DNA from: Labrys monachus
GTDB lineage: Bacteria; Pseudomonadota; Alphaproteobacteria; Rhizobiales; Labraceae
Assembly: GCF_030814655.1 (NCBI RefSeq)
Contig: NZ_JAUSVK010000001.1
Span: forward strand, 3,975,001-4,039,000
Reading direction: 5' to 3'
Length of the DNA stretch: 64,000 nt
Shown: piece after piece, positions 1 through 64,000 of the stretch
How the letters are laid out: every line of letters starts with the position of its first letter
Position numbering within the stretch: the stretch's first letter is position 1
The notes under the pieces: generated by a model
Seen by the model: the letters and a program-made list of their open reading frames with translations, nothing else
What the model was told of the DNA's origin: nothing
Databases searched by the model: none
Program-made: the position numbers and the translations under genes

Positions 1-434
1 CGCAACGTCTTGATGATCGGGACGCCGCCGGCGACGGCGGCCTCGAAATTCAGGGCCACGCCCGCTTTCTCGGCACGGCGGGCGAGATCGACGCCGTGGC
101 GGGCAAGCAGCGCCTTGTTCGCGGTGACCACCGGCGTTCCCATGTCGAGCGCAGCGCGTACCGCCTCATGCGCTGGCCCTTCGTCGCCGCCCATCAGCTC
201 GACGAACACGTCGATGCCGGGATCGCGCGCGAGGGCGACGGGATCGTCGAACCAGCGATAGCGCTCGATCGAAATGCCGCGATCGCGGCTGCGCGAACGG
301 GCCGAGACGGCGGCAACGGTGATCGCACGGCCGCAACTTGCAGCCAGCGCATTGGCACGGCGGTCCAGCAGCCGGATGGTCGAGGTACCGACGGTACCAA
401 GCCCGGCAATGCCAATTCTGAGAGGGTCAGCCAT
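1..434 (-). CDS. hom: Homoserine dehydrogenase, N-terminal part (cut by window edge)
   Basis: NAD(P)-dependent reduction of aspartate semialdehyde to homoserine, the branch point to threonine and methionine in the cytoplasm. Translating back from the ATG at 434 gives about 144 residues before the window edge. The N-terminus has the Rossmann motif GLGTVG at residues 11-16. Further on are VTANKALLARHG and EAAVAGGVPII, both typical of the NAD-binding and early catalytic domain of homoserine dehydrogenase. The C-terminal catalytic part and any ACT domain lie outside the window. The open frame was read directly from the reverse strand; no frameshift is visible. Confidence 0.93.
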   Translation of the reverse strand, partial: MADPLRIGIAGLGTVGTSTIRLLDRRANALAASCGRAITVAAVSARSRSRDRGISIERYRWFDDPVALARDPGIDVFVELMGGDEGPAHEAVRAALDMGTPVVTANKALLARHGVDLARRAEKAGVALNFEAAVAGGVPIIKTL

Positions 435-618
435 AGTCAGTCCGAAAAAGAGGGTCGGCTCTTGTGCAATGGCACGCGCCAAGGATCAAGACGCGAGGCG
501 AGCGATTTCCAAGATGTATCCGCGCCCGGCCGCCTTTCCCGCCCGGGACCGCGGCGCGCGAGGGAGCACCGCCGCCCGGATGATAGGGCTTCCTCGCATC
601 GGTATTGCGACGCGCCGG

Positions 619-1533
619 TCATCCGCCCGGCCGGTTCGCCAGACGTGCGAAGAAGGCGAGGCTGCGCGCGGTCTCCTGGGGGATGGCGGTGAAATGGTCG
701 CCCGGCACCGAGATGCTGTCGACCTCCAGGCCTGCCGACCGGGCACGGCGCGTCGTCAGGTCCGCGGATCCGTCCATCTGCCTCTCCGCCGCGCCGTGCA
801 GCATCAGCACGGGGCTTTTGAAGCTGGTCGCGTAGCACACCGCCGAGCGCATCTCGAATTCGCGGATATCGCCCGCATCGAAGCGGATATCCTTGGGAAA
901 GCGCCGGAAGAAGGCGAACGCGCTGGGATTGCCGGAGAAGGAGGCGGCTCCCCGGAACATCGGGCTCGTCATCGCCGCCAGCAGCGTCAGCACGCCGCCG
1001 ACGCTGTGCCCCGCCAGGAAGAGCCTGTGGGGATCCACGTCCGGTTGCGCCGCGAGCGCCCGGCCGGCGGCGAGCACGTCGTCGGTTTCGTCATAGAAGC
1101 CCGAAAACGCGCCGGGCAGCCCGTTCTCGGCCCGCAGGGCGGGCACCATCGCCACATAGCCGGCGCGGATATAGGGCTGCACCAGATCCCAATGCCCGTC
1201 ACCAAGGGCGTTGCCGCCATGCAGGAAGAGCACCGCGGGGCGCCTGCCGCCCTCCGGCACCGAACGCCACGCGGCAAGCTGCAATCCTCCGGAGCGATAG
1301 GTCAGCAGGCGCGCGCCGTCCGGCGGGGTCAGCGGATCGCCTTCGTCCGGCGCCGGGCCGCGCCGCAGAAGACGGGTGCGGAAACCCTCGCGGTCGATCG
1401 CATAGTCCCGGGCGATGAGCGGCGGCGGATCGGGCGAGGCGAAGGCGTGGGCTGTTCCAGGGGCGATTGCGGCCGAGGAGGCGAGCCCCGCCAGGAGGGT
1501 GCGGCGGCTGAGGAGACGATCCGGATGGTGCAT
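619..1533 (-). CDS. Secreted alpha/beta hydrolase (dienelactone hydrolase / prolyl oligopeptidase-like)
   Basis: 304-residue serine hydrolase of unknown substrate. The N-terminus has a twin-arginine-type signal (SRRTLLAGL followed by an Ala-rich stretch ending near AHA), so export by Tat is likely. The hydrolase core shows an oxyanion-loop HGG near residue 105, the nucleophile elbow GHSVGG near residue 178, and a C-terminal GDHF that should supply the catalytic histidine. The family includes esterases, dienelactone hydrolases and acyl-peptide hydrolases, and nothing here separates them. It stands alone between hom and rlmE, with a palindromic repeat upstream. Confidence 0.75.
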   Translation of the reverse strand: MHHPDRLLSRRTLLAGLASSAAIAPGTAHAFASPDPPPLIARDYAIDREGFRTRLLRRGPAPDEGDPLTPPDGARLLTYRSGGLQLAAWRSVPEGGRRPAVLFLHGGNALGDGHWDLVQPYIRAGYVAMVPALRAENGLPGAFSGFYDETDDVLAAGRALAAQPDVDPHRLFLAGHSVGGVLTLLAAMTSPMFRGAASFSGNPSAFAFFRRFPKDIRFDAGDIREFEMRSAVCYATSFKSPVLMLHGAAERQMDGSADLTTRRARSAGLEVDSISVPGDHFTAIPQETARSLAFFARLANRPGG

Positions 1534-1591
1534 GAGCGATCCCGTTCGGCGGAGCGCCCAGTCAACTCGGCGATCATGGCAATTTCACAGG

Positions 1592-1643
1592 GCGCGCGGA
1601 CATCTCGTCCGCGTCCTTTTCCGCCTGCGGTTTCCCGCCCGCC
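1592..1643. repeat. Intergenic palindromic repeat, copy A
   Basis: GCGGAC-ATCTC-GTCCGC inverted repeat between rlmE and the hydrolase. It matches the left half of two fuller copies near 15.9 kb and 63.8 kb; the right half (GCGGGC...GCCCGC) is degenerate here. Confidence 0.6.
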
Positions 1644-1646
1644 GGC

Positions 1647-2372
1647 CTATGCCTTGCGGCGAAAGCCGGTCGCCAGCACGTACATCTCGCTGGATCCGGA
1701 ACGGCTTGCCGCCGGCTTGACGTGTTTCACCACGGTGAAATCGCGCTTGAGCAAGGCGAGGAGCTCGCCTTCCGTGCCGCCCTGGAAGACCTTGGCGAGG
1801 AAGGCGCCCCCTGGCGCCAGAACCTCGACGGCGAAATGCGCAGCCGCCTCCACCAGGGCGACGATGCGCAAATGGTCCGTCGCACGGTGGCCGACGGTGT
1901 TGGCCGCCATGTCGGAGAGGACGAGATCGGCCGGGCCGCCCAGCATGGCCTTGAGGCGCTCCGGCGCGGCATCGTCCATGAAGTCCATCTGGATGAAATC
2001 GACGCCGGGTATCGGATCGACCGGCAGCAGGTCGATCGCCACCACCGTGCCGCGGCCGGCGACCGCATCGGTGCGCTCGGCGGCGAGCTGCGACCACCCC
2101 CCCGGAGCGGCACCGAGGTCGAGCACGCGCTGGCCCGGCTTGAACAGCCTGGCCTTCTCCTCGATCTCGAGCAGCTTGTAGATGGCGCGCGAGCGATAAC
2201 CCTCACGCTTGGCACGGACCACATAGGGATCGTTGAGCTGGCGCTCGAGCCAGAGCTGCGAGGAATGGGTGCGGCCGCGCGCCGTCTTCAGGCGCACGCC
2301 CATCTCGCGGGCGCCGCTGCCGCGCCCGGAACTGTTCTTGCCCGAGCCGCCCTTGCCGCTGCCAGCGCTCAC
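1647..2372 (-). CDS. rlmE: 23S rRNA (uridine-2'-O)-methyltransferase RlmE (FtsJ family)
   Basis: Methylates the 2'-O of a uridine in the A-loop of 23S rRNA, a late step of 50S assembly. The start chosen is GTG at 2372, whose last bases overlap the TGA of the upstream ppx (GTGA), giving 241 residues. The first ~35 residues are a Gly/Ser-rich basic extension. The SAM motif [13 protein letters not shown] follows. The K-D-K-E catalytic set is visible: Lys in RAIYKLLE, Asp in VLSDMA, Lys in AKVFQG and Glu in SSEMYVL. Longer readings of the frame run into ppx and are not needed. The overlap implies translational coupling with ppx. Confidence 0.94.
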
Positions 2373-3385
2373 GGATGCCGTCCCGCGCCGTTGCGCCGCC
2401 AGACGTGGTCCTTCTGCATCATCTGCACCAGCAGTCCTTCCCGAAGACCACGATCGGCGACACGCAACCGCTCGCAGGGGAAAGCCCGGCGGATCGCCTC
2501 GAAGATCGCGCAGCCGGCCATGACGAGGTCGGCCCGTTCCGGCCCGATGCATGCATTGGCCACGCGCTGCTCATAGGTCATCGCCAGCAGCCCTTCAAGC
2601 ACCTCATCGACATCGCCCCGTCGCATCCAGAGACCGTCGACCCGGCGCCGGTCATAGCGCGGCAGGCCGAGATGGATGCCCGCCATGGTGGTGACGGTGC
2701 CCGACGTGCCGAGGAGATGCAGCCGCCCGACGCGCTCGGCGATCGCCTGGCGATGCTCGAAGGGGTCGAGCATCGCGGCGACGTCATCGACCATCCTCTC
2801 GAAGCTCTCGCGGGTGACGCGCACGCCGCCATGGCGCTCGGAGAGCGTGACGACGCCCACGGGCAGCGAGATCCAGCCTTTCACCACTGGCTGACGCGCC
2901 GGATCTGCCGGATCGATGTCGAGCCAGACGACCTCGGACGAGCCGCCGCCGATATCGAACAGCACCACGCCGTCCATGTGGCGATCGATCAGGGGAATGC
3001 AGCCCGCCGCGGCAAGGCGCGCCTCGGTCTCGCGGTCGACGATCTCGAGGTCGAGGCCGGTCTCGCGCAGGACCCGCTCGACGAAAAGAAGACCGTTGTC
3101 GGCGGCACGGCAGGCCTCGGTGGCGATGAGGCGGGCGCGGTCGACGCGCCGGTCGTGCATCTTCTGGGCGCAGACGGCCAGCGCGTCGACGGCGCGCCTC
3201 ATCGCGTTGACGTGGAGGCTGCCGGTCGCGCCGAGCCCTTCGCCGAGACGGACGATGCGCGAAAAGGCGTCGATGACACGGAAACCGTCGCCGGCGGGGC
3301 GCGCGACCAGCAGCCGGCAATTGTTGGTGCCGAGGTCGAGCGCGGCATAGGTATGGTGGCGGCGGGCATGCTCCGCCTGGTGCAT
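2369..3385 (-). CDS. ppx: Exopolyphosphatase / guanosine pentaphosphatase family protein (Ppx/GppA)
   Basis: ASKHA-fold phosphatase that hydrolyses polyphosphate or pppGpp. It has the phosphate-binding motif [13 protein letters not shown] near the N-terminus and the second motif [11 protein letters not shown] in the middle, followed by [11 protein letters not shown]. The product is 338 residues, the short form without the C-terminal HD domain of E. coli Ppx. ATG at 3385 is chosen; a GTG three codons upstream (3394) is also possible. The open frame continues far upstream through ispDF only as a shadow. Forms an overlapping pair with rlmE, an arrangement common in Alphaproteobacteria. Confidence 0.88.
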
Positions 3386-3641
3386 CTTGGGCACCGCGGC
3401 ATTTCCACCGTCACTCGACCAGGGGGCCTGACCCTCCAAACTGCGATCCACCAAAATCTGACCTTGACTTTGCCCGGTCGCAGTTTTCACGCGCCGCAGG
3501 CATTCCGCCACTTCGTATATGAGTGTAACAAGTTCCGCGTCCGTGGCGAGAGAGAATTGTGAACATAACCGTGTTATCCGGCCTGACTCGCCGCATTGCT
3601 TCGCCGCCGGCGACACGCCGGGCCAGTGTATTGTGATACCC

Positions 3642-4844
3642 ATGTCTCCAGGCGCCGCGACCCCGCCGAAATCCGTCGCCGTTCTCGTCGTCGCCGCCGG
3701 GCGCGGATCGCGAGTCGGCGGCGACGTTCCCAAGCAATACCGGCTGCTGGGCGGCCGGACCGTTCTGGCGCGCACGCTCGCTTTGTTCGAGCGGCATCCG
3801 TCCGTCGGCAGCATCGTCGTGGCGATCGGGCCGGACGACGAGCCGCTGTTCCGCCCGAGCGCCCGCGGGATCGGCAAGCTTGCGGGCGTCGTGGTCGGCG
3901 GCAGGACGCGGCAGGCATCCTGCCTGGCGGGGCTGCAGGCGCTGGCGCCGGCCAAACCCGACATCGTCCTGCTGCACGATGCCGCCCGCCCCTTCGCCTC
4001 CGCCGGCCTGATCGACCGGGCCATCGAGGCGGCGCTTCTCCACGGCGCCGCCGTCCCCGGCCTGGCGGTGACCGATACCGTCAAGCGCATCGATGCGGAC
4101 GGGCGGGTCGTCGATACGCCCGAGCGGGCGCTCCTGCGCTCGGTGCAGACGCCGCAGGCCTTCGCGTTCGGCCTCATCCATGACGCCCATCTGCGCGCCG
4201 CTTCCGCCGGCATCGAGACGCTGACCGACGACGGCGCCGTCGTCGAATGGGCCGGACATCCCCTTTTCGTGTTTGAAGGCGAGGCAACCAACATGAAGCT
4301 CACCACCGAAGCCGATTTCCAGCGTGCCGAACAGGCCGTCTCGCCGCTCGCCGCCCTCGGCGACGTCCGCACCGGCACGGGCTTCGACGTCCACGCCTTC
4401 ACGGACGGCGACCATGTCTGGCTGAACGGCGTCAGGATCCCGCATGAGCAGGCGCTGAAGGGGCATTCGGACGCCGATGTCGGCCTGCACGCCCTCACGG
4501 ATGCGATCCTCGGGGCGATCGGCGACGGCGATATCGGTTCGCATTTTCCGCCGTCCGATCCGCAATGGAAGGGCGCCTCGTCCGACCGCTTCCTCGCCCA
4601 TGCCGCCGGCCTCGTCGCCCGCCGCGGGGGCGCCATCGCGCATCTCGACGTGACGATCCTGTGCGAGGCGCCGAAGATCGGGCCTCACCGCGAGGCGATG
4701 CGGGCCCGCATCGCGGACATCGCCGCCATTCCCGTCGATCGCGTCGGCGTGAAGGCGACGACGACGGAAAGCCTCGGCTTCACCGGGCGGCGCGAGGGCA
4801 TCGCCGCGATGGCCTCCGCCACCGTGCGCCTGCCCTGGAACTGA
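3642..4844 (+). CDS. ispDF: Bifunctional IspD/IspF (MEP isoprenoid pathway)
   Basis: Fused enzyme for two non-consecutive steps of the MEP pathway: CTP transfer to 2-C-methyl-D-erythritol 4-phosphate (IspD) and cyclisation to 2,4-cyclodiphosphate (IspF). The N-terminal half has the nucleotide-binding motif [11 protein letters not shown]; the C-terminal half begins at GTGFDVHAF and contains the zinc/active-site segment [19 protein letters not shown] at 3642 gives 400 residues, normal for the alphaproteobacterial fusion. The frame is open another 41 codons upstream, but that part has no family similarity. Divergent from ppx across about 256 bp; cinA follows on the same strand. Confidence 0.95.
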
Positions 4845-4887
4845 CGGCGCTCGCGGCACAGGCGGGAAAACGACCATGGAGCGGCTC

Positions 4888-5397
4888 ATGAACGACGACA
4901 TCTTCTTCCGGCAGGCCGAAGCGGTCCTCGCGGCCTGCCGCGGCAAGGGCCTGACGGTCGCCACGGCGGAATCCTGCACCGGAGGCCTCGTCGCCGGCGC
5001 CCTCACCGCGGTGCCCGGCTCGTCCGACGTGGTCGACCGCGGCTTCGTCACCTATTCGAACGAGGCCAAGATCGAGATGCTCGGCGTTCCCCGGGCGCTG
5101 ATCGAGCGGGACGGCGCGGTGAGCGAAAGCGTCGCCTTCGCCATGGCGGAGGGCGCCGTAGGCCATTCGCGGGCCGGCCTTTCGGTGGCGATCACCGGCG
5201 TTGCCGGTCCGGGCGGTGGCACCGCGGCAAAGCCGGTCGGGCTGGTGCATTTCGCGGCCTGGAGCCGCCGGGGCCCCCGCCTCCACGTCGAGCGGCGATT
5301 CGGCGAACTCACGCGCTCCGAGATCCGCAAGCGGTCGGTCGAGCAGGCGCTGGACCTGCTGCTGCAGCTGGCCGGCGAGATCACGGTCCTGGCCTGA
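4888..5397 (+). CDS. cinA: CinA C-terminal domain protein (PncC-type NMN amidohydrolase)
   Basis: Single-domain CinA/PncC protein, about 169 residues. Family members deamidate nicotinamide mononucleotide in the pyridine nucleotide salvage cycle. The signature ATAESCTGGL is near the N-terminus and ITGVAGPGGGT in the middle. ATG at 4888 is preferred because GGAG lies 6 nt upstream; an in-frame ATG at 4876 would add four residues. It follows ispDF by about 40 bp, so the two are probably co-transcribed, and it converges with the COQ10-family gene. The N-terminal MoCF-like domain of full-length CinA is absent, as is usual in this group. Confidence 0.9.
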   Translation: MNDDIFFRQAEAVLAACRGKGLTVATAESCTGGLVAGALTAVPGSSDVVDRGFVTYSNEAKIEMLGVPRALIERDGAVSESVAFAMAEGAVGHSRAGLSVAITGVAGPGGGTAAKPVGLVHFAAWSRRGPRLHVERRFGELTRSEIRKRSVEQALDLLLQLAGEITVLA

Positions 5398-5458
5398 CGC
5401 CTTGCCGGACATGCCGCAGCGCTCCGGGAGGCCCGCCGCACGGAAGCGGGCTGTGGCG

Positions 5459-5929
5459 CTACGCCGTACCGAGCGCCTTGCGGCCGTATATGACGTCGGC
5501 ACGCTTTTCGAAGGCGTCGGCGAAACGCCGGAACGCCGCATCGAACATGGTGCCCATCAGCATGCCCAGCATGCGGGACCGGAAGCTGTAGTCGATGAAG
5601 AATTCGACGATGCAGCCGCCGGCGCCGTCATCCTTGAAGCTCCAGCGGTTCTCGAGATGGCTGAACGGGCCGTCGAGATATTCGACCAGGATTTCCAGCC
5701 GGTCCCTGTTCATGGTGACGCGGCTGCCGAAGGTCTCGCGGATGAGCTTGTAGGCCACCGTCATGTCCGCGATCATGATCAGCCGGCCGTCCGCCTGAGG
5801 CTGGCGGCTGCGCACGCGCAACGCCGCGCACAGCGGCACGAAAAGCGGGTATTTTTCCACGTCGGCAACGAGAGCGAACATCTCGTCTGGCGAATGCCTG
5901 ACACGGCGGGAAGTGCGGAAAGACGGCAT
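5459..5929 (-). CDS. COQ10/RatA-like START-domain (SRPBCC) protein
   Basis: 156-residue polyketide-cyclase/START-fold protein of the COQ10/RatA group. In Alphaproteobacteria this gene sits next to lipA and is thought to bind ubiquinone or a related lipid rather than act as a toxin. Visible features are MPSFRTSRRVRHSPDEMF at the start, VADVEKYPLFVPLC, and a C-terminal FRRFADAFEKRA helix. ATG at 5929 fits the family N-terminus. About 120 bp separate it from the upstream lipA, so it is probably the last gene of the pdh-lpd-lip transcript. Confidence 0.85.
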   Translation of the reverse strand: MPSFRTSRRVRHSPDEMFALVADVEKYPLFVPLCAALRVRSRQPQADGRLIMIADMTVAYKLIRETFGSRVTMNRDRLEILVEYLDGPFSHLENRWSFKDDGAGGCIVEFFIDYSFRSRMLGMLMGTMFDAAFRRFADAFEKRADVIYGRKALGTA

Positions 5930-6051
5930 GAACAGAACTCCGATGCCCTCATATAGGCATCGGCGCAGGGGCGGAATAGCCTTCCGCCTCGTCTCGGTGC
6001 GCCTGCGATGCAGAAAACACGCGGCGGCCTCCTGCGCCCCGCCGCTTCTCC

Positions 6052-7011
6052 TCACCGTCCCAGTTTGGCGGCGCGGTTGGTCTTGAGCTTGGCGAAGTCG
6101 TCCCCCGCATGATGGGAAGACCGCGTCAGCGGCGAGGCGGAAACCATCAGGAAGCCCTTGGCATAGGCCACCGTCTCGTAGCTCTTGAACTCGTCGGGCG
6201 TGACATAGGCCACGACCGGATGATGCTTGCGGGACGGCGCGAGATATTGGCCGATGGTGATGAAGTCGACATCGGCGGAACGCAGATCGTCCATCAGTTG
6301 CAGGACCTCGTTCCGCTTCTCGCCGAGCCCGACCATGATGCCGGATTTGGTGAAGATCGACGCATCGATTTCCTTGACGCGCTGCAAGAGCCGCATCGAA
6401 TGGAAATAGCGCGCGCCCGGCCGCACGGTGAGGTAGTTCGAGGCGACGGTTTCGAGATTGTGGTTGAACACGTCGGGGCGGGCCGCCACCACCGTCTCCA
6501 GGGCCCCGTCCTTGCGCAGGAAGTCGGGCGTCAGCACCTCGATCGTCGTGCCCGGCGCGTGCCGGCGGATGGCACGGATGACCTCCGCGAAGTGCTGCGC
6601 ACCGCCGTCGGCGAGATCGTCCCGGTCGACGGAGGTGATCACCACATGGTTGAGGCCGAGCTTGGCCACGGCGATGCCGGTGTGCTCCGGCTCGTTCGGG
6701 TCGAGCGGCCCGGGAAGCCCGGTCCGCACGTTGCAGAAGGCGCAGGCCCGCGTGCAGGTGTCGCCCATGATCATGAAGGTCGCGTGCTTCTTGTCCCAGC
6801 ACTCGCCGATATTGGGGCAGCCCGCCTCCTCGCAGACGGTGACGAGCTTGTTCTCCTTCACGATCGCCTGCGTGTCGCGCCAGCCCGGGGAGCCCGGCGC
6901 CTTGACCCGGATCCATTCCGGCTTGCGCAGCATCGGCTGGTCCGGCCGATGGGCCTTTTCGGGATGGCGGGGACGGCTGTCGTTGTTCAGGAGGTCGACG
7001 ACAACGGGCAT
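6052..7011 (-). CDS. lipA: Lipoyl synthase
   Basis: Radical-SAM enzyme inserting two sulfurs into protein-bound octanoyl groups to make lipoate. Both iron-sulfur signatures are present: the auxiliary cluster [12 protein letters not shown] and the radical-SAM CTRACAFC. The C-terminal RSSHHAG region is also normal. ATG at 7011 gives 319 residues, the usual length; upstream residues in the open frame have no family support. Its substrates are encoded next door: the lipoyl domains of PdhB and PdhC carry the ETDKAT lipoylation motif. It lies about 60 bp downstream of lpdA. Confidence 0.97.
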
Positions 7012-7069
7012 GGCGGACCTTTCGGTTGAGGCGGGGCGGCCGGCTTCGCGCGAAGCGGCCGCCGCAGGA

Positions 7070-8505
<1,436 letters not shown>

Positions 8506-8509
<4 letters not shown>

Positions 8510-8994
8510 GAAACGTCTCCAGAAAGGCTCGGCTGTTGGCTAGAGGAGCGCGACGCTCGGGCCTCCCCTCCCCCTCGCGGGGAGGGGTAAGGGGTGGGGG
8601 GCGACGGGTGAAGTGCGGCGAAGATCGTGTCGACGACAGACCGGGTCGCCCTCATGACGTCATGGTTCGAGAAGCGAAGCACCTCGAAGCCGGCATTGGC
8701 CAGATATGCATCGCGTTTCTCGTCGTGCCTCGCTTGTCTTTCGAAACCGTGCTGGTTGCCGTCGACTTCGACAATGAGACGCGCGCCCAGATGGACAAAA
8801 TCTGCGACATAGGGACCGATCGCCACCTGACGCCGAAAATGACTACCGTCTTCAGGTAGGTCCTTTCTCAGGGATCGCCAGAGCCTGCGCTCAGGATCCG
8901 TCATGTTCCGGCGCTGGTCGACAGCCAGCGCCTTGGCGCGAAATGTTGCGCCGACATGTGAAGGCGTGCGTGCCCATTTTCCCGCGGGCGGCAT
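8506..8994 (-). CDS. DUF559 domain protein, Vsr/PD-(D/E)XK endonuclease-like
   Basis: 162-residue protein with the DUF559 core: MTDPERRLWRSLR, then FRRQVAIGPYVADFV and LIVEVDGNQH, where the Asp and Glu/Asp fit a PD-(D/E)XK nuclease site. Function is not established; the fold is related to very-short-patch-repair endonuclease. The last ~30 residues (beginning PPTPYPSPRGGG) are translated from a palindromic repeat, and a second, inverted copy of this repeat lies just upstream of the start. It interrupts the otherwise conserved pdhC-lpdA order, so it looks like an insertion. Confidence 0.75.
8562..8603. repeat. Palindromic GC repeat, left copy flanking DUF559
   Basis: CTCCCCTCCCC-CTCG-CGGGGAGGGGTAAGG type palindrome inside the 3' end of the DUF559 frame. 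Its inverse copy is at 9004-9045. Confidence 0.7.
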
Positions 8995-9003
8995 CAGCTG
9001 TCA

Positions 9004-9045
9004 CGCCTCCCACCCCTTACCCCTCCCTGCAAGAGGGAGGGGAGA
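9004..9045. repeat. Palindromic GC repeat, right copy flanking DUF559
   Basis: Inverted relative to the copy at 8562-8603 and nearly identical over about 40 nt. Lies between pdhC and the DUF559 start. Confidence 0.7.
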
Positions 9046-9095
9046 TCCAAGCGTTGCGTCTCGTTGATGGCGCCAAAGGCATCCATCGCCATACC

Positions 9096-10472
9096 TCACA
9101 CCAGCATGCCCAGCGGCTTTTCGATGTAGCCCCGGATCGCCTGCATCAGTTCGGCGCCGAGGGCGCCGTCGACGGCGCGGTGGTCGGTGGAGAGCGTCAG
9201 CGACATCAGCGTGGCGATCTTGATCTCGCCGCCGCGCACCACCGGCTGCTGGATGCCGGCGCCGACCGCGAGGATCGTCGCATGCGGCGGGTTGATGACG
9301 GCGGAGAACGCCTTGATGCCGAACATGCCGAGATTGGAGACCGCGCCGGTGCCGCCCTGATATTCCTCCGGCTTGAGCTTGCGGCTCTTGGCACGGGCCG
9401 CGAGATCCTTCATCTCGCCGGAGATGGCGGACAACGTCTTGTTGCCGGCATCGCGGATGATCGGCGTGATCAGGCCGCCGGGAATGGAGACGGCAACGCC
9501 GACATCGGCCTGGCGATGCTTGAGCATGGCGCCCTCGGTCCAGGAGACGTTGGCGTCCGGCACGGCGCGCAGCGCCAGCGCATAGGCCTTGATCACCATG
9601 TCGTTGACGGAGATCTTGAAGGACGGCTTGCCGTCCTTCGTCAGCGGCGCGCCATGGTTGATCTGCTCGCGCAAGGCGAGAAGGGCGTCGATATCGACGT
9701 CCACCGTCAGGTAGAAATGCGGAATGGTGGACTTGGCCTCCACGAGGCGGCGCGCGATCGTCTTGCGCATGCCGTCATGGGGAACCTCCTCGTAGGAGCC
9801 GGGCGCGAACAGTTTCCTGACGGCCTCGTCCGAGGCCGCGGCGGGCACGGGCGCCGCCGCCTTGGCGGGCGCGGCCGGTGCAGGCGCAGCGGCCGCCGGC
9901 CTGGCACCGCCGCCGGCGACAGCCGCCTGGATATCGCGCTCGACGATCCGGCCATGCGGCCCGGAGCCGGCCACGGCGGAAAGATCGAGGCCCGCCTCCT
10001 TGGCGAGACGCCTGGCCAGCGGCGAGGCGAAGACGCGCGAGTCGCTCCGCGCCGGTGCGGAGGCCACCGCGGGCGGCGCGGCGGCGGGCGGCGCGGCGGC
10101 GGGCGCCGCTGCCGGCCTCGAAGCTTCCACAGGCTTGACCTCTTCGGAAGGCTTGGGAGCTTCGGAAGGCTTAGGAGCCTCCTTCGCCGGCGCTGCGCCG
10201 GCCCCGGCGGCCACGGCCTTAGCGTCCTCGCCCTCCGAGGCGATCACCGCGATCAGCTCGTTGACGGGAACGTCCGTCGTTCCTTCGGGCACCACGATCC
10301 TGGCGAGCACGCCCTCGTCGATCGCCTCGACTTCCATCGTCGCCTTGTCCGTCTCGATCTCGGCGAGGACGTCGCCGGACTTGACGGCGTCGCCTTCCTT
10401 CTTCAGCCATTTGGTGAGGTTGCCCTTCTCCATCGTCGGCGAAAGGGCGGGCATCAGGACGTTCGCAGGCAT
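9096..10472 (-). CDS. pdhC: Pyruvate dehydrogenase E2, dihydrolipoamide acetyltransferase
   Basis: Core acetyltransferase of the pyruvate dehydrogenase complex. Domain order: one lipoyl domain (residues ~1-78, lysine in [11 protein letters not shown]), an Ala/Pro-rich linker, a peripheral-subunit-binding domain (SPLARRLAKEAG ... GPHGRIVERDI), a second Ala/Pro linker, then the catalytic domain with the active-site motif DHRAVDG near the C-terminus. ATG at 10472 gives 458 residues. It follows pdhB by 10 bp. The downstream partner lpdA is separated from it by the inserted DUF559 gene and repeats. Confidence 0.96.
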   Translation of the reverse strand: MPANVLMPALSPTMEKGNLTKWLKKEGDAVKSGDVLAEIETDKATMEVEAIDEGVLARIVVPEGTTDVPVNELIAVIASEGEDAKAVAAGAGAAPAKEAPKPSEAPKPSEEVKPVEASRPAAAPAAAPPAAAPPAVASAPARSDSRVFASPLARRLAKEAGLDLSAVAGSGPHGRIVERDIQAAVAGGGARPAAAAPAPAAPAKAAAPVPAAASDEAVRKLFAPGSYEEVPHDGMRKTIARRLVEAKSTIPHFYLTVDVDIDALLALREQINHGAPLTKDGKPSFKISVNDMVIKAYALALRAVPDANVSWTEGAMLKHRQADVGVAVSIPGGLITPIIRDAGNKTLSAISGEMKDLAARAKSRKLKPEEYQGGTGAVSNLGMFGIKAFSAVINPPHATILAVGAGIQQPVVRGGEIKIATLMSLTLSTDHRAVDGALGAELMQAIRGYIEKPLGMLV

Positions 10473-10482
10473 GGTGCGCTCC

Positions 10483-11886
10483 TCAGCGATAGAGGACGGC
10501 CTTGGCCGCCTCGACGACTTCGGCCGCGTTCGGCAAAGCCAGCTTTTCCAGATTGGCCGCATACGGCATCGGCACGTCCTTGCCCGAAACCCGGGCAACC
10601 GGCGCGTCGAGATAGTCGAAGGCCTGCTCGTGGATGCGGGCGGCGACTTCGGCCGCGACACCGGACTGTTGCCAGCCCTCCTCGACGACGACGCAGCGGC
10701 CGGTCTTCTTCACCGAGGCGACCACGGTCGCCGAATCGAGCGGACGCAGGGTACGCAGGTCGATGATCTCGGCCTCGATCCCCTCGGCGGCCAGCAATTC
10801 GGCGGCCTTGAGCACATAGGTCATGCCGATCGACCAGGCGACCAGCGTGACGTGGCGGCCCGGCTTGACCACCTTGGCCTTGCCGATCGGTAGGGTGAAG
10901 TCGTCGAGCTTCGGAACGGGATTGCTGTGGCCGTACAGGATCTCGTTTTCGAGGAAGACGACCGGGTTCGGGTTGCGGATCGCCGATTTCAGCAGGCCCT
11001 TGGCGTCGGCCGCCGAATAGGGCGCGATCACGGTCAGGCCCGGAATATGCGAATACCAGGCGCTGTAGTCCTGGCTGTGCTGGGCGGCGACGCGGGCCGC
11101 CGCGCCGTTGGGGCCGCGGAACACGATCGGGCATCCCATCTGCCCGCCGGACATATAGAGCGTCTTGGCGGCCGAATTGATGATCTGGTCCATCGCCTGC
11201 ATGGCGAAGTTGAAGGTCATGAACTCGACGATCGGACGCAGCCCGGCCATCGCGGCACCGATGCCGAGACCGGCGAAGCCATGCTCGGTGATCGGCGTAT
11301 CGACGACGCGGCGGGCACCGAATTCCTGCAGGAGGCCCTGCGTGATCTTGTAGGCGCCCTGATATTCGGCGACCTCCTCGCCCATGACGAAGACCTTGTC
11401 GTCGCGGCGCATTTCCTCGGCCATCGCATCGCGCAACGCCTCGCGCACCGTCATGGTGACGAATTCGGTGCCGGCCGGAATCTCTCCCGAAGCGTCATGC
11501 GCCTCGGCGGCGGGCGGGACGTCCCTGGCCACGGCGGGGGCGGCGACGGCGGGCGTCACGGCCGGAGCGGCGGCTGCGGGAGCAGGCGCCTGGGCCGCGG
11601 GAGCCTCAGTGGCGGGAGCTTGAGCAGCCGGCGCCGGCTCGCTTTCGCCCTCGCCCTTGATGAACGCGATCTTGGTGTTGACCGCGACATTGTCCGTGCC
11701 TTCGGGGATGAGGATCTGTGACAGCACGCCCTCGTCGACCGCTTCGACCTCCATCGTCGCCTTGTCGGTCTCGATTTCGGCGATGACGTCACCCGATTTG
11801 ATGGTGTCACCTTCCTTCTTGATCCATTTGGACAGTTTGCCCTGCTCCATCGTCGGGGAAAGGGCCGGCATCAATACGTCAGGCAT
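10483..11886 (-). CDS. pdhB: Pyruvate dehydrogenase E1 beta subunit with N-terminal lipoyl domain
   Basis: Beta subunit of the thiamine-diphosphate E1 component. The first ~80 residues are a lipoyl domain (lipoylated Lys in [11 protein letters not shown]), then an Ala/Pro linker to residue ~140, then the transketolase-like beta domain ([27 protein letters not shown]). An attached lipoyl domain on E1-beta is characteristic of alphaproteobacterial PdhB. Its lipoyl domain closely resembles that of PdhC, so an ancient duplication or exchange is likely. 467 residues. Confidence 0.96.
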
Positions 11887-11955
11887 AGGTGCCTCGAATT
11901 CTGGGATGGATTAACGCGGGAGCGGACGAACCGTGCAAGGCGGCCGACGACATCG

Positions 11956-13005
11956 TCACTTCAGGATGTCGGTCCACAGTTCCGAGGGATCCGGCTCCGG
12001 ATCATGGGTGGCGAAATCGGCGGCATCGTTGATGATCTCCCGGATGTCGGAATCGATCTTCTTCAACTCCTCCTCCGCGAGGCCGTGCTCGTTCAGCAGC
12101 CGGGCCCGGCTCTGCTCGATCGGGTCATGCTCGGTCCGCATCTTCTGGACCTCGTCCTTCGTCCGGTATTTGGCCGGGTCGGACATCGAATGGCCGCGAT
12201 AGCGGTAGGTCAGCATCTCCAGGATATAGGGACCCTTGCCGGACCGGGCATGCTCGATCGCCTTGAGGCCCGCGGCATGGACGGCGCGCACATCCATGCC
12301 GTCCACCTGCTCGCCGGGAATGTTGAAGGACAGGCCGCGGCGGGAAAAATCGGTCTGCGCCGAGGCGCGGTTCACCGAGGTGCCCATCGCATATTTGTTG
12401 TTCTCGATGACGTAGACCACCGGCAGCTTCCACAGCGCCGCCATGTTGAAGCTCTCATAGACCTGGCCCTGGTTGGCCGCGCCGTCGCCGAAATAGGTCA
12501 GGCTCACCGAGCCGTCCTGCCGGTAGGCGCCGGCGAAGGCGAGGCCGGTGCCGAGGGAGACCTGCGCGCCGACGATGCCGTGGCCGCCATAGAAGCCCTT
12601 CTCGACCGAGAACATGTGCATGGAGCCGCCCTTGCCGTGGGAATAGCCCCCGCGCCGGCCGGTCAGCTCGGCCATCACGCCGCGGGAAGCCATGCCCGTC
12701 GCCAGCATGTGGCCATGGTCACGATAGCCCGTGATGATCTTGTCGCCCTCACGCACGGCCTTCTGCATGCCGACGACCACGGCTTCCTGCCCGATATACA
12801 GGTGACAGAAGCCGCCGATCAGCCCCATGCCGTACATCTGGCCCGCCTTCTCCTCGAAGCGCCGGATCAGCAGCATCTCGCGATAGGCCTCGAGCTCCTG
12901 CGCCTTGTCGAACGCCGGCGACGCCGCGGCGCCCCTGCCGGCCGTGCGGGCAGGCTTGGACGCTTTGCTGGCGCTGGCGACGGCCTTGGTGGCTGTAGCG
13001 GCCAT
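11956..13005 (-). CDS. pdhA: Pyruvate dehydrogenase E1 alpha subunit
   Basis: Binds thiamine diphosphate and decarboxylates pyruvate. The ThDP motif runs from GDGAANQGQ to IENN, and the phosphorylation-loop-like RYRGHSMSDPAKYR is also present. The first ~30 residues are a low-complexity Ala/Lys/Ser extension. 349 residues, normal for the alphaproteobacterial type. First gene of pdhA-pdhB-pdhC, with about 265 bp of comparatively AT-rich leader before ftsB that contains a palindromic operator-like site. Confidence 0.96.
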   Translation of the reverse strand: MAATATKAVASASKASKPARTAGRGAAASPAFDKAQELEAYREMLLIRRFEEKAGQMYGMGLIGGFCHLYIGQEAVVVGMQKAVREGDKIITGYRDHGHMLATGMASRGVMAELTGRRGGYSHGKGGSMHMFSVEKGFYGGHGIVGAQVSLGTGLAFAGAYRQDGSVSLTYFGDGAANQGQVYESFNMAALWKLPVVYVIENNKYAMGTSVNRASAQTDFSRRGLSFNIPGEQVDGMDVRAVHAAGLKAIEHARSGKGPYILEMLTYRYRGHSMSDPAKYRTKDEVQKMRTEHDPIEQSRARLLNEHGLAEEELKKIDSDIREIINDAADFATHDPEPDPSELWTDILK

Positions 13006-13082
13006 GGACCCTCCGAAAATATTGATGGCTTAGCTGACAGACAGCTAGCGCATCCAATACCAAAAAGCGAGGGGCAGGCGCC

Positions 13083-13099
13083 ATGCTGCAGTGCAACAT
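13083..13099. promoter_or_regulatory. Operator-like palindrome upstream of pdhA (PhaR-like)
   Basis: ATGCTGCAGTGCAACAT, a 17-nt palindrome with one mismatch, 78 bp upstream of the pdhA start. It matches CTGC-N3-GCAG, the site described for the polyhydroxyalkanoate regulator PhaR, with one deviation. Regulator assignment is inference. Confidence 0.5.
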
Positions 13100-13270
13100 G
13101 TTGAATGCGCAACAGAATTGGTAATCAACCGGAATTCAATTAATTGAAGGATCAACTGAAATCGAATTAATTTCGTGACATGAATTCGTTGCAAAATCCG
13201 GGTCGGGAGCGGCGGCTGAAAGTAAACGTCGTTTCGCCTCGGCGGCAGCGCAACAAGCGGAAAGCCAAGC

Positions 13271-13585
13271 CTATTTCGGCAGAAACACAATTACGTCATT
13301 TGGATGGACGAAGCCGAGAAGCTCGCGGGATTTTTCTTCCAGCATGTCGGGGTCGATCGTGTCGGCGCGGAGGAGATTCACCCGGCGCTCGAGCGCGGCA
13401 TGCTGGTCCTTCAGCGACGCCAGCTCGTCGCTCAATTTCTGCTTCTGCTGGTCAAATTGGCGCTGGGCCTGGATGCCGTGGTCCCCGTTGAAGGCCTGGA
13501 ACGAGAAATAGGCGATTGCCGCCGCCGTCCCGACGAAGAGGGCGAGCTGGTTGAGGAAGGCACGAAGGCGTGTGCGGATGACCAT
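13271..13585 (-). CDS. ftsB: Septum formation initiator FtsB/DivIC family protein
   Basis: 104-residue bitopic membrane protein of the divisome. One N-terminal transmembrane helix (about residues 12-30, LALFVGTAAAIAYFSFQAF) is followed by a periplasmic coiled coil (QRQFDQQKQKLSDELASLK) and the short C-terminal LGFVHPNDVIVF. FtsB links FtsL and FtsQ in septum formation. Its place between eno and pdhA is conserved in Rhizobiales. A perfect palindrome lies 45 bp upstream of the start. Confidence 0.9.
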   Translation of the reverse strand: MVIRTRLRAFLNQLALFVGTAAAIAYFSFQAFNGDHGIQAQRQFDQQKQKLSDELASLKDQHAALERRVNLLRADTIDPDMLEEKSRELLGFVHPNDVIVFLPK

Positions 13586-13629
13586 GCCGCCATGATGGCG
13601 CGAGGTGGTTGATTTTGTGTTGAGACTTT

Positions 13630-13646
13630 ATGCTGCACTGCAGCAT
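13630..13646. promoter_or_regulatory. Operator-like perfect palindrome upstream of ftsB (PhaR-like)
   Basis: ATGCTGCA-C-TGCAGCAT, a perfect 17-nt palindrome containing CTGC-N3-GCAG. It differs from the site upstream of pdhA at only a few bases. Lies between the eno terminator and ftsB. Confidence 0.55.
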
Positions 13647-13699
13647 CCAGCGCCCCGGGCGTGGCGAGCCATTCGCCTATCACAGGATCGCCATGCAAA

Positions 13700-13734
13700 A
13701 AGAAATGCCGGAAGGCAAGGTTGCTTTCCGGCAT
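13700..13734 (-). terminator. Rho-independent terminator of eno
   Basis: Read on the reverse strand: ATGCCGGAA stem, inner GCAA/TTGC, closing TTCCGGCAT, then TTTCTTTTT. Lies about 45 bp downstream of the eno stop, so ftsB-pdh transcription must start after it. Confidence 0.85.
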
Positions 13735-13780
13735 CGAAGTAAAGTGCCGACCGCTCCGTCGGGAGGCGGTGCGGAAAGCG

Positions 13781-15388
<1,608 letters not shown>

Positions 15389-15850
15389 ATGACGTCTTTC
15401 GACCCTTCCACGCTGCAGCTGGGCAGCGCCGCCGCCATCCCCTCTTCGCCCAGGGAAGCCCGCCTCGACAGGGTGCCCAACCCGCAGGCGGACACGCTCT
15501 ATCTCACGCGCTTCACCTGCCCGGAATTCACCTCGCTCTGCCCGGTGACCGGCCAGCCCGACTTCGCCCACCTCGTCATCGACTATGCCCCGAGGGACTG
15601 GCTGGTGGAGTCCAAATCCCTCAAGCTCTACCTCGCCAGCTTCCGCAACCACGGTGCGTTCCACGAGGACTGCACGGTCGCGGTCGGCCGGCGGCTGGTA
15701 GACCTGCTCGATCCGCACTGGCTGCGCATCGGCGGTTATTGGTATCCGCGCGGCGGCATGCCCATCGACGTGTTCTGGCAGACCGGCAAGCCGCCGGAGA
15801 GCCTCTGGCTGCCCGACCAGGGCGTGCCGACCTATCGCGGACGGGGCTGA
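15389..15850 (+). CDS. queF: NADPH-dependent 7-cyano-7-deazaguanine reductase
   Basis: Reduces preQ0 to preQ1 in queuosine biosynthesis. Unimodular YkvM-type QueF, 153 residues from ATG at 15389. The catalytic cysteine sits in [13 protein letters not shown], the family motif is ESKSLKLYL, and the following NHGAFHEDC holds the Glu/His pair that contacts substrate. No other queuosine gene is nearby, and none of the surrounding genes is related in function. A palindromic repeat begins directly after the stop. Confidence 0.95.
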
Positions 15851-15855
15851 GCGGC

Positions 15856-15930
15856 AGCGCGGACATCCTGTCCGCTCTTTCCTAGCCCCCCGCGTTTCAG
15901 GATGCGGGCTGGAAGCCCGCGCTCCCGGGG
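15856..15930. repeat. Intergenic palindromic repeat, copy B
   Basis: Left hairpin AGCGCGGACATCCTGTCCGC and right hairpin GCGGGCTGGAAGCCCGCGCT, fitted between the queF stop and the kdsA stop. It may act as a bidirectional barrier between these convergent genes. Confidence 0.75.
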
Positions 15931-15932
15931 GA

Positions 15933-16763
15933 TCAGCTCTTGGCGATCTCGTCGAACTGCTTCAGCCGCTTCAACAGGGCTTCGAGTTCGCGCAGCGGCA
16001 CCATGTTCGGGCCGTCCGACGGGGCGTGGTCGGGATCCTGATGGGTCTCGATGAACACGGCGGCGACGCCGACCGCCACCGCCGCACGGGCGAGGACGGG
16101 CACGAATTCGCGCTGGCCGCCGGACGAGGTCCCCTGCCCGCCCGGCTGCTGCACCGAATGGGTGGCGTCGAACACCACGGGCGCGCCGATCTGCCGCGCC
16201 ATGATCGGCAGAGAGCGCATGTCGCTCACCAGCGTGTTGTAGCCGAAGGAGACGCCGCGCTCGGTCACCAGCACGTTGGGGTTACCGGCTTCGGTGATCT
16301 TGGCGACGACGTTGGCCATATCCCAGGGCGCCAGGAACTGGCCTTTCTTGACGTTGATCACCCGCCCGGTGCGCGCCGCGGCGACAAGCAGGTCGGTCTG
16401 CCGGGAGAGGAAGGCCGGGATCTGCAGCACGTCGACCACCTGCGCCAGCTTCGCGCATTGCTCGATCTCATGCACGTCGGTGAGCACGGGCAGGCCGAAT
16501 TTCTCGCGGATCTCAGCGAAGACCGGCAGCGATTTGTCGAGGCCGACGCCGCGCGCGCCCTTGGCGGAGGTGCGGTTGGCCTTGTCGAAGGAGGTCTTGT
16601 AGATCAGGCCGATGCCGAGCCGGTCGGTGATCTCCTTGATCGCCGCCGCCATCTCCATCGCATGGTCGCGGCTTTCCATCTGGCACGGACCAGCGATCAG
16701 TGTCAGCGGCAGCGCATTGCCGATGCGCAGGGAGCCGAGGGCGACGACAGGATTGGGTTTCAT
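15933..16763 (-). CDS. kdsA: 3-deoxy-8-phosphooctulonate synthase
   Basis: Condenses PEP with arabinose 5-phosphate to give KDO 8-phosphate for lipopolysaccharide. 276 residues, standard length. Typical segments are [17 protein letters not shown] near the N-terminus, [12 protein letters not shown] with the substrate-binding Lys, TDVHEIEQ, and the C-terminal region with [18 protein letters not shown]. Part of the conserved pyrG-kdsA-eno block, although here the glyoxalase-like gene sits between pyrG and kdsA. Confidence 0.97.
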
Positions 16764-16837
16764 GATCGATCCGGGGTGGGTTCATCGGGGATGGGGATGG
16801 AGGCACGGGGACACCGAGGCAACCGCGGCCTCGCCGG

Positions 16838-17728
16838 TCAGGCGCGCGGCGCGCCCGCCTTCGGCTCCTCGAACAGGATCGCCGTGCCGAAATTGTCGGG
16901 GGCGGCGACCGCCAGATGCCGGCGGTGGCGGAGGAAGGGAATGCCGGCCTCCTCCAGCCGCTGCGCCATCGCCTCGAGAGGCGCCGAGACCTTGAACGCC
17001 GCAAGGCGCGGACCGCCGGCCGGCGACAGAGAAGGCTCCAACCCCAGCACATCGCGATAGCAGTCGGGCGTCATCGCCTCGATCGTCCCGCGCGGCGTCA
17101 CGATCGCCATGTTGCGTGCACCGGCGCAGGCCGCCCTCGATGCCGTGAAGGCTTCGAAGAACGGCACCAGCGCCGCCGGCGTTTCCGCCAGCAGCACCAC
17201 GCCGGCGACGCCCGTGGCGCCGTTCGGATGGCGCTGGAAGGCGGGATTCCAGAAATTCTGCGGTTCGTGCTGCTGGCAGGCGAAGAAGCCGGCCTCGGGC
17301 ATGGCGGGATCGGCGGCAAATGCCAGCGTGAAGGCGACCCGCGCCTTCGTGCCGTCCGGCTTCACCGCGATGCGCTCGAAGAAGAACGGCCTGAAGCCAC
17401 CGATGCCGGCCGCATCGAAGGCCTCCTTGTCGGCCGCCGCGTCCAGCGATTCCACCACCAGCATCGGGAAGCCGTCGCCATGGGCGTCGAACTGGCGAGC
17501 GATCGTGCGGGCGAAGCTCATCGTTTCCGGTTCGGGCGCGGGAAGCTCGATCCCCTCGCCCAGCGTGATGAGTTCGAGAAAGGTGCCCGGCATCTGCACG
17601 ATGCGGTTCTCGGTGCCCCAGGGATGGCGGTTGCGCGCCCCGACGGTGAAGCCCATCGAGCGGTAGTGGTCGGCCGCGGCATCGAGGTCGCGCGTGGCGA
17701 GAACGAGATGGTCGAGACCGCGCGCCAT
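16838..17728 (-). CDS. VOC-family (glyoxalase-like domain) protein
   Basis: 296-residue vicinal-oxygen-chelate protein of unknown substrate. The N-terminus LDHLVLATRDLDAAADHYRS is a textbook VOC beta-alpha unit and GTENRIVQMPGTFLELI supplies a second strand and ligand. A similar second repeat starts around residue 175 (GVAGVVLLAETPAALVPFF). The family covers dioxygenases, glyoxalases and resistance proteins, so no reaction can be named. It is inserted between pyrG and kdsA in the same direction, about 75 bp from kdsA. Confidence 0.75.
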   Translation of the reverse strand: MARGLDHLVLATRDLDAAADHYRSMGFTVGARNRHPWGTENRIVQMPGTFLELITLGEGIELPAPEPETMSFARTIARQFDAHGDGFPMLVVESLDAAADKEAFDAAGIGGFRPFFFERIAVKPDGTKARVAFTLAFAADPAMPEAGFFACQQHEPQNFWNPAFQRHPNGATGVAGVVLLAETPAALVPFFEAFTASRAACAGARNMAIVTPRGTIEAMTPDCYRDVLGLEPSLSPAGGPRLAAFKVSAPLEAMAQRLEEAGIPFLRHRRHLAVAAPDNFGTAILFEEPKAGAPRA

Positions 17729-17770
17729 GGCATGCTCCTGGATTGCCCGCCGACAGGGCCCGATCGCCTC

Positions 17771-17793
17771 ACCGGCCTTCCCGCAAGGCCGGT
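17771..17793. terminator. Hairpin between pyrG and the VOC gene
   Basis: ACCGGCCTT-CCCGC-AAGGCCGGT, a 9-bp stem 20 bp past the pyrG stop, but with no following U-run. May be an mRNA-stabilising or Rho-assisted structure. Confidence 0.35.
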
Positions 17794-17813
17794 CAGGACG
17801 ACCGGCCTTGCGA

Positions 17814-19502
<1,689 letters not shown>

Positions 19503-19555
19503 TTATTTTCACGACCGATCGAGCCGTCCGGCCAGGGCCGGACGGCGACTCGCCG

Positions 19556-19954
19556 CTACGGCTTGGCGGGAGCGGCCGGCGCCGGCGCGGCGGGCTGCTG
19601 CTGCAACTGGTCGAACAGGGTGCCGCCGGAATTGCCGGCGGGCGCGGCGGGCTGCTGGGCGGGGGCGCCCGACTGCGACGCCGGGGCGGCCGGGGCCCGG
19701 ATCTGGTCGAGCAGCGACCCCGAGGAACTGCCGTGATAATTGGCGAGGATGCTCAGAAGGAGGCTGGTGATGAAGAAGGCCGTCGCGAGGCCTGCCGTCG
19801 CCCGCGTGAGCAGGTTGGCCTGGCCGCGTCCGGTCATGAAACCGCCCGTGCCACCGCCGATGCCGAGCCCACCGCCTTCGGAACGCTGCAGGAGCACCAC
19901 GACGACGAGCGCGAGAACCACCATGAGGTGGATCGAAATGAGAACGGTTTGCAT
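19556..19954 (-). CDS. secG: Preprotein translocase subunit SecG
   Basis: Small integral membrane subunit of SecYEG. Two transmembrane helices are visible: VLISIHLMVVLALVVVVLLQ at the N-terminus and AGLATAFFITSLLLSILA near residues 50-68. Between them is the conserved cytoplasmic loop RSEGGGLGIGGGTGGFM. The C-terminal ~55 residues are an Ala/Pro/Gln-rich tail common in alphaproteobacterial SecG. 132 residues. tpiA, often found upstream, is replaced here by the lysyl-tRNA synthetase gene. Confidence 0.95.
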   Translation of the reverse strand: MQTVLISIHLMVVLALVVVVLLQRSEGGGLGIGGGTGGFMTGRGQANLLTRATAGLATAFFITSLLLSILANYHGSSSGSLLDQIRAPAAPASQSGAPAQQPAAPAGNSGGTLFDQLQQQPAAPAPAAPAKP

Positions 19955-20073
19955 TGACTGATCCGGATATAATTCGCGCGGGTTCCTACACGAAGAGAGG
20001 GCCCCTGGCTACCCCCGCGCATATAGGATGGCAATTCGGGCTGCACCAGCCCCCTATTTCGGCCAAAGATCGG

Positions 20074-21780
20074 TCACGACGCCTTCCGCGAGGCGACGAA
20101 CGTCTCGTGCTCCCGCAGCAGCTCGCCGGAGAGCGCCTTGGCGATCAGGGTCCGCGTCTCGGCGATGCCGTAGATGGCGACGAAGGAGCCGAAGCGCGGG
20201 CCGCGCTGCTCGCCGAGCAGGATGCGGTACAGCGTGTTGAACCATTCGAGCGACACGCCCGGCCGTTCGGGCGTGGCGCCCTTGGCCTTGAAATCCTGGT
20301 AGGGCGGCAGGGCGCGGCCGACGTCGTAGACCGCCTCCTGGATGGCGGCGGCGTCGGCGCCGGGCGGCAGGTCGGCGAGGGCCTGCGAGAGCTTCTCCAG
20401 CGCGGCCTTTTCCTCTGCGGTGGGTGCCGCATAGCGCTTTGCCGGCTTCACGAAATCGCGGAAATAGCGGATGGCGAAGCCCACCATGGCGTCGAGGCGC
20501 GGATGGGTCGCCGCGCTGGCGCCGGGCGCGTAGCGCTGCAGGAACGCCCACAGCACGTCCTTGGATTCGGCATTGGCCACCGCCACCAGGTTGAGGAGCA
20601 GGGCGAAGGTGACGGAAGTGCGTTCCCCGTCTCCGCCGATCGTCTCGGGCTGGGGCGGATGGCCGCCATGGATATGCCAGACCGGGTTGCCGAGCCTGTT
20701 CTTCCAGTCCTGCTTTTCATAGCCGCCGAGGAATTGGAGATAGTCGTCGACGGCGCGCGGGATGACGTCGAAATAGAGCCGCTTGGCCTCGCGCGGCTTC
20801 TGATACATGAACAGGGCGAGGCTGTCGGGCGAGGCGTAGGTCAGCCACTCGTCGATCGAAAGGCCGTTGCCCTTGGTCTTGGAGATCTTCTGGCCGTTCT
20901 CGTCGAGGAACAGCTCGTAGTTGAAACCGTCGGGCGGCGTGCCGCCGAGGGCGCGCACGATCTCGGACGACAGCTTCACCGAATCGATCAGGTCCTTGCC
21001 GGCCATTTCATAATCGACGCCGAGCGCATACCAGCGCATCGCCCAGTCCGGCTTCCATTGCAGCTTGCAATGGCCGCCGGTCACCGGCGTCTCGAAGCGC
21101 TCGCCGGTTTCCGGATCCTTCCAGACGATGGTGCCGGCCTCGGCGCGGGTCTCCTCGACGGGCACCTGCATGACGATGCCGGTCTTTGGGTGAATCGGCA
21201 GGAACGGCGAATAGGTGGAGGCACGCTCCTCGCGCAGGCTCGGCAGCATCACCGCCATCACCGCATCCATATGGCGCAGCATGTGCAGCAGCGCCGCATC
21301 GAAGCGGCCGCTCCGATAGCATTGCGTCGAGGACAGGAATTCATATTGGAAGCCGAAGCTGTCGAGGAAGCGCCTGAGCATCGCATTGTTGTGATGCGCG
21401 AAGCTCTCATACTGGCCGAAGGGGTCGGGAACCTGCGTCAGGGGCTTGCCGAGATTGGCCTGCAGCAGGGCGGGGTTCGGCACGTTGCCCGGCACCTTGC
21501 GCAGCCCGTCCATATCGTCGGAAAAGGCGATCAGGCGCGTCGGCACGCGGCCCTCGGTCAGCACCTGGAAGGCGTGCCGTACCATGCTGGTGCGCGCCAC
21601 CTCGCCGAAGGTGCCGATATGCGGCAGGCCGGAGGGGCCGTAGCCGGTCTCGAACAGGATCTCTTTCGCGTCTCCGGGCCGCTTCTCGAGCCGCGAGACG
21701 AGCTTCCTCGCCTCCTCGAACGGCCAGGCGGCGGAAACGTTTGCGGCCGCGACGAGCTCGGCCGGATAGAGATTTGACAT
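20074..21780 (-). CDS. lysS: Lysyl-tRNA synthetase, class I
   Basis: Class I (archaeal-type) LysRS, 568 residues, as is typical of Alphaproteobacteria, in place of the class II enzyme. The HIGH-type motif is [11 protein letters not shown] near residue 50 and the KMSKS-type motif is KISKTKG near residue 295. The C-terminal anticodon-binding helical region has the usual length. Starts at ATG 21780, divergent from marC over 180 bp. The alternative symbol in the literature is lysK. Confidence 0.96.
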
Positions 21781-21960
21781 GATGAACTCGACGATTCCTG
21801 CTAGCTGCGGAGGACGACCGGCCGTTCCCGGCGGTTTGGCCTTTGCCGGCAGCCTGTTGACGCACAGCCTTATTCAGGCTGCGTCGCAGCGTCAATCTTG
21901 GTGAGGCGCGGGTGCGGCGCAAGACGTGGCGCAACAAGAAGCGGCGGACGCGGAAAAGGC

Positions 21961-22593
21961 ATGTCGATCACCGATTATCTCACCGCCGCCATCGTGACCC
22001 TGCTGGTGGTGGTCGATCCCCCGGGCCTCGGTCCCATCTTCCTGGGCCTGACGCGCGGCATGACGAAGGACCAGCGCCATGCCGTCGCATGGCGGGCGAG
22101 CGTGATCGGCGGGGGCGTGCTCGCCTTCTTCGCCCTTGCCGGAGAGCCCTTCCTGCGACTGCTCGGCATTTCGACACCGGCCCTGCGCATCGCCGGCGGC
22201 CTGCTGCTGTTCGTGATCGCCTATGAGATGGTGTTCGACCGCTCCAATACGCGCAAGAGCGAAACCGCGGAGACCGCGATCACCAAGGATTTCATTTCGA
22301 ACGTCGCGGCCTTTCCCCTGGCGATCCCGCTGATCGCCGGGCCGGGCGCGATCACCGCCACCATGCTGCTGGCGGAACAGGCCCATGGCCGGATCGTCGA
22401 TTTCGGCATGCTGTTCGTGGTGATCGCCCTCGTCATGGTGGGCTGCTATGTCTCGTTCCGCCTGGCATCGGTCATCAACAGGCTGCTCGGCATCACCGGC
22501 AATGTGGTGCTGACGCGCCTGCTCGGCATCGTGCTGTCGGCCCTGGCGGTGCAGTTCATCCTGGATGGAGCGCGCGCCGTCCTGGCCGGATGA
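21961..22593 (+). CDS. MarC-family integral membrane protein
   Basis: 210-residue protein with about six hydrophobic segments, starting MSITDYLTAAIVTLLVVVDP. The family signature DPPGLGPIFLGLT is near the N-terminus and IPLIAGPGAITATMLL in the middle. MarC/UPF0056 proteins were once linked to multiple antibiotic resistance, but that role has not held up and the function is unknown. ATG at 21961 begins the conserved region; the open frame upstream is a basic, non-conserved stretch. Confidence 0.9.
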   Translation: MSITDYLTAAIVTLLVVVDPPGLGPIFLGLTRGMTKDQRHAVAWRASVIGGGVLAFFALAGEPFLRLLGISTPALRIAGGLLLFVIAYEMVFDRSNTRKSETAETAITKDFISNVAAFPLAIPLIAGPGAITATMLLAEQAHGRIVDFGMLFVVIALVMVGCYVSFRLASVINRLLGITGNVVLTRLLGIVLSALAVQFILDGARAVLAG

Positions 22594-22666
22594 GCGCCTG
22601 TGCGGCGCCGGACCCGACGGGGCGGGCGGGGACGCTTCTTCCGCCCCCTGCCCGCCTCCGGACCTC

Positions 22667-23164
22667 TCAGAACGGAATGTCGTCGTCCATGTCGGAGCTG
22701 GAGAACTTGCTGCCTGCCGCCGCCGGTGCCGGACGGCGTTCCATCGGGCTGGCTGCTCCGAAATCGGCGCCGGCATAGTCGCGGCCGCCCTCGGCAGCCG
22801 GGGCGCCGCCGCCGCGAGAATCGAGCAGCGTCATCTCGCCGCGATAGCGCTGCAGCACGATCTCGGTCGAATATTTTTCGACGCCCTGCTGGTCATTGTA
22901 TTTGCGTGTCTGGAGCTGGCCTTCGATATAGACCTTGGAGCCCTTGCGCAGATACTGCTCGGCAATGCGCGCCAGCCCTTCGTTGAAGATGACGACGCTG
23001 TGCCATTCGGTCTTCTCCTTGCGCTCGCCGGTCGCCTTGTCGCGCCAGCTCTCGGTCGTCGCCACCCTGAGATTGACCACCGGCTCGCCGGAATTGAGAC
23101 GCCGTACCTCCGGATCACGGCCGAGATTGCCGATAAGAATAACCTTGTTCACCGATCCCGACAT
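22667..23164 (-). CDS. ssb: Single-stranded DNA-binding protein
   Basis: OB-fold protein coating single-stranded DNA in replication, recombination and repair. Starts [20 protein letters not shown], and ends in a Gly/Ala-rich linker and the acidic tip DMDDDIPF that recruits partner proteins. ATG at 23164 is chosen because AAGGAGG lies 7 nt upstream; the ATG at 23170 directly abuts the GGAGG and is less likely. 165 residues. uvrA, the usual divergent neighbour, is absent, but a LexA-type box lies about 180 bp upstream. Confidence 0.96.
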
Positions 23165-23634
23165 CGGCATCCTCCTTCGCTTCACGGCGCCGGCACAGAA
23201 TCCGGCCGCACGCCTCCACGCGCCGTCAAAGCGCGTCATCGCTTCTGCTTTAACATGTCCTCGGCGCGGAATACGCCAGGGAGCGCATTTATGCCTTGCC
23301 TATCCCCAACCAAATGGCCGTATGCCGCGAGCACGCTTTTGTTCCACATTTGTTCGCGCGATGCAAGCTTCGATTCGAGCCGGCGAAGCATTCCGTCCGC
23401 CTCGCCCTGCGCAGATCAGATTTTTCGGTCACCCCCTCTGCGCGGGGCCCGTGCGGTCTGCGGCAATACTGTGGAGACACGTGATATTTTCGATGAAAAC
23501 CCTTGCCATCATTGCTGATGTTGCAGGATAAACGCGGGATGGATTCCGCGACGGATCCTCCCATCGCTCTTTCGCCACATTGGCCGTGCAGGGAGGCTGA
23601 TCGCTCACAGTGAACTCTATGCGAGGGCAGCATC
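23165..23634. other. Intergenic region between divergent ssb and a gene of unknown function
   Basis: 470 bp. Holds the ssb promoter region and a LexA-type direct repeat at 23341-23355. Local composition is more AT-rich around 23330-23350 and 23470-23520. No convincing gene is seen on either strand. Confidence 0.5.
23341..23355. promoter_or_regulatory. LexA-type SOS box
   Basis: GTTC-CACATTT-GTTC is an exact GTTC-N7-GTTC direct repeat, the known LexA operator of Alphaproteobacteria. Upstream of ssb on the ssb side of a divergent region. Confidence 0.7.
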
Positions 23635-24066
23635 ATGGCAGGACTTGGACAACAGCGCGACTCCACCGACAGCGCCAACACTGTGGCCGCCTTGGGCCTG
23701 CGGCGTGCGGCGCTGCGTGGCATGCTCGCCTCCCCGATCATCGACGCGGATGACCAGAAGGGCCTGCGCGACGAGCTCGTGAACGAGTTGCGCTCGATCG
23801 CGCTCTCGATTTCGCGCGCTCCCTCGAAGAACGCCGTCGAACTCTGCGCCAAGCTCGACGTTCTCGGCGAGGAATATCGCCCGGACGGCGACAGCGGCAC
23901 CATCCGCGAGCTGATCGCCAGCGTCCGCCGCGACGTCGTCAGCCTGACCGCACGGCCGGCCGTGCAGGAGCGCTCCTCCTTCCAGACGATCCGCCCGCTG
24001 CATAACCAGCGCGCCACCGACGCGCATGCCGCTTCGGCAGACGCGGACAAGCACGACGGCGACTAA
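23635..24066 (+). CDS. Small protein of unknown function
   Basis: 143 residues, not recognised as a known family. ATG at 23635 has GAGGG 7-8 nt upstream, and an intrinsic terminator lies about 34 bp past the stop, so it is very probably a real single-gene unit. The product is helical and mostly hydrophilic: an N-terminal Ala/Leu-rich stretch (AALGLRRAALRGMLASP), a middle section with alternating acidic and basic residues, and a disordered Ala/Asp-rich tail ending KHDGD. No signal peptide, membrane segment or metal motif is seen. Confidence 0.6.
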   Translation: MAGLGQQRDSTDSANTVAALGLRRAALRGMLASPIIDADDQKGLRDELVNELRSIALSISRAPSKNAVELCAKLDVLGEEYRPDGDSGTIRELIASVRRDVVSLTARPAVQERSSFQTIRPLHNQRATDAHAASADADKHDGD

Positions 24067-24099
24067 ACGCCCGGCTCCAAAAGCCTTCATGGACAAAAG

Positions 24100-24136
24100 C
24101 CCTGCGCGACGATGCCGTCGGCAGGGTTTTTCTTTT
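24100..24136 (+). terminator. Rho-independent terminator
   Basis: CCCTGC plus CGAC stem closed by GTCG-GCAGGG, followed by TTTTTCTTTT. Follows the small gene at 23635-24066. Confidence 0.85.
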
Positions 24137-24163
24137 GCCCGTTCGAGCCGCCGCCGTCTTGGC

Positions 24164-25681
24164 TCACCTCGGTTTGCCGGGCCCGAAGGTCTGCCCGTTC
24201 ACCGTGATCCTCCTTGCCAGGCTGTCGAATTCGACATCCCACACGGCACGCCCGTCCGGGCCCGCCTTCGCCAGGCCTTTGATGAAGGCGAGGCTGAGCA
24301 GGGCGCGCTGCCTGTTGGGCAGGGATGAACCGTTGATCGCCGCGATCAACCCGTCCAGCCCACTGGCCGAAATGGTCGCCGTGCCCTGCTGGGCGGGAAC
24401 GATGGACGTGTCGCCCCGCCCTGTGACATCCAAGCCGGATGCCTTGAGTTCCTGCTCGAAATGGAGGCGCGGATGGCCTTGCGCGAACAGGCCGGCGAGC
24501 GCCGCGTGCAAGTCGCCCGGCAGAGGCGGGTATTTGGTGGCGTCGAAGTCCCGGATGACCCGGCGGGCCATGGCCTCGAGATCGAAGCCCGCAATCTCGA
24601 AATCCAGCCGCCCCTGCGTCGGCACGAAAGACTTGGCCCAGTCGGGAACGAGGTCGTCCGGCAGGGAGAGCCCCGAGACCGCGATACCGAAGCTGTAGCG
24701 CGCCTGCGGAACGAGGCCAGTGCTGCGGATCTTCTCGTCGACGGCCGCCGCACGCACGATACCCGCAGGCGTTCCCATGCTGAAATCGTTGAGGACCATA
24801 TCCCCCGAGATCTCCCGCCAGAGCGGCAGCGCGGCGAGCGCCTTCGACTTCATGCCCTCCTGTAGGGCGGCGATCCCGCCAGCCATGTCCTTGCCGGCCA
24901 GGAGAGCGATGATTTCCAGGATCTTGCCGGCGGCGAGACCCTTTACCGTGAAGTCCTGATGCGCGGCACCGGCCCGTATGACCGTCGCGGGCGTCGGCCG
25001 AAGTGGGTTCTTCACGGTCACGGTCTCGACGAGATCGGCCAGATCGGCCGTCATATGGGCGTCCACACTGTCGGCGGCCGGGGCGGCGCTTGTCTGGACG
25101 GCGATCCTTCCGAACGTGGCGTCGATATCCTCGACCGGCGTGCGCAGGGTCAGCGTCTGCCGATCGCAGCCTGACGTCGAACGGGAGAAGAGAGCGAGCT
25201 TCGGGTCGAACGTGCCGGTTGCCGTGCATCCCTCCAGCCGTTCCTCGAGACGGACGGCCGGAGCCTTCCCGGCGCTCGCGAAGGAAAAGAACAGAGGCGC
25301 CGGAGCCGAGGTCATTGCGTAGGTGCCGTCATCCTGAGGTGTCAGCTGGAGATGGAAGGGACCGAAGCGGATGACGGGACCGTCGGCGGGAAAACCCAGC
25401 TTGCCGCTGTCGAAGTCGGCGTCGAGCCCGTAGCTCTCCCCCTGCGGCGTGATGGTGATCAGCCCCTTGTCGAAAGGGGCCCGGCCGATGAAACGGGCCA
25501 GCGCATCCGTCAGGTCCCGGGCGCCCTGCGGCGTCGCCGGCTCCGCCCAGGCCGGCGATGCCGCGAAGCCGATGCCGACGAGCGCACCGAGGACCCTCGC
25601 CCGCGCGAGCGAAGCGACACAAGCAGCCGGCCTCCCGCTGCGCCGGCGAAGCCGGATCGAAGCGAGCATGGAAGCAGACAT
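24164..25681 (-). CDS. Secreted protein of unknown function, paralogue 1 of a tandem pair
   Basis: 505 residues with a signal peptide (LGALVGIGFAASPAWA, cleavage likely after AWA near residue 46). ATG at 25681 has AGGAG 7 nt upstream. It shares the whole layout of the adjacent protein at 26032-27516: an ATP(Q/E)GA start, an FDKG(L/V)(I/V)(T/S)ITPQG(E/A) segment, two cysteines about 15-20 residues apart, ALAALPLW / LLAALPLW, FVPTQG / LVPTQG and a C-terminal (V)W DVEFD/DVDFD plus VNGQ. This resembles the DUF945/DUF2125 style of large periplasmic beta-rich proteins, but I cannot assign the family. Role unknown. Confidence 0.65.
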   Translation of the reverse strand: MSASMLASIRLRRRSGRPAACVASLARARVLGALVGIGFAASPAWAEPATPQGARDLTDALARFIGRAPFDKGLITITPQGESYGLDADFDSGKLGFPADGPVIRFGPFHLQLTPQDDGTYAMTSAPAPLFFSFASAGKAPAVRLEERLEGCTATGTFDPKLALFSRSTSGCDRQTLTLRTPVEDIDATFGRIAVQTSAAPAADSVDAHMTADLADLVETVTVKNPLRPTPATVIRAGAAHQDFTVKGLAAGKILEIIALLAGKDMAGGIAALQEGMKSKALAALPLWREISGDMVLNDFSMGTPAGIVRAAAVDEKIRSTGLVPQARYSFGIAVSGLSLPDDLVPDWAKSFVPTQGRLDFEIAGFDLEAMARRVIRDFDATKYPPLPGDLHAALAGLFAQGHPRLHFEQELKASGLDVTGRGDTSIVPAQQGTATISASGLDGLIAAINGSSLPNRQRALLSLAFIKGLAKAGPDGRAVWDVEFDSLARRITVNGQTFGPGKPR

Positions 25682-25972
25682 CGATATTCTCCTGCGATGA
25701 AATCCGTTGACGAAATGTTTCCCCCACGCCCGCCAAGATTCGAGAAAGCGAAGACCCGGCAATAGAAGACCAGACGCGACCGCCGCCGACAAGGGGCTCG
25801 CCCATCCATAAAAACAGGACGATGGCAAGGACGCCATGCTGCACGCGCGCGTTGCTATGCGTCCGCCTTTTCCCCCGAAGAGGTTGCTTCCGCCCGTCGT
25901 CCCGCGTCCGCGCCGCGCTTGCGGGATGCAGCGGGCATGGGATCGCCCCGATCTGCCTATGGCATCGGCCCA

Positions 25973-26001
25973 TTAAAAAGGGAGGCGGATGACCGCCTCC
26001 C
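25973..26001 (-). terminator. Rho-independent terminator after paralogue 2
   Basis: On the reverse strand GGGAGGCGG-TCAT-CCGCCTCCC followed by TTTTTAATG. Separates the two paralogues into independent transcripts. Confidence 0.85.
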
Positions 26002-26031
26002 TCCCTTTGCTTGCATGACGGATGGTGAAGC

Positions 26032-27516
26032 CTATTGGTCGTCGCCACCCTTGCCGGCACTGAGGACCTGGCCGTTCACGCTCACCGCCTGGGTCGCCGC
26101 GTCGAAGTCGACGTCCCAGATGGCCTTGCCGTCCGGGCTGGAACGGGCCAGGCCCTTGAGCAGGGCGATGCCCATCATGGCCTGGTCCTTGTTGGGAACG
26201 TCCGCCTTGTTGATCGACGCGATGATCTGATCGAGATTGGTGGCGGAGATCGTCACCTTGCCGGTCTGCGACGGGAACACCGACATGGTGCCCTCGGCGC
26301 TCACCGCACCGGAGGAAGCCGTGAACGTGCTGGGCGACAGCGTGACATGCGGCTGGCCGCTGAGGGCGATGGCAAGGAATTGCCCCTTCAGGCTGTCGGG
26401 GATCGGCGGCTTCTTGGTGGCATCGAAGTTCTGGATGGCGAGGCGGGCGAGGCCGTCGAGATCGACGCCCGAGAACTTGACGTCGATATTGCCCTGGGTC
26501 GGCACCAGCGGCGTCGCCCATGCCGGGACGGGTCCCTCCGGCAGTTCGAGGCCGGCATATTTGAGGCCGATGCCGTAGGTCGCATCCTTGACGACGCCGG
26601 TGACGCCGAGCGTCTCCTCCAGGCTGCCGAGCTTGAACTCGCCCATCGGCGTGCCGACGCTGACGTCGCTCAGCGTGAGCCTGCCGCTCATATTGTCCCA
26701 TAGCGGCAGGGCGGCGAGCAGCTTCTGCTTGATGGCGTCCTGCTGGGCGATGAGGTTCTTCCGTCCGCCGGCATTGGCCGCGAGCGAAACGAGATCGAGG
26801 GCCGGCGCGACCCGCAGATTGTCGATCGCCGCCGACTGGACGCCGGACTTGGCCTTGATCGTTATGGTGAGGGGCGTCTCCGAGTCCTTGAGCACGACCG
26901 TCTCGACGAAGTCGTTCAGCACGCCGTCCACACTGATCGTCGTGCCGTCCGGGCCCGCGGACCGGCCGGTCAGCTTGGTCGTGATCGCGCCGTAGCTGGC
27001 CTCGATATCCTGTTCCGGAGAATGCACGATGAGGGACGCACCGGGGCAGGACACGTCATAGCTCGAAAAGGCCGAAATCTTCGGATCGAACACGCCGGTC
27101 GACTTGCAGCCGTCCAGCTTGAAGCTCGCATCGATCGGCTTGTCTCCCTTCCTGGACATGGAATAGTCGATCGGGGAATCGGACGTCACCCCATAGGTGC
27201 CGTCGGCGTTCGGCGTCGCCATATAAACGAGCGGACCGATGTTGATGGTGACGCCGGCCTTGTCGGCCTCGCCGCGCAAGGCATTGAAGTCGACCTTCAC
27301 GGCATAGGCGGCACCTTGCGGCGTAATGCTGACGACACCCTTGTCGAACATGGCCGGCCCGAACGTCTTCGACAGCGCATCCTGCAACTGCTTGGCTCCC
27401 TCGGGCGTCGCCGTCTGAGCAAACGCGGGAGCGGCGAACAGGGTCGCGGCGAGCAATGCGCCCTTGAAGGCGGCCAGAGAGGCGTAGTCGCGGCGTTTCA
27501 TGCGATATTCCAGCAT
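26032..27516 (-). CDS. Secreted protein of unknown function, paralogue 2 of a tandem pair
   Basis: 494 residues from ATG 27516 (AAGGA 7 nt upstream); ATG at 27501 is an alternative. Signal peptide ends near AAPAFAQ. The mature part is rich in beta-prone Thr/Val/Ser segments and contains two cysteines (KLDGCKST and DVSCPGAS) matching positions in the neighbour at 24164-25681. It ends VNGQVLSAGKGGDDQ. Similarity between the two is evident along the full length, so they arose by tandem duplication. No enzymatic motif is visible. A periplasmic or outer-membrane-associated structural role is a guess only. Confidence 0.65.
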   Translation of the reverse strand: MLEYRMKRRDYASLAAFKGALLAATLFAAPAFAQTATPEGAKQLQDALSKTFGPAMFDKGVVSITPQGAAYAVKVDFNALRGEADKAGVTINIGPLVYMATPNADGTYGVTSDSPIDYSMSRKGDKPIDASFKLDGCKSTGVFDPKISAFSSYDVSCPGASLIVHSPEQDIEASYGAITTKLTGRSAGPDGTTISVDGVLNDFVETVVLKDSETPLTITIKAKSGVQSAAIDNLRVAPALDLVSLAANAGGRKNLIAQQDAIKQKLLAALPLWDNMSGRLTLSDVSVGTPMGEFKLGSLEETLGVTGVVKDATYGIGLKYAGLELPEGPVPAWATPLVPTQGNIDVKFSGVDLDGLARLAIQNFDATKKPPIPDSLKGQFLAIALSGQPHVTLSPSTFTASSGAVSAEGTMSVFPSQTGKVTISATNLDQIIASINKADVPNKDQAMMGIALLKGLARSSPDGKAIWDVDFDAATQAVSVNGQVLSAGKGGDDQ

Positions 27517-27944
27517 GGCATTTCCTTCATTGATGGGCCCGGTTTCGCGCGGCACATTGTTATCTCAAAACGAAACGGCGCGCACGCCTCAGCCAGCGAA
27601 CCTTGGGATGCTCGACATCGGCGTGCTTCCGACGCGCCTGGCACATGGCCCGGTTCGGCGCCAAAAGGAGGTGCTCGAACGCACAGGCCACGATGCTCCC
27701 CAGGGCCGGTCCACCGTCAAGCCGGTGCGACCGTGGCGGCAAAGAAAAAGCCCGGATGAAATCCGGGCCAGGATATGCAGAGGGGCAGAGCGTCGCAGGT
27801 CCCAAACGCGCTCACCCCCGGCGAGTTCCGACAACCGGGCCACAAATCGTCGGGAATGCTGGCCGGCAGCCGCCGCGGCATGGTGCCTTGCGACATGGCG
27901 AAGCCGGGAAGACCGCACGGATCCGCCGAACGAAGAGCTGAAGG
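27517..27944. other. Intergenic region between a secreted protein and a small membrane peptide
   Basis: 428 bp. Contains the upstream region of paralogue 2 and an intrinsic terminator (27741-27768) reading leftward. No other gene recognised. Confidence 0.45.
27741..27768 (-). terminator. Rho-independent terminator reading leftward
   Basis: On the reverse strand GCCCGGAT-TTC-ATCCGGGC followed by TTTTTCTTT. Placed about 180 bp after the stop of the small membrane peptide gene. Confidence 0.8.
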
Positions 27945-28076
27945 CTAGCCGCCGGCCTTCGCGTTGACGATCACCGGAAGATGCAGGCCGGCGAGCAGCC
28001 CTATGATCGAGAGGATCGTCAGGGCGAACATGGTCCAGGCGACATAGCCGACGATGGCGTTCTGGTTGTTTCTCAT
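27945..28076 (-). CDS. Small single-span membrane peptide, 43 residues
   Basis: Begins MRNNQNAIVGYVAWTMFAL at ATG 28076. It has a charged, Asn-rich head, one hydrophobic span (about residues 11-35, AWTMFALTILSIIGLLAGL) and a short LHLPVIVNAKAGG tail. Such composition is not expected by chance in DNA this GC-rich. The downstream intrinsic terminator in the same direction supports transcription. A ribosome site is not obvious (GAGG is about 14 nt upstream). No function is suggested by sequence; it sits between the secreted paralogues and ku. Confidence 0.45.
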   Translation of the reverse strand: MRNNQNAIVGYVAWTMFALTILSIIGLLAGLHLPVIVNAKAGG

Positions 28077-28284
28077 AAGCGGGTCGGTCCTCGCTGTGGC
28101 GTGACGGATGGGCCCGGGACACGCGATAAACCGGCACGGTCGACCTGTCGTCGAGGGCCGGGATCCGCGGAGCCTTCCCGAATCAACCGGGGCGCGTGTC
28201 CGCTGGCTCTGGTCTGCCCGAGCGGCTTGGCGCGCTGATGGCGACGGCGTGGTTTTCCGGTGGCCATCGTCTTGGAACTTCCCT

Positions 28285-28309
28285 GGAACTTCCCGGCGGG
28301 ATGCGCGTT
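28285..28309 (+). promoter_or_regulatory. EcfG (general stress sigma) type promoter of ku
   Basis: GGAAC-N16-CGTT, exact match to the alphaproteobacterial general stress consensus, ending 27 bp before the ku ATG. The expected transcript start would leave a short leader with GGAG. The -35 lies in a direct repeat TGGAACTTCCC (28273 and 28284). Confidence 0.65.
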
Positions 28310-28336
28310 CCCGCCGGACTGTTCCCGGAGATTCCG

Positions 28337-29146
28337 ATGGCCGCACGCCCGTTCTGGAAGGGATATCTCAAGCTATCCCTCGTCACCTGCCCGGTGGCGA
28401 TGACGCCTGCGACCTCCGAAAGCGAGAAAGTGCGTTTCCACACGCTCAATCGGCGGACCGGAAACCGGATCGTCAGCCATTATATCGACGCCGTCAGCAA
28501 GAAGCCGGTGGACGAGCATGACCAGGTAAAGGGCTACCCGCGCGGGGAAGACGAGTATGTGCTGCTCGAAGATGAGGAGCTCGACGCCGTCGCCCTGGAG
28601 AGCACGCGCACCATCGACATCGACATGTTCGTGCCCGCCGACAGCATAGGCTGGATCTGGTACGATACGCCGCATTACCTCACGCCGGACGACCCGGTCG
28701 GGGAGGAAGCCTTCGCCGTCATCCGCGACGCCATGCGTTCAACCGAAATGGTCGGCATGTCGCGCCTGGTGCTCTATCGGCGCGAACGGGCGGTCATGCT
28801 GGAACCGCGGGACGAGGGTATCGTGCTGTGGACCCTGCGTTACGGCGACGAGGTGCGCAATCCGAGGGATTATTTCGCCACCATCGGCAGCCAGAAGGCA
28901 GAACCCAAACTGACGACGCTGGTGAAGTCGCTGATCGACGAGCGAACACGGCGCTGGGAGCCGACGATGGTCAGCGATCCCGTGCAGGACCGGCTGCTCG
29001 AGATCATCGCGGCCAAGAAGAAGGGCCGGAAGCGGCCGGCCAGAGCCAAGGCGGCGCAACCGGACGCACCGACCAACGTCATCAACATCATGGACGCCTT
29101 GCGGCGGAGCCTCTCGGCCGAGTCGAAAGTGGCCAAGCGGCGCTGA
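28337..29146 (+). CDS. ku: Non-homologous end-joining protein Ku (paralogue 1)
   Basis: DNA double-strand-end-binding protein that forms homodimeric rings and recruits LigD in bacterial end joining. 269 residues from ATG at 28337 (GGAG 6 nt upstream). The Ku core starts RPFWKGYLKLSLVTCPVAM, with later VKGYPRGEDEYVLLEDEEL and SRLVLYRRERAVMLEPR. The C-terminus is a basic tail (KKKGRKRPARAKAAQ) expected to bind DNA. Longer open reading upstream is non-conserved and would include the promoter. No ligD is present in the window. A second ku converges on it 48 bp away. Confidence 0.95.
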   Translation: MAARPFWKGYLKLSLVTCPVAMTPATSESEKVRFHTLNRRTGNRIVSHYIDAVSKKPVDEHDQVKGYPRGEDEYVLLEDEELDAVALESTRTIDIDMFVPADSIGWIWYDTPHYLTPDDPVGEEAFAVIRDAMRSTEMVGMSRLVLYRRERAVMLEPRDEGIVLWTLRYGDEVRNPRDYFATIGSQKAEPKLTTLVKSLIDERTRRWEPTMVSDPVQDRLLEIIAAKKKGRKRPARAKAAQPDAPTNVINIMDALRRSLSAESKVAKRR

Positions 29147-29194
29147 GTGGCGGCTCCGCCGTCCCGCTCCCGGGCGGCCTCGAGCCGCCGTACC

Positions 29195-30040
29195 TCAACC
29201 CGCCTTGCGCCGCGGCGAACGGGCCTTGGCCTTGCCGGGCGATGTCGTCTTGCGGGCCGCCGCCGTCTTCATGCCGGCGCTCTCGCGCAGAGCCGCCATC
29301 AGGTCCACCGTCTTCTCTCGCACGGGTTCCTTGCGGACCTCGATCTTGCGCCCTTCCAGCTTCGCCTTGACCAGATCGGCCAAGGCCGCCTCGTAGCGGT
29401 CGTCGAATGTCGAGGGATCGAATTTTCCTTTCTTCGTGCGGATGATGTGCTCGGCGAGTTCGAGCATCTCATCCTTGATCGCGATATCCGCGATGTCGGC
29501 GAACGCCTCCGCCGCGGACCGGATCTCGTAGTCGAAGTTCAGGGTCGTCGCCATCATCCCCTCGCCATAGGGCCGGATGAGGAGGGTGCGGACCCGCCGG
29601 AACAAGACCGTCTGCGCCAGCGCCGCCACCTTCTTCGCCCGCATGCCGTCGCGGATCAGCCTGAAGGCGTCCGCGGCGCCGCGGTCGGCCGGCGCCAGAT
29701 AATAGGGCTTGTCGAAATAGACGTCGTCGATCTCGCGACAGGCGACGAAGGCCTCGACCGACAGGGTCTTGTCGCTGTGGGGAACCGCCGCGGCCACTTC
29801 CTCCGGCTCCAGGACGATATAATCTCCCGGGCCGGTCTCGTAGCCCTTGACCTGCTCGTCCCTTTCCACCGGCTCGCCGGTCTCGCCATCGACGAACTGG
29901 CGCTCGACCCGATGGCCGGTGGCTCGATTGATCGTGTGGAAGGCGATGCGCTCCGACGTCGAGGCGGCGGTATGGAGCGACACCTGGCAAATGACTTCAC
30001 CGACCTTCAAAAACCCCTTCCAATTGGCTCTCGGCGCCAA
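29195..30040 (-). CDS. ku: Non-homologous end-joining protein Ku (paralogue 2)
   Basis: 281 residues. Ku core with RANWKGFLKVGEVICQVSL, VKGYETGPGDYIVLEPEEV and ALAQTVLFRRVRTLLIRPYG, plus a longer basic tail (TTSPGKAKARSPRRKAG). It is clearly homologous to the convergent ku but substantially diverged, including different C-terminal tails. Rhizobia often carry several Ku proteins that can form homo- or heterodimers, so this pair could act together. A near-match to the EcfG promoter (GGAAC-N16-GGTT, one mismatch) lies about 90 bp upstream. Confidence 0.95.
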   Translation of the reverse strand: MAPRANWKGFLKVGEVICQVSLHTAASTSERIAFHTINRATGHRVERQFVDGETGEPVERDEQVKGYETGPGDYIVLEPEEVAAAVPHSDKTLSVEAFVACREIDDVYFDKPYYLAPADRGAADAFRLIRDGMRAKKVAALAQTVLFRRVRTLLIRPYGEGMMATTLNFDYEIRSAAEAFADIADIAIKDEMLELAEHIIRTKKGKFDPSTFDDRYEAALADLVKAKLEGRKIEVRKEPVREKTVDLMAALRESAGMKTAAARKTTSPGKAKARSPRRKAG

Positions 30041-30239
30041 GATGCGTCTCCAACGGGTTGCCTCGCAAACGTCTGCGCTCGCGTCCGGATTTTGTCATGC
30101 GGCTTCGATCCGGCGCCGGCGGGTATCGAACCCTGGAAGCGGAGCTTTGTTCCGCGGCACTGCCCAGACAACAGCTGGCCTCGATTTTCCACAAACGTTG
30201 TGCGCCGCCACAGACAATGCGGGCACCGCCCCCGAGGTT

Positions 30240-31292
30240 TCACGTCTGCGGCGATTGCAGGGGGATGTCCTCCTCCCCGCCATAGACGCCGCTGATCAGG
30301 TTCAGGCCGAGCAGCCGTTCGGAGGTGAGCCGATGCGTCTCGTCGCGGACCGGCGCGATGCGCCCGAGCCTGTCCGCCAGCTGCCGGCGATGCGCCGCCG
30401 CCGCGATCTCCGCCTCGTCCGCCGTGACGGCGGCGAAGCGGAGCGAAGATCCCGGCCTCGCCTGGGCGAGCTTCCACAGGTCCGGCCCGATCACCGTCGC
30501 GATCTTCGGATAGCCGCCGGTCGTCTGGCGGTCGGCGAGGAGAATGATCGGCCTGCCGTGGCCCGGCACCTGGATGCTGCCGTTCATGATGCCGTCCGAG
30601 ACGATGTTGAAGCCGGCTTTGTGCTCGATCACCGCGCCCTCCAGCTGGCATCCCATGCGGTCGGTGCGGCTGGAGACGACATAAGGCGTCGTCAGGAAGG
30701 CCTCGAGGCCCGCCGGGGTGAAGGCATCGTCCTGCGGCCCGAGAAGGACGCGGATCGCGCCGTCCGGTTTCGGGCGGTCGTCCGGCGCCAGTTCGAGACC
30801 GGGGCCGGACGGCGCCGGCATCGAAAGGTCCAGGCGGTCGCCGGCGGCGAGCTGGCGTCCGTCGAGCCCGCCGACGCCCGAGCGCGAATGGGTGGAGCGG
30901 CTGCCGAGCACCGGCTCCAGCGCCAGCCCGCCCGCAATCGCCAGATAGCTGCGCATGCCGGACGGCGCCATGCCGAAGACGATGCGGTCTCCCCGCTTCA
31001 CGTCGAAGGCGCGATAGGCGGATACCGCTTCGCCATTGACCGTGATCGGCGCCTCCGCGCCGGCGAGGGCGAGGCGGCATGCCTGCGCCTCGACGGTGAG
31101 GGCAGGCCCCTTGAGCGTGGTCTCGATGACGGCGGTCCCGGCCGGGTTGCCGACGAGCGTGTTGGCGATGCCCATGGCCGGCGCATCCATGGCGCCCGAA
31201 GCGGAAATGCCGAAGCGCTGGTAGCCGAAGCGGCCGAGATCCTGGACGGTGGAGAACAGGCCGCCATCGGTGACGAGAAGATGCTCAGCCAT
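30240..31292 (-). CDS. pxpC: 5-oxoprolinase subunit C (biotin-dependent carboxyltransferase family)
   Basis: One of three subunits of the ATP-dependent prokaryotic 5-oxoprolinase that opens 5-oxoproline to glutamate. 350 residues. Family features: GLFSTVQDLGRFGYQRFGIS at the N-terminus, GPALTVE, GVGGLDGRQLAAGD, and MGCQLEGAVIEH. The sequence continues with LADRQTTGGYPKIATV, a characteristic segment of this (KipA/AHS2) family. Overlaps pxpB by 8 bp on the same strand, so translation is likely coupled. No biotin-binding lysine is expected. Confidence 0.92.
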   Translation of the reverse strand: MAEHLLVTDGGLFSTVQDLGRFGYQRFGISASGAMDAPAMGIANTLVGNPAGTAVIETTLKGPALTVEAQACRLALAGAEAPITVNGEAVSAYRAFDVKRGDRIVFGMAPSGMRSYLAIAGGLALEPVLGSRSTHSRSGVGGLDGRQLAAGDRLDLSMPAPSGPGLELAPDDRPKPDGAIRVLLGPQDDAFTPAGLEAFLTTPYVVSSRTDRMGCQLEGAVIEHKAGFNIVSDGIMNGSIQVPGHGRPIILLADRQTTGGYPKIATVIGPDLWKLAQARPGSSLRFAAVTADEAEIAAAAHRRQLADRLGRIAPVRDETHRLTSERLLGLNLISGVYGGEEDIPLQSPQT

Positions 31293-32037
31293 CGACGTCC
31301 TCCGGGCGCGCCACGAGTTCGCCGGCCAAGGCGGCAGCGCGCAGCTGCCCGTACAGCGATTCGGATATCGGCTCGAAGCGGATGGTGTCGCCGGGCTGAA
31401 ACAGGAAGGGACGCTGCGTGCGCGTCGGATCGTAGGAATGCGCGGGCGTGCGCCCGATGAGCTGCCAGCCGCTGGGAATTTCGAGCGGCGGGCCGACGGC
31501 GGTCTGCTGGCCGCCGATCGAAATGCTGCGCGAGGGTATCTTCATGCGCGGATCGGTGCGCCGGCTGGTATGGATCGCTGCCGGCAATCCGCCGAGATAG
31601 GCGAAGCCGGGGGCAAACCCGATCATGTAGACGCGATAGTCCGCGCCGGCATGCAAAGCGACGACCTCGTCCTGCGTCATGCCGTGCAGTCCGGCGACGA
31701 CACCGAGGTCGATGCCGGCTTCCCCGCCATAGAGTACCGGCACGTGCCAGCGCGTGTGGCGGCCGGCGGGGGCGTGGGGCTGCGACCAGAGCTGCTCGAC
31801 TTCGGCCATCAGGGTCTTGCGCGGCAGGACGACGGGGTCGAACAGGAGGAGAAGCGAGCGATAGGTCGGGATGATCTCGAGCAGGCCCGGTGGATTGCGC
31901 GCGGCAAGCCGGTCGCCGAGCGCGATGACCGCGATGTTGACGGTTTCGCTGATCTCGCTGCCGAACTCGACCGTCAATCCGCCGTCGCCGGCGTTGAGGA
32001 AGCGCGGCACGAGCGTGGCCGGGTGATGCGACGTCAT
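31285..32037 (-). CDS. pxpB: 5-oxoprolinase subunit B (KipI/AHS1 family)
   Basis: Partner of PxpC; the KipI-KipA pair phosphorylates the substrate in 5-oxoproline cleavage. 250 residues from ATG at 32037, with conserved DGGLTVEFG, VPVLYGGEAGIDLG, GFAPGFAYLGGLP and the C-terminal QTAVGPPLEIPSGWQLIGRTP. The open frame begins earlier, but the first 26 codons overlap the promoter of divergent pxpA and have no homology. pxpA starts 95 bp away on the other strand. Confidence 0.92.
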   Translation of the reverse strand: MTSHHPATLVPRFLNAGDGGLTVEFGSEISETVNIAVIALGDRLAARNPPGLLEIIPTYRSLLLLFDPVVLPRKTLMAEVEQLWSQPHAPAGRHTRWHVPVLYGGEAGIDLGVVAGLHGMTQDEVVALHAGADYRVYMIGFAPGFAYLGGLPAAIHTSRRTDPRMKIPSRSISIGGQQTAVGPPLEIPSGWQLIGRTPAHSYDPTRTQRPFLFQPGDTIRFEPISESLYGQLRAAALAGELVARPEDVDG

Positions 32038-32132
32038 GGCGTTCCGGAACTCCGCGGCCGGCGATGGCCGGATATTGTCTCGCGCAGGGCCTTGGTCCAA
32101 TAGCAGGCAACGCAATCAGGAAGGCCTCGACG

Positions 32133-32915
32133 ATGACGACGATCGATATCAATTGCGACATGGGCGAGAGCTTCGGTGCCTACACCATCGGCGCCGACGC
32201 CGAATTGCTGCGCATCGTCAGTTCCGCCAACATCGCCTGCGGCTTCCATGCGGGCGATCCCAACGTCATGGACGCCACGCTGCGGCTCGCCGCCGAGAAC
32301 GGCGTCGCCGCCGGAGCCCATCCCGGCTTCATGGACCTCTACGGCTTCGGGCGCCGCCAGATCCGCGGCGAGAGCCCGGCCGATATCGAGCGGCAGATCA
32401 TCTACCAGATCGGCGCGCTCCAGGCGCTCGCCCGTGCCGCCGGGAGCCGGCTCGCCCATGTCAAGTCGCACGGATCGCTCGGCAACATGGCGGCGGAGGA
32501 TCCCGACCTCGCTATGGCCTATGCCCGCGCCGTCAAGGCCGCCGACCCCGACCTCATCCTGGTGGTGATGCCGGGCGCCGAGACGGAAAAGGCGGGCGAG
32601 CGCCTCGGCCTGCGGATGGCGCGCGAGATCTATGCCGATCGCGCCTATGCGGAGAACGGCAACCTCGTCTCGCGCAAGCTGCCGGGGGCCGTCATCCACG
32701 ATCCCGAACACGCGGCGAGCCGGGTGATCGAGATGGTGAAGAGCCAGTCGATCATCACCGTCTCGGGCGAACGGCGTCAGGCGAGGATCGACAGCGTGTG
32801 CGTGCACGGCGACACGCCGGGTGCACCGGCGGTGGCAGCGCTGGTGCGCCGGCGCCTCGAGGAAGCCGGCATCGCCATCGCGCCGATGGCCCAAGTGATC
32901 GAGACGGCCGTCTGA
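32133..32915 (+). CDS. pxpA: 5-oxoprolinase subunit A (LamB/YcsF family)
   Basis: Third subunit of 5-oxoprolinase, 260 residues from ATG 32133. The LamB/YcsF signature IDINCDMGESFGAY opens the protein, followed by SANIACGFHAGDP, GAHPGFMDLYGFGRR and HVKSHGSLGNMA. It lies divergently from pxpBC; in many genomes pxpA-pxpB-pxpC form one operon, so here the three subunits come from two transcripts sharing one 95-bp control region. Converges with the M20 hydrolase with 2 bp between stops. Confidence 0.94.
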   Translation: MTTIDINCDMGESFGAYTIGADAELLRIVSSANIACGFHAGDPNVMDATLRLAAENGVAAGAHPGFMDLYGFGRRQIRGESPADIERQIIYQIGALQALARAAGSRLAHVKSHGSLGNMAAEDPDLAMAYARAVKAADPDLILVVMPGAETEKAGERLGLRMAREIYADRAYAENGNLVSRKLPGAVIHDPEHAASRVIEMVKSQSIITVSGERRQARIDSVCVHGDTPGAPAVAALVRRRLEEAGIAIAPMAQVIETAV

Positions 32916-32917
32916 GC

Positions 32918-34180
32918 TCACGGCTCACCGCCGAGCACGCGCGCCAGCAGGGTGGCGGCGGCGGCGAAGTCCTCCATCCGCATCGCCTCGTCCGGATTGT
33001 GGCTGCCGTTCTGGTTGCGGATGAAGATCATCGCCGCCGGCACGCCGGCATGGGCGAAGGTGGCGGCGTCGTGGCCGGCGCCGCTCGGCATGGTCAGCGT
33101 GGGGATGCCGGATGCCTGCGCCGCCGCCTCGATCGCGGCGCGCAGCCGCCGGTCCATGAGCGCCGGCGTGCTGCCGGTGCGGTCGCCGAACGCGAAGCGG
33201 ACGCCGCGCCGCCGCTCGATCTCGCCCGCCGTCTCCATCAGAATCGCGTGCAGGCGGTCGAGCAGGTCCTGACGGTCGCTGCGGACGTCGAGGCAGAAGC
33301 GGACCTCTCCCGGCACCTTGCTGAAGGCATGCATGGAAGGATCGGTGGCGACCTCGCCGAAGGTGATGGTCAACTGGTCGCCGGCGGCGTCCATCGCCGC
33401 CCAGCGCCGGTCGAGTTCCATGGCGAGATCGGCGAACGCCATCACCGCGTCCTGCCGGTGGCCGCGCGGCACGGCGCCGGAATGGCCGTAATTGCCGAAG
33501 CAGACGCCGCGGCGATAGCGGAAGCTGCCGGTGATGCCGGTGACGAGGCCTACCGGAACGCCCTCCCCTTCCAGCCTCGGGCCCTGCTCGATATGGAGTT
33601 CGATGAAGCCGTGGATGGCGCCGGGACGAAGATGCGCCTGGCCGGCCCTCACCGCCTCCGGATCGAAGCCGAGAGCGGCCATATGCGCGGCGAGGCTGCG
33701 GCCGGTATCGACCCGCGGCAGATCGAGCGTCGCGGCGTCGAGGCGCCCGAAGGCGGCCCGGCTGCCGATATAGGAGACCGGAAACCAGGTGCTCTCCTCG
33801 GCGCGGATCGCCATCACGGTGATCGTGCGGCGCGGGGCGAGGCCCGCGCGCTTCAGGCCCGCGATAGCGGCGAGGCCGGCGAGGACGCCCGCCGCGCCGT
33901 CAAAATTGCCGCCATGCGGCACGGTGTCGAGATGGGAGCCGACGATCCATGGATGGAGCGCGGCATCGCTCCCCGCCAGCGTCATGTAGAGGTTGCCGGC
34001 GGCGTCCGTGGCGCAGGACAGGCCGAGCGCCTCGGCCTCGGCGCGGACGAGGCGATGAGCGCGCTCCTCGCCCTCGCCATAGGCGTCCCGGGTCATGCCC
34101 GGCCCGGTTTCGTTCATTGCCTCCAGAGCGGCGAACAGGCGGGTGGCCAGCGCGATGTCGGCTTGGGGTGCAATCGTCAT
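32918..34180 (-). CDS. Zn-dependent M20 amidohydrolase (allantoate amidohydrolase / N-carbamoyl-L-amino acid hydrolase family)
   Basis: 420-residue dimetal hydrolase that cleaves ureido or amide bonds. Metal ligands: His and Asp in GSHLDTVPHGGNFDGAAG, Glu pair in RAEESTWFP, His in IELHIEQGP and a late GHDAATFAHAG. Together these define the allantoate amidohydrolase / beta-ureidopropionase / carbamoylase subfamily; the true substrate is not determined. It overlaps the upstream dehydrogenase gene by 4 bp (ATGA), so both are co-translated. Family products include ammonia, CO2 and an amino acid, which fits the nitrogen-catabolic neighbourhood. Confidence 0.88.
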   Translation of the reverse strand: MTIAPQADIALATRLFAALEAMNETGPGMTRDAYGEGEERAHRLVRAEAEALGLSCATDAAGNLYMTLAGSDAALHPWIVGSHLDTVPHGGNFDGAAGVLAGLAAIAGLKRAGLAPRRTITVMAIRAEESTWFPVSYIGSRAAFGRLDAATLDLPRVDTGRSLAAHMAALGFDPEAVRAGQAHLRPGAIHGFIELHIEQGPRLEGEGVPVGLVTGITGSFRYRRGVCFGNYGHSGAVPRGHRQDAVMAFADLAMELDRRWAAMDAAGDQLTITFGEVATDPSMHAFSKVPGEVRFCLDVRSDRQDLLDRLHAILMETAGEIERRRGVRFAFGDRTGSTPALMDRRLRAAIEAAAQASGIPTLTMPSGAGHDAATFAHAGVPAAMIFIRNQNGSHNPDEAMRMEDFAAAATLLARVLGGEP

Positions 34181-35139
34181 GCGGCAACTCCCCGGCGAAT
34201 GGACCAGGTGGTGGGATTGACCATGTGCGGCGGCCGGCGCCCCTGGACGACGTCGAGGACGCCCTGTGCGACGGCGATCGCCATGCGGCGCAGGCTGGCC
34301 TCCGTCGAGGCGGCGGAATGGGGCGTCAGCACGACATTGGGCAGCGCCAGCAGCGGATAGTCGGCCGGCATCGCCTCGCTGGCGAAGACGTCGAGCCCGG
34401 CGCCGGCGATGGTACCGGCGGCGAGCGCCTCTATCAAAGCGGGCTCGTCGATCACCGCGCCGCGCCCGGTGTTGATCAGGAAGGCCGAGCGGCGCATCAG
34501 CCCCAGTTCGCGCCGGCCGATCAGGCCGACGGTCTGCGCCGTCGCCGGCAGATGCAGGGAGACGACGTCGCTCGCCGCCAGCAATTCATCCAGCGTAGTG
34601 ACCCTCTCGATGCCGGGAAGGCCGACATCGTCGCTGCGCCGCGACAGGGCAAGGACGCGCATGCCGAGCGCATGCGCCAGGGCAGCCGTGGCGCGGCCGA
34701 TATTGCCCATGCCGACGATGCCGAAGGTCAGGCCCTGCAATTCGACCAGGCCGCCGCGGAACTTGAAGGCGAAGTCGCCCTGGCGGGTGGCCTGGTCGGA
34801 GGCGGGAATGCGCTTGGCCAGCGCAAACATCAGCGCGATTGCGTGCTCGGCGACGGACAGCGTGTTGGTGCCCGGCGTGTTGACGACGACGATGCCCGAG
34901 CGATCGGCATGAACGATGTCGACGGCGTCGGTGCCGACGCCATGCACGCCGACGACGCGCAGGCGCGGACAGGCGTCCATCTGCTGCGCCGTGAAGCCGG
35001 CGTTGCGGGTGATCGCGGCGACGCAGTCCGCCCAATCGGCAGGCTGCGCCTCCTGGGGCGTGAACGGGCGCAAGCCCGCCTCCCGCAGGAGCGCCGGTCC
35101 GGCGTCATGGATCGGCTGGACGATCAGGCAGCTTTCCAT
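34177..35139 (-). CDS. D-isomer-specific 2-hydroxyacid dehydrogenase
   Basis: NAD(P)-dependent 2-oxoacid/2-hydroxyacid oxidoreductase, 320 residues from ATG at 35139. The dinucleotide motif is GIVGMGNIGRATA; catalytic Arg is in LINTGRGAVIDEPAL, Glu in the segment before GLDVFASE, and His in TPHSAAST. Relatives include phosphoglycerate dehydrogenase and hydroxypyruvate/glyoxylate reductases. The open frame extends 31 codons further but into the putative operator at 35188-35197, which makes the internal ATG more likely. First gene of a two-gene operon with the M20 amidohydrolase. Confidence 0.88.
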   Translation of the reverse strand: MESCLIVQPIHDAGPALLREAGLRPFTPQEAQPADWADCVAAITRNAGFTAQQMDACPRLRVVGVHGVGTDAVDIVHADRSGIVVVNTPGTNTLSVAEHAIALMFALAKRIPASDQATRQGDFAFKFRGGLVELQGLTFGIVGMGNIGRATAALAHALGMRVLALSRRSDDVGLPGIERVTTLDELLAASDVVSLHLPATAQTVGLIGRRELGLMRRSAFLINTGRGAVIDEPALIEALAAGTIAGAGLDVFASEAMPADYPLLALPNVVLTPHSAASTEASLRRMAIAVAQGVLDVVQGRRPPHMVNPTTWSIRRGVAA

Positions 35140-35187
35140 GGCGACGTCCAAATCAGGTGTTGCATAAACATTCCAATTGAATTCTAG

Positions 35188-35197
35188 TGGTATACCA
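35188..35197. promoter_or_regulatory. GntR/FCD-type operator in divergent promoter
   Basis: TGGTATACCA perfect palindrome, of the TGGT-AT-ACCA form bound by FadR/FCD-class GntR regulators. Sits between the dehydrogenase operon and the DUF1989-ureohydrolase-GntR operon; the GntR at 36915 is the obvious candidate. Confidence 0.5.
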
Positions 35198-35324
35198 ACG
35201 GTAGGCAAGAGGCTGGCGATCACAAATCGCACATGCCGGACGTTTCAGTGCCCGAGGAGCCGATGGTAAGCCGCTTTCGAGATGATTCCACCCTGGACTG
35301 CCGCGAAGCCGTGGATTTGCGGCT

Positions 35325-35960
35325 GTGAGCGTTTCCCTCGGTGAGACGGCGGACCTCCGCCTGAAAGCTTCGCACGGCCTCGCGATCTCCCTGCGGCGGG
35401 GAGAGAGGCTGCGCATCGAGAATCTGTTCGGCACGCAGGTCGTGGACACCTGGCTCCTGGCCGGCGACGACCCGTTCGAGCATTCCTCGATGGACCATAC
35501 GCGATCGGTCAACAGCAACATCTTCCTGGAAAAGGAAATGGTGGTGGCCAGCAGCCTGAGGCGGCCGATGGCGAGGCTGGTGGAGGATACCTCACCCGGC
35601 CGGCACGACACGCTGCTGTGCCCCTGCAATGCGGCCATCTATCGCGAATTGCGCTGCGAGGGCTATCATCGCAGCTGCACCGACAATTTCCACGAGGCGC
35701 TCGGCGCCGTGGGCATCACCCTGCCGTTCACGCCGGCTTCGCTCAACCTGTTCATGAACGTGCCGGTCGCGGCCGACGGTTCGGTCGAGCGCGTGGCGCC
35801 GGCATCGAGGCCCGGCGACGCCGTCGTGCTGCAGGCCGAAATGGACGTGACCGTCGTGCTCTCGGCCTGTCCGCAGGATGTCACCCCGATCAACGGCACC
35901 GAACGAACGCCGCGTGATATCGGGCTCGCGATCCGGCCGGCTCGCGGAGCGCCGCTATGA
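35325..35960 (+). CDS. DUF1989 (urea carboxylase-associated) protein, paralogue 1
   Basis: 211 residues, start GTG at 35325. Conserved DUF1989 motifs include DTWLLAGDDPFEHSSMDHTR, RRPMARLVEDTSPGRHDT, and the cysteine-rich LCPCNAAIY and CTDNFHEAL, followed by PFTPASLNLFMN and SACPQD. DUF1989 members CgiA and CgiB form carboxyguanidine deiminase in the guanidine carboxylase route; whether this paralogue shares that activity is unknown. The Cys/His pairs suggest a metal site. Its stop overlaps the start of the ureohydrolase gene by 4 bp, which implies a coupled role. Confidence 0.85.
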   Translation: MSVSLGETADLRLKASHGLAISLRRGERLRIENLFGTQVVDTWLLAGDDPFEHSSMDHTRSVNSNIFLEKEMVVASSLRRPMARLVEDTSPGRHDTLLCPCNAAIYRELRCEGYHRSCTDNFHEALGAVGITLPFTPASLNLFMNVPVAADGSVERVAPASRPGDAVVLQAEMDVTVVLSACPQDVTPINGTERTPRDIGLAIRPARGAPL

Positions 35961-36904
35961 ACGTCCTGCCCGTCAATTCGCTCGACACGCCGCGCTTCTG
36001 CGGCGTCCCGACCTTCATGCGCCTGCCGCAGGCGACCTCGCTCCACGGCCTCGATGCCGCGGTGATCGGCCTGCCCTCCGATTCCGGCGCCCCCTTCCGC
36101 ACCGGCGCCCGCTTCGGCCCGAATGCCGTGCGGGCGATGTCGGTCATGCTGCGGCCGATCAACCCCTATCGCGGCAACATCAACGTGTTCGAGAAGCTCG
36201 CCTGCGCCGATGTCGGCGACGCTTCGGTGGTGCCGGGCTATGAGGTGGAATCGCTGGATCGGATCGAGGAATCGGTCGCGGCCCTGGTGACGGCCGGCAT
36301 CGTGCCCTTCGGCATCGGCGGCGACCATTCCATCACGCTGGCCGAGTTGCGGGCGGTTGCCGCCAGGCACGGGCCGCTGGCCCTCGTGCACTTCGATTCG
36401 CACAGCGACACCTGGGACAAATATTTCGGCGGCAAGGCCTACAGCGCCGGCACGCCGTTCCGCCGGGCGGTGGAAGAGGGCATCGTCACCCCCGGGCAGT
36501 CGATCCAGATCGGCCTGCGCGGCTCGCTCTTCCAGGCGACCGACATCAGCCAGTCGCTCGACCTCGGCTATGACGTCGTGACGACGGATGAGATTTTCGA
36601 CATCGGCTTCAAGGCCCTGGCGGACCGTATCGCCGCCCGCACGGCGGGCCGGCCGGTCTTTCTCACCTTCGACATGGATTTCGTCGACCCGGCGGCGGCT
36701 CCCGCCGTGCAGACGCCGGAAGCGGGCGGCCCCTCGGCCCGCGAGACCCTCCAGATCCTGCGCCTGCTGCACGGGCTCGACCTCGTCGGCTGCGACGTGG
36801 TGGAGGCCAATCCGCTCTATGACGGCCCCGGCCAGATCACCGCGCTGCTGGCGGCCACTGTGCTGGCGGAACTGATGGCGCTGCTCGCATCGGTCCGCGG
36901 CTGA
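35957..36904 (+). CDS. Ureohydrolase (arginase/agmatinase family)
   Basis: Dimanganese hydrolase releasing urea from a guanidino substrate. 315 residues. Metal motifs: GGDHSITLAELR, DSHSDTWDKYF (instead of the common DAHxD), and TFDMDFVDPAAAPAVQTPE. The overall pattern fits agmatinase, guanidinobutyrase, guanidinopropionase or the related guanidine hydrolases; substrate cannot be chosen from sequence. Translationally coupled to the DUF1989 gene and followed by its likely GntR regulator and a DapA-family lyase. Confidence 0.9.
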   Translation: MNVLPVNSLDTPRFCGVPTFMRLPQATSLHGLDAAVIGLPSDSGAPFRTGARFGPNAVRAMSVMLRPINPYRGNINVFEKLACADVGDASVVPGYEVESLDRIEESVAALVTAGIVPFGIGGDHSITLAELRAVAARHGPLALVHFDSHSDTWDKYFGGKAYSAGTPFRRAVEEGIVTPGQSIQIGLRGSLFQATDISQSLDLGYDVVTTDEIFDIGFKALADRIAARTAGRPVFLTFDMDFVDPAAAPAVQTPEAGGPSARETLQILRLLHGLDLVGCDVVEANPLYDGPGQITALLAATVLAELMALLASVRG

Positions 36905-36914
36905 GGACAACCCC

Positions 36915-37586
36915 ATGACGATGGCAAGCTACGCCGCCGACCTGCAGGAGGAAAAGGACCGCAGCCTCAGCCGGCTCGCCTATGATAGCGTGCTCGACAT
37001 GCTGATCCGGCACGAATTGCCGCTGAACACGGTGCTGCACGAGCGGCGGCTGGCCGAGCGCCTCAATATTTCCCGCACACCGGTGCGCGAGGCGCTGAAC
37101 CGGCTGGAAAGCGAGGGCTTCGTCTCGCGCATGCCGGGCCGCGTCCTCGTGGTGAAGAACCTCTCCACGCGCGAACTGATCGAGACCCTGCATGTGAGGG
37201 GCCTCCTGGAGGCGGAAGCCGCCGCCCTCGCGGCGGGACGCGTGCCCGCGGCGGAGCTCGATAGGCTGGAGGCCGATATCCGAGCCCTGCTGGCGACGCT
37301 GGAACCCAAGCCGGAAGACGATTGGGAGGTCGACAGCCGCGTGCACGGCACGATCACCCGCCATGGCGGCAATGCCCTGCTGGCGCGCCTCGTCGAAGGC
37401 TTTCGCGTCAAGACCCACATGTTCAATCTCAAACGCGTGCCGGAGCGCTTCGCCATCGGCCATCGCGAGCATCTCGCCATCATCGACGCCCTGCGCCGTG
37501 CGGACGGCCAGGCCGCCCGCAAGGGGATCGAAACCCACATCGAGAACGTCAAGCAGAGCGTCATCCAGGCGCTCAGCCAGATTTAG
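36915..37586 (+). CDS. GntR-family regulator, FCD/FadR class
   Basis: 223 residues. The N-terminal winged helix has LNISRTPVREALNRLESEGFVSR around residues 45-70. The C-terminal all-helical FCD ligand-binding domain carries the His/Asp metal-ligand pattern (HGTITRHGGN, HLAIIDALR, HIENVKQS). Encoded inside the operon it most likely controls, 10 bp after the ureohydrolase gene. A palindrome in the promoter region (35188-35197) is a good candidate for its operator. Confidence 0.9.
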   Translation: MTMASYAADLQEEKDRSLSRLAYDSVLDMLIRHELPLNTVLHERRLAERLNISRTPVREALNRLESEGFVSRMPGRVLVVKNLSTRELIETLHVRGLLEAEAAALAAGRVPAAELDRLEADIRALLATLEPKPEDDWEVDSRVHGTITRHGGNALLARLVEGFRVKTHMFNLKRVPERFAIGHREHLAIIDALRRADGQAARKGIETHIENVKQSVIQALSQI

Positions 37587-37598
37587 GGAAAACACATC

Positions 37599-38531
37599 AT
37601 GGCTCCGACCAGGATCGACGCAAACACCAGCGGTGTCTACATCATCTCGCCCACGCCCTTCACCGACCAGGGCGAGATCGACTTCGCCAGCACCGACCGG
37701 ATGATCGAGTTCTTCATCGAGAAGGGCGTGACGGGCCTCACCATCCTGGGCGTGCTCGGCGAAGCGCCGAAGCTCTCCTCGTCGGAGGCGCAGGCCTTCC
37801 TGAAGCATGTGATGCAGCGCGTGGCCGGCCGCAAGCCGGTGGTGGTGGGCGCCAGCAACCCCGGCACCGACAATCTCGTGCGCTTCGCCAAGGAGGCGAT
37901 GGACCTCGGCGCCGCCGGGCTGATGATCGCCCCGCTCTCCGGCCTGAAGAACGACGACCAGGTCTATGCCTATTGGGAAGGCCTGTTCTCGCGCCTCGGC
38001 GCGGATGTCCCCGTCTGCTATCAGGATTATCCGCAGACGACGACGGTGTTCAGCTCGGTGGCGGTGCTCAACCGCATGATCGCCGACTTCCCGAATTTCG
38101 TCATGCTCAAGCATGAGGAAGGCTCCGGCCTGCCGAAGATCACCAAGCTGCGCGAGCATGCCGAGCAGGGCAAGGGGCGGCGCATCAGCATCCTCGTCGG
38201 CAATGGCGGCCTCTATCTGCCGCAGGAACTGCGCCGCGGCGTCGACGGCGCCATGACGGGCTTCGCCTATCCGGAGATGCTGGTCGGCGTCTGCGAGCAT
38301 TTCGCGGCGGGCCGCCCCGAAGAGGGCGAGGACCTGTTCGACATCTATCTGCCGATCCTCCGGCACGAGCAGCAGGCCGGCTTCGGCCTCGCCATCCGCA
38401 AGGAGATCCTGCGCCGCCGCGGCGCCATGGCCTCCTCGGCGATCCGCCATCCCGGCCCGAAGCTCTCCGCCCGCGACCACCAGGAGCTCGACGAGCTGAT
38501 GGCCCGCCTCGAGCGCAAGCTGAAGGGCTGA
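37599..38531 (+). CDS. Dihydrodipicolinate synthase/N-acetylneuraminate lyase family protein
   Basis: Class I aldolase-fold lyase, 310 residues. N-terminal VYIISPTPFTDQGEIDF; GVLGEAPKLSS in the oxyacid-binding region; VVVGASNPGTDNLVRFAKEA; Schiff-base Lys in FVMLKHEEGSG; and a substrate tyrosine in CYQDYPQ. Because it is in a catabolic operon it is more likely a 2-oxoacid aldolase/dehydratase than a lysine-biosynthetic DapA. The substrate is unknown. It is the last gene before a palindromic repeat. Confidence 0.85.
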   Translation: MAPTRIDANTSGVYIISPTPFTDQGEIDFASTDRMIEFFIEKGVTGLTILGVLGEAPKLSSSEAQAFLKHVMQRVAGRKPVVVGASNPGTDNLVRFAKEAMDLGAAGLMIAPLSGLKNDDQVYAYWEGLFSRLGADVPVCYQDYPQTTTVFSSVAVLNRMIADFPNFVMLKHEEGSGLPKITKLREHAEQGKGRRISILVGNGGLYLPQELRRGVDGAMTGFAYPEMLVGVCEHFAAGRPEEGEDLFDIYLPILRHEQQAGFGLAIRKEILRRRGAMASSAIRHPGPKLSARDHQELDELMARLERKLKG

Positions 38532-38600
38532 CCGGAGCGCCGGCCTCTCCTGACGGGCGCTGATAAAGGCGATCTTTCGCCGACGGCGGTCAAAATACGG

Positions 38601-38626
38601 TCATTGCCGGGCCTGTCCCGGCAATC
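38601..38626. repeat. Intergenic palindromic repeat between convergent genes
   Basis: TCATTGCCGGG-CCTGT-CCCGGCAATC, a type widespread between genes of Rhizobiales. Located between the stops of the DapA-family gene and the M20 peptidase. Confidence 0.75.
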
Positions 38627-38651
38627 ACGCCGGTCCGCTTGGCCGGCGCCC

Positions 38652-39788
38652 CTATGGGTGCCGCAGCATGTCGAGCGCGAGGCTCCGGTAGATGCCGGCC
38701 GCCGCCTCCAGTTCGGCGAGCGGCACGAACTCGTCGGGCTTGTGCGCGACGGCAAGGTCGCCCGGGCCGAGCACGATGCCCAGGGCGCCGATGGCGTTGA
38801 AATGCACGAGATCGCAGGCGCCGAGCAGGCCCTCGACCCCGCCCGGGGCGGCGCCATGCGCCTCCGCCTGCCGCAAGGCCGCCCGCACGAAGGCATTGTC
38901 CGCCGGCGTCTCGGTCGGCCCGCCCGTGGTCTCGCGCCATTCGACCACCTCGATCGCCGTGCCGTGCTCGCGATGCACCCGCGCGAACAGATCTTCCAGC
39001 CCGGCCCTGCAGGCCTGCGGCGTCTCGCCCGGGACCATGCGCCGGTCGAGCAGCATGTCGCAGCTGTCCGGCACGACATTGTCGGCCTGTCCCCCCGCGA
39101 TCCGCGTCACGGTGAGGCTGGCAGGGCCGCAGAGCGGATGGGTGAACCGCGCGATCCGCGCGGCCTCGGCCTCGACCGCCGCCAGGAGATGCGCAGCCCC
39201 GAACACGGCGTTGACGCCGAGATGCGGCGCGCCCGAATGGGCGGTGCGGCCCCGCACGCGCACCAGCGGGCGCAGGCTTCCCTTATGGGCCGTCACCACC
39301 CTGTTCGAGGTCGGCTCGCCGATGACGGCATAATCGATAGGCGGTGCCGCGGCGGCGAAATGCTTGGCACCGGAACTCGACACCTCCTCGTCGCCGACGA
39401 AGACCAGCAGCAGCGTGCCGCTCCATGCCTCCCGCTGCCGGGCGAGCTGCAGGCCGGCCGTCATCATCGCGGCCAACGAGCCCTTGGCGTCGCAGGCGCC
39501 CCGCGCCTGGATACGGCCGTCCCGATACACCGCGCGGAACGGGTCGCTGCTCCATCCCTCGCCTGCCGGCACGACGTCGATATGGGTGTTGAGGGCGAAG
39601 ACCGGCCCCTCCCCGTTCGACAGCCGCGCGACGATATTGGCGTGGTTGGGCCGATAATCCTGGTAGGCGACGGCGAAACCCGCTCCGGCGAGCACGTCGC
39701 CGATGAAGCGGGCGCAGGCGACGCCGTCGCCCGGCGGATTCTGGGTGTCGAAGGCGACGAGTCGTTCGAGCAGTCCCGCGGGTTGCAT
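38652..39788 (-). CDS. M20 metallopeptidase, ArgE/DapE-type deacetylase
   Basis: 378 residues. Metal sites: His/Asp in NTHIDVVPAGEGW, Asp in RGACDAKGSLAAM, Glu pair in VGDEEVSSSGAKH, Glu in VIGEPTSNRV and a late His near AVAHKPDEF. The closest group is acetylornithine deacetylase / succinyl-diaminopimelate desuccinylase. In this catabolic setting it may remove an acyl or peptide group from an amino acid substrate. Downstream of the FAH-family gene on the same strand with a 31-bp gap. Confidence 0.85.
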   Translation of the reverse strand: MQPAGLLERLVAFDTQNPPGDGVACARFIGDVLAGAGFAVAYQDYRPNHANIVARLSNGEGPVFALNTHIDVVPAGEGWSSDPFRAVYRDGRIQARGACDAKGSLAAMMTAGLQLARQREAWSGTLLLVFVGDEEVSSSGAKHFAAAAPPIDYAVIGEPTSNRVVTAHKGSLRPLVRVRGRTAHSGAPHLGVNAVFGAAHLLAAVEAEAARIARFTHPLCGPASLTVTRIAGGQADNVVPDSCDMLLDRRMVPGETPQACRAGLEDLFARVHREHGTAIEVVEWRETTGGPTETPADNAFVRAALRQAEAHGAAPGGVEGLLGACDLVHFNAIGALGIVLGPGDLAVAHKPDEFVPLAELEAAAGIYRSLALDMLRHP

Positions 39789-39819
39789 GCGCTCCGGTCC
39801 GGTTGAGAAGACGCGCCGC

Positions 39820-40512
39820 CTAGCGGCGGATCGTCAGCGACAGGTTCGGCAGCCCGTCGATCTCGGCAAGGATCTCGTCGCCCGGACGGATCGCACCGAC
39901 CCCTTCCGGCGTGCCGGTGAAGCAGAGGTCGCCCGGCTGCAGGGCGATCGACTTCGAGATGATCGACAACGTCTCGGCGACGTTCCAGATCATGTCGGAG
40001 AGGTCGGATTCCTGCTTCACTTGCCCGTTGATGCTCAGCCGGATGGTGCCGCTGGCCGGATGGCCGATGTCGGAAGCGCGCCGCAGCGGGCCGCAGGGCG
40101 CCGAGCGGTCGAAGGCCTTGCCCCAGTCCCAGGGGCGGCCGGCCGCTTTGGCCTTGCCCTGCAGGTCGCGACGGGTGAGATCGATGCCGACGCCATAGCC
40201 GAAGACGATGTCGAGCGCCTGTTCGGGAGAAAGGTCGATGCCTTCCTTGCCGACGGCGACGACGAGCTCAACTTCGTGGTGCAGGTCGGAAGTGTCGGGC
40301 GGATAGGGAATGGTCGAGCCGCTGTCCACCACGGCGTCGCCCGGCTTGGAGAAGAAGAAGGGCGGCTCGCGGTCGGGATCGCCGCCCATCTCGCGGGCAT
40401 GCGCCGCATAATTGCGGCCGACGCAAAAGATGCGGCGCACCGGGAAGCGCGCCGTCTCTCCATCGACGGCGACCGACGGAACGGCCGGCGGGGTGATAAC
40501 GAATTCAGTCAT
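39820..40512 (-). CDS. Fumarylacetoacetate hydrolase (FAH) family protein
   Basis: 230 residues from ATG 40512. FAH core: FCVGRNYAAHAREMGG, PFFFSKPGDAVV, the metal-binding DLHHEVELVVAVG and the LCFTGTPEGVG segment near the end. Family reactions are fumarylpyruvate or acylpyruvate hydrolysis and 2-oxo-3-deoxy acid dehydration. In this operon (M24 enzyme, FAH, M20) it may act on an oxo-acid product, but this is inference. The next gene upstream ends 26 bp before. Confidence 0.88.
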   Translation of the reverse strand: MTEFVITPPAVPSVAVDGETARFPVRRIFCVGRNYAAHAREMGGDPDREPPFFFSKPGDAVVDSGSTIPYPPDTSDLHHEVELVVAVGKEGIDLSPEQALDIVFGYGVGIDLTRRDLQGKAKAAGRPWDWGKAFDRSAPCGPLRRASDIGHPASGTIRLSINGQVKQESDLSDMIWNVAETLSIISKSIALQPGDLCFTGTPEGVGAIRPGDEILAEIDGLPNLSLTIRR

Positions 40513-40538
40513 GGAAACTCCTGGTCGGCCGAACGAGG

Positions 40539-41759
40539 TCAATCGATCTGGAACAATCGGCGGGGAAGGCGGGACAGGCAGCGGGCGCCGCTCTGGGTGA
40601 CGACGGCTGTCTCGCTGACCCCGATAGTGAATTCGCCATAGGCGCGCAAGGTCGTCGGGATGTGGAAGACCATGCCGGCCTCCAGGGGCCGCGTGACGTT
40701 GCTGTAGAGGCTGAGCACGTCGCCCTCCCCCCAATCGGGCGCGAAGGCCACGCCCATGCTGTAGCCGGTGCGTTTGCGATAGGCCGCGGCGTAGCCGTGA
40801 CGGTCGATCACCTCGGCAGCGGCCTGATGGACATCGGCGCAGGTCGAGCCGGGGCGGAGCGCATCGAGCGCGGCCGCCAGCCCCGCCTGTGCGGCATCGA
40901 GCATGCGGCGCGCCGTGTCGGGCATCGGGCCCAGCCAGACCGGGCGGAGGATGGCGGCGTGGTAGCGGTTGTGACAGCCGGCGAGTTCCAGGAACAGCCC
41001 GTCGCCCCGTTCGAGCCGCCGCCGGCGCCAGGTCGCGTGCGGAACGCCGCTGCGCGGCCCGGAGGACACCAGCGGCTCCATGCCGAGATATTCGGACCCA
41101 GCGGCGACCGCCGCCTGCAGCATGGCGGCGGCGATGGCGTTCTCCGTCGAGCCGGCGCGAACGGCGGCGATGCCGGCTTCGAGGCCCGCATCGGCATAGG
41201 CCGCCGCCTGCTCGATGAAGGCGACCTCGAGGGCCGACTTGACCATGCGCAATTCCGCCAGCAGGCCGGATGCATCGCGCCAATCCGGGAGTGCCGCCGC
41301 CACTGCGGCGAACAAGGCCGGCAGCAGCCCGGTGCTGCGCGTCTCGACGCCGATCCGGCGGCCGCGCCAGCCGAGCCCGTCGACCAGCGCGAGCGCCGCC
41401 TGGGCCGGATCGTCATCGTCGCCGTAGAGCCTGATGTCGTCGAGCCGGGTGTTGAAGCGGGTGTTCATCTCCTCCAGGCGCCGCACGAGGAGGACGGGAT
41501 CGCGGTCCAGCGGCACGAACAGGGCCTGGAAGGCGAAGTGGCCCGGCGTCTGGCGGCCGGTGAGCCAGAAGACGGTTTCCGGTCCGGTCAGCATCACGCC
41601 GTCGAAACCGGACATCTCCATGGCGCCCCGAAGCCGGTCCAGGCGGCCCGCCAGTTCCGCCGGCGGAAAGGCGCATTCCGAGCCGCGGCCCGACGCGATA
41701 CCGCCGAGGGTTTCATCCGAAAGAGGCAGCATGGAGGCTTCCAGTCGCATTGCAGGCAT
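40539..41759 (-). CDS. M24 family creatinase/ectoine hydrolase (DoeA)-like enzyme
   Basis: Pita-bread-fold hydrolase, 406 residues from ATG 41759; ATG at 41750 or 41732 are alternatives. N-terminal creatinase_N domain (FDGVMLTGPETVFWLTG), then the M24 domain. Typical peptidase metal ligands are missing: the usual Asp-Asp segment reads FLELAGCHNRYHAAILRPVW, and the C-terminal part (RTGYSMGVAFAPDWGE, GMVFHIPTTL, GVSETAVV) matches the pattern of ectoine hydrolase DoeA and creatinase rather than Xaa-Pro peptidase. It is the first gene of an operon with FAH and M20 genes, opposite GntR. Confidence 0.78.
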   Translation of the reverse strand: MPAMRLEASMLPLSDETLGGIASGRGSECAFPPAELAGRLDRLRGAMEMSGFDGVMLTGPETVFWLTGRQTPGHFAFQALFVPLDRDPVLLVRRLEEMNTRFNTRLDDIRLYGDDDDPAQAALALVDGLGWRGRRIGVETRSTGLLPALFAAVAAALPDWRDASGLLAELRMVKSALEVAFIEQAAAYADAGLEAGIAAVRAGSTENAIAAAMLQAAVAAGSEYLGMEPLVSSGPRSGVPHATWRRRRLERGDGLFLELAGCHNRYHAAILRPVWLGPMPDTARRMLDAAQAGLAAALDALRPGSTCADVHQAAAEVIDRHGYAAAYRKRTGYSMGVAFAPDWGEGDVLSLYSNVTRPLEAGMVFHIPTTLRAYGEFTIGVSETAVVTQSGARCLSRLPRRLFQID

Positions 41760-41773
41760 TGACCGACCGGCAT

Positions 41774-41802
41774 ATTGTATCGATCGTAAATTCCAATACA
41801 AT
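41774..41802. promoter_or_regulatory. Inverted repeat operator, GntR/M24 divergent promoter
   Basis: ATTGTAT-N15-ATACAAT. The core TTGTAT-N15-ATACAA has the same geometry as the site at 42924-42950, which suggests one regulator binds both. Confidence 0.55.
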
Positions 41803-41860
41803 GATTTTCAGCCGATGGGCATCCGGCCGGCGCCGGGATCCAGATGGCTTGGATGAGGTG

Positions 41861-42871
41861 ATGACGCGCAGACCCGACCCTGCGGCGGCCGAGGGGGCCG
41901 ATCGCGCCGACACCGCGCCTGCCGACGGAACGGCAGCGGACGGCAAGACCCGGAACGACAGGGCTTCAGCCAAGCCGGCGCTGGACGGCGCCCCGACGCC
42001 GCTGGTGCGGCGGCTGCTGAGCTACATCGTCAGCGAAGGGCTCGCGGAGGGCGCGCACCTCGCCGAGCAGACACTGGCCGATGCCCTGCAGGTGTCGCGG
42101 ACGCCGATCCGCAAGGCGCTGATGGACCTCGCGCGCGAGGGCATCGTGCAGAGCGAGGCCCGGCGCGGCTATTTCCTGGCCCGGCCGGCCCGCTCCCTGT
42201 TCGCGGCGAGCCTCGATTTCCCCGCTTTGACGGAAGACGACATCTTCGACCGCATCGCCATCGACCATCTCGACGGGGAACTGCCGGACCTGTTCTCCAA
42301 GCGCGACGTCGTCACGCGCTACGACGTCAGCACGCGGCTGGCGGAACGGGCGATCCAGGCGCTGGTGGACGAAAAGGTCATCGTCCAGGACCAGCCCGGA
42401 AGCTGGAAGTTCAACCCCTTCATGCTGACGGCGGAGGCGAGCATCGCCAGCTATGCCTACCGCCTGGCGATCGAGCCCAACATCCTGCTGCTGCCGAGCT
42501 TCGAGGTGCGCCGCGACCTGATCCGAGCCTGCCGCGACGAGCATATCCGCTTCCTGACGCTCCGGCCGGCCGAGCGGACGGCGCGTCTGGCCTTCAAGGT
42601 CGACGTCTCCTTCCACGAGAGCATCGCCACCTGCGGCGGAAACCATTTCTTCCATTCGAGCGTCGTCCAGCACAACCGCATGCGGCAGCTGCTCGAATAT
42701 CGCGACTCCTTCGACGAGGAGCGCATGCTGGTCTGGCTCAAGGAGCACCTCGACATCATGGAGGCGGTCGCCGCCAGGGATCTCGCCGAGGCCTCGGACC
42801 TTATGCGCACCCATCTCACCAACGCGTTGCGGCATCGCGAGGCGAATCTCGCGCGCCATCGGCGCCGATAG
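41861..42871 (+). CDS. GntR-family regulator with extended architecture
   Basis: 336 residues from ATG at 41861, about 100 longer than usual FCD regulators. A low-complexity Ala/Asp leader (to residue ~45) precedes the winged helix (QVSRTPIRKALMDLAREGIVQ). Residues ~130-175 (FSKRDVVTRYDVSTRLAERAIQALVDEKVIVQ) look like a second winged helix. The C-terminal FCD domain has HESIATCGGNHFF and HLDIMEAVAARDLAEA. Divergent from the M24 operon and upstream of the DUF1989-ABC operon. Confidence 0.82.
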   Translation: MTRRPDPAAAEGADRADTAPADGTAADGKTRNDRASAKPALDGAPTPLVRRLLSYIVSEGLAEGAHLAEQTLADALQVSRTPIRKALMDLAREGIVQSEARRGYFLARPARSLFAASLDFPALTEDDIFDRIAIDHLDGELPDLFSKRDVVTRYDVSTRLAERAIQALVDEKVIVQDQPGSWKFNPFMLTAEASIASYAYRLAIEPNILLLPSFEVRRDLIRACRDEHIRFLTLRPAERTARLAFKVDVSFHESIATCGGNHFFHSSVVQHNRMRQLLEYRDSFDEERMLVWLKEHLDIMEAVAARDLAEASDLMRTHLTNALRHREANLARHRRR

Positions 42872-42923
42872 GCCGGAAGGGCGAGGCTGCACAAAAAAGA
42901 CGCAGAGCGCCACCCAAACGATC

Positions 42924-42950
42924 TTGTACCGAAATTACAAATGCGTACAA
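42924..42950. promoter_or_regulatory. Inverted repeat operator, DUF1989-ABC operon promoter
   Basis: TTGTAC-N15-GTACAA, same spacing as the repeat at 41774-41802. It also contains an overlapping TTGTA-N7-TACAA palindrome (42924-42940). Lies 76-102 bp upstream of the second DUF1989 gene. Confidence 0.55.
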
Positions 42951-43025
42951 TCCTGACGATATAGAACAGCCCTGCACCACCCTCGCCCCCGATGGTCGGG
43001 CCGCAACATCACGGACCGGAACAGC

Positions 43026-43637
43026 ATGACCCAACCCACGCCCATCGTCGATTTCGTGCCGGCCCGCTACGGCAAGGCGATCCCTGTCTCCGCCGGCCAG
43101 ACGCTGACGATCATCAGCAAGGAAGGGTCGCAGGTCCTCGACCTCTGGGCGCTCGGCCGCGACGACCCGATGGAATACATGTCGATGGAGCATACGCGCT
43201 CCAAGAACAGCAAGGTGATGCTGTCGGTCGGCGACAGCTATGTCTCGATCCGGCGCCGGCCGATGTTCACCGTGGTCGAAGACACCTCGCCCGGCATCCA
43301 CGATACGCTGCTATGCGCCTGCAACAGCGCCATCTATGAGGAATCCGGCTGCACCGAGTACCACCGCAACTGCTCGGACAATTTCCACGAGGCCCTCGCC
43401 GAGATCGGCGTCCAGTTCCCGTTCACGCCCGGCCCGCTCAACGTGTTCATGAACATCCCGATCGAGGAGGACCACACCATCCGCCGCCTGCCGCCGGCGA
43501 CCAAGCCGGGCGACTACATCAAGCTGAGGGCGGACATGGACCTCGTGGCCGTCATCTCGGCCTGCCCCCAGGACATCTCGGTGATCAACGGCGCCGAAAA
43601 GACCCCGCGCGACGTGCATTACGTCGTGGAGGGCTGA
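43026..43637 (+). CDS. DUF1989 (urea carboxylase-associated) protein, paralogue 2
   Basis: 203 residues. Shares all conserved blocks with the paralogue at 35325: SMEHTRSKNS, RRPMFTVVEDTSPGIHDT, LCACNSAIY, CSDNFHEAL, PFTPGPLNVFMN, SACPQDISVINGAEKTPRD. Over the core the two proteins are roughly half identical by eye. The gene leads an operon with an amino-acid-type ABC transporter and ends 2 bp before the ATPase gene, so it probably acts on the imported compound. Deiminase activity like that of CgiAB is possible but unproven. Confidence 0.85.
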   Translation: MTQPTPIVDFVPARYGKAIPVSAGQTLTIISKEGSQVLDLWALGRDDPMEYMSMEHTRSKNSKVMLSVGDSYVSIRRRPMFTVVEDTSPGIHDTLLCACNSAIYEESGCTEYHRNCSDNFHEALAEIGVQFPFTPGPLNVFMNIPIEEDHTIRRLPPATKPGDYIKLRADMDLVAVISACPQDISVINGAEKTPRDVHYVVEG

Positions 43638-43639
43638 GC

Positions 43640-44431
43640 ATGCCCGCGCCGGATGCGCCGATCCTCGAGATCAAGGCCCTGCGCAAGCATTACGGCACCG
43701 CCGAGGTCCTGAAGGGCATCTCGCTGACCGTGGCCCCGCGGGAAGTGGTGGCGATCGTCGGCGCCAGCGGATCCGGCAAGAGCACGTTCCTGCGCTGCAT
43801 CAACCTCCTGGAAACGCCGTCCTCCGGCACGCTCGCCTTCGAGAACCTCTCCTTCGACTTCGCCACCCCGGAACGACAATGGCGCCGGGAGGCGAGTCTG
43901 CGCCAGCTGAGGACCGGCATCGGCATGGTGTTCCAGAGCTATAATCTGTGGCCGCACAGGACGGTGCTCGAAAATGTCACGGAAGCCCCGATCCGGGTGA
44001 AGAACGTGCCGCGCGCCGAGGCGATCGAGCAGGCCCACCATCTTCTCGGCCGCATCGGGCTCTACGACAAGCGCGACGCCTACCCGTCCCGGCTTTCGGG
44101 CGGCCAGCAGCAGCGCGTCGCCGTCGCCAGGGCGCTGGCCATGAAGCCGAGGGCGATGCTGTTCGACGAGGTGACGTCGGCGCTCGACCCGGAACTCGTG
44201 GGCGAGGTGCTGGACCTGATGGCGGCGCTCGCGGCCGACGGGATGACCATGCTGGTGGTCACCCACGAGATCGCCTTCGCCCGCGACGTCAGCACCCGGA
44301 CCATCTTCGTCGATGGCGGCCTGATCTCCGAGGAGGGACCGTCGCGCCAGGTCCTGACCAATCCGGACAACGAGCGGACACGCCAGTTCCTGCGCCGCGT
44401 CCTGCACCAACCGATCGCGGCGGCCCCATGA
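43640..44431 (+). CDS. Polar amino acid ABC transporter, ATP-binding protein
   Basis: 263 residues, PAAT (HisP/GlnQ) class. Walker A GASGSGKST, Q-loop GMVFQSYNLWPHRTVLENV, signature LSGGQQQRVAVARAL, Walker B MLFDEVTSALDPE and switch His in VVTHEIAFARD. A short insertion around residues 75-95 (ERQWRREASLRQLR) is common in this subfamily. Co-transcribed with the DUF1989 gene upstream and the permease 16 bp downstream. Confidence 0.95.
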   Translation: MPAPDAPILEIKALRKHYGTAEVLKGISLTVAPREVVAIVGASGSGKSTFLRCINLLETPSSGTLAFENLSFDFATPERQWRREASLRQLRTGIGMVFQSYNLWPHRTVLENVTEAPIRVKNVPRAEAIEQAHHLLGRIGLYDKRDAYPSRLSGGQQQRVAVARALAMKPRAMLFDEVTSALDPELVGEVLDLMAALAADGMTMLVVTHEIAFARDVSTRTIFVDGGLISEEGPSRQVLTNPDNERTRQFLRRVLHQPIAAAP

Positions 44432-44447
44432 AACGGCGGAGCATCGC

Positions 44448-45134
44448 ATGAGCTATCTCCAGGCACTTCCAGGCCGGGCCGTCGACTGGTGGCTCAGCGT
44501 CGCGGACTATATCCCGGACATGCTGCACTCCTGCCTCGTCGTCGTGGAGATCACGCTCGTCGTCATCCTTCTGAGCTGGATCTGCGGGCTCGCGGCGGCG
44601 CTCGGCAAGATGTCGCCGCTCGCCGTGCTGCGCTGGCCCAGCCAGTTCTATATCTGGTTCATCCGCGGCACACCGACGCTGATCCAGATCTTCATCGTCT
44701 ATTTCGGCATTCCCCAGTTCGGGGTGCGCATGTCGCCCTTCGTGGCGGGGTCCCTGGCGCTCGGCATCGGGAGCGGCGCCTATGTCGCCGAGATCATCCG
44801 CTCCGGCCTCCTCGCCATTCCCAAGGGACAGATGGAATCGACGACGGCGATCGGCATGAGCCGACGGCAGAGCCTGCAGCACATCATCCTGCCCCAGGTC
44901 GTCCGCATCATCGTGCCGGCACTGACGAACGAAGCCGTGTCGACGCTCAAGAACACCTCGCTCCTGTCGGTGATCACGATCATCGAACTCACCCTGCAAT
45001 CGCAGATCATCATCTCCGCGACCTTCCGGCCGTTCGATTTCTACATCATCGCGGCCTTCATGTACCTCTTCATGACGACGGCTCTCATGGCGGCGGCAGG
45101 CTGGTTCGAACGCCATCTGGCGCTGCGCTACTGA
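44448..45134 (+). CDS. Polar amino acid ABC transporter, permease
   Basis: 228 residues with about five transmembrane segments. The N-terminal VVVEITLVVILLSWICGLAA, FYIWFIRGTPTLIQIFIVYF and the EAA-type loop GMSRRQSLQHIILPQVVRIIVPAL are characteristic of HisM/GlnP permeases. Only one permease gene is present, so the transporter is likely a homodimer at the membrane. Confidence 0.94.
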   Translation: MSYLQALPGRAVDWWLSVADYIPDMLHSCLVVVEITLVVILLSWICGLAAALGKMSPLAVLRWPSQFYIWFIRGTPTLIQIFIVYFGIPQFGVRMSPFVAGSLALGIGSGAYVAEIIRSGLLAIPKGQMESTTAIGMSRRQSLQHIILPQVVRIIVPALTNEAVSTLKNTSLLSVITIIELTLQSQIIISATFRPFDFYIIAAFMYLFMTTALMAAAGWFERHLALRY

Positions 45135-45234
45135 CGTCGACGGAACTCATGCCGGCGCCGGAGAGAGGCCCCGAAGGGCCCGAGGCGACGCCGGACGGCC
45201 TTGAAGACGACCCACCAGAGAAGGAACCAGAAAC

Positions 45235-46044
45235 ATGTCCATACCCCTCCTGCCGACCCGGCGCCTCGCCGCCATGGCGATCGCCGCCGCCTTCCTCCTG
45301 AGCACCTTCGGCGCCGGCGCCAAGGCGGCCGACCTCGAGCTGATCACCCCCGGCGAGCTCAGCGCCGCGACGGAGGGCACCTACCCGCCCTTCAGCATGT
45401 ACGGCACCGACGGCAAGCTCGACGGCCTCGAGATCCGCGTCATGGGCGAGATCGCCAGGCGCCTCGGCCTCACCTACCGGCCCGTCATCATCAAATGGGA
45501 CTCGCTGCTGATCGGCCTGAAGGCCGACCAGTACGACACCGCCAGCGACGCGATGGACATCACGCCGGAACGCCAGAAGCAGGTGACCTTCGTCGACGGC
45601 TGGCTGCAGTCCGGCGGCCGCCTGGTGGTCAAGGCGGATTCGCCGATCAAGTCCGGCGCCGACATGAAGGGCAAGACCATCGGCGTGCTCGTCGCCTCGA
45701 CCTGGGAGAAGCTCGCGACCGGCCTCGGCGCCAATGTGAAGACCTACAAGGCCGAGACCGACGGCATCCAGGACCTCGTCAACGGCAATGTCGACGGCGT
45801 GATCACCGATTCGATTTCCGCCGCCTACACGATCAAGGCGTCCCACCTGCCGCTCAGGATGACCGACGACTATCTCAGCCAGATCCAGAAGGGCTTTCCG
45901 ATCAAGCTCGGCAAGCCCAATCTGGTGAAGGCGATGAACAAGGCGCTGGCCGACATGATCGCCGACGGAACCTATGCCAAGCTGACATCCGCGCTCATCG
46001 GCTACAGCCCGGCGCCGAAGGATCCGATCCGCTCCCAGCTCTGA
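45235..46044 (+). CDS. Polar amino acid ABC transporter, periplasmic substrate-binding protein
   Basis: 269 residues with a signal peptide (LAAMAIAAAFLLSTFGAGAKA). SBP family 3 fold: EGTYPPFSMYGTDGKLDGLEIRV at the ligand site, then DSLLIGLKADQYDTASDAMDITPERQ. The first domain ends in a segment with Asp/Ser ligands typical for amino-acid binding. The substrate is unknown; the coupled DUF1989 gene suggests a guanidino or other nitrogen compound. The gene is separated from the permease by 100 bp, and its stop lies within an 18-bp tandem repeat. Confidence 0.92.
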   Translation: MSIPLLPTRRLAAMAIAAAFLLSTFGAGAKAADLELITPGELSAATEGTYPPFSMYGTDGKLDGLEIRVMGEIARRLGLTYRPVIIKWDSLLIGLKADQYDTASDAMDITPERQKQVTFVDGWLQSGGRLVVKADSPIKSGADMKGKTIGVLVASTWEKLATGLGANVKTYKAETDGIQDLVNGNVDGVITDSISAAYTIKASHLPLRMTDDYLSQIQKGFPIKLGKPNLVKAMNKALADMIADGTYAKLTSALIGYSPAPKDPIRSQL

Positions 46045-46073
46045 ACGGAGACCGTGCTCTGAACGGAGACCGT
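46038..46073. repeat. Perfect 18-bp tandem duplication over the SBP stop codon
   Basis: GCTCTGAACGGAGACCGT occurs twice with no gap; the first copy contains the TGA stop of the binding protein gene. Confidence 0.9.
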
Positions 46074-46657
46074 CCTGGCTGGTCCTGCCCGCCGGGGCGT
46101 CGCTCGCCAGGGCGTCTTCGCCCGCTCGATCCGGACGGGGGATGCTCCCTTCCCCGCCCGGCATCCGCCGTCTCTCCTCCGCGGCCGAAATCCCGGCCCG
46201 GCGCGCCGCGTTGTGGCGGCAGCCCGAGAGCACTCGGCATGGCGCTGCGTTCGCCGACAGCATTTCGGCCTCCTATCGTAGATGACCAACGTCATCCGAT
46301 ATGCCGACGCCCAGAATATCGCATTCGTCGATCGCATTTTTCTTCGTCCGCTGCGAGGAACCACGGATAAGTCCGGCCGTTCCCTAAGCAGAGCGGCAGA
46401 ATACCTTCATCGAATACGCCGCCGACTGCCGAAGGGAGGCGCGCCGTGTTCGGGAGGTAGACAAGGGAGAGGGGAAGGCGACGGAGGCCCCTATGGCCCG
46501 TGACGCCGCGTCGTCCCACCCGACAGCCAGGACGGCTTGCCTCCTCATCCAACCGGGCCGGAAGCGGCCGAATACGTCCGTGACCGCCGTCCCAGGACGT
46601 CCGCAGAAGCCATGACGGCGGCCCAGTGAGTTCAACCCAGATCAAGGATGCGAACAC
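46045..46657. other. Intergenic region upstream of YflT-like gene
   Basis: 613 bp. Holds the end of the 18-bp tandem repeat and an EcfG-like promoter at 46357-46381. The short open frames here have shadow-like composition and no homology. A long leader RNA for the downstream gene is possible. Confidence 0.4.
46357..46381 (+). promoter_or_regulatory. EcfG-type promoter candidate upstream of stress-domain gene
   Basis: GGAAC-N16-CGTT, exact consensus, 277 bp upstream of the YflT-like gene. The distance makes the assignment less certain than for ku. Confidence 0.4.
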
Positions 46658-47464
46658 ATGAGTGAAACCATCACGGCCATGTATGACAGCCGAGCCGACG
46701 CTGACGCGGCGGCCGACAAGCTCGCCGAAGCCGGTATCAGCCGTTCCAACATCCAGGTCATGGCCGGCAGCACGGCCAATGACGAGTTCGCCGATACCCT
46801 CGATGATTCTCCGCGCGAAGAAGGCGGCTTCTGGGCGACCCTCAAGAGCCTCTTCATGCCGGACGAGGACCGCTACAGCTATGCGGAGGGCATTCGACGC
46901 GGCAGCACCGTGCTGAGCGTCACCGTGGCTGAAGCCGATGTCGGCCTGACGAGCGGCATCCTCGAGGAATACGGCGCCGTCGACGTGCAGCAGCGCGCGT
47001 CGGAATGGAAGGCCGATGGCTGGAGCGGTTATGCGTCGGAGGGCGCCGCCGCTCAGGAGGCCTCCGCCCTATCGACGCCGTCGGGCATGGCAACCCCGGA
47101 GCCGACCGATCCTCTGCTTCCGTCGGCGGACGAGACCCCGGCGCTCGGCCCGGCCGCCGCCGATCGCGGCATGGAACGGCCGCGCTTCGACGGGCCTGGC
47201 CGTACTGCCGCTGAGGCCAGCGACCTTGGGCAAGCGGGCGGACATAGCGAAAACCTCCCGCTCGACCGTCCCGCATCGACCCCCGCCAACGGCCTGTTCG
47301 GTGCGCCTGCAGCCGATCCTGCCGACCTCCCTATCGGCTCGCCTGGCGCGCGGGCGGATGTCGAGGAAGACTCCCGCGATGTCGGCGACGATATCGATTA
47401 TCCCGGCGTGACCCCGGAGCAGCCCCGGCCGGCACCGAAGCCGGACGTCAGGCGAGGGTTCTGA
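46658..47464 (+). CDS. General stress protein-like (YflT-type domain), long disordered C-terminus
   Basis: 268 residues. Residues 1-~115 form the domain seen in YflT/GSP17M-like proteins: MSETITAMYDSRADADAAAD, GISRSNIQVMAG, and VTVAEADVGLTSGILEEYGAVDV, a ferredoxin-like fold. The rest is acidic, Pro/Ala-rich and probably disordered. Such domains occur in stress-induced proteins, but molecular function is unknown. A 14-bp stem hairpin follows the stop. A consensus EcfG promoter lies upstream. Confidence 0.7.
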   Translation: MSETITAMYDSRADADAAADKLAEAGISRSNIQVMAGSTANDEFADTLDDSPREEGGFWATLKSLFMPDEDRYSYAEGIRRGSTVLSVTVAEADVGLTSGILEEYGAVDVQQRASEWKADGWSGYASEGAAAQEASALSTPSGMATPEPTDPLLPSADETPALGPAAADRGMERPRFDGPGRTAAEASDLGQAGGHSENLPLDRPASTPANGLFGAPAADPADLPIGSPGARADVEEDSRDVGDDIDYPGVTPEQPRPAPKPDVRRGF

Positions 47465-47468
47465 GCAA

Positions 47469-47499
47469 GCCGGGAGGGGTGGCTACCACCCCTCCCGGC
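47469..47499. terminator. Strong hairpin between convergent genes
   Basis: GCCGGGAGGGGTGG-CTA-CCACCCCTCCCGGC, a perfect 14-bp stem with 3-nt loop. No U-run on either side, but placed between two convergent stops. Confidence 0.55.
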
Positions 47500-47519
47500 A
47501 CTCCCGGGCCTGCGAAATC

Positions 47520-48794
47520 TCAGAAGTCCTCGTCGGCTTCCACGTCGAGGGACGTCCTGAACGCGTGCCAGGGGCCTCCCTCGCGTTCGAGATAGCGCAC
47601 CTTCTTCAATCCGGCCCGCGCCCACTCCTTCTGCTTCAGAGCGCGCTTCGCCGGGTCGGTTTCGTCCAATTCCGGCAAGGGCGGAGCGCCGCGCAAGTCA
47701 TAGGCGCGGTGCTTTGCCAGCTTCATCAGCGACAGCTTGCCTTCGCGCTTGACGAGTTCGGCCGACATCCACCAGGACACGATCATGCGCTCGCATCCCC
47801 TGTAGGTGACCATGGTATGGTCGAGGCTGAGGTCGCGCAGGGCTTTCTCCAGCACCCGCAGGCGCTCGCCGGCTTCTTCCCGGATGCTCCGCCGGGTACG
47901 CGCCGTGGCGAGCGCGGCGAGCCGCTTCGTCTCGTTCTCCCTCTCACGCAGGGCCTTGGCGCGCAGCCGCCGCGCTTCGGCTCTGCCATTCGCCGCCTTG
48001 CCGGGCCGCTCCGTCGAAGCCGGCGCCGGCAGATCGGCCGGGAGCCGTATGGGCTCGTTGAACGTGGCCGCGGTCTCGACCGCGACGGACGCGCCGGCAC
48101 TCCTCTCCTCGCGCACCGTCCCCAGCGCGGCCACAGCTTCTTCGAGGGGCTGGAGAACCGCGCCTGGGACATTGGACGCCGCCTGCAGCACCGGCATCGC
48201 CTGGAGTTCGCCGCGAGCCAACTCGAACATCGTCGGGGCGGGCATGGCCCGCTCTGCGGCGGCAGGCTCGGCCCTGGGCAATGGGGCGCCCCCCCTGGCG
48301 AGGGGCGGCGCAGGCTGGGGCCTGTTCGTCGACCACCGCTCCGCCCGAACAGCAGCGTCGGACGGCGTCCTCGTGTCGGTCGCCACCGATGGCGGGAGCG
48401 GGCCGGTACCGATGGCCGTCGGCGATCCAGGCGGCACAGTCGCGGAGGGCCGCGGTGCGGGCGCCCAAGCCGGCGAGGCGGATGGCCCGGGCGTGCCGGC
48501 GGCGGCATGCCGCGCCATGGGTGGACCGGCCACCGGCGGCTCGGGGCGCGGCCTCGGTTCAACCGGAACTGTGTCGAGGCCCAGCCCCTCGCATATGGCC
48601 CGGATCAGGTCGTCCTGCAGGCTGACGCCGACATTGCTCAGCGCCCTCTCCAGCGCGGGGGTCGGCGCCCGCTCGACCGGCACATTCACCGGGGGCGCCG
48701 GGGCTCTATCCAGTGCCGGCACCCTCTCCGGCGCCGGTCTCGGAATATGCGTCAAGGCGTCCAATGCCGATCGTCGGTCAATCGTCAACGCCAT
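47520..48794 (-). CDS. Pro/Ala-rich protein of unknown function with conserved-looking C-terminal domain
   Basis: 424 residues from ATG 48794 (GGAGG upstream). Residues ~20-260 are Pro/Ala/Arg-rich and low complexity. From ~280 the protein becomes helical and charged (KALRERENETKRLAALATARTRR), and the last ~110 residues (RGCERMIVSWWMSAELVKRE to the end) look like a folded domain with many aromatic residues. I do not recognise the family. It stands alone, convergent with the YflT-like gene; nothing suggests a pathway. Confidence 0.55.
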   Translation of the reverse strand: MALTIDRRSALDALTHIPRPAPERVPALDRAPAPPVNVPVERAPTPALERALSNVGVSLQDDLIRAICEGLGLDTVPVEPRPRPEPPVAGPPMARHAAAGTPGPSASPAWAPAPRPSATVPPGSPTAIGTGPLPPSVATDTRTPSDAAVRAERWSTNRPQPAPPLARGGAPLPRAEPAAAERAMPAPTMFELARGELQAMPVLQAASNVPGAVLQPLEEAVAALGTVREERSAGASVAVETAATFNEPIRLPADLPAPASTERPGKAANGRAEARRLRAKALRERENETKRLAALATARTRRSIREEAGERLRVLEKALRDLSLDHTMVTYRGCERMIVSWWMSAELVKREGKLSLMKLAKHRAYDLRGAPPLPELDETDPAKRALKQKEWARAGLKKVRYLEREGGPWHAFRTSLDVEADEDF

Positions 48795-49521
48795 AGCGGA
48801 ACCCTCCTCGAAAACATCGGCCACGCCAGCCGCGATGAGCGCAGGGAATTGCGGCGCAGTATGTCGCCGCAATGGCTCACGCGAAAGCCGGGACACCTGA
48901 GGACAGCAGGAATATGTGCAACTATCCTTAATTTGTACTGGTCTCACACCATTGGGCGGCCTGCCCTTCTCGGGATATGCTTAATTCGCCGCTAAAGTGG
49001 CGCTGCCTGCGCCTCGTTCCCCGAGGGAATCCCGGGAAAAGCGGCAACGGCCCGCGCAGCCCGCTGCTCGTGGCAGACGCGCCTCCTGCCTGTGTGAACG
49101 GTCAGAAAATCCGGTATCCTCAACAAGATGTTGGATGGGGGCTCCGGACGTTCCGGCCCGTCTCCCACCCTGCCCCGTCTGCGGCAGCCTCACACCGATA
49201 AGACGCGCGTCCGGTCGCCGCCGGCGGTTCTGTGAAGGCGCCGGCGTCTCCGTCGAAGGGAACGGCGACCGCTACACGGCAACATCGGCGACGAGACGCG
49301 GCGGCGATGCAATGCGCCAAGTTCCGGCATGCCGGTGGCAAGCGCCACGCGGACGTGGAAGGATAGGACATGTCATTCGGCCGGGATCGCTCCCATACGC
49401 TGAGAACAAGCATCGCCGGCCACTGGCCCGCTACGGGAGCCGAGGGAGCATCCGGCGCGTCCGGCTTGATCACGAACGCTCCGCCCATATCGGTCACAGC
49501 GAACAAATATGAGATATATCA

Positions 49522-49541
49522 TTATTTAATTTCAAATAGTT
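49522..49541 (+). repeat. AT-rich box, copy 1
   Basis: TTATTTAATTTCAAATAGTT; 17 of 20 positions match the box at 50184-50203 on the same strand. The similarity continues more weakly to a shared TTTCTC. Confidence 0.5.
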
Positions 49542-49578
49542 GATGTTCTTTTCTCATTCAATTTATGAATTTATTTTC

Positions 49579-50424
49579 GTGTGAGGCGAGAAGTTGCCGA
49601 TGCCGCTGCTCTTCAACCGGAGAGCATCGGACGGGCCTCTACGCAGGCATCCGTTTGGTGTGAAGCAGGACGACGTTTCGTGTGACCTTGCCTCGGCGCC
49701 GCCGGCCCGACTCGGGTTTGACATGCGCTGTCCTCCGTGGGAGACGCCCGCTCGCCCCGCTTGGGCGTAGGCGGCCGGCGCGACGATGATATCCAAGCGT
49801 CGAACCTACATTGCCGGTCTCGCTGCTGCGATGAGCGCAATCTCCACCGCCCTGGACTCGCCCTTCTCCATGAAGATGGTCCGGCCGGCGCGGACCCCAG
49901 GCTCCCGACCCTCTATCGTGTGAGAGCGCGGCGAAGCCCCCGATGACCATGATCAAGCGTCCGCTGGACCTGTTTCGCGTCGGCATCTGATCCGCGGGAG
50001 CAAGACACGGTCGGAAACGGCCCGTCGTCCTGGAGAGAAGGCAGCCGGCCTGTAGCCGGAACCGGCGGAGACCATGGCTGAGATGCGTGTGAGCCAAGAT
50101 CGGCCTTCGCGTGAGGTTTGAGGCCCTCCGTGTGAACCTGCAGCAGATCTCGTGTGGAGAGGCGTCAGGAATGGATCTTATTCTTATTATATTTCAAATC
50201 GTTACGGTATGTTTCTCGCTGATCGATTCATTCGGCGCGGCCATCCTCTTCAGGAGGGGCACTCCGCCGTTCCTGCTCGCAGGCACCGCGCACCACCACG
50301 AGGGCAAGATCGCCGATGGAGAAAGCGACGGCCCCGGCGTGCCGGCCTCGACCGAGGGCGCGGGTCCAACACAGCCGTGGAAGACTCGCTGATGGGGAGA
50401 GCGAAAGGGCCTCTGATCGTGTGA
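49579..50424 (+). repeat. Iteron-like cluster of GTGTGA motifs
   Basis: GTGTGA on the + strand at 49579, 49658, 49680, 49918, 50087, 50130 and 50419, with variants at 50109 (GCGTGA) and 50152 (GTGTGG). Most are preceded by TC or CC. Spacing is 22 for 49658-49680 and 22, 21, 22 for the run 50087-50109-50130-50152, about two helical turns. Sequence between copies is not conserved. Confidence 0.5.
50184..50203 (+). repeat. AT-rich box, copy 2
   Basis: TTATTATATTTCAAATCGTT, partner of the box at 49522-49541, directly downstream of the 22-bp-spaced motif run. Confidence 0.5.
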
Positions 50425-50845
50425 GGCAGCTGAGCCGGACACGGAAACCAAGCGGGCCACGATACGGAACGCGCCGAAACGTCTACCCGCGGCTCAAATC
50501 GAACAATGTTTCCGGATCGGCCATCGGGCTTGAAGCGACGCTCACCCTAAGGCTGCAGAACGGCGCCGGGGAATCGGCTTCGGAAGCGATGCTGACGCTG
50601 TCCGCTCGAGCCTTGTCGGAGCGGCCTCTCTAACGAGTTTCTCCGGAGATCCCCTGTGTCCGCCAACCTGTACCTGATTCGGGCCGGCGTCAAACTGCCG
50701 ACAGCCGTCTATGGTCACACGGTTTGGGAAGGGCGTTCGCAGGCACCGGCTGTTCCGCACCGCTGCAGAACAGCTCGGTGGACGTCCAGGGCAAGGGTGC
50801 TACTGGAAAGGCGGGCCGCGCCGGCTGGCCACGGCCCGCTGGCAC

Positions 50846-51712
50846 TCAGAATCTGTAATTCAGCCCGATCCGAACGATATGCGCCCTGCTCGCGTCCTTC
50901 CAGGTCATGAACTCCCGGGGATCTGTCGCGCTTACGACGACATGGTTCTTCTTGCCGAGATCGACATAGAGATACTCGGCCTTGATCGCGAGATGGTCGG
51001 TGATGGCGTATTCGACGCCGCCGCCGGCGGTCCAGCCCCAGCGGACAGCGTTTGTCGAGCCGGAGAAGCCACCGCTTCGGTCGAAGTCACCGTTCTGGCC
51101 GCAGACCGGCGTGCACCACCAATATCCGTATTCGTGCCAGTTGTAGTTGCCGCTGCTCTTCACCTCACCATAGGCGAGGCCGGCGGTGGCATAGACGAGC
51201 AATCGATCGGTCGGCGTGAAGCCGACGCGCGGGCGGATGGTTCCGAACCATTCCGTCTTGCTTTCCGACGAGAAGTGTTCGCGGAGATGGTAATTGTAGT
51301 CCTGCCCCTCGATAGGAGGATTCGGATAAATATCAGCATTATCCGCCGCCAGATATTTGCTCTTCTGGCCGAGGTAATTGAAATCGGCCTCGATGCCGAG
51401 CACAAAGGGACCGAACTGCTGGTTGTATCCGGCCTGCACGCCGGCCGTGAAGGATCCGCGAGCGGATCGGCGCTGGCTCGAGAACCAGCCATTGGCATAG
51501 GTGCCGACATCGCCGTCGTCGTAATAGGTCGGGTCCTTGATCTTGCTGGCGCCGTTCCAGCCGTAGCCGGCGTTCACGCCCGCATAGAACCCCGTCCACG
51601 AAAAAGGCACATCGGGAGCGACAGGCTCCGCGCCCTGCACCGGCAGGTCGGAAGCCGTCGCAGAACTCATGGTCGCAGCAGCTGCGACGAACGCAGCGAA
51701 GATAGTTCGCAT
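50846..51712 (-). CDS. Outer-membrane beta-barrel protein, Omp25/Omp31-like
   Basis: 288 residues from ATG at 51712. Signal peptide ends near SSATASDLP. The start of the mature barrel, FSWTGFYAGVNAGYGWNG, is a hallmark of the Omp25/31 family, and the protein ends with alternating residues and the terminal Phe (RIGLNYRF) needed for outer membrane insertion. Further strands include GVQAGYNQQFGPFVLGIEAD and GYGVEYAITDHLAIKAEYLYV-type repeats. One loop contains two cysteines (WWCTPVCGQ), which may form a disulfide. Confidence 0.9.
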   Translation of the reverse strand: MRTIFAAFVAAAATMSSATASDLPVQGAEPVAPDVPFSWTGFYAGVNAGYGWNGASKIKDPTYYDDGDVGTYANGWFSSQRRSARGSFTAGVQAGYNQQFGPFVLGIEADFNYLGQKSKYLAADNADIYPNPPIEGQDYNYHLREHFSSESKTEWFGTIRPRVGFTPTDRLLVYATAGLAYGEVKSSGNYNWHEYGYWWCTPVCGQNGDFDRSGGFSGSTNAVRWGWTAGGGVEYAITDHLAIKAEYLYVDLGKKNHVVVSATDPREFMTWKDASRAHIVRIGLNYRF

Positions 51713-52438
51713 AAACACTTGAAATCCCCCCAGGCAAGAAAAGCCATACCGACTATACAACTTAAAGGTGGTAACAACATATGGCTTACACGTTCAAGGG
51801 ACAATCTGTCCTACCCACCATCGGTTCCCGCTCATCTCGTGGCCGCCGCCCCCTCTGCCGATCCGCCTGTCGTCGGGGCCTCGCTTCGACGACACCCGCG
51901 CCATGGATGATTGCGTTCGGCCATGCGCTTCCCGAGGCGAGATCGCGACGGGCTTCATGTTTCTGTCTCAGTCGAAATTTTCGGCAATACCGAGCTTGAA
52001 AGTGAAGATCGGGGACTCCCCTGGGCCCGTCACACGGCCGAGTCGGCCCGCGCGCAAATCACAGGCAATGCGTTGAAGTGGACCGCCGTCACCCTCGTGT
52101 CCACCGGCTACCTGCTCGTGACCGGCGGCTATTGGATCGTCTTTCGCGGATTGTGCCGGATATGCTGGCCATAGACCGGACGGCGGCAGAGCCGGCAGCG
52201 AGAACAGGGCGACGCGGCGCCTTTTCGCGCCTGCACGCGACGTCGAAAGAGACCAATCGTCGCCGTGGCCCATCGGATCAGGCTTCGCCGGCCGAACGAA
52301 TCGGCGCGTCTTTCCGCTCGGTGCGGGCTATCGCTTCCCCTGACGACGACGGTCGTCGCCAAAGCCGGCAGTGGCGATGGGCGGCGAACGGCAGAAAATC
52401 AGCAGAGAACCGCTAAAAACGTCGCAAAAGCAAGGAAA
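51713..52438. other. Intergenic region between omp gene and tRNA-Ser
   Basis: 726 bp. Holds the presumed omp promoter near 51720-51780 (AT-rich: CATATGTTGTTACCACC on the reverse strand). Beyond it I see no gene with adequate support. T-rich sequence on the reverse strand near 52412-52430 could end the tRNA transcript. Confidence 0.4.
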
Positions 52439-52529
52439 TGGCGGAGACGCAGGGATTCGAACCCTGGATACCCTTGTGGGGTATGCTCATTTAGCAAACG
52501 AGTGCCTTCAGCCTCTCGGCCACGTCTCC
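52439..52529 (-). tRNA. tRNA-Ser (anticodon GCT)
   Basis: Reverse-strand sequence begins GGAGACGTGGCCGAGAGGCT and ends CTGCGTCTCCGCCA. Acceptor stem GGAGACG/CGTCTCC pairs fully, the anticodon loop TTTGCTAAA gives GCT (reads AGC/AGU), a long variable arm (ATACCCCACAAGGGTAT) marks it as serine tRNA, and the T-arm has GGTTCGAATCC. The 3' CCA is encoded. A single tRNA gene with no neighbours in an operon. Confidence 0.97.
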
Positions 52530-52731
52530 GTATGCTTTCCGATAGACAATCGCGTCCCTGCAATCAAGGCAAATTCGCAGGGCTCGCGGCGATGGCCTGT
52601 GCAAATCGCAGGCCTGGCGGCGGGCGCCGCGGGCGGGAGCGTCTTGTCCTTGCCGTAGGCCACGATCGTCGCGACAATCTTTCCAGGGAATCATCGCGGC
52701 ATCTGCGCTATGGCAGGCCATGGAGAATGCC

Positions 52732-53571
52732 ATGAACAACACGGGGAACCCGATTGCCGCGCCCGTCCCGAGCCGCGATATCGAGCGGCTGCTCGAGATC
52801 ATGGCCGCGCTGCGCACGCCGGTCACCGGCTGCCCCTGGGACCTGGAACAGGATTTCGGCTCCATCGCCCCCTACACGATCGAGGAGGCCTATGAAGTCG
52901 CCGATGCGATCGAGCGCGGCGACATGGCCGATCTCAACGACGAACTGGGAGACCTCTTGCTGCAGGTGGTCTTCCATGCCCGCATGGCGCAGGAAAAGGG
53001 CCTGTTCGATTTCGGCGATGTCGTGAAGGCGATCACCACCAAGCTGATCCGCCGCCATCCGCATGTGTTCGGCGAAGCGCGGAGCCTGCCGCCGGACGCG
53101 GTCAAGCGACTTTGGGGTGAGATCAAGGCCGCCGAAAAGGCAGAGCGGGCTGCGAGAAGCCCTGCCCGGCCGTCCAGCGCGCTCGACGGCGTCCCGACCG
53201 CGATGCCGGCCCTCACCCGCGCGGTGAAGCTGCAGGAGAAGGCCGGCAAGGTCGGCTTCGACTGGAACGACATCCGCATGGTCCTCGCCAAGGTCCGCGA
53301 AGAGGCCGACGAGATCGAGGCCGCACTCGATGCGAGGGCGGACGATGCCGAAATCGCCGCGGAGATCGGCGATCTCCTTTTCGCCGTCGCCAATGTGGCG
53401 CGCCATGCCGGCGCGGACGCGGAAAGAGCCCTGCGCGGTGCCAACGCCAAATTCGAGCGGCGTTTTCACTTCATCGAGGACCGACTCGCCGAGCGCGGCG
53501 TCGAGCCGGGCGGCTCGACGCTGGAAGAGATGGACGGGTTGTGGGACGAGGCGAAGCGCGCGGGGCTGTGA
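52732..53571 (+). CDS. mazG: Nucleoside triphosphate pyrophosphohydrolase MazG
   Basis: Hydrolyses non-canonical and canonical NTPs to NMP and PPi, limiting misincorporation and modulating stress. 279 residues with the duplicated MazG fold: the first repeat has PWDLEQDFGSIAPYTIEEAYEV and DELGDLLLQVVFHA; the second KVGFDWNDIRMVLAKVREEADEI and EIGDLLFAVANVARHAG. ATG 52732 is preferred (GGAG 6 nt upstream); ATG 52720 adds four residues. In many relatives mazG follows hflX; here it is on the opposite strand and three genes away. Confidence 0.95.
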   Translation: MNNTGNPIAAPVPSRDIERLLEIMAALRTPVTGCPWDLEQDFGSIAPYTIEEAYEVADAIERGDMADLNDELGDLLLQVVFHARMAQEKGLFDFGDVVKAITTKLIRRHPHVFGEARSLPPDAVKRLWGEIKAAEKAERAARSPARPSSALDGVPTAMPALTRAVKLQEKAGKVGFDWNDIRMVLAKVREEADEIEAALDARADDAEIAAEIGDLLFAVANVARHAGADAERALRGANAKFERRFHFIEDRLAERGVEPGGSTLEEMDGLWDEAKRAGL

Positions 53572-53583
53572 TGCCCGGCCGGT

Positions 53584-54618
53584 TCAGGAAAGGGCTCGCT
53601 CCGTCTGCCCCGCCGGCCGCAGAGCCACCTGGTCGCTGAGCACGCCCGGCTCGCTGGCGGCCACCTCGAATCCAGCCTGGCGCGCCAGGGGCTCGAAGCC
53701 CTCCAGACCGCGCGGAAACAGCTTGAACCGGCTGTTGGCGATCATGTCGCGCCGGGTCTTGTCGCCGCGCGTCACCGAACCCACCACGAGTTCGGCGCTG
53801 CGCAGCGCCCGGAGATTGCCGATGATGGCGCTGTCGTCGCCATATTCGAACAGGGCGCCTTCCGACGAGGCCGCCAGGAGCGCGCCGCCCGCGACCAACT
53901 CACGGACAAGTTCCTCGAGCGCAGCAAAGTCGTTCCAGTCGTAGAAGCGGTGCCCGAAGGTGACGTCCAATCCTTCGAGGGGGCAGCCCGGCGCCTGCAG
54001 CGCCGCGAGCGCATTGGCGCCGAAGAACGGACCCGCATCGTCGCCGTCGAGGACATGGATGGCGATCGGCCGCTCCAGCACCGACGCCCTGTCCCGCTTC
54101 AGCAGGATCAGGGCGTTGAGGCTGTCGATCGCCGGGCCGCCGCCGATATTGACGAGGTGCAGCGGCGCGCCGGCGGCGGCCGGCGCCCGCGCGATGCCGT
54201 CCGCCAGCATGCGGGCAACCTGCTGCGTCCTCAGACGCAGGAAGGTCACATGCGGCAGGGCGGCGAAGCGCCGGTCCGCGGGCCCGTCGAATGGCGGGGG
54301 CAGGTTTGCCGGTCCGAGCTTCAGCACATAGGTGCTCAGGCCGTCGAGATAGCTCCCGTCGGAGCCGAACATCGCCTGGGCCAGCAGCGATCGCCGCGCC
54401 AGCGCGCGAAGCATCGCCTTGACGACGAAGGCCGGGATCCATCGGCGGCCGCGATCGCCCTCGGCGACGGCTTTGTAGAGCCGCGCCATCGCCGGCGGAT
54501 CTTCCGCAATGTGGAAACGCGGATCGGTGACGTCGATCACGGGGAGGCTGATGCCTTCCCGGGTCAGAGCGGTGGGCGGCGCCCGACGTCCCGATATCGC
54601 CGACGGGATTGGAGCCAT
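53584..54618 (-). CDS. Protein of unknown function, possible Rossmann-like fold
   Basis: 344 residues. A central glycine motif LHLVNIGGGPAIDSLNAL with following acidic residues (HVLDGDD) is reminiscent of a class I SAM-binding site, but the usual downstream methyltransferase motifs are not clear. The C-terminal part contains ELVVGSVTRGDKTRRDMIANSR. No signal peptide or membrane segment. It converges with mazG, with 12 bp between stops. Could be a methyltransferase of unusual type; I would not annotate beyond unknown. Confidence 0.55.
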   Translation of the reverse strand: MAPIPSAISGRRAPPTALTREGISLPVIDVTDPRFHIAEDPPAMARLYKAVAEGDRGRRWIPAFVVKAMLRALARRSLLAQAMFGSDGSYLDGLSTYVLKLGPANLPPPFDGPADRRFAALPHVTFLRLRTQQVARMLADGIARAPAAAGAPLHLVNIGGGPAIDSLNALILLKRDRASVLERPIAIHVLDGDDAGPFFGANALAALQAPGCPLEGLDVTFGHRFYDWNDFAALEELVRELVAGGALLAASSEGALFEYGDDSAIIGNLRALRSAELVVGSVTRGDKTRRDMIANSRFKLFPRGLEGFEPLARQAGFEVAASEPGVLSDQVALRPAGQTERALS

Positions 54619-55055
54619 GCCGGAGAGCCTTCCTTTTCCATCAAACGCAAAACGGAGTTCCGATCAGCCGGTTGCCCGGCCTGCAAGCGTTGCCGCGGCG
54701 GAACGCGCCCTCCTCCGCGTCGCAAGGGCCCGGCCGGCCGGGCGGTGCCTTCCGGATAAGGTCAGATCCGGCCGCCGTGCATAGCGGGCTTTTCCATCGT
54801 GCTCGGGCTGATTAACCCTCTTTCAAGCGGGCACCGCGCCGTCGAAGCGGAGGTAATTCCCACGCATAATATTCCATAACGCTACGTATAACATGATTTT
54901 ACCCCGGCGCAAATGAGCTCTGGAGCAGATCAGAATTAGTATTAAGCATTGTGGCGGCACTTTGAGGCGAGCTGCCATCCTTATGACTCAATCTATACAC
55001 ACAGTTAATTTTCAGTAAACACGCCCTATCAGTATCGTTGCGTATGGGTACTCGG
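54619..55055. other. Intergenic region with AT-rich stretch
   Basis: 437 bp between divergent genes. Positions 54860-55035 are unusually AT-rich for this genome, probably the promoter of the lipoprotein gene. No other gene seen. Confidence 0.4.
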
Positions 55056-55355
55056 ATGAACAGATTGCTTGGCTCGGCGCTGATCGGCGCCATCACGCTC
55101 AACGTTGCCGCATGCAGTTCCAGCCCCGGCGACCGCGCCCTCGGCGGTGCCGTCATCGGCGGCACCGCCGGCGCCCTCATCGGCGGCATGGTTTCGAGAG
55201 ACTCCGGCACCGGCGCCCTTGTCGGCGGGGCGCTCGGCGCGGCGACCGGCGCGATCATCGGCGCGGCGACGACCCCTCGTCCCGCTCCTGCCGCCGACCA
55301 GTGCTCCCGCTGGGGCGCGGATGCCTATGGGCGCGAATATTGCGCAGGCTATTGA
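55056..55355 (+). CDS. Glycine-zipper lipoprotein
   Basis: 99 residues from ATG at 55056 (ATG at 55044 is possible). Signal sequence LLGSALIGAITLNVAAC with lipobox VAAC, so a lipid-anchored envelope protein. The mature part is a glycine zipper (GGAVIGGTAGALIGGMVS, GALVGGALGAATGAIIG), typical of small membrane-inserting lipoproteins of the Rick-17kDa/YMGG type. The C-terminus CSRWGADAYGREYCAGY resembles a short motif found in many alphaproteobacterial envelope proteins, with two cysteines. Function unknown. Confidence 0.8.
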   Translation: MNRLLGSALIGAITLNVAACSSSPGDRALGGAVIGGTAGALIGGMVSRDSGTGALVGGALGAATGAIIGAATTPRPAPAADQCSRWGADAYGREYCAGY

Positions 55356-55406
55356 CCGACGGTCGCGATCGAACGCGATCGCCGATCACGCGGCGCCGAT
55401 GCGCGG

Positions 55407-56804
55407 TCAGCCGATCTTTCTGACGAAATCCGGCTCCGGCGGCCCGATCACGGTCAGCCCGAACCGCCGCCGGACCTGGTCGGCCCGGGCGGGCGCCACC
55501 CGTACCGTGACATGCGTCACGCCCTCCTCGTCGGTCTCCCGCTCGAGCACGTCGCAATTGTCGTGGAGCCAGGCGAGGCCTGCCCCGTCGGCGGGCGGAA
55601 CATCGATGGTCAGGGTCAGCCGCCCGGCCGCGACCGCCGCCTCCACGCGTTCCAGCAGGTGGTCGACGCCCTCCCCCGTAATGGCGGAGACGACGACCGG
55701 CCTGCCGTCGCCATCCCGGCGCGACGCGGTGAGAAGCGCTTCGCGGGCCGGCGCATCGAGGAGGTCCACCTTGTTCCACACCTCGATGATGGCCCGCTCC
55801 GCATTCGTCTCGACGCCGAGGCCCTGCAGGATGTTCTGCACGTCGGCGGCCTGCGCTTCGGTATCCCCATGCGAGATGTCGCGGACATGCAGGATCACAT
55901 CGGCCTCCAGCACCTCCTCGAGCGTGGCGCGGAAGGCGGCGACCAGCATGGTCGGCAATTCCGAGATGAAACCGACGGTATCGGAGAGGATGGCCTTGGT
56001 GCCGTGCGGCAGCTTCAGCGCGCGCAGCGTCGGGTCGAGCGTCGCGAACAGCATATCCTCGGCCAGGACCTCCGCCCGCGTCAGGCGGTTGAACAAGGTC
56101 GACTTGCCCGCATTGGTGTAGCCGACGAGCGCCACGATCGGATAGGGCACCTTTCGGCGGCTGGCGCGGTGGAGGGCGCGCGTGCGCTTGACCTGCTCCA
56201 GCTCACGCTCGAGCTTGACGATGCGGTCCTGCAGCAGGCGCCGGTCGGACTCGATCTGCGTTTCGCCAGGGCCGCCGAGAAAGCCGCCGCCGCCGCGCTG
56301 GCGTTCGAGATGGGTCCAGGAGCGGACGAGCCGCCCCTTCTGGTAGTTGAGATGGGCGAGTTCGACCTGGAGCGTGCCTTCCTTCGTGCGCGCCCGTCGG
56401 CCGAAGATTTCAAGGATCAGGCCGGTGCGGTCGATGACCTTGGCGCCCCACGCCTTTTCGAGATTGCGCTGCTGCACCGGCGAAAGGGCGCAGTCCATCA
56501 GCACCAGCGTGATCTCCTCGGCCTCGACGATCGCCTTGATCTCCTCGACCTTGCCCTTGCCGAGATAGGTCGACGGGCGGATCTCGGCGAGCGTCACCAC
56601 CACCGAGCCGACGACGTTGAGGTCGATGGCGGCCGCCAGGCCTACGGCCTCCTCGCGCTTGGCCTCGGGCGAGCGCGCAGGGCCGCTCTCCGCGCTGCGA
56701 TGGGACAGCACGGGGGCGACGACATAGGTCCGCGTGCCGGAAGCGACTTCCAGCTCATGCGCATCAATGCGATTCGCGGGGTCTTTGGGATTGCTTGATG
56801 TCAA
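55407..56804 (-). CDS. hflX: GTPase HflX
   Basis: Ribosome-associated GTPase that splits stalled ribosomes. N-terminal HflX domain ([47 protein letters not shown]), then the G-domain: G1 [10 protein letters not shown]3 SDTVGFI, G4 NKVD. No ATG precedes the conserved part, and TTG at 56804 with GGAAAG about 8 nt upstream is chosen (465 residues). The open frame upstream of it is read-through of hfq in another frame. Follows hfq after about 45 bp, the conserved order. Confidence 0.93.
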
Positions 56805-56850
56805 AAGATGACTTTCCGGCGGGACGCGTCCCGCCGCCTCACGGCAAGAA

Positions 56851-57108
56851 TCAGAGCTTGTCCGCTCCCTCGATCTCACCACCCTCGAAGAGCTGGACCG
56901 GGTGTCCCGGCATGATGGTGGAAATCGCGTGCTTATAGACGAGCTGCGAATGACCATCCCGGCGCAAAAGCACGCAGAAATTGTCAAACCAGGTCACCAC
57001 GCCCTGCAGTTTCACGCCATTCACCAGAAAGATCGTGAGCGGGATCTTGTTCTTGCGGACATTGTTGAGAAACGTGTCCTGTAGATTTTGGGTGCGCTCA
57101 GCCGCCAT
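56851..57108 (-). CDS. hfq: RNA chaperone Hfq
   Basis: Sm-like hexamer that binds U-rich and A-rich RNA and pairs sRNAs with mRNAs. 85 residues from ATG 57108. Sm1 region with [20 protein letters not shown] and [18 protein letters not shown], and Sm2 [10 protein letters not shown]. The C-terminus is short (GEIEGADKL), as in alphaproteobacterial Hfq. An upstream in-frame start exists in the D-amino-acid aminotransferase spacer but is not conserved. Confidence 0.98.
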
Positions 57109-57339
57109 AATACCCCCGAAACTCCTTTGACCGCGGTTTTCCCGCGTATCCAGCACATACAACCGGCTCAAGCCGGCAGCACGGGCCTTCTAACCAACAT
57201 ATATAGTCGACATGCTTGCTGCTCAGCGCAAGCAAAAGTTTACCTGTCGCTCCGCAGCGCTCCGCCTGATAGGCGTTGCACGATGGATAGGCAGCAAAAC
57301 AACGGCGTGAATACGGCAGTGACCGGAAAAAAGATACAT

Positions 57340-58200
57340 TTACACCGAATGCTCGGCGACTGAATGAAAATGAGCGCGCAGCTTCCGGGCAAGCGCGCCC
57401 GGCGTGCCGTCGCCGATCACCGTGTCGTCGATCTTCACCACGGGCATGACGACATTGGTCGCCGAGGTGACGAAGGCCTCCTTGGCGGCTTTCGCTTCGG
57501 CCACGGTGAAGGCCCTTTCGGTCACCACCATATTGTCGCGCCTGGCCAGATCCATCAGCGTGGTCCGCGTGATGCCGCGGAGGATGCCGGATTCCGCCGG
57601 CCGGGTGAGCAGCGTGTTTTCCGCCGTGACGATCCAGGCATTGCTGGATCCGCCCTCGGTGACGTAGCCCTGCTCGTCGAAGAACCATACTTCCTTGGCG
57701 CCCTGCTGCCTGGCCTTCTGTTTGGCGAGGACGTTCGGCAGCAGGCCCGTGGACTTGATATCGACGCGCTCCCAGCGGTTGTCGGGCAATGTGATGACGG
57801 CGATGCCGCTGGCCGCCCCCGCATCGCCCTTGGCGCGGTCGAGCGAACGGGCGATCACCACCAGCGTGGGCGGCGTGTCGGGAGAGGGAAAGAGGAAATC
57901 GCGCTTGGCGGCCCCGCGGCTGACCTGGAAATAGACCATGCCGTTCACGACGCGGTTGCGGCGAAGGGTCTCCCGCAGGACGACTTTCAAGGCATTCTCG
58001 GCCATCGGCATGCGGATGCTCAACTCCGACAGCGAGCGCTTGAGCCGGCCCATATGGCGGGTCTCGTCCACGAGCGCGCCGTCGCGCACCTCACAGACCT
58101 CGTAGACGCTGTCGGCGAACTGGAAGCCGCGATCCTCGACATGCACGCTGGCGTCGCGAAGCGGCACATAGACCCCGTTGACATAGGCAATTCGGCTCAT
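57340..58200 (-). CDS. dat: D-amino acid aminotransferase (class IV)
   Basis: PLP-dependent transamination between D-amino acids and 2-oxo acids, supplying D-glutamate/D-alanine pools or recycling them. 286 residues. Begins AYVNGVYVPLRDASVHVEDRGFQFADSVYE; catalytic Lys in DIKSTGLLPNVLAKQKA; PLP-ring Glu in DEQGYVTEGGSSNAW; phosphate-binding GITRTTLM. The gene order dat-hfq-hflX is conserved in Rhizobiales, usually after the ntrYX genes. About 230 bp separate it from hfq, which has space for its own promoter. Confidence 0.93.
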   Translation of the reverse strand: MSRIAYVNGVYVPLRDASVHVEDRGFQFADSVYEVCEVRDGALVDETRHMGRLKRSLSELSIRMPMAENALKVVLRETLRRNRVVNGMVYFQVSRGAAKRDFLFPSPDTPPTLVVIARSLDRAKGDAGAASGIAVITLPDNRWERVDIKSTGLLPNVLAKQKARQQGAKEVWFFDEQGYVTEGGSSNAWIVTAENTLLTRPAESGILRGITRTTLMDLARRDNMVVTERAFTVAEAKAAKEAFVTSATNVVMPVVKIDDTVIGDGTPGALARKLRAHFHSVAEHSV

Positions 58201-58315
58201 GGCTATCCTGAAATCCTGGCTCTTCCGAAATTCCGGCCGTTCGCTTCCATTCGGCTGCGGGAGTTCCCGCCTGCATGCCGGGGATGTGCCGCAGTTTCAG
58301 CGCGCTGGCAATCGC

Positions 58316-59863
58316 CTATTGCCAGAAAGGCTCGCCTTGCGCAAAGCGCTTCCAGACCTTGTGCAGCTTGCCGGATCCGGCCAGCCTGTCACGCGCCTGC
58401 CAGCCGGCGATCAGTCCGGCGCCGCGGTGGAGGTCGAAACTGCTCGCCCCGTCCACCAGCACGGAAAGCAGCCCGCCGGTAGTGGCCGTATCGTTGGCGA
58501 CGCCGAGGCTCTGCTGCAGCGCGGCGAGGCGGGCGAGATAGCGCTGGGCATCGTCTTCCGATTCGAAGACATTGCGGAAGAACTCGGCGGTGTAGCGCAG
58601 CTTCTTGAGCACCAGGCGCAGCTCGTGCTGGGCCACGGGCTGCAGCCGCTTGAAATGGGAGCCGGCCTTCAGCGACCGCCGGTGCAGCCGATCGAGGGCC
58701 TGGCGTGCGAAGCCGTCGGCGGTCTCCGCGAGGATGGTGAGCGAAGCGCTGGCGATGTCGTTGCGCCAGACCCGGCGCTCGATGGTGTGGCCGAGCATCA
58801 GAAGGAAGCGGTTGTAGCGCTGGCCGGCGAACAGCTCGCGCAGCGCGGCATAGCCCGAAAGGCGATGGGGCTCGACGCTTTGGCGCAGGGCATCGAACGC
58901 CGCACGGTCGGCGCAATGGGCTTCGATCTGCGGAACCGTATCGGTGACCAGCACGTCCCAATTGCGCACGGCGCCGAGCGCGGAAGCGAGCCATTTGGCC
59001 TCGCCGCCCAGGCGCTGGAGCGTGGGCGAGCCGATCTGCCGCTGCAGGATCGAGATCGCCGTCCGCATGCGCCGCAGCGCCACCCGCATCTGGTGGACGC
59101 CTTCGGGCGCCTTGCCCGCCTCGACGGCCGCCTGGTTGGCCACCATGTGCCGCCGGCAGTCGCCGAGCAGCTTGGAGACGATCTCGTCGATATTGTCGGA
59201 CGCCGAAATGCTCGCCTTCGCCGAACGCGTTCCCTCGGCGGCGACGTCATAGGCGAGCTGATAGCCGCGATCGGCCTTTGTCAGCGTGCCGACGCGCAGC
59301 GGCGCGGAATCGAGCAGCGACAGGGCGATGTCGTAGAGCGCCACCGGATTGCCGCTCTTCAGCTCGATCTCGATTTCGCAGATCGCCTCGCGCCGGGTGC
59401 CGGCCTCGATCGAACCGCTGTCATAGGACAGCTCGATACTGGCCGAGGGCAGATCGACCATCTGGACCCGGCGGCGGAAACGCGTGGCGAACACCTGCTC
59501 CAGCACCGCATCGGTCACGCCCACGAGACCCGCGCCGATTTCATCGAGGGGCAGCAGGTCGAGATGCGGCGCGAAATCCGGCACGGCCACTTCCCATTCG
59601 TGGCGCGACAGCGGGTCCGTCCCGTCCACCGGGCGCTTGAGGGTCTGGATGAAGGTCTTGCCACTGCGCCGCACGCGCAGCGAGATGCCGTTCCGGAAGA
59701 GCTGGCGGTCCGGCGTGTCGTAATAGGCATTCTCGAACTTGCGGAAGACACCCCGGTTGCGGGCGTTCTGCGCGATGATCGGCACGTCGGCGAGACTGTC
59801 GAGCGTGCCTGCGGGCACGAGCAGCTTCAGCTCGATTTCCTTGTTCGCAGCAACCGGTGGCAT
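58316..59863 (-). CDS. CYTH-CHAD protein (inorganic triphosphatase-like)
   Basis: Two-domain protein. N-terminal CYTH domain with ExExK motif KEIELKL, dominated by charged residues that bind triphosphate and Mg; C-terminal helical CHAD domain (residues ~230-510) with conserved His motifs (GVHQMRVALRRMRTAI, HELRLVLKKLRYTAEFF) that bind polyphosphate. Same layout as E. coli YgiF, a tripolyphosphatase. ATG at 59863 gives 515 residues; GTG at 59929 would add 22. Isolated gene, divergent from nothing clear; probably linked to phosphate storage. Confidence 0.88.
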   Translation of the reverse strand: MPPVAANKEIELKLLVPAGTLDSLADVPIIAQNARNRGVFRKFENAYYDTPDRQLFRNGISLRVRRSGKTFIQTLKRPVDGTDPLSRHEWEVAVPDFAPHLDLLPLDEIGAGLVGVTDAVLEQVFATRFRRRVQMVDLPSASIELSYDSGSIEAGTRREAICEIEIELKSGNPVALYDIALSLLDSAPLRVGTLTKADRGYQLAYDVAAEGTRSAKASISASDNIDEIVSKLLGDCRRHMVANQAAVEAGKAPEGVHQMRVALRRMRTAISILQRQIGSPTLQRLGGEAKWLASALGAVRNWDVLVTDTVPQIEAHCADRAAFDALRQSVEPHRLSGYAALRELFAGQRYNRFLLMLGHTIERRVWRNDIASASLTILAETADGFARQALDRLHRRSLKAGSHFKRLQPVAQHELRLVLKKLRYTAEFFRNVFESEDDAQRYLARLAALQQSLGVANDTATTGGLLSVLVDGASSFDLHRGAGLIAGWQARDRLAGSGKLHKVWKRFAQGEPFWQ

Positions 59864-60068
59864 CGGGGGGAGGACGGGATCGGCCGGATCAGAATTGACG
59901 CCTAATTGCACGATAGCGCTCCAGATCACGATAGTTCAAACCGCAGGCGGGCGATTGTGACGTTTCAATGAATTTCCGGACCTATGGCACAGCACCTTGT
60001 CACATACTACAGATCAGCCGGGCAAAAACGCACCGCCGGCATTGCCGGGCGATGCGTCTTCCGGGGGG

Positions 60069-61208
60069 TTACAGGCCGGATTCCTGGCTCGCGGCGAAGA
60101 GGCGATTGAGTTCGGAAACGCAGGCGGAAGCGCTCGCGCGGTCCAGCAGCGCGTCGTTGATGAGCTCGGATGCGGCATGCTGGAAGGGCATGTAGCCGTC
60201 GTGGCGGGGCCGTACCCAGGCCGCTTCCAGCGTTGCGCGGGTATCCCGGTAGAAATCATGGGTATCGGCGTTGATGCCGGCGTCCCTCCAGGCGAGGTCA
60301 TGGCCCGGCTGCCCGCCGGATCGCGCGAAGATGCCTTCCTGCACCGCGCCGCTGGCGATGAAATAGGCAAAATCGAGCGCGGCCTGCGGATGCTGCGTGC
60401 GCGCGGAAACGGCAATGCCGGTCCCCCCGAGCGCCGAGCCCCGCGGCGGGAGATCGCCGTCGACAGGTATATCGCCGAAGCCCACGCGATGGGCGCGGAA
60501 GCCGTCGCGGGCATAGGGCACATAGCCATAGGTCAGCGGCACGCAATCGATGCCGGCATCGGCGGCGGCCATGTCTTCGAGCACGGCGATCGGATCCTGC
60601 TCGAAATTGCGGGGGTCGACGAGTGCGGCGAGCGTCCGCAGGCGTTCGAGGACGGCAACGCCCGTCGCCGGCCCGATCAGCAGGGGTCCCGCGTCGTGGC
60701 AGGGCTCGCCGATATGGGCCGCCAGCGTGTAGAACGACATCAGCGAATGCGGCGGACGCAGCGGGATGGCGACCCGGCCCTGCCGCGCCAACGCCATCAC
60801 GTCGTCCCATCGGCGCACCGCGCGGCCGAGGCGGTCCGGCCGATAGGCCTGCACCTGCGCCGCCGCGTCGATCGGAAAGGCCCATTGCCGGCCCTGCCAG
60901 GTGTAGCTGTCATAGGACTTGCCGACGCTGCCCGCCCGCAGCGCGGCGCGCTCGGCTTCGCGGCCCGGCACGTCGAGCGGCAGCAGGCATTTCTCATGCG
61001 TGATCTGCCCGACATGGGGATGGTCGATCACGATGAAATCGTAGCGCGCGGCGAGGTCCTCGACCGGATAGGATTCGAAATCCTGCAGGGAGCGCTTGTC
61101 CCAGGCGATCTCGACGCCGGTCCGCTCCTTCCAGGTTGCGGAGACCGCGACCATGGGATCATAGCCACGCGGATGGCTCCACGTCATGCCCTGCAGCTTG
61201 ATGCTCAT
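60069..61208 (-). CDS. Family 1 extracellular solute-binding-type protein without visible signal peptide
   Basis: 379 residues. Fold and motifs follow the carbohydrate-binding (SBP_bac_1) family: LQGMTWSHPRGYDPM, VGKSYDSYTWQGRQWAFPIDAAAQ, ALGGTGIAVSARTQHPQAALDFAYFIASG, QPGHDLAW. There is no hydrophobic leader after ATG 61208, and none in the open frame upstream. No ABC permease or ATPase is in the window. It may be a cytosolic sensor or a protein whose true start is in another frame. Lies at the end of the SDR-MaoC-Gfo/Idh operon. Confidence 0.7.
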   Translation of the reverse strand: MSIKLQGMTWSHPRGYDPMVAVSATWKERTGVEIAWDKRSLQDFESYPVEDLAARYDFIVIDHPHVGQITHEKCLLPLDVPGREAERAALRAGSVGKSYDSYTWQGRQWAFPIDAAAQVQAYRPDRLGRAVRRWDDVMALARQGRVAIPLRPPHSLMSFYTLAAHIGEPCHDAGPLLIGPATGVAVLERLRTLAALVDPRNFEQDPIAVLEDMAAADAGIDCVPLTYGYVPYARDGFRAHRVGFGDIPVDGDLPPRGSALGGTGIAVSARTQHPQAALDFAYFIASGAVQEGIFARSGGQPGHDLAWRDAGINADTHDFYRDTRATLEAAWVRPRHDGYMPFQHAASELINDALLDRASASACVSELNRLFAASQESGL

Positions 61209-61395
61209 TCCCTGACTTTCCACCTGTTCTTCCTCGGGGATTGTCTCGTTTCCCGTGGGATTATCTGCGAAGCGCCACCGCGTGCCGCATCGCGTCCGGG
61301 ATGACATCGCATTCAGAGGCGATCGCCTCGCCCCATGCGGGAAGAGCCGAGAGCCGGCGTCCCCTCCCGCATGGCGAGGATGCGAAAGACGCCGT

Positions 61396-62139
61396 TCAGG
61401 CCGACCACCCGCCGTCGATGACGTGGACCTGTCCGGTGGTGTAGGTCGCCCCGGCGAGATAGACGACGAGATCGGCGATTTCCTCCGGCTGGCCGATACG
61501 GCCGATCGGCTGGCGGGCGATGAAGGCCTTGCGCGCGGCTTCATAGTCGCCCGTCGCTTCCAGGCGCTCGCGCAGGGACGGGCTTTCGACCGTGCCGGGA
61601 GCGATGGCGTTGCAGCGGATGCCCTTGCTGACATAGTCGGCGGCGACCGACTTGGTGATGCCGACGACGGCCGCCTTCGAGGCCTGGTAGGCGAAGCGGT
61701 TCGGCACGCCCTTCACGCTCGAGGCGAGCGACGCCATGTTGATGATGCTGCCATCCCCCTTTTCCAGCATGCCCGGCAGGAAGGCGCGGATCATGCGGAA
61801 CATCGCGGTGACGTTGAGGTCGAACGCGAAGTTCCAGTCCTTCTCGCTGCACTCCAGGATGGTGCCGCCATGCACGACGCCGGCGCAGTTGAAGAGGATG
61901 TCGACATCCTTGGCGTGGAGATGGGCGAAGGAGGCGATGGCATCCGGCGACAGGACGTCCAGACGGGCGACCGTGACGCCTTCGATGGCGGCAAGGTCCG
62001 CCAGCTTGTCGTCGGCGATATCGGTCGCGATCACGCGCGCGCCGGCGCGGGCGAGCGCTTCCACCGAGGCCCGCCCGATGCCCTGGGCAGCCGCCGTGAC
62101 CAGCGCGGTCTTGCCCTTCAAGGAAAGAGTCATCTCCAT
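61396..62139 (-). CDS. Short-chain dehydrogenase/reductase
   Basis: 247 residues, classical SDR. Cofactor motif TAAAQGIGRASVEALA, Asp after strand 2 (ATDIADDKL) indicating NAD preference, NCAGVVHGG, catalytic Tyr/Lys in YQASKAAVVG and C-terminal AGATYTTGQVHVIDGGWSA. The pattern is close to 2-keto-3-deoxy-L-fuconate (or L-rhamnonate) dehydrogenases, which fits a sugar-acid operon, but sequence alone cannot prove the substrate. MaoC is 21 bp upstream. Confidence 0.85.
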   Translation of the reverse strand: MEMTLSLKGKTALVTAAAQGIGRASVEALARAGARVIATDIADDKLADLAAIEGVTVARLDVLSPDAIASFAHLHAKDVDILFNCAGVVHGGTILECSEKDWNFAFDLNVTAMFRMIRAFLPGMLEKGDGSIINMASLASSVKGVPNRFAYQASKAAVVGITKSVAADYVSKGIRCNAIAPGTVESPSLRERLEATGDYEAARKAFIARQPIGRIGQPEEIADLVVYLAGATYTTGQVHVIDGGWSA

Positions 62140-62160
62140 TCTCCGTCTTATGATTTCGAT

Positions 62161-62625
62161 TCAAACCGATAGAGTATCGGGCGATTTGCGTTGTACGAGC
62201 AGGATGTGATCGGCAGCAAGGACGACTTCGTCACGCTGGTTGATCACCTCGCAGCGTTCGATCACCCTGCCCTGGCCGGGCCGCTTGGGATCGTCCTCCT
62301 TGGCGAAGACGGTTACGCGCGTGCGGGTGGTGTCGCCGATGAAGACCGGGCGCACGAAGCGAAGGCGGTCATAGCCATAGGAAAATGCCACGGGATTGAT
62401 CAGCGTCGCGGTGAGGCCGATCCCGACGGCGAATACCAGCGTGCCGTGTGCGATGCGCTGGCCGAAGGCCGAATCCTTCATGAATTCGGCGTCCATGTGG
62501 TGGGGAAAGAAATCCCCGGTATGGCCGGCGTGGACGACGATATCGGTCTCGGTGATGGTGCGGCCTGTGGTCAGGCGCACATGGCCGAGCTGGTAGTCCT
62601 CGAAATGGACGGTCTGTTCGGCCAT
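62161..62625 (-). CDS. MaoC-like dehydratase
   Basis: 154 residues from ATG 62625, hot-dog fold. Hydratase 2 motif: [22 protein letters not shown] with Asp/His catalytic pair, then [13 protein letters not shown]. The family hydrates enoyl-CoA or similar double bonds. In this sugar-acid context it may act on a CoA intermediate or a deoxy sugar acid. Starts 7 bp after the Gfo/Idh gene stop and overlaps nothing; part of one transcript. Confidence 0.85.
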
Positions 62626-62632
62626 CGTTTCC

Positions 62633-63703
62633 TCACGGACGGGGAGCAAGGGGCGTCGCCGGCGCGGCGCTGGACGCGAAGGCCGCCTCGACCAGCGCCA
62701 TGGTGGACCAGGCATCCTCGAGCGAGGCGGCGAGTTCGGCGTCCTCCCCCGAAGCGAAGCGCTGGAGATTGGCCATGCGCCCGACGAAGGCGTCGGGGAA
62801 CCAGCCGCCCGTCAGCGGCACCTGCACCCAATCGGCCTCGCCCTTCGGTCGCAGCCAGACCTCGTCGGGTTCGCCGCGGGGATAATCGAGCAGCAGGCCT
62901 AGCTTGACATGCGCGGCGCCCTCGGTGCCGTCGAAGCGGAACTCGGCCACCTGGTTGCGCCGCCCGAAGGCATGGTTGTGGTTGATCGACAGGGTACAGC
63001 GGACGTCATCACCATAATCGAGGATCGCCGAGGTCCGCGTCTGCGCCATCTCGGAGGCGGGATGGCCGATGGTCTTGGCGTGCACGCCGGCGGGGTCGCC
63101 GAGGAAGGAGCGGATCAGATCCAGATAATGGATCGAATGCACGGCGATCTCGACGCGCGGCATGCCTTTGAGGAAGGCGAACAAATGCCAGGGCGTGTCG
63201 ATGGCAAGATGGACCTCGACGTCGACGAGCCTGCCGAGCAGGCCGCGCGCCACGGCATCCTGCACCGCCAGCATCATCGGCGAGAAGCGGAGCTGGAAGT
63301 TGACGGCGGCCTTCAGGCCCTTGGCCCGCGCCAGTTGGAGGATCGCGGTGGCTTCGGCGAGATCGCGCCCCATCGGCTTCTGCAGCAGCACGGCCGCACC
63401 GTCCGGCAGCCGCCGCAGCACGTCGAGATGGGCGCCGGGCGGCGTAGCGAGATCGAATACCGCGTCCGGAACGGCGGTCGCCTCGTCGAGGCTGCCGAAC
63501 ACCCGTTCGACGCCGAAATCGGCGGCGACCCTTTCGGCCCGGGCCGGATCGAGGTCGAACAGGCCGGCGATCGGGAATCCCGCCTTGCGATAGGCAGGAA
63601 AATGCGCATCGGCGACGATCGATCCCGCGCCGACGGTGACGATCGGCCGGGCCTCTGCCGGCATCGGCCAGGATTGGCGCAGGACAGCCGGATCAAAGGA
63701 CAT
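62633..63703 (-). CDS. Gfo/Idh/MocA family oxidoreductase
   Basis: 356 residues from ATG 63703. Rossmann motif [17 protein letters not shown], the EKP-type motif as LLQKPMGRD, and a C-terminal oxidoreductase domain with [16 protein letters not shown] and [17 protein letters not shown]. Such enzymes oxidise or reduce sugars, inositols or their derivatives with NAD(P). With the mutarotase fragment upstream, a deoxy-hexose substrate such as L-rhamnose or L-fucose is plausible (inference). Confidence 0.88.
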
Positions 63704-63732
63704 GGACACCGCCCTCTCGGTCGAGAGGCACC

Positions 63733-63848
63733 GCTCCCGGGCGCGCGGACATCCTGTCCGCCCTTCCCGTCCACGAGCGCACCCGTCGCAGGCCGGCTGC
63801 AACCGGCTGCGGCTCAAGAGGCGGGCGGGATGCCCGCGCTCCCAGGGA
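63733..63848. repeat. Intergenic palindromic repeat, copy C
   Basis: Outer hairpins GCGCGGACATCCTGTCCGC and GCGGGCGGGATGCCCGCGCT as in copy B, with an extra GCCGGC-TGCAA-CCGGC hairpin inserted between. Located between the mutarotase and oxidoreductase genes. Confidence 0.8.
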
Positions 63849-63855
63849 AGCCCCG

Positions 63856-64000
63856 TCAGTCATGGTGGAAGACCTCTTCCATCGAGGCCCACCATTCGCC
63901 TTCCGCGCGGGTCTCGAGCGGCGCCTGCATCGGCATGCAGATCTTCCACCAGTCCTGCGTGACCGGATCGGCCGCCATTTCCGCCGCATCGGCCGCGAAA
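63856..64000 (-). CDS. L-rhamnose mutarotase-like protein, C-terminal part (cut by window edge)
   Basis: About 48 codons are present, ending at a TGA (63856-63858). The tail reads DPVTQDWWKICMPMQAPLET then RAEGEWWASMEEVFHHD, matching the end of L-rhamnose mutarotase (RhaM/YiiL, ~105 residues), which interconverts alpha and beta anomers of L-rhamnose. The start is beyond the window. It heads the operon with the Gfo/Idh, MaoC and SDR genes, although the palindromic repeat lies between. Confidence 0.7.
   Translation of the reverse strand, partial: FAADAAEMAADPVTQDWWKICMPMQAPLETRAEGEWWASMEEVFHHD

Follow-up and report, generated by a model that had tools for sequence, protein, structure and literature searches.

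A conserved DUF1989 gene cluster of Labrys monachus that looks to import and degrade a nitrogen-rich, arginine- or creatinine-like compound

Gene content of the locus

The window, i.e. the whole stretch of DNA analysed, comprises 64,000 nt of contig NZ_JAUSVK010000001.1 of Labrys monachus (3,975,001..4,039,000, forward strand), and all coordinates below are window positions. The cluster occupies 30240-46044 and contains the following features:

30240..31292, minus strand: PxpC-type carboxyltransferase-domain subunit, ATP-dependent lactam hydrolase type (PF02626, 311.8 bits; cluster HMM)
31285..32115, minus strand: PxpB-type subunit (TIGR00370, 173.2 bits, cut-off 145.55)
32133..32915, plus strand: PxpA-type subunit (NF003814, 366.3 bits, cut-off 226); start of about 32133 taken from the HMM match, the ORF itself opening at 32064
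32918..34180, minus strand: M20 hydantoinase/carbamoylase-type hydrolase with altered motif (TIGR01879, 286 bits, cut-off 204)
34177..35232, minus strand: D-2-hydroxyacid dehydrogenase family, 4-bp overlap with the M20 gene (PF02826, 191.2 bits); true start probably near 35139
35188..35197, no strand: palindrome TGGTATACCA, candidate GntR operator, between dehydrogenase and DUF1989-1 (pattern match)
35325..35960, plus strand: DUF1989-1, CxC subfamily, retaining the three zinc Cys (PF09347, 169 bits, E 2.2e-49)
35957..36904, plus strand: arginase-family ureohydrolase that retains its metal ligands and has Ala in place of the loop His (PF00491, 273.4 bits)
36915..37586, plus strand: GntR1 regulator, FCD type (PF00392 and PF07729)
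37599..38531, plus strand: DapA-family lyase (PF00701; best solved match 3dz1, 275.8 bits)
38652..39788, minus strand: M20 ArgE/DapE-type deacylase (TIGR01910, 227.9 bits, cut-off 217.6)
39820..about 40581, minus strand: FAH-family hydrolase (PF01557)
40539..about 41729, minus strand: M24 ectoine-hydrolase (DoeA)-like enzyme (PF00557 and PF01321; best solved match DoeA 6twj)
about 41750..42871, plus strand: GntR2 regulator, FCD type (PF00392 and PF07729); start uncertain, HMM match from 41945
43026..43637, plus strand: DUF1989-2, CxC subfamily, second clade by tree (PF09347, 172.5 bits, E 2.3e-50)
43640..44431, plus strand: amino-acid-type ABC ATPase (cluster HMM)
44448..45134, plus strand: ABC permease, closest to the EhuC (ectoine) and cystine models (TIGR03004, 165.4 bits, below cut-off 196.95)
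45235..46044, plus strand: periplasmic amino-acid-type binding protein, closest to the models for cystine and Lys/Arg/Orn binding but below their cut-offs

An initial annotation had placed a guanidino/ureido pathway at 35140..46044. All genes that it named are present, and the ureohydrolase start overlaps the end of DUF1989-1 by 4 bp as described (ATGA, 35957..35960). The carbamoylase-type gene is likewise present, as an M20 protein, but lies at 32918-34180 on the minus strand, outside that interval. The unit is larger than proposed, as the 2-hydroxyacid dehydrogenase (34177-35232) and PxpA/PxpB/PxpC (30240-32915) also belong to it. The statement that all hydrolase families present cut C-N bonds is incorrect, since C-C bonds are the targets of the FAH and DapA families.

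Conservation and regulation

When genomes of 84,980 species were scanned, 64 loci with a DUF1989 of this subfamily emerged; presence was counted either in all 64 or in the 54 that offer 20 kb of sequence or more. Among the 54, the ABC ATPase is found in every locus, PxpA in 47, the 2-hydroxyacid dehydrogenase in 45, the carbamoylase-type M20 gene in 37 (missing from 17), the DoeA-like M24 type in 32 and the ureohydrolase in 29 (missing from 25). Across all 64 loci, a VOC gene (glyoxalase fold) occurs in 27, a D-amino-acid transaminase in 25 and the DapA-family gene in 12. The ArgE-type M20 gene (38652..39788), present in just 2/64, and the FAH gene, present in 1/64 and also on a contig of the congener (L016), are accessory. 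A contrast set of 51 other DUF1989 places contains a ureohydrolase once and PxpA in none. The cluster is common to soil- and plant-associated bacteria and spans alpha- and gammaproteobacteria. Judged by gene content, the set is conserved as one unit; found again in dozens of loci from other genera, it is more than a chance grouping. That the region constitutes one pathway is well supported.

The palindrome TGGTATACCA, with at most one mismatch, has a single match in the window. Shuffled windows contain a mean of 0.13 such matches and at least one in 11 of 100 shuffles; taken alone, the palindrome is thus not beyond chance. With the same tolerance, 20 of the 21 loci carrying the same GntR1 have it upstream of cluster genes, where it precedes pxpB/pxpA, dehydrogenase/DUF1989, aminotransferase or DapA. 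Its density in GntR1 loci is 29 sites in 460,751 bases, while survey loci have 5 sites in 794,063 bases. Five loci contain it exactly. The transcription units of the cluster, preceded by this common palindrome, would form one regulon with a candidate GntR operator.

Enzyme subtypes

To our knowledge, just two activities of the DUF1989 family are known, and we found none reported for the subfamily of the cluster. In an alignment to 3oru and trimethylamine N-oxide (TMAO) demethylase 9q59, with the Tdm zinc ligands named in PMC12560246 as reference positions, the three Cys zinc ligands and the nearby His and Asp are kept. These positions are invariant in alignment A1; in a further alignment, 69 to 73 of the 75 rows have them. 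In contrast to TMAO demethylase, the cluster DUF1989 proteins contain no GcvT domain. Elsewhere in the same genome, a 773-aa frame with a DUF1989 domain is probably a TMAO demethylase, judged by its length. DUF1989-1 and DUF1989-2 fall into two different clades of one subfamily in the tree and are therefore not a recent local duplication.

The three subunits of 5-oxoprolinase PxpABC are all represented, with PxpA and PxpB above the model cut-offs and the PxpC domain present. In the PxpA tree, 15 cluster-located sequences are separated from 17 others by a branch with 96/90 support, and a tree with 16 rows gives the same separation (89/92). Cluster PxpA, including that of the window, does not group with E. 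coli PxpA. In Rouxiella, a cluster PxpA coexists with an E. coli-like one (72% identical). In Oceanicella, whose DUF1989 and PxpA genes are split between contigs, PxpA adjoins the D-amino-acid transaminase, DapA, SDR and VOC families of the cluster. PxpABC thus appears to be dedicated to the cluster.

The best solved match of the ureohydrolase is 3-guanidinopropionase 3nip. Like this enzyme and guanidinobutyrase (3nio), it has all six His/Asp metal ligands, a set that 35 of the 36 cluster members in the alignment share; in the exception, L060, the open frame departs before the last two. It differs from both in the loop, where x-His-Gly has become Ser-Ala-Gly in 36/36 cluster members. The missing residue is the HGTPF-type His, which we take to be arginase His141. 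The agmatinase equivalog TIGR01230 is narrowly missed (173.0 against a cut-off of 174.3).

The carbamoylase-type M20 enzyme scores as an N-carbamoyl-L-amino acid hydrolase (TIGR01879). The Asn of the N-x-[VI]-P motif, presumably involved with the substrate, is present in 3n5f and two aligned plasmid M20 enzymes, whereas all 47 aligned cluster members have Ser or Ala at the position, so the enzyme may not accept plain N-carbamoyl amino acids. The M24 enzyme shares the creatinase-type family with ectoine hydrolase DoeA, its best solved match, but falls short of the DoeA model cut-off (270.1 bits against 575, and 180.7 against 613). On sequence grounds, PxpA, the ureohydrolase, the M20 enzyme and DUF1989 each represent a subtype that differs from the characterised relatives used for comparison.

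Proposed pathway and alternatives

The cluster looks to import and degrade a nitrogen-rich, arginine- or creatinine-like compound. As our preferred reading, to which we assign a probability of about 0.4, it is one catabolic cluster for an amino-acid-like compound with a substituted or cyclised guanidine (or amidine), degraded via ureido (hydantoin-like) intermediates. The substrate and the order of reactions we infer as follows. The ABC importer would take up the compound, and DUF1989 would hydrolyse a C-N bond of a cyclic acylguanidine (2-iminohydantoin, creatinine-like), giving a hydantoin-like ureido ring. This step is modelled on a relative of the three-Cys zinc-site protein DUF1989 that removes the imino nitrogen of an acylguanidine, namely carboxyguanidine; PMC11271267 and PMC12186494 describe DUF1989 proteins acting on this compound. 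PxpABC would then open the ring with ATP, the M20 enzyme would remove the carbamoyl group, and the resulting amino or keto acid would pass to the 2-hydroxyacid dehydrogenase and, in loci that encode one, to a transaminase. For an open or cyclic guanidino form, the DoeA-like M24 enzyme and the ureohydrolase without the loop His may serve as alternative hydrolases.

The logic would be that of known creatinine and hydantoin routes, carried out by other protein families. According to PMC8453981 and PMC8864220, Pseudomonas NS671 degrades hydantoins with an ATP-dependent hydantoinase and a carbamoylase, and creatinine can pass through N-methylhydantoin to sarcosine. ATP-dependent ring opening followed by carbamoyl hydrolysis would be shared with the HyuA/HyuB and HyuC routes, but the ring-opening enzyme of the cluster is non-homologous to HyuA/HyuB, making it analogous at most and not a member. 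The likeness of M24 to an ectoine (cyclic amidine) hydrolase was counted for the proposed pathway, and the resemblance of the ureohydrolase loop to formimidoylglutamase, an amidine-acting enzyme, against it. Also counted against it were the altered M20 motif and the loci that lack the ureohydrolase (25/54) or the M20 gene (17/54). It leaves the DapA, FAH and ArgE-type M20 proteins unexplained.

A more specific form, with DUF1989 as a cyclic-acylguanidine (2-iminohydantoin) hydrolase and cluster PxpABC as a hitherto unrecognised ATP-dependent hydantoinase in a creatinine-like route, is tentative and somewhat unlikely. A long shot is a version with arginine-derived hydroimidazolones, e.g. the glycation product MG-H1, from which DUF1989 would release ornithine and 5-methylhydantoin; PxpABC and M20 would convert the latter to D/L-alanine, with final steps by transaminases and the 2-hydroxyacid dehydrogenase. 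The D-amino-acid transaminase and the glyoxalase-fold VOC protein of related loci fit this version.

Since PxpA and PxpB pass the curated 5-oxoprolinase models, a plain 5-oxoproline step is possible. PxpABC would then act on 5-oxoproline or a released pyroglutamyl-type conjugate, the substrate being a guanidino amino acid in a pyroglutamate- or opine-like conjugate, with DUF1989 and the ureohydrolase working on the guanidino part. The binding protein, weakly similar to Lys/Arg/Orn and nopaline binders, is consistent with this, but the separate, cluster-tied PxpA group, found beside an E. coli-like PxpA in Rouxiella, and the frequent company of the carbamoylase-type M20, which it does not explain, make it unlikely. 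An N-formimidoyl-type amidine pathway (histidine- or ectoine-like), with the ureohydrolase as formimidoyl hydrolase, M24 opening a cyclic amidine and DUF1989 as formimino deiminase, is quite unlikely. The SAGTPF-type loop, without His, may correspond to that of HutG (SAGT in the cluster, [ST]SGTPF in 8/8 HutG), E-x-N-P occurs in 20/36 cluster ureohydrolases and 8/8 HutG, and both the DoeA-like M24 and the EhuC-like permease would suit such a route. Against it, the whole protein scores only 104.8 with the HutG model TIGR01227 (cut-off 229.15) and is guanidinobutyrase-like overall, its nearest solved relatives being guanidinopropionase and guanidinobutyrase, and neither HutI nor HutU is among the families recognised in the window.

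The initial annotation divided the genes into two GntR modules. Two neighbouring but unrelated regulons, each with a separate substrate and a DUF1989 of its own, would account for two GntR genes, two DUF1989 clades and a window palindrome that precedes just the first DUF1989. This arrangement is very improbable given the operator common to relatives and the merged single-copy clusters in many loci, including a congener (L015, G004:C24) whose single gene run combines one DUF1989 with ABC genes, ureohydrolase, the same GntR, DapA, dehydrogenase and M20. Homologous loci in which the modules never co-occur had been named as evidence against the earlier proposal; the opposite is seen, as the DUF1989-ABC unit and the ureohydrolase share a locus in 29/54, and that test therefore comes out the other way. 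What fits the findings is the part of the proposal that has DUF1989 acting in a guanidino/ureido pathway with no guanidine carboxylase. The absence of a urea/guanidine carboxylase extends from the window to the whole genome: a profile search gave 16 partial TIGR02712 matches and none over the cut-off. It is scarcely probable that both DUF1989 proteins are carboxyguanidine deiminase subunits with a carboxylase encoded elsewhere in the genome. They share the family and a putative role with guanidino nitrogen with CgiA/CgiB (UAAP1/UAAP2), to which DUF1989-1 is distantly similar, but this copy, the one scanned, remains below cut-off for TIGR03424 (117.4 against 284.7) and TIGR03425 (84.6 against 205.95). 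The cluster proteins further differ in their CxC motif and in their partners, namely PxpABC, the M20 enzyme and the ureohydrolase, and when the window was scanned with Rfam models at gathering scores, just a tRNA and no guanidine riboswitch came up.

Significance

The DUF1989 family is little characterised. With its recognisable operator and single importer, and kept in both alpha- and gammaproteobacteria, the cluster provides a short gene list for testing a nitrogen-compound pathway. A further suggestion is that PxpABC with a 5-oxoprolinase annotation may here act on another lactam or hydantoin.

Extent and unity of the cluster

The genes named in the initial annotation were found in the window at the positions given there, and DUF1989-1 was confirmed to overlap the ureohydrolase by 4 bp (ATGA). 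The left boundary had to be moved, as the cluster reaches further left, to 30240. The first three entries below make up this extension.

30240-32915, PxpA, PxpB and PxpC
32918-34180, M20
34177-35232, 2-hydroxyacid dehydrogenase
35325-35960 (+), DUF1989-1
35957-36904 (+), ureohydrolase
36915-37586 (+), GntR1
43026-43637 (+), DUF1989-2

The proposed division into two GntR modules, one around DUF1989-1 and the ureohydrolase and the other around DUF1989-2, the ABC transporter and M24, does not hold. Among five family genomes, all of one genus, a close ureohydrolase match (77% identity) is present only in the congener G004. Its locus (L015) contains pxpA-pxpC-pxpB followed divergently by DUF1989-ABC ATPase-permease-ureohydrolase-binding protein-GntR1-DapA-SDR-dehydrogenase-M20, so that the genes of both proposed modules stand together beside only one DUF1989 copy. 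In the remaining three congeners, nothing closer than 44-46% identity for DUF1989 and 39-43% for the ureohydrolase was found. Annotated plasmids of Shinella and Agrobacterium carry the order pxpB-pxpC-GntR-dehydrogenase-M20-GntR-M24-VOC-M24-DUF1989-ABC. Two separate modules are rejected on the gene orders of related loci, the DUF1989 tree and a common operator.

Two convergent Ku genes (PF02735; 28196-29143 (+) and 29198-30040 (-)), likely an NHEJ pair, directly adjoin the cluster. Located 11 kb from it, a class IV aminotransferase (57340-58200 (-)) fits the D-amino-acid transaminase family found at 25 of the 64 related loci described below.

Related loci and class-wide survey

A scan based on seven aligned close DUF1989 proteins (A1) and two peptide patterns, one including a CxC motif, yielded 64 loci, which lie in named alpha- and gammaproteobacterial records. 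Their genera include Rhizobium, Agrobacterium, Shinella, Mesorhizobium, Cereibacter, Ancylobacter, Methylocapsa, Pseudomonas, Rouxiella, Erwinia and Pantoea. Families and gene orders were assigned with in-house HMMs rather than curated models, and the following counts leave out ten loci shorter than 20 kb each.

Gene families at the 54 related loci of at least 20 kb
DUF1989, 54; ABC ATPase, 54; permease, 53; binding protein, 52
PxpA, 47; PxpB, 46; PxpC, 46; dehydrogenase, 45; M20, 37
M24, 32; second M24, 30; ureohydrolase, 29; VOC, 23
D-amino-acid transaminase, 21; DapA, 11; class-I aminotransferase, 11
ArgE-type M20, 2; FAH, 1

Given their rarity, FAH and the ArgE-type M20 are accessories of this window. 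The ureohydrolase occurs together with either M24 type at 13 of the 54 loci and without M24 at 16, M24 occurs without the ureohydrolase at 22, and neither is present at 3. The overlap of DUF1989 and ureohydrolase seen in the window recurs at L096, L097 and L101.

As a control, a PF09347 search of 142 genomes of the class gave 67 matches in 37 genomes. After removal of the three own matches and of eight frames longer than 700 aa, probably TMAO demethylases, and with five adjacent pairs counted as one place each, 51 places were taken. PxpA was found at none of the 51 and a ureohydrolase at one, so that DUF1989 accompanying a ureohydrolase is rejected as a general rule and is instead a property of certain subfamilies. 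Some neighbours may be missed, since several of the survey contigs are short and no gene is annotated at one place (L164). A urea-carboxylase-type gene of more than 1100 aa stands beside a DUF1989 pair at three survey places, and shorter matches at three more.

The DUF1989 proteins

In alignments, the three zinc cysteines, the histidine and the aspartate of TMAO demethylase (Tdm), as given in PMC12560246, have counterparts in DUF1989-1 and DUF1989-2 alike. An extra cysteine lies two residues ahead of the first zinc cysteine in both. The resulting CxC motif is present in 71 of 75 aligned rows, which are not independent, as some species contribute both a plasmid and a genome copy; this count is partly guaranteed, because one search pattern contains CxC, and its independent part is the absence of C-x-C-[NS] from all 55 survey domains. 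With this absence and the different company at the survey places, the gene company belongs to this DUF1989 subfamily.

In the tree, DUF1989-1 groups with Pseudomonas, Rouxiella and Erwinia, with Mesorhizobium soli one step further out, and DUF1989-2 with L088, Methylocapsa and Acidisoma. A recent tandem duplication is rejected, as the copies fall into different clades. Of the three DUF1989 matches in the own genome (one 6.92-Mb contig), two are these window copies; the third, a 773-aa frame at 2540099, is judged by its length to be probably a TMAO demethylase.

A carboxyguanidine role with a carboxylase encoded elsewhere is also rejected: DUF1989-1 scores below the UAAP1/UAAP2 cut-offs, the own genome has no urea carboxylase above the TIGR02712 cut-off, and an Rfam scan of the window returned tRNA only. 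Less than 10 kb from the cluster, the Agrobacterium loci L093 and L095 (approximately 13200-20140) contain two DUF1989 genes, a 1213-aa carboxylase-type gene and an amidase-type gene. This group looks like a guanidine carboxylase operon and is not counted as support for guanidine itself.

Other arrangements were observed. L017 (8261-10902; G004:C3) and L040 (4541-8654) combine four and three DUF1989 genes, respectively, with amino-acid ABC genes. By eye, one copy of L017 lacks the zinc cysteines and one of L040 two of the three; these may resemble pseudoenzyme partners. Klebsiella and Caballeronia plasmids (L037, L044) carry an amino-acid ABC importer, an M20 hydrolase, DUF1989 and a cupin, the Caballeronia copy with an additional agmatinase-type gene. 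On five alpha- and betaproteobacterial plasmids (L034, L035, L036, L038, L041), DUF1989 adjoins an amidase and a polysaccharide-deacetylase-family gene, another partnership of the ring-opening type.

A candidate GntR1 operator

The window contains a single copy of the palindrome TGGTATACCA, at 35188-35197, with the dehydrogenase on one side and DUF1989-1 on the other. Alone this site is weak: with one mismatch, shuffles gave a mean of 0.13 sites, and 11 of 100 held at least one. The comparison across loci is stronger: with at most one mismatch, the palindrome lies in an intergenic region upstream of a cluster gene at 20 of 21 loci with a GntR1 HMM match (29 sites in 460,751 bases) and at 11 of 46 loci without GntR1 (16 sites in 873,979 bases); survey loci hold 5 sites in 794,063 bases. 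Exact copies occur at five loci. Downstream genes are pxpB/pxpA, dehydrogenase/DUF1989, the class-I aminotransferase, DapA and GntR1 itself. Its position before pxp and aminotransferase genes is thus a second type of evidence that connects both PxpABC and the aminotransferase with the DUF1989 genes. The window scan found no copy of the palindrome before DUF1989-2. The own genome holds four exact sites and three of a reversed control pattern; by itself, the 10-mer is therefore no genome-wide marker.

PxpA, ureohydrolase, M20 and M24

Fifteen cluster-located PxpA proteins form one side of a branch with support of 96/90, opposite 17 others that include E. coli PxpA and further copies of the same genomes. 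The tree used 29 of 32 matches, leaving out two without a locus and a 59-aa fragment, with the own-genome and E. coli copies added. Support is 89/92 when the Oceanicella copy (L185) is counted as a cluster member, and 63/85 in a tree without E. coli. In Oceanicella, PxpA and the DUF1989 locus lie on different contigs; its PxpA has cluster-type D-amino-acid transaminase, DapA, SDR and VOC genes as neighbours, and the cluster is therefore regarded as split. The own genome has two further PxpA genes (G000:C1, approximately 182-192 kb and 4546-4550 kb) near biotin-carboxylase-like matches.

All 36 cluster ureohydrolases (window, L015 and 34 loci) have a Ser-Ala-Gly loop in place of the x-His-Gly of 3nip, 3nio, 1gq6 and five paralogues from the own genome, and 35 of 36 keep the metal ligands. 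Loss of the loop histidine leads to the rejection of a simple agmatinase or arginase identity; it is likewise absent from eight of eight HutG proteins. Among ureohydrolases near other DUF1989 genes, it is absent in Salipiger, Chelatococcus, a G004 locus and one of three in Mesorhizobium, and retained in others. A second DUF1989-ureohydrolase lineage is represented by L032, L033 and L039, where DUF1989 and an amino-acid ABC importer are accompanied by two or three ureohydrolases; several of these enzymes lack the loop histidine.

In M20, the asparagine of 3n5f is replaced by serine or alanine in 47 of 47 cluster members, and EEGxRF by EES[VTA]WF in 46 of 47. For M24, the nearest solved match is the ectoine hydrolase DoeA.

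Proposed route

Carboxyguanidine and 2-iminohydantoin are both N-acylguanidines. DUF1989 may convert a cyclic acylguanidine to a hydantoin, which PxpABC would open to a ureido acid. The carbamoylase-type M20 enzyme would release the amino acid, which could then pass to the transaminase and the 2-hydroxyacid dehydrogenase. The guanidino form, whether open or cyclic, may be a substrate of the ureohydrolase or M24. We infer the order of steps and every substrate.

Carboxyguanidine deiminase is a DUF1989 member yielding allophanate and ammonium (PMC11271267, PMC12186494). Hydantoins are opened by HyuAB, HyuC then takes off the carbamoyl group, and a path from creatinine through N-methylhydantoin to sarcosine is possible (PMC8453981, PMC8864220). 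PxpABC opens 5-oxoproline, with PxpB and PxpC hydrolysing ATP (PMC8453981 / PMC8864220).

Against the acylguanidine/hydantoin route stand the lost M20 asparagine, the curated 5-oxoprolinase scores passed by PxpA and PxpB, and the part of the loci that lacks M20 or the ureohydrolase. For MG-H1 and ergothioneine breakdown, titles and opening lines of abstracts among the matches listed gave no matching pathway. Searches on DUF1989, its annotation name and the gene combination, which left most subscription journals outside, returned no description of the cluster. Judged from sequence, its novelty would thus lie in a conserved combination of known enzyme families, not found described, with motifs specific to the subtype.
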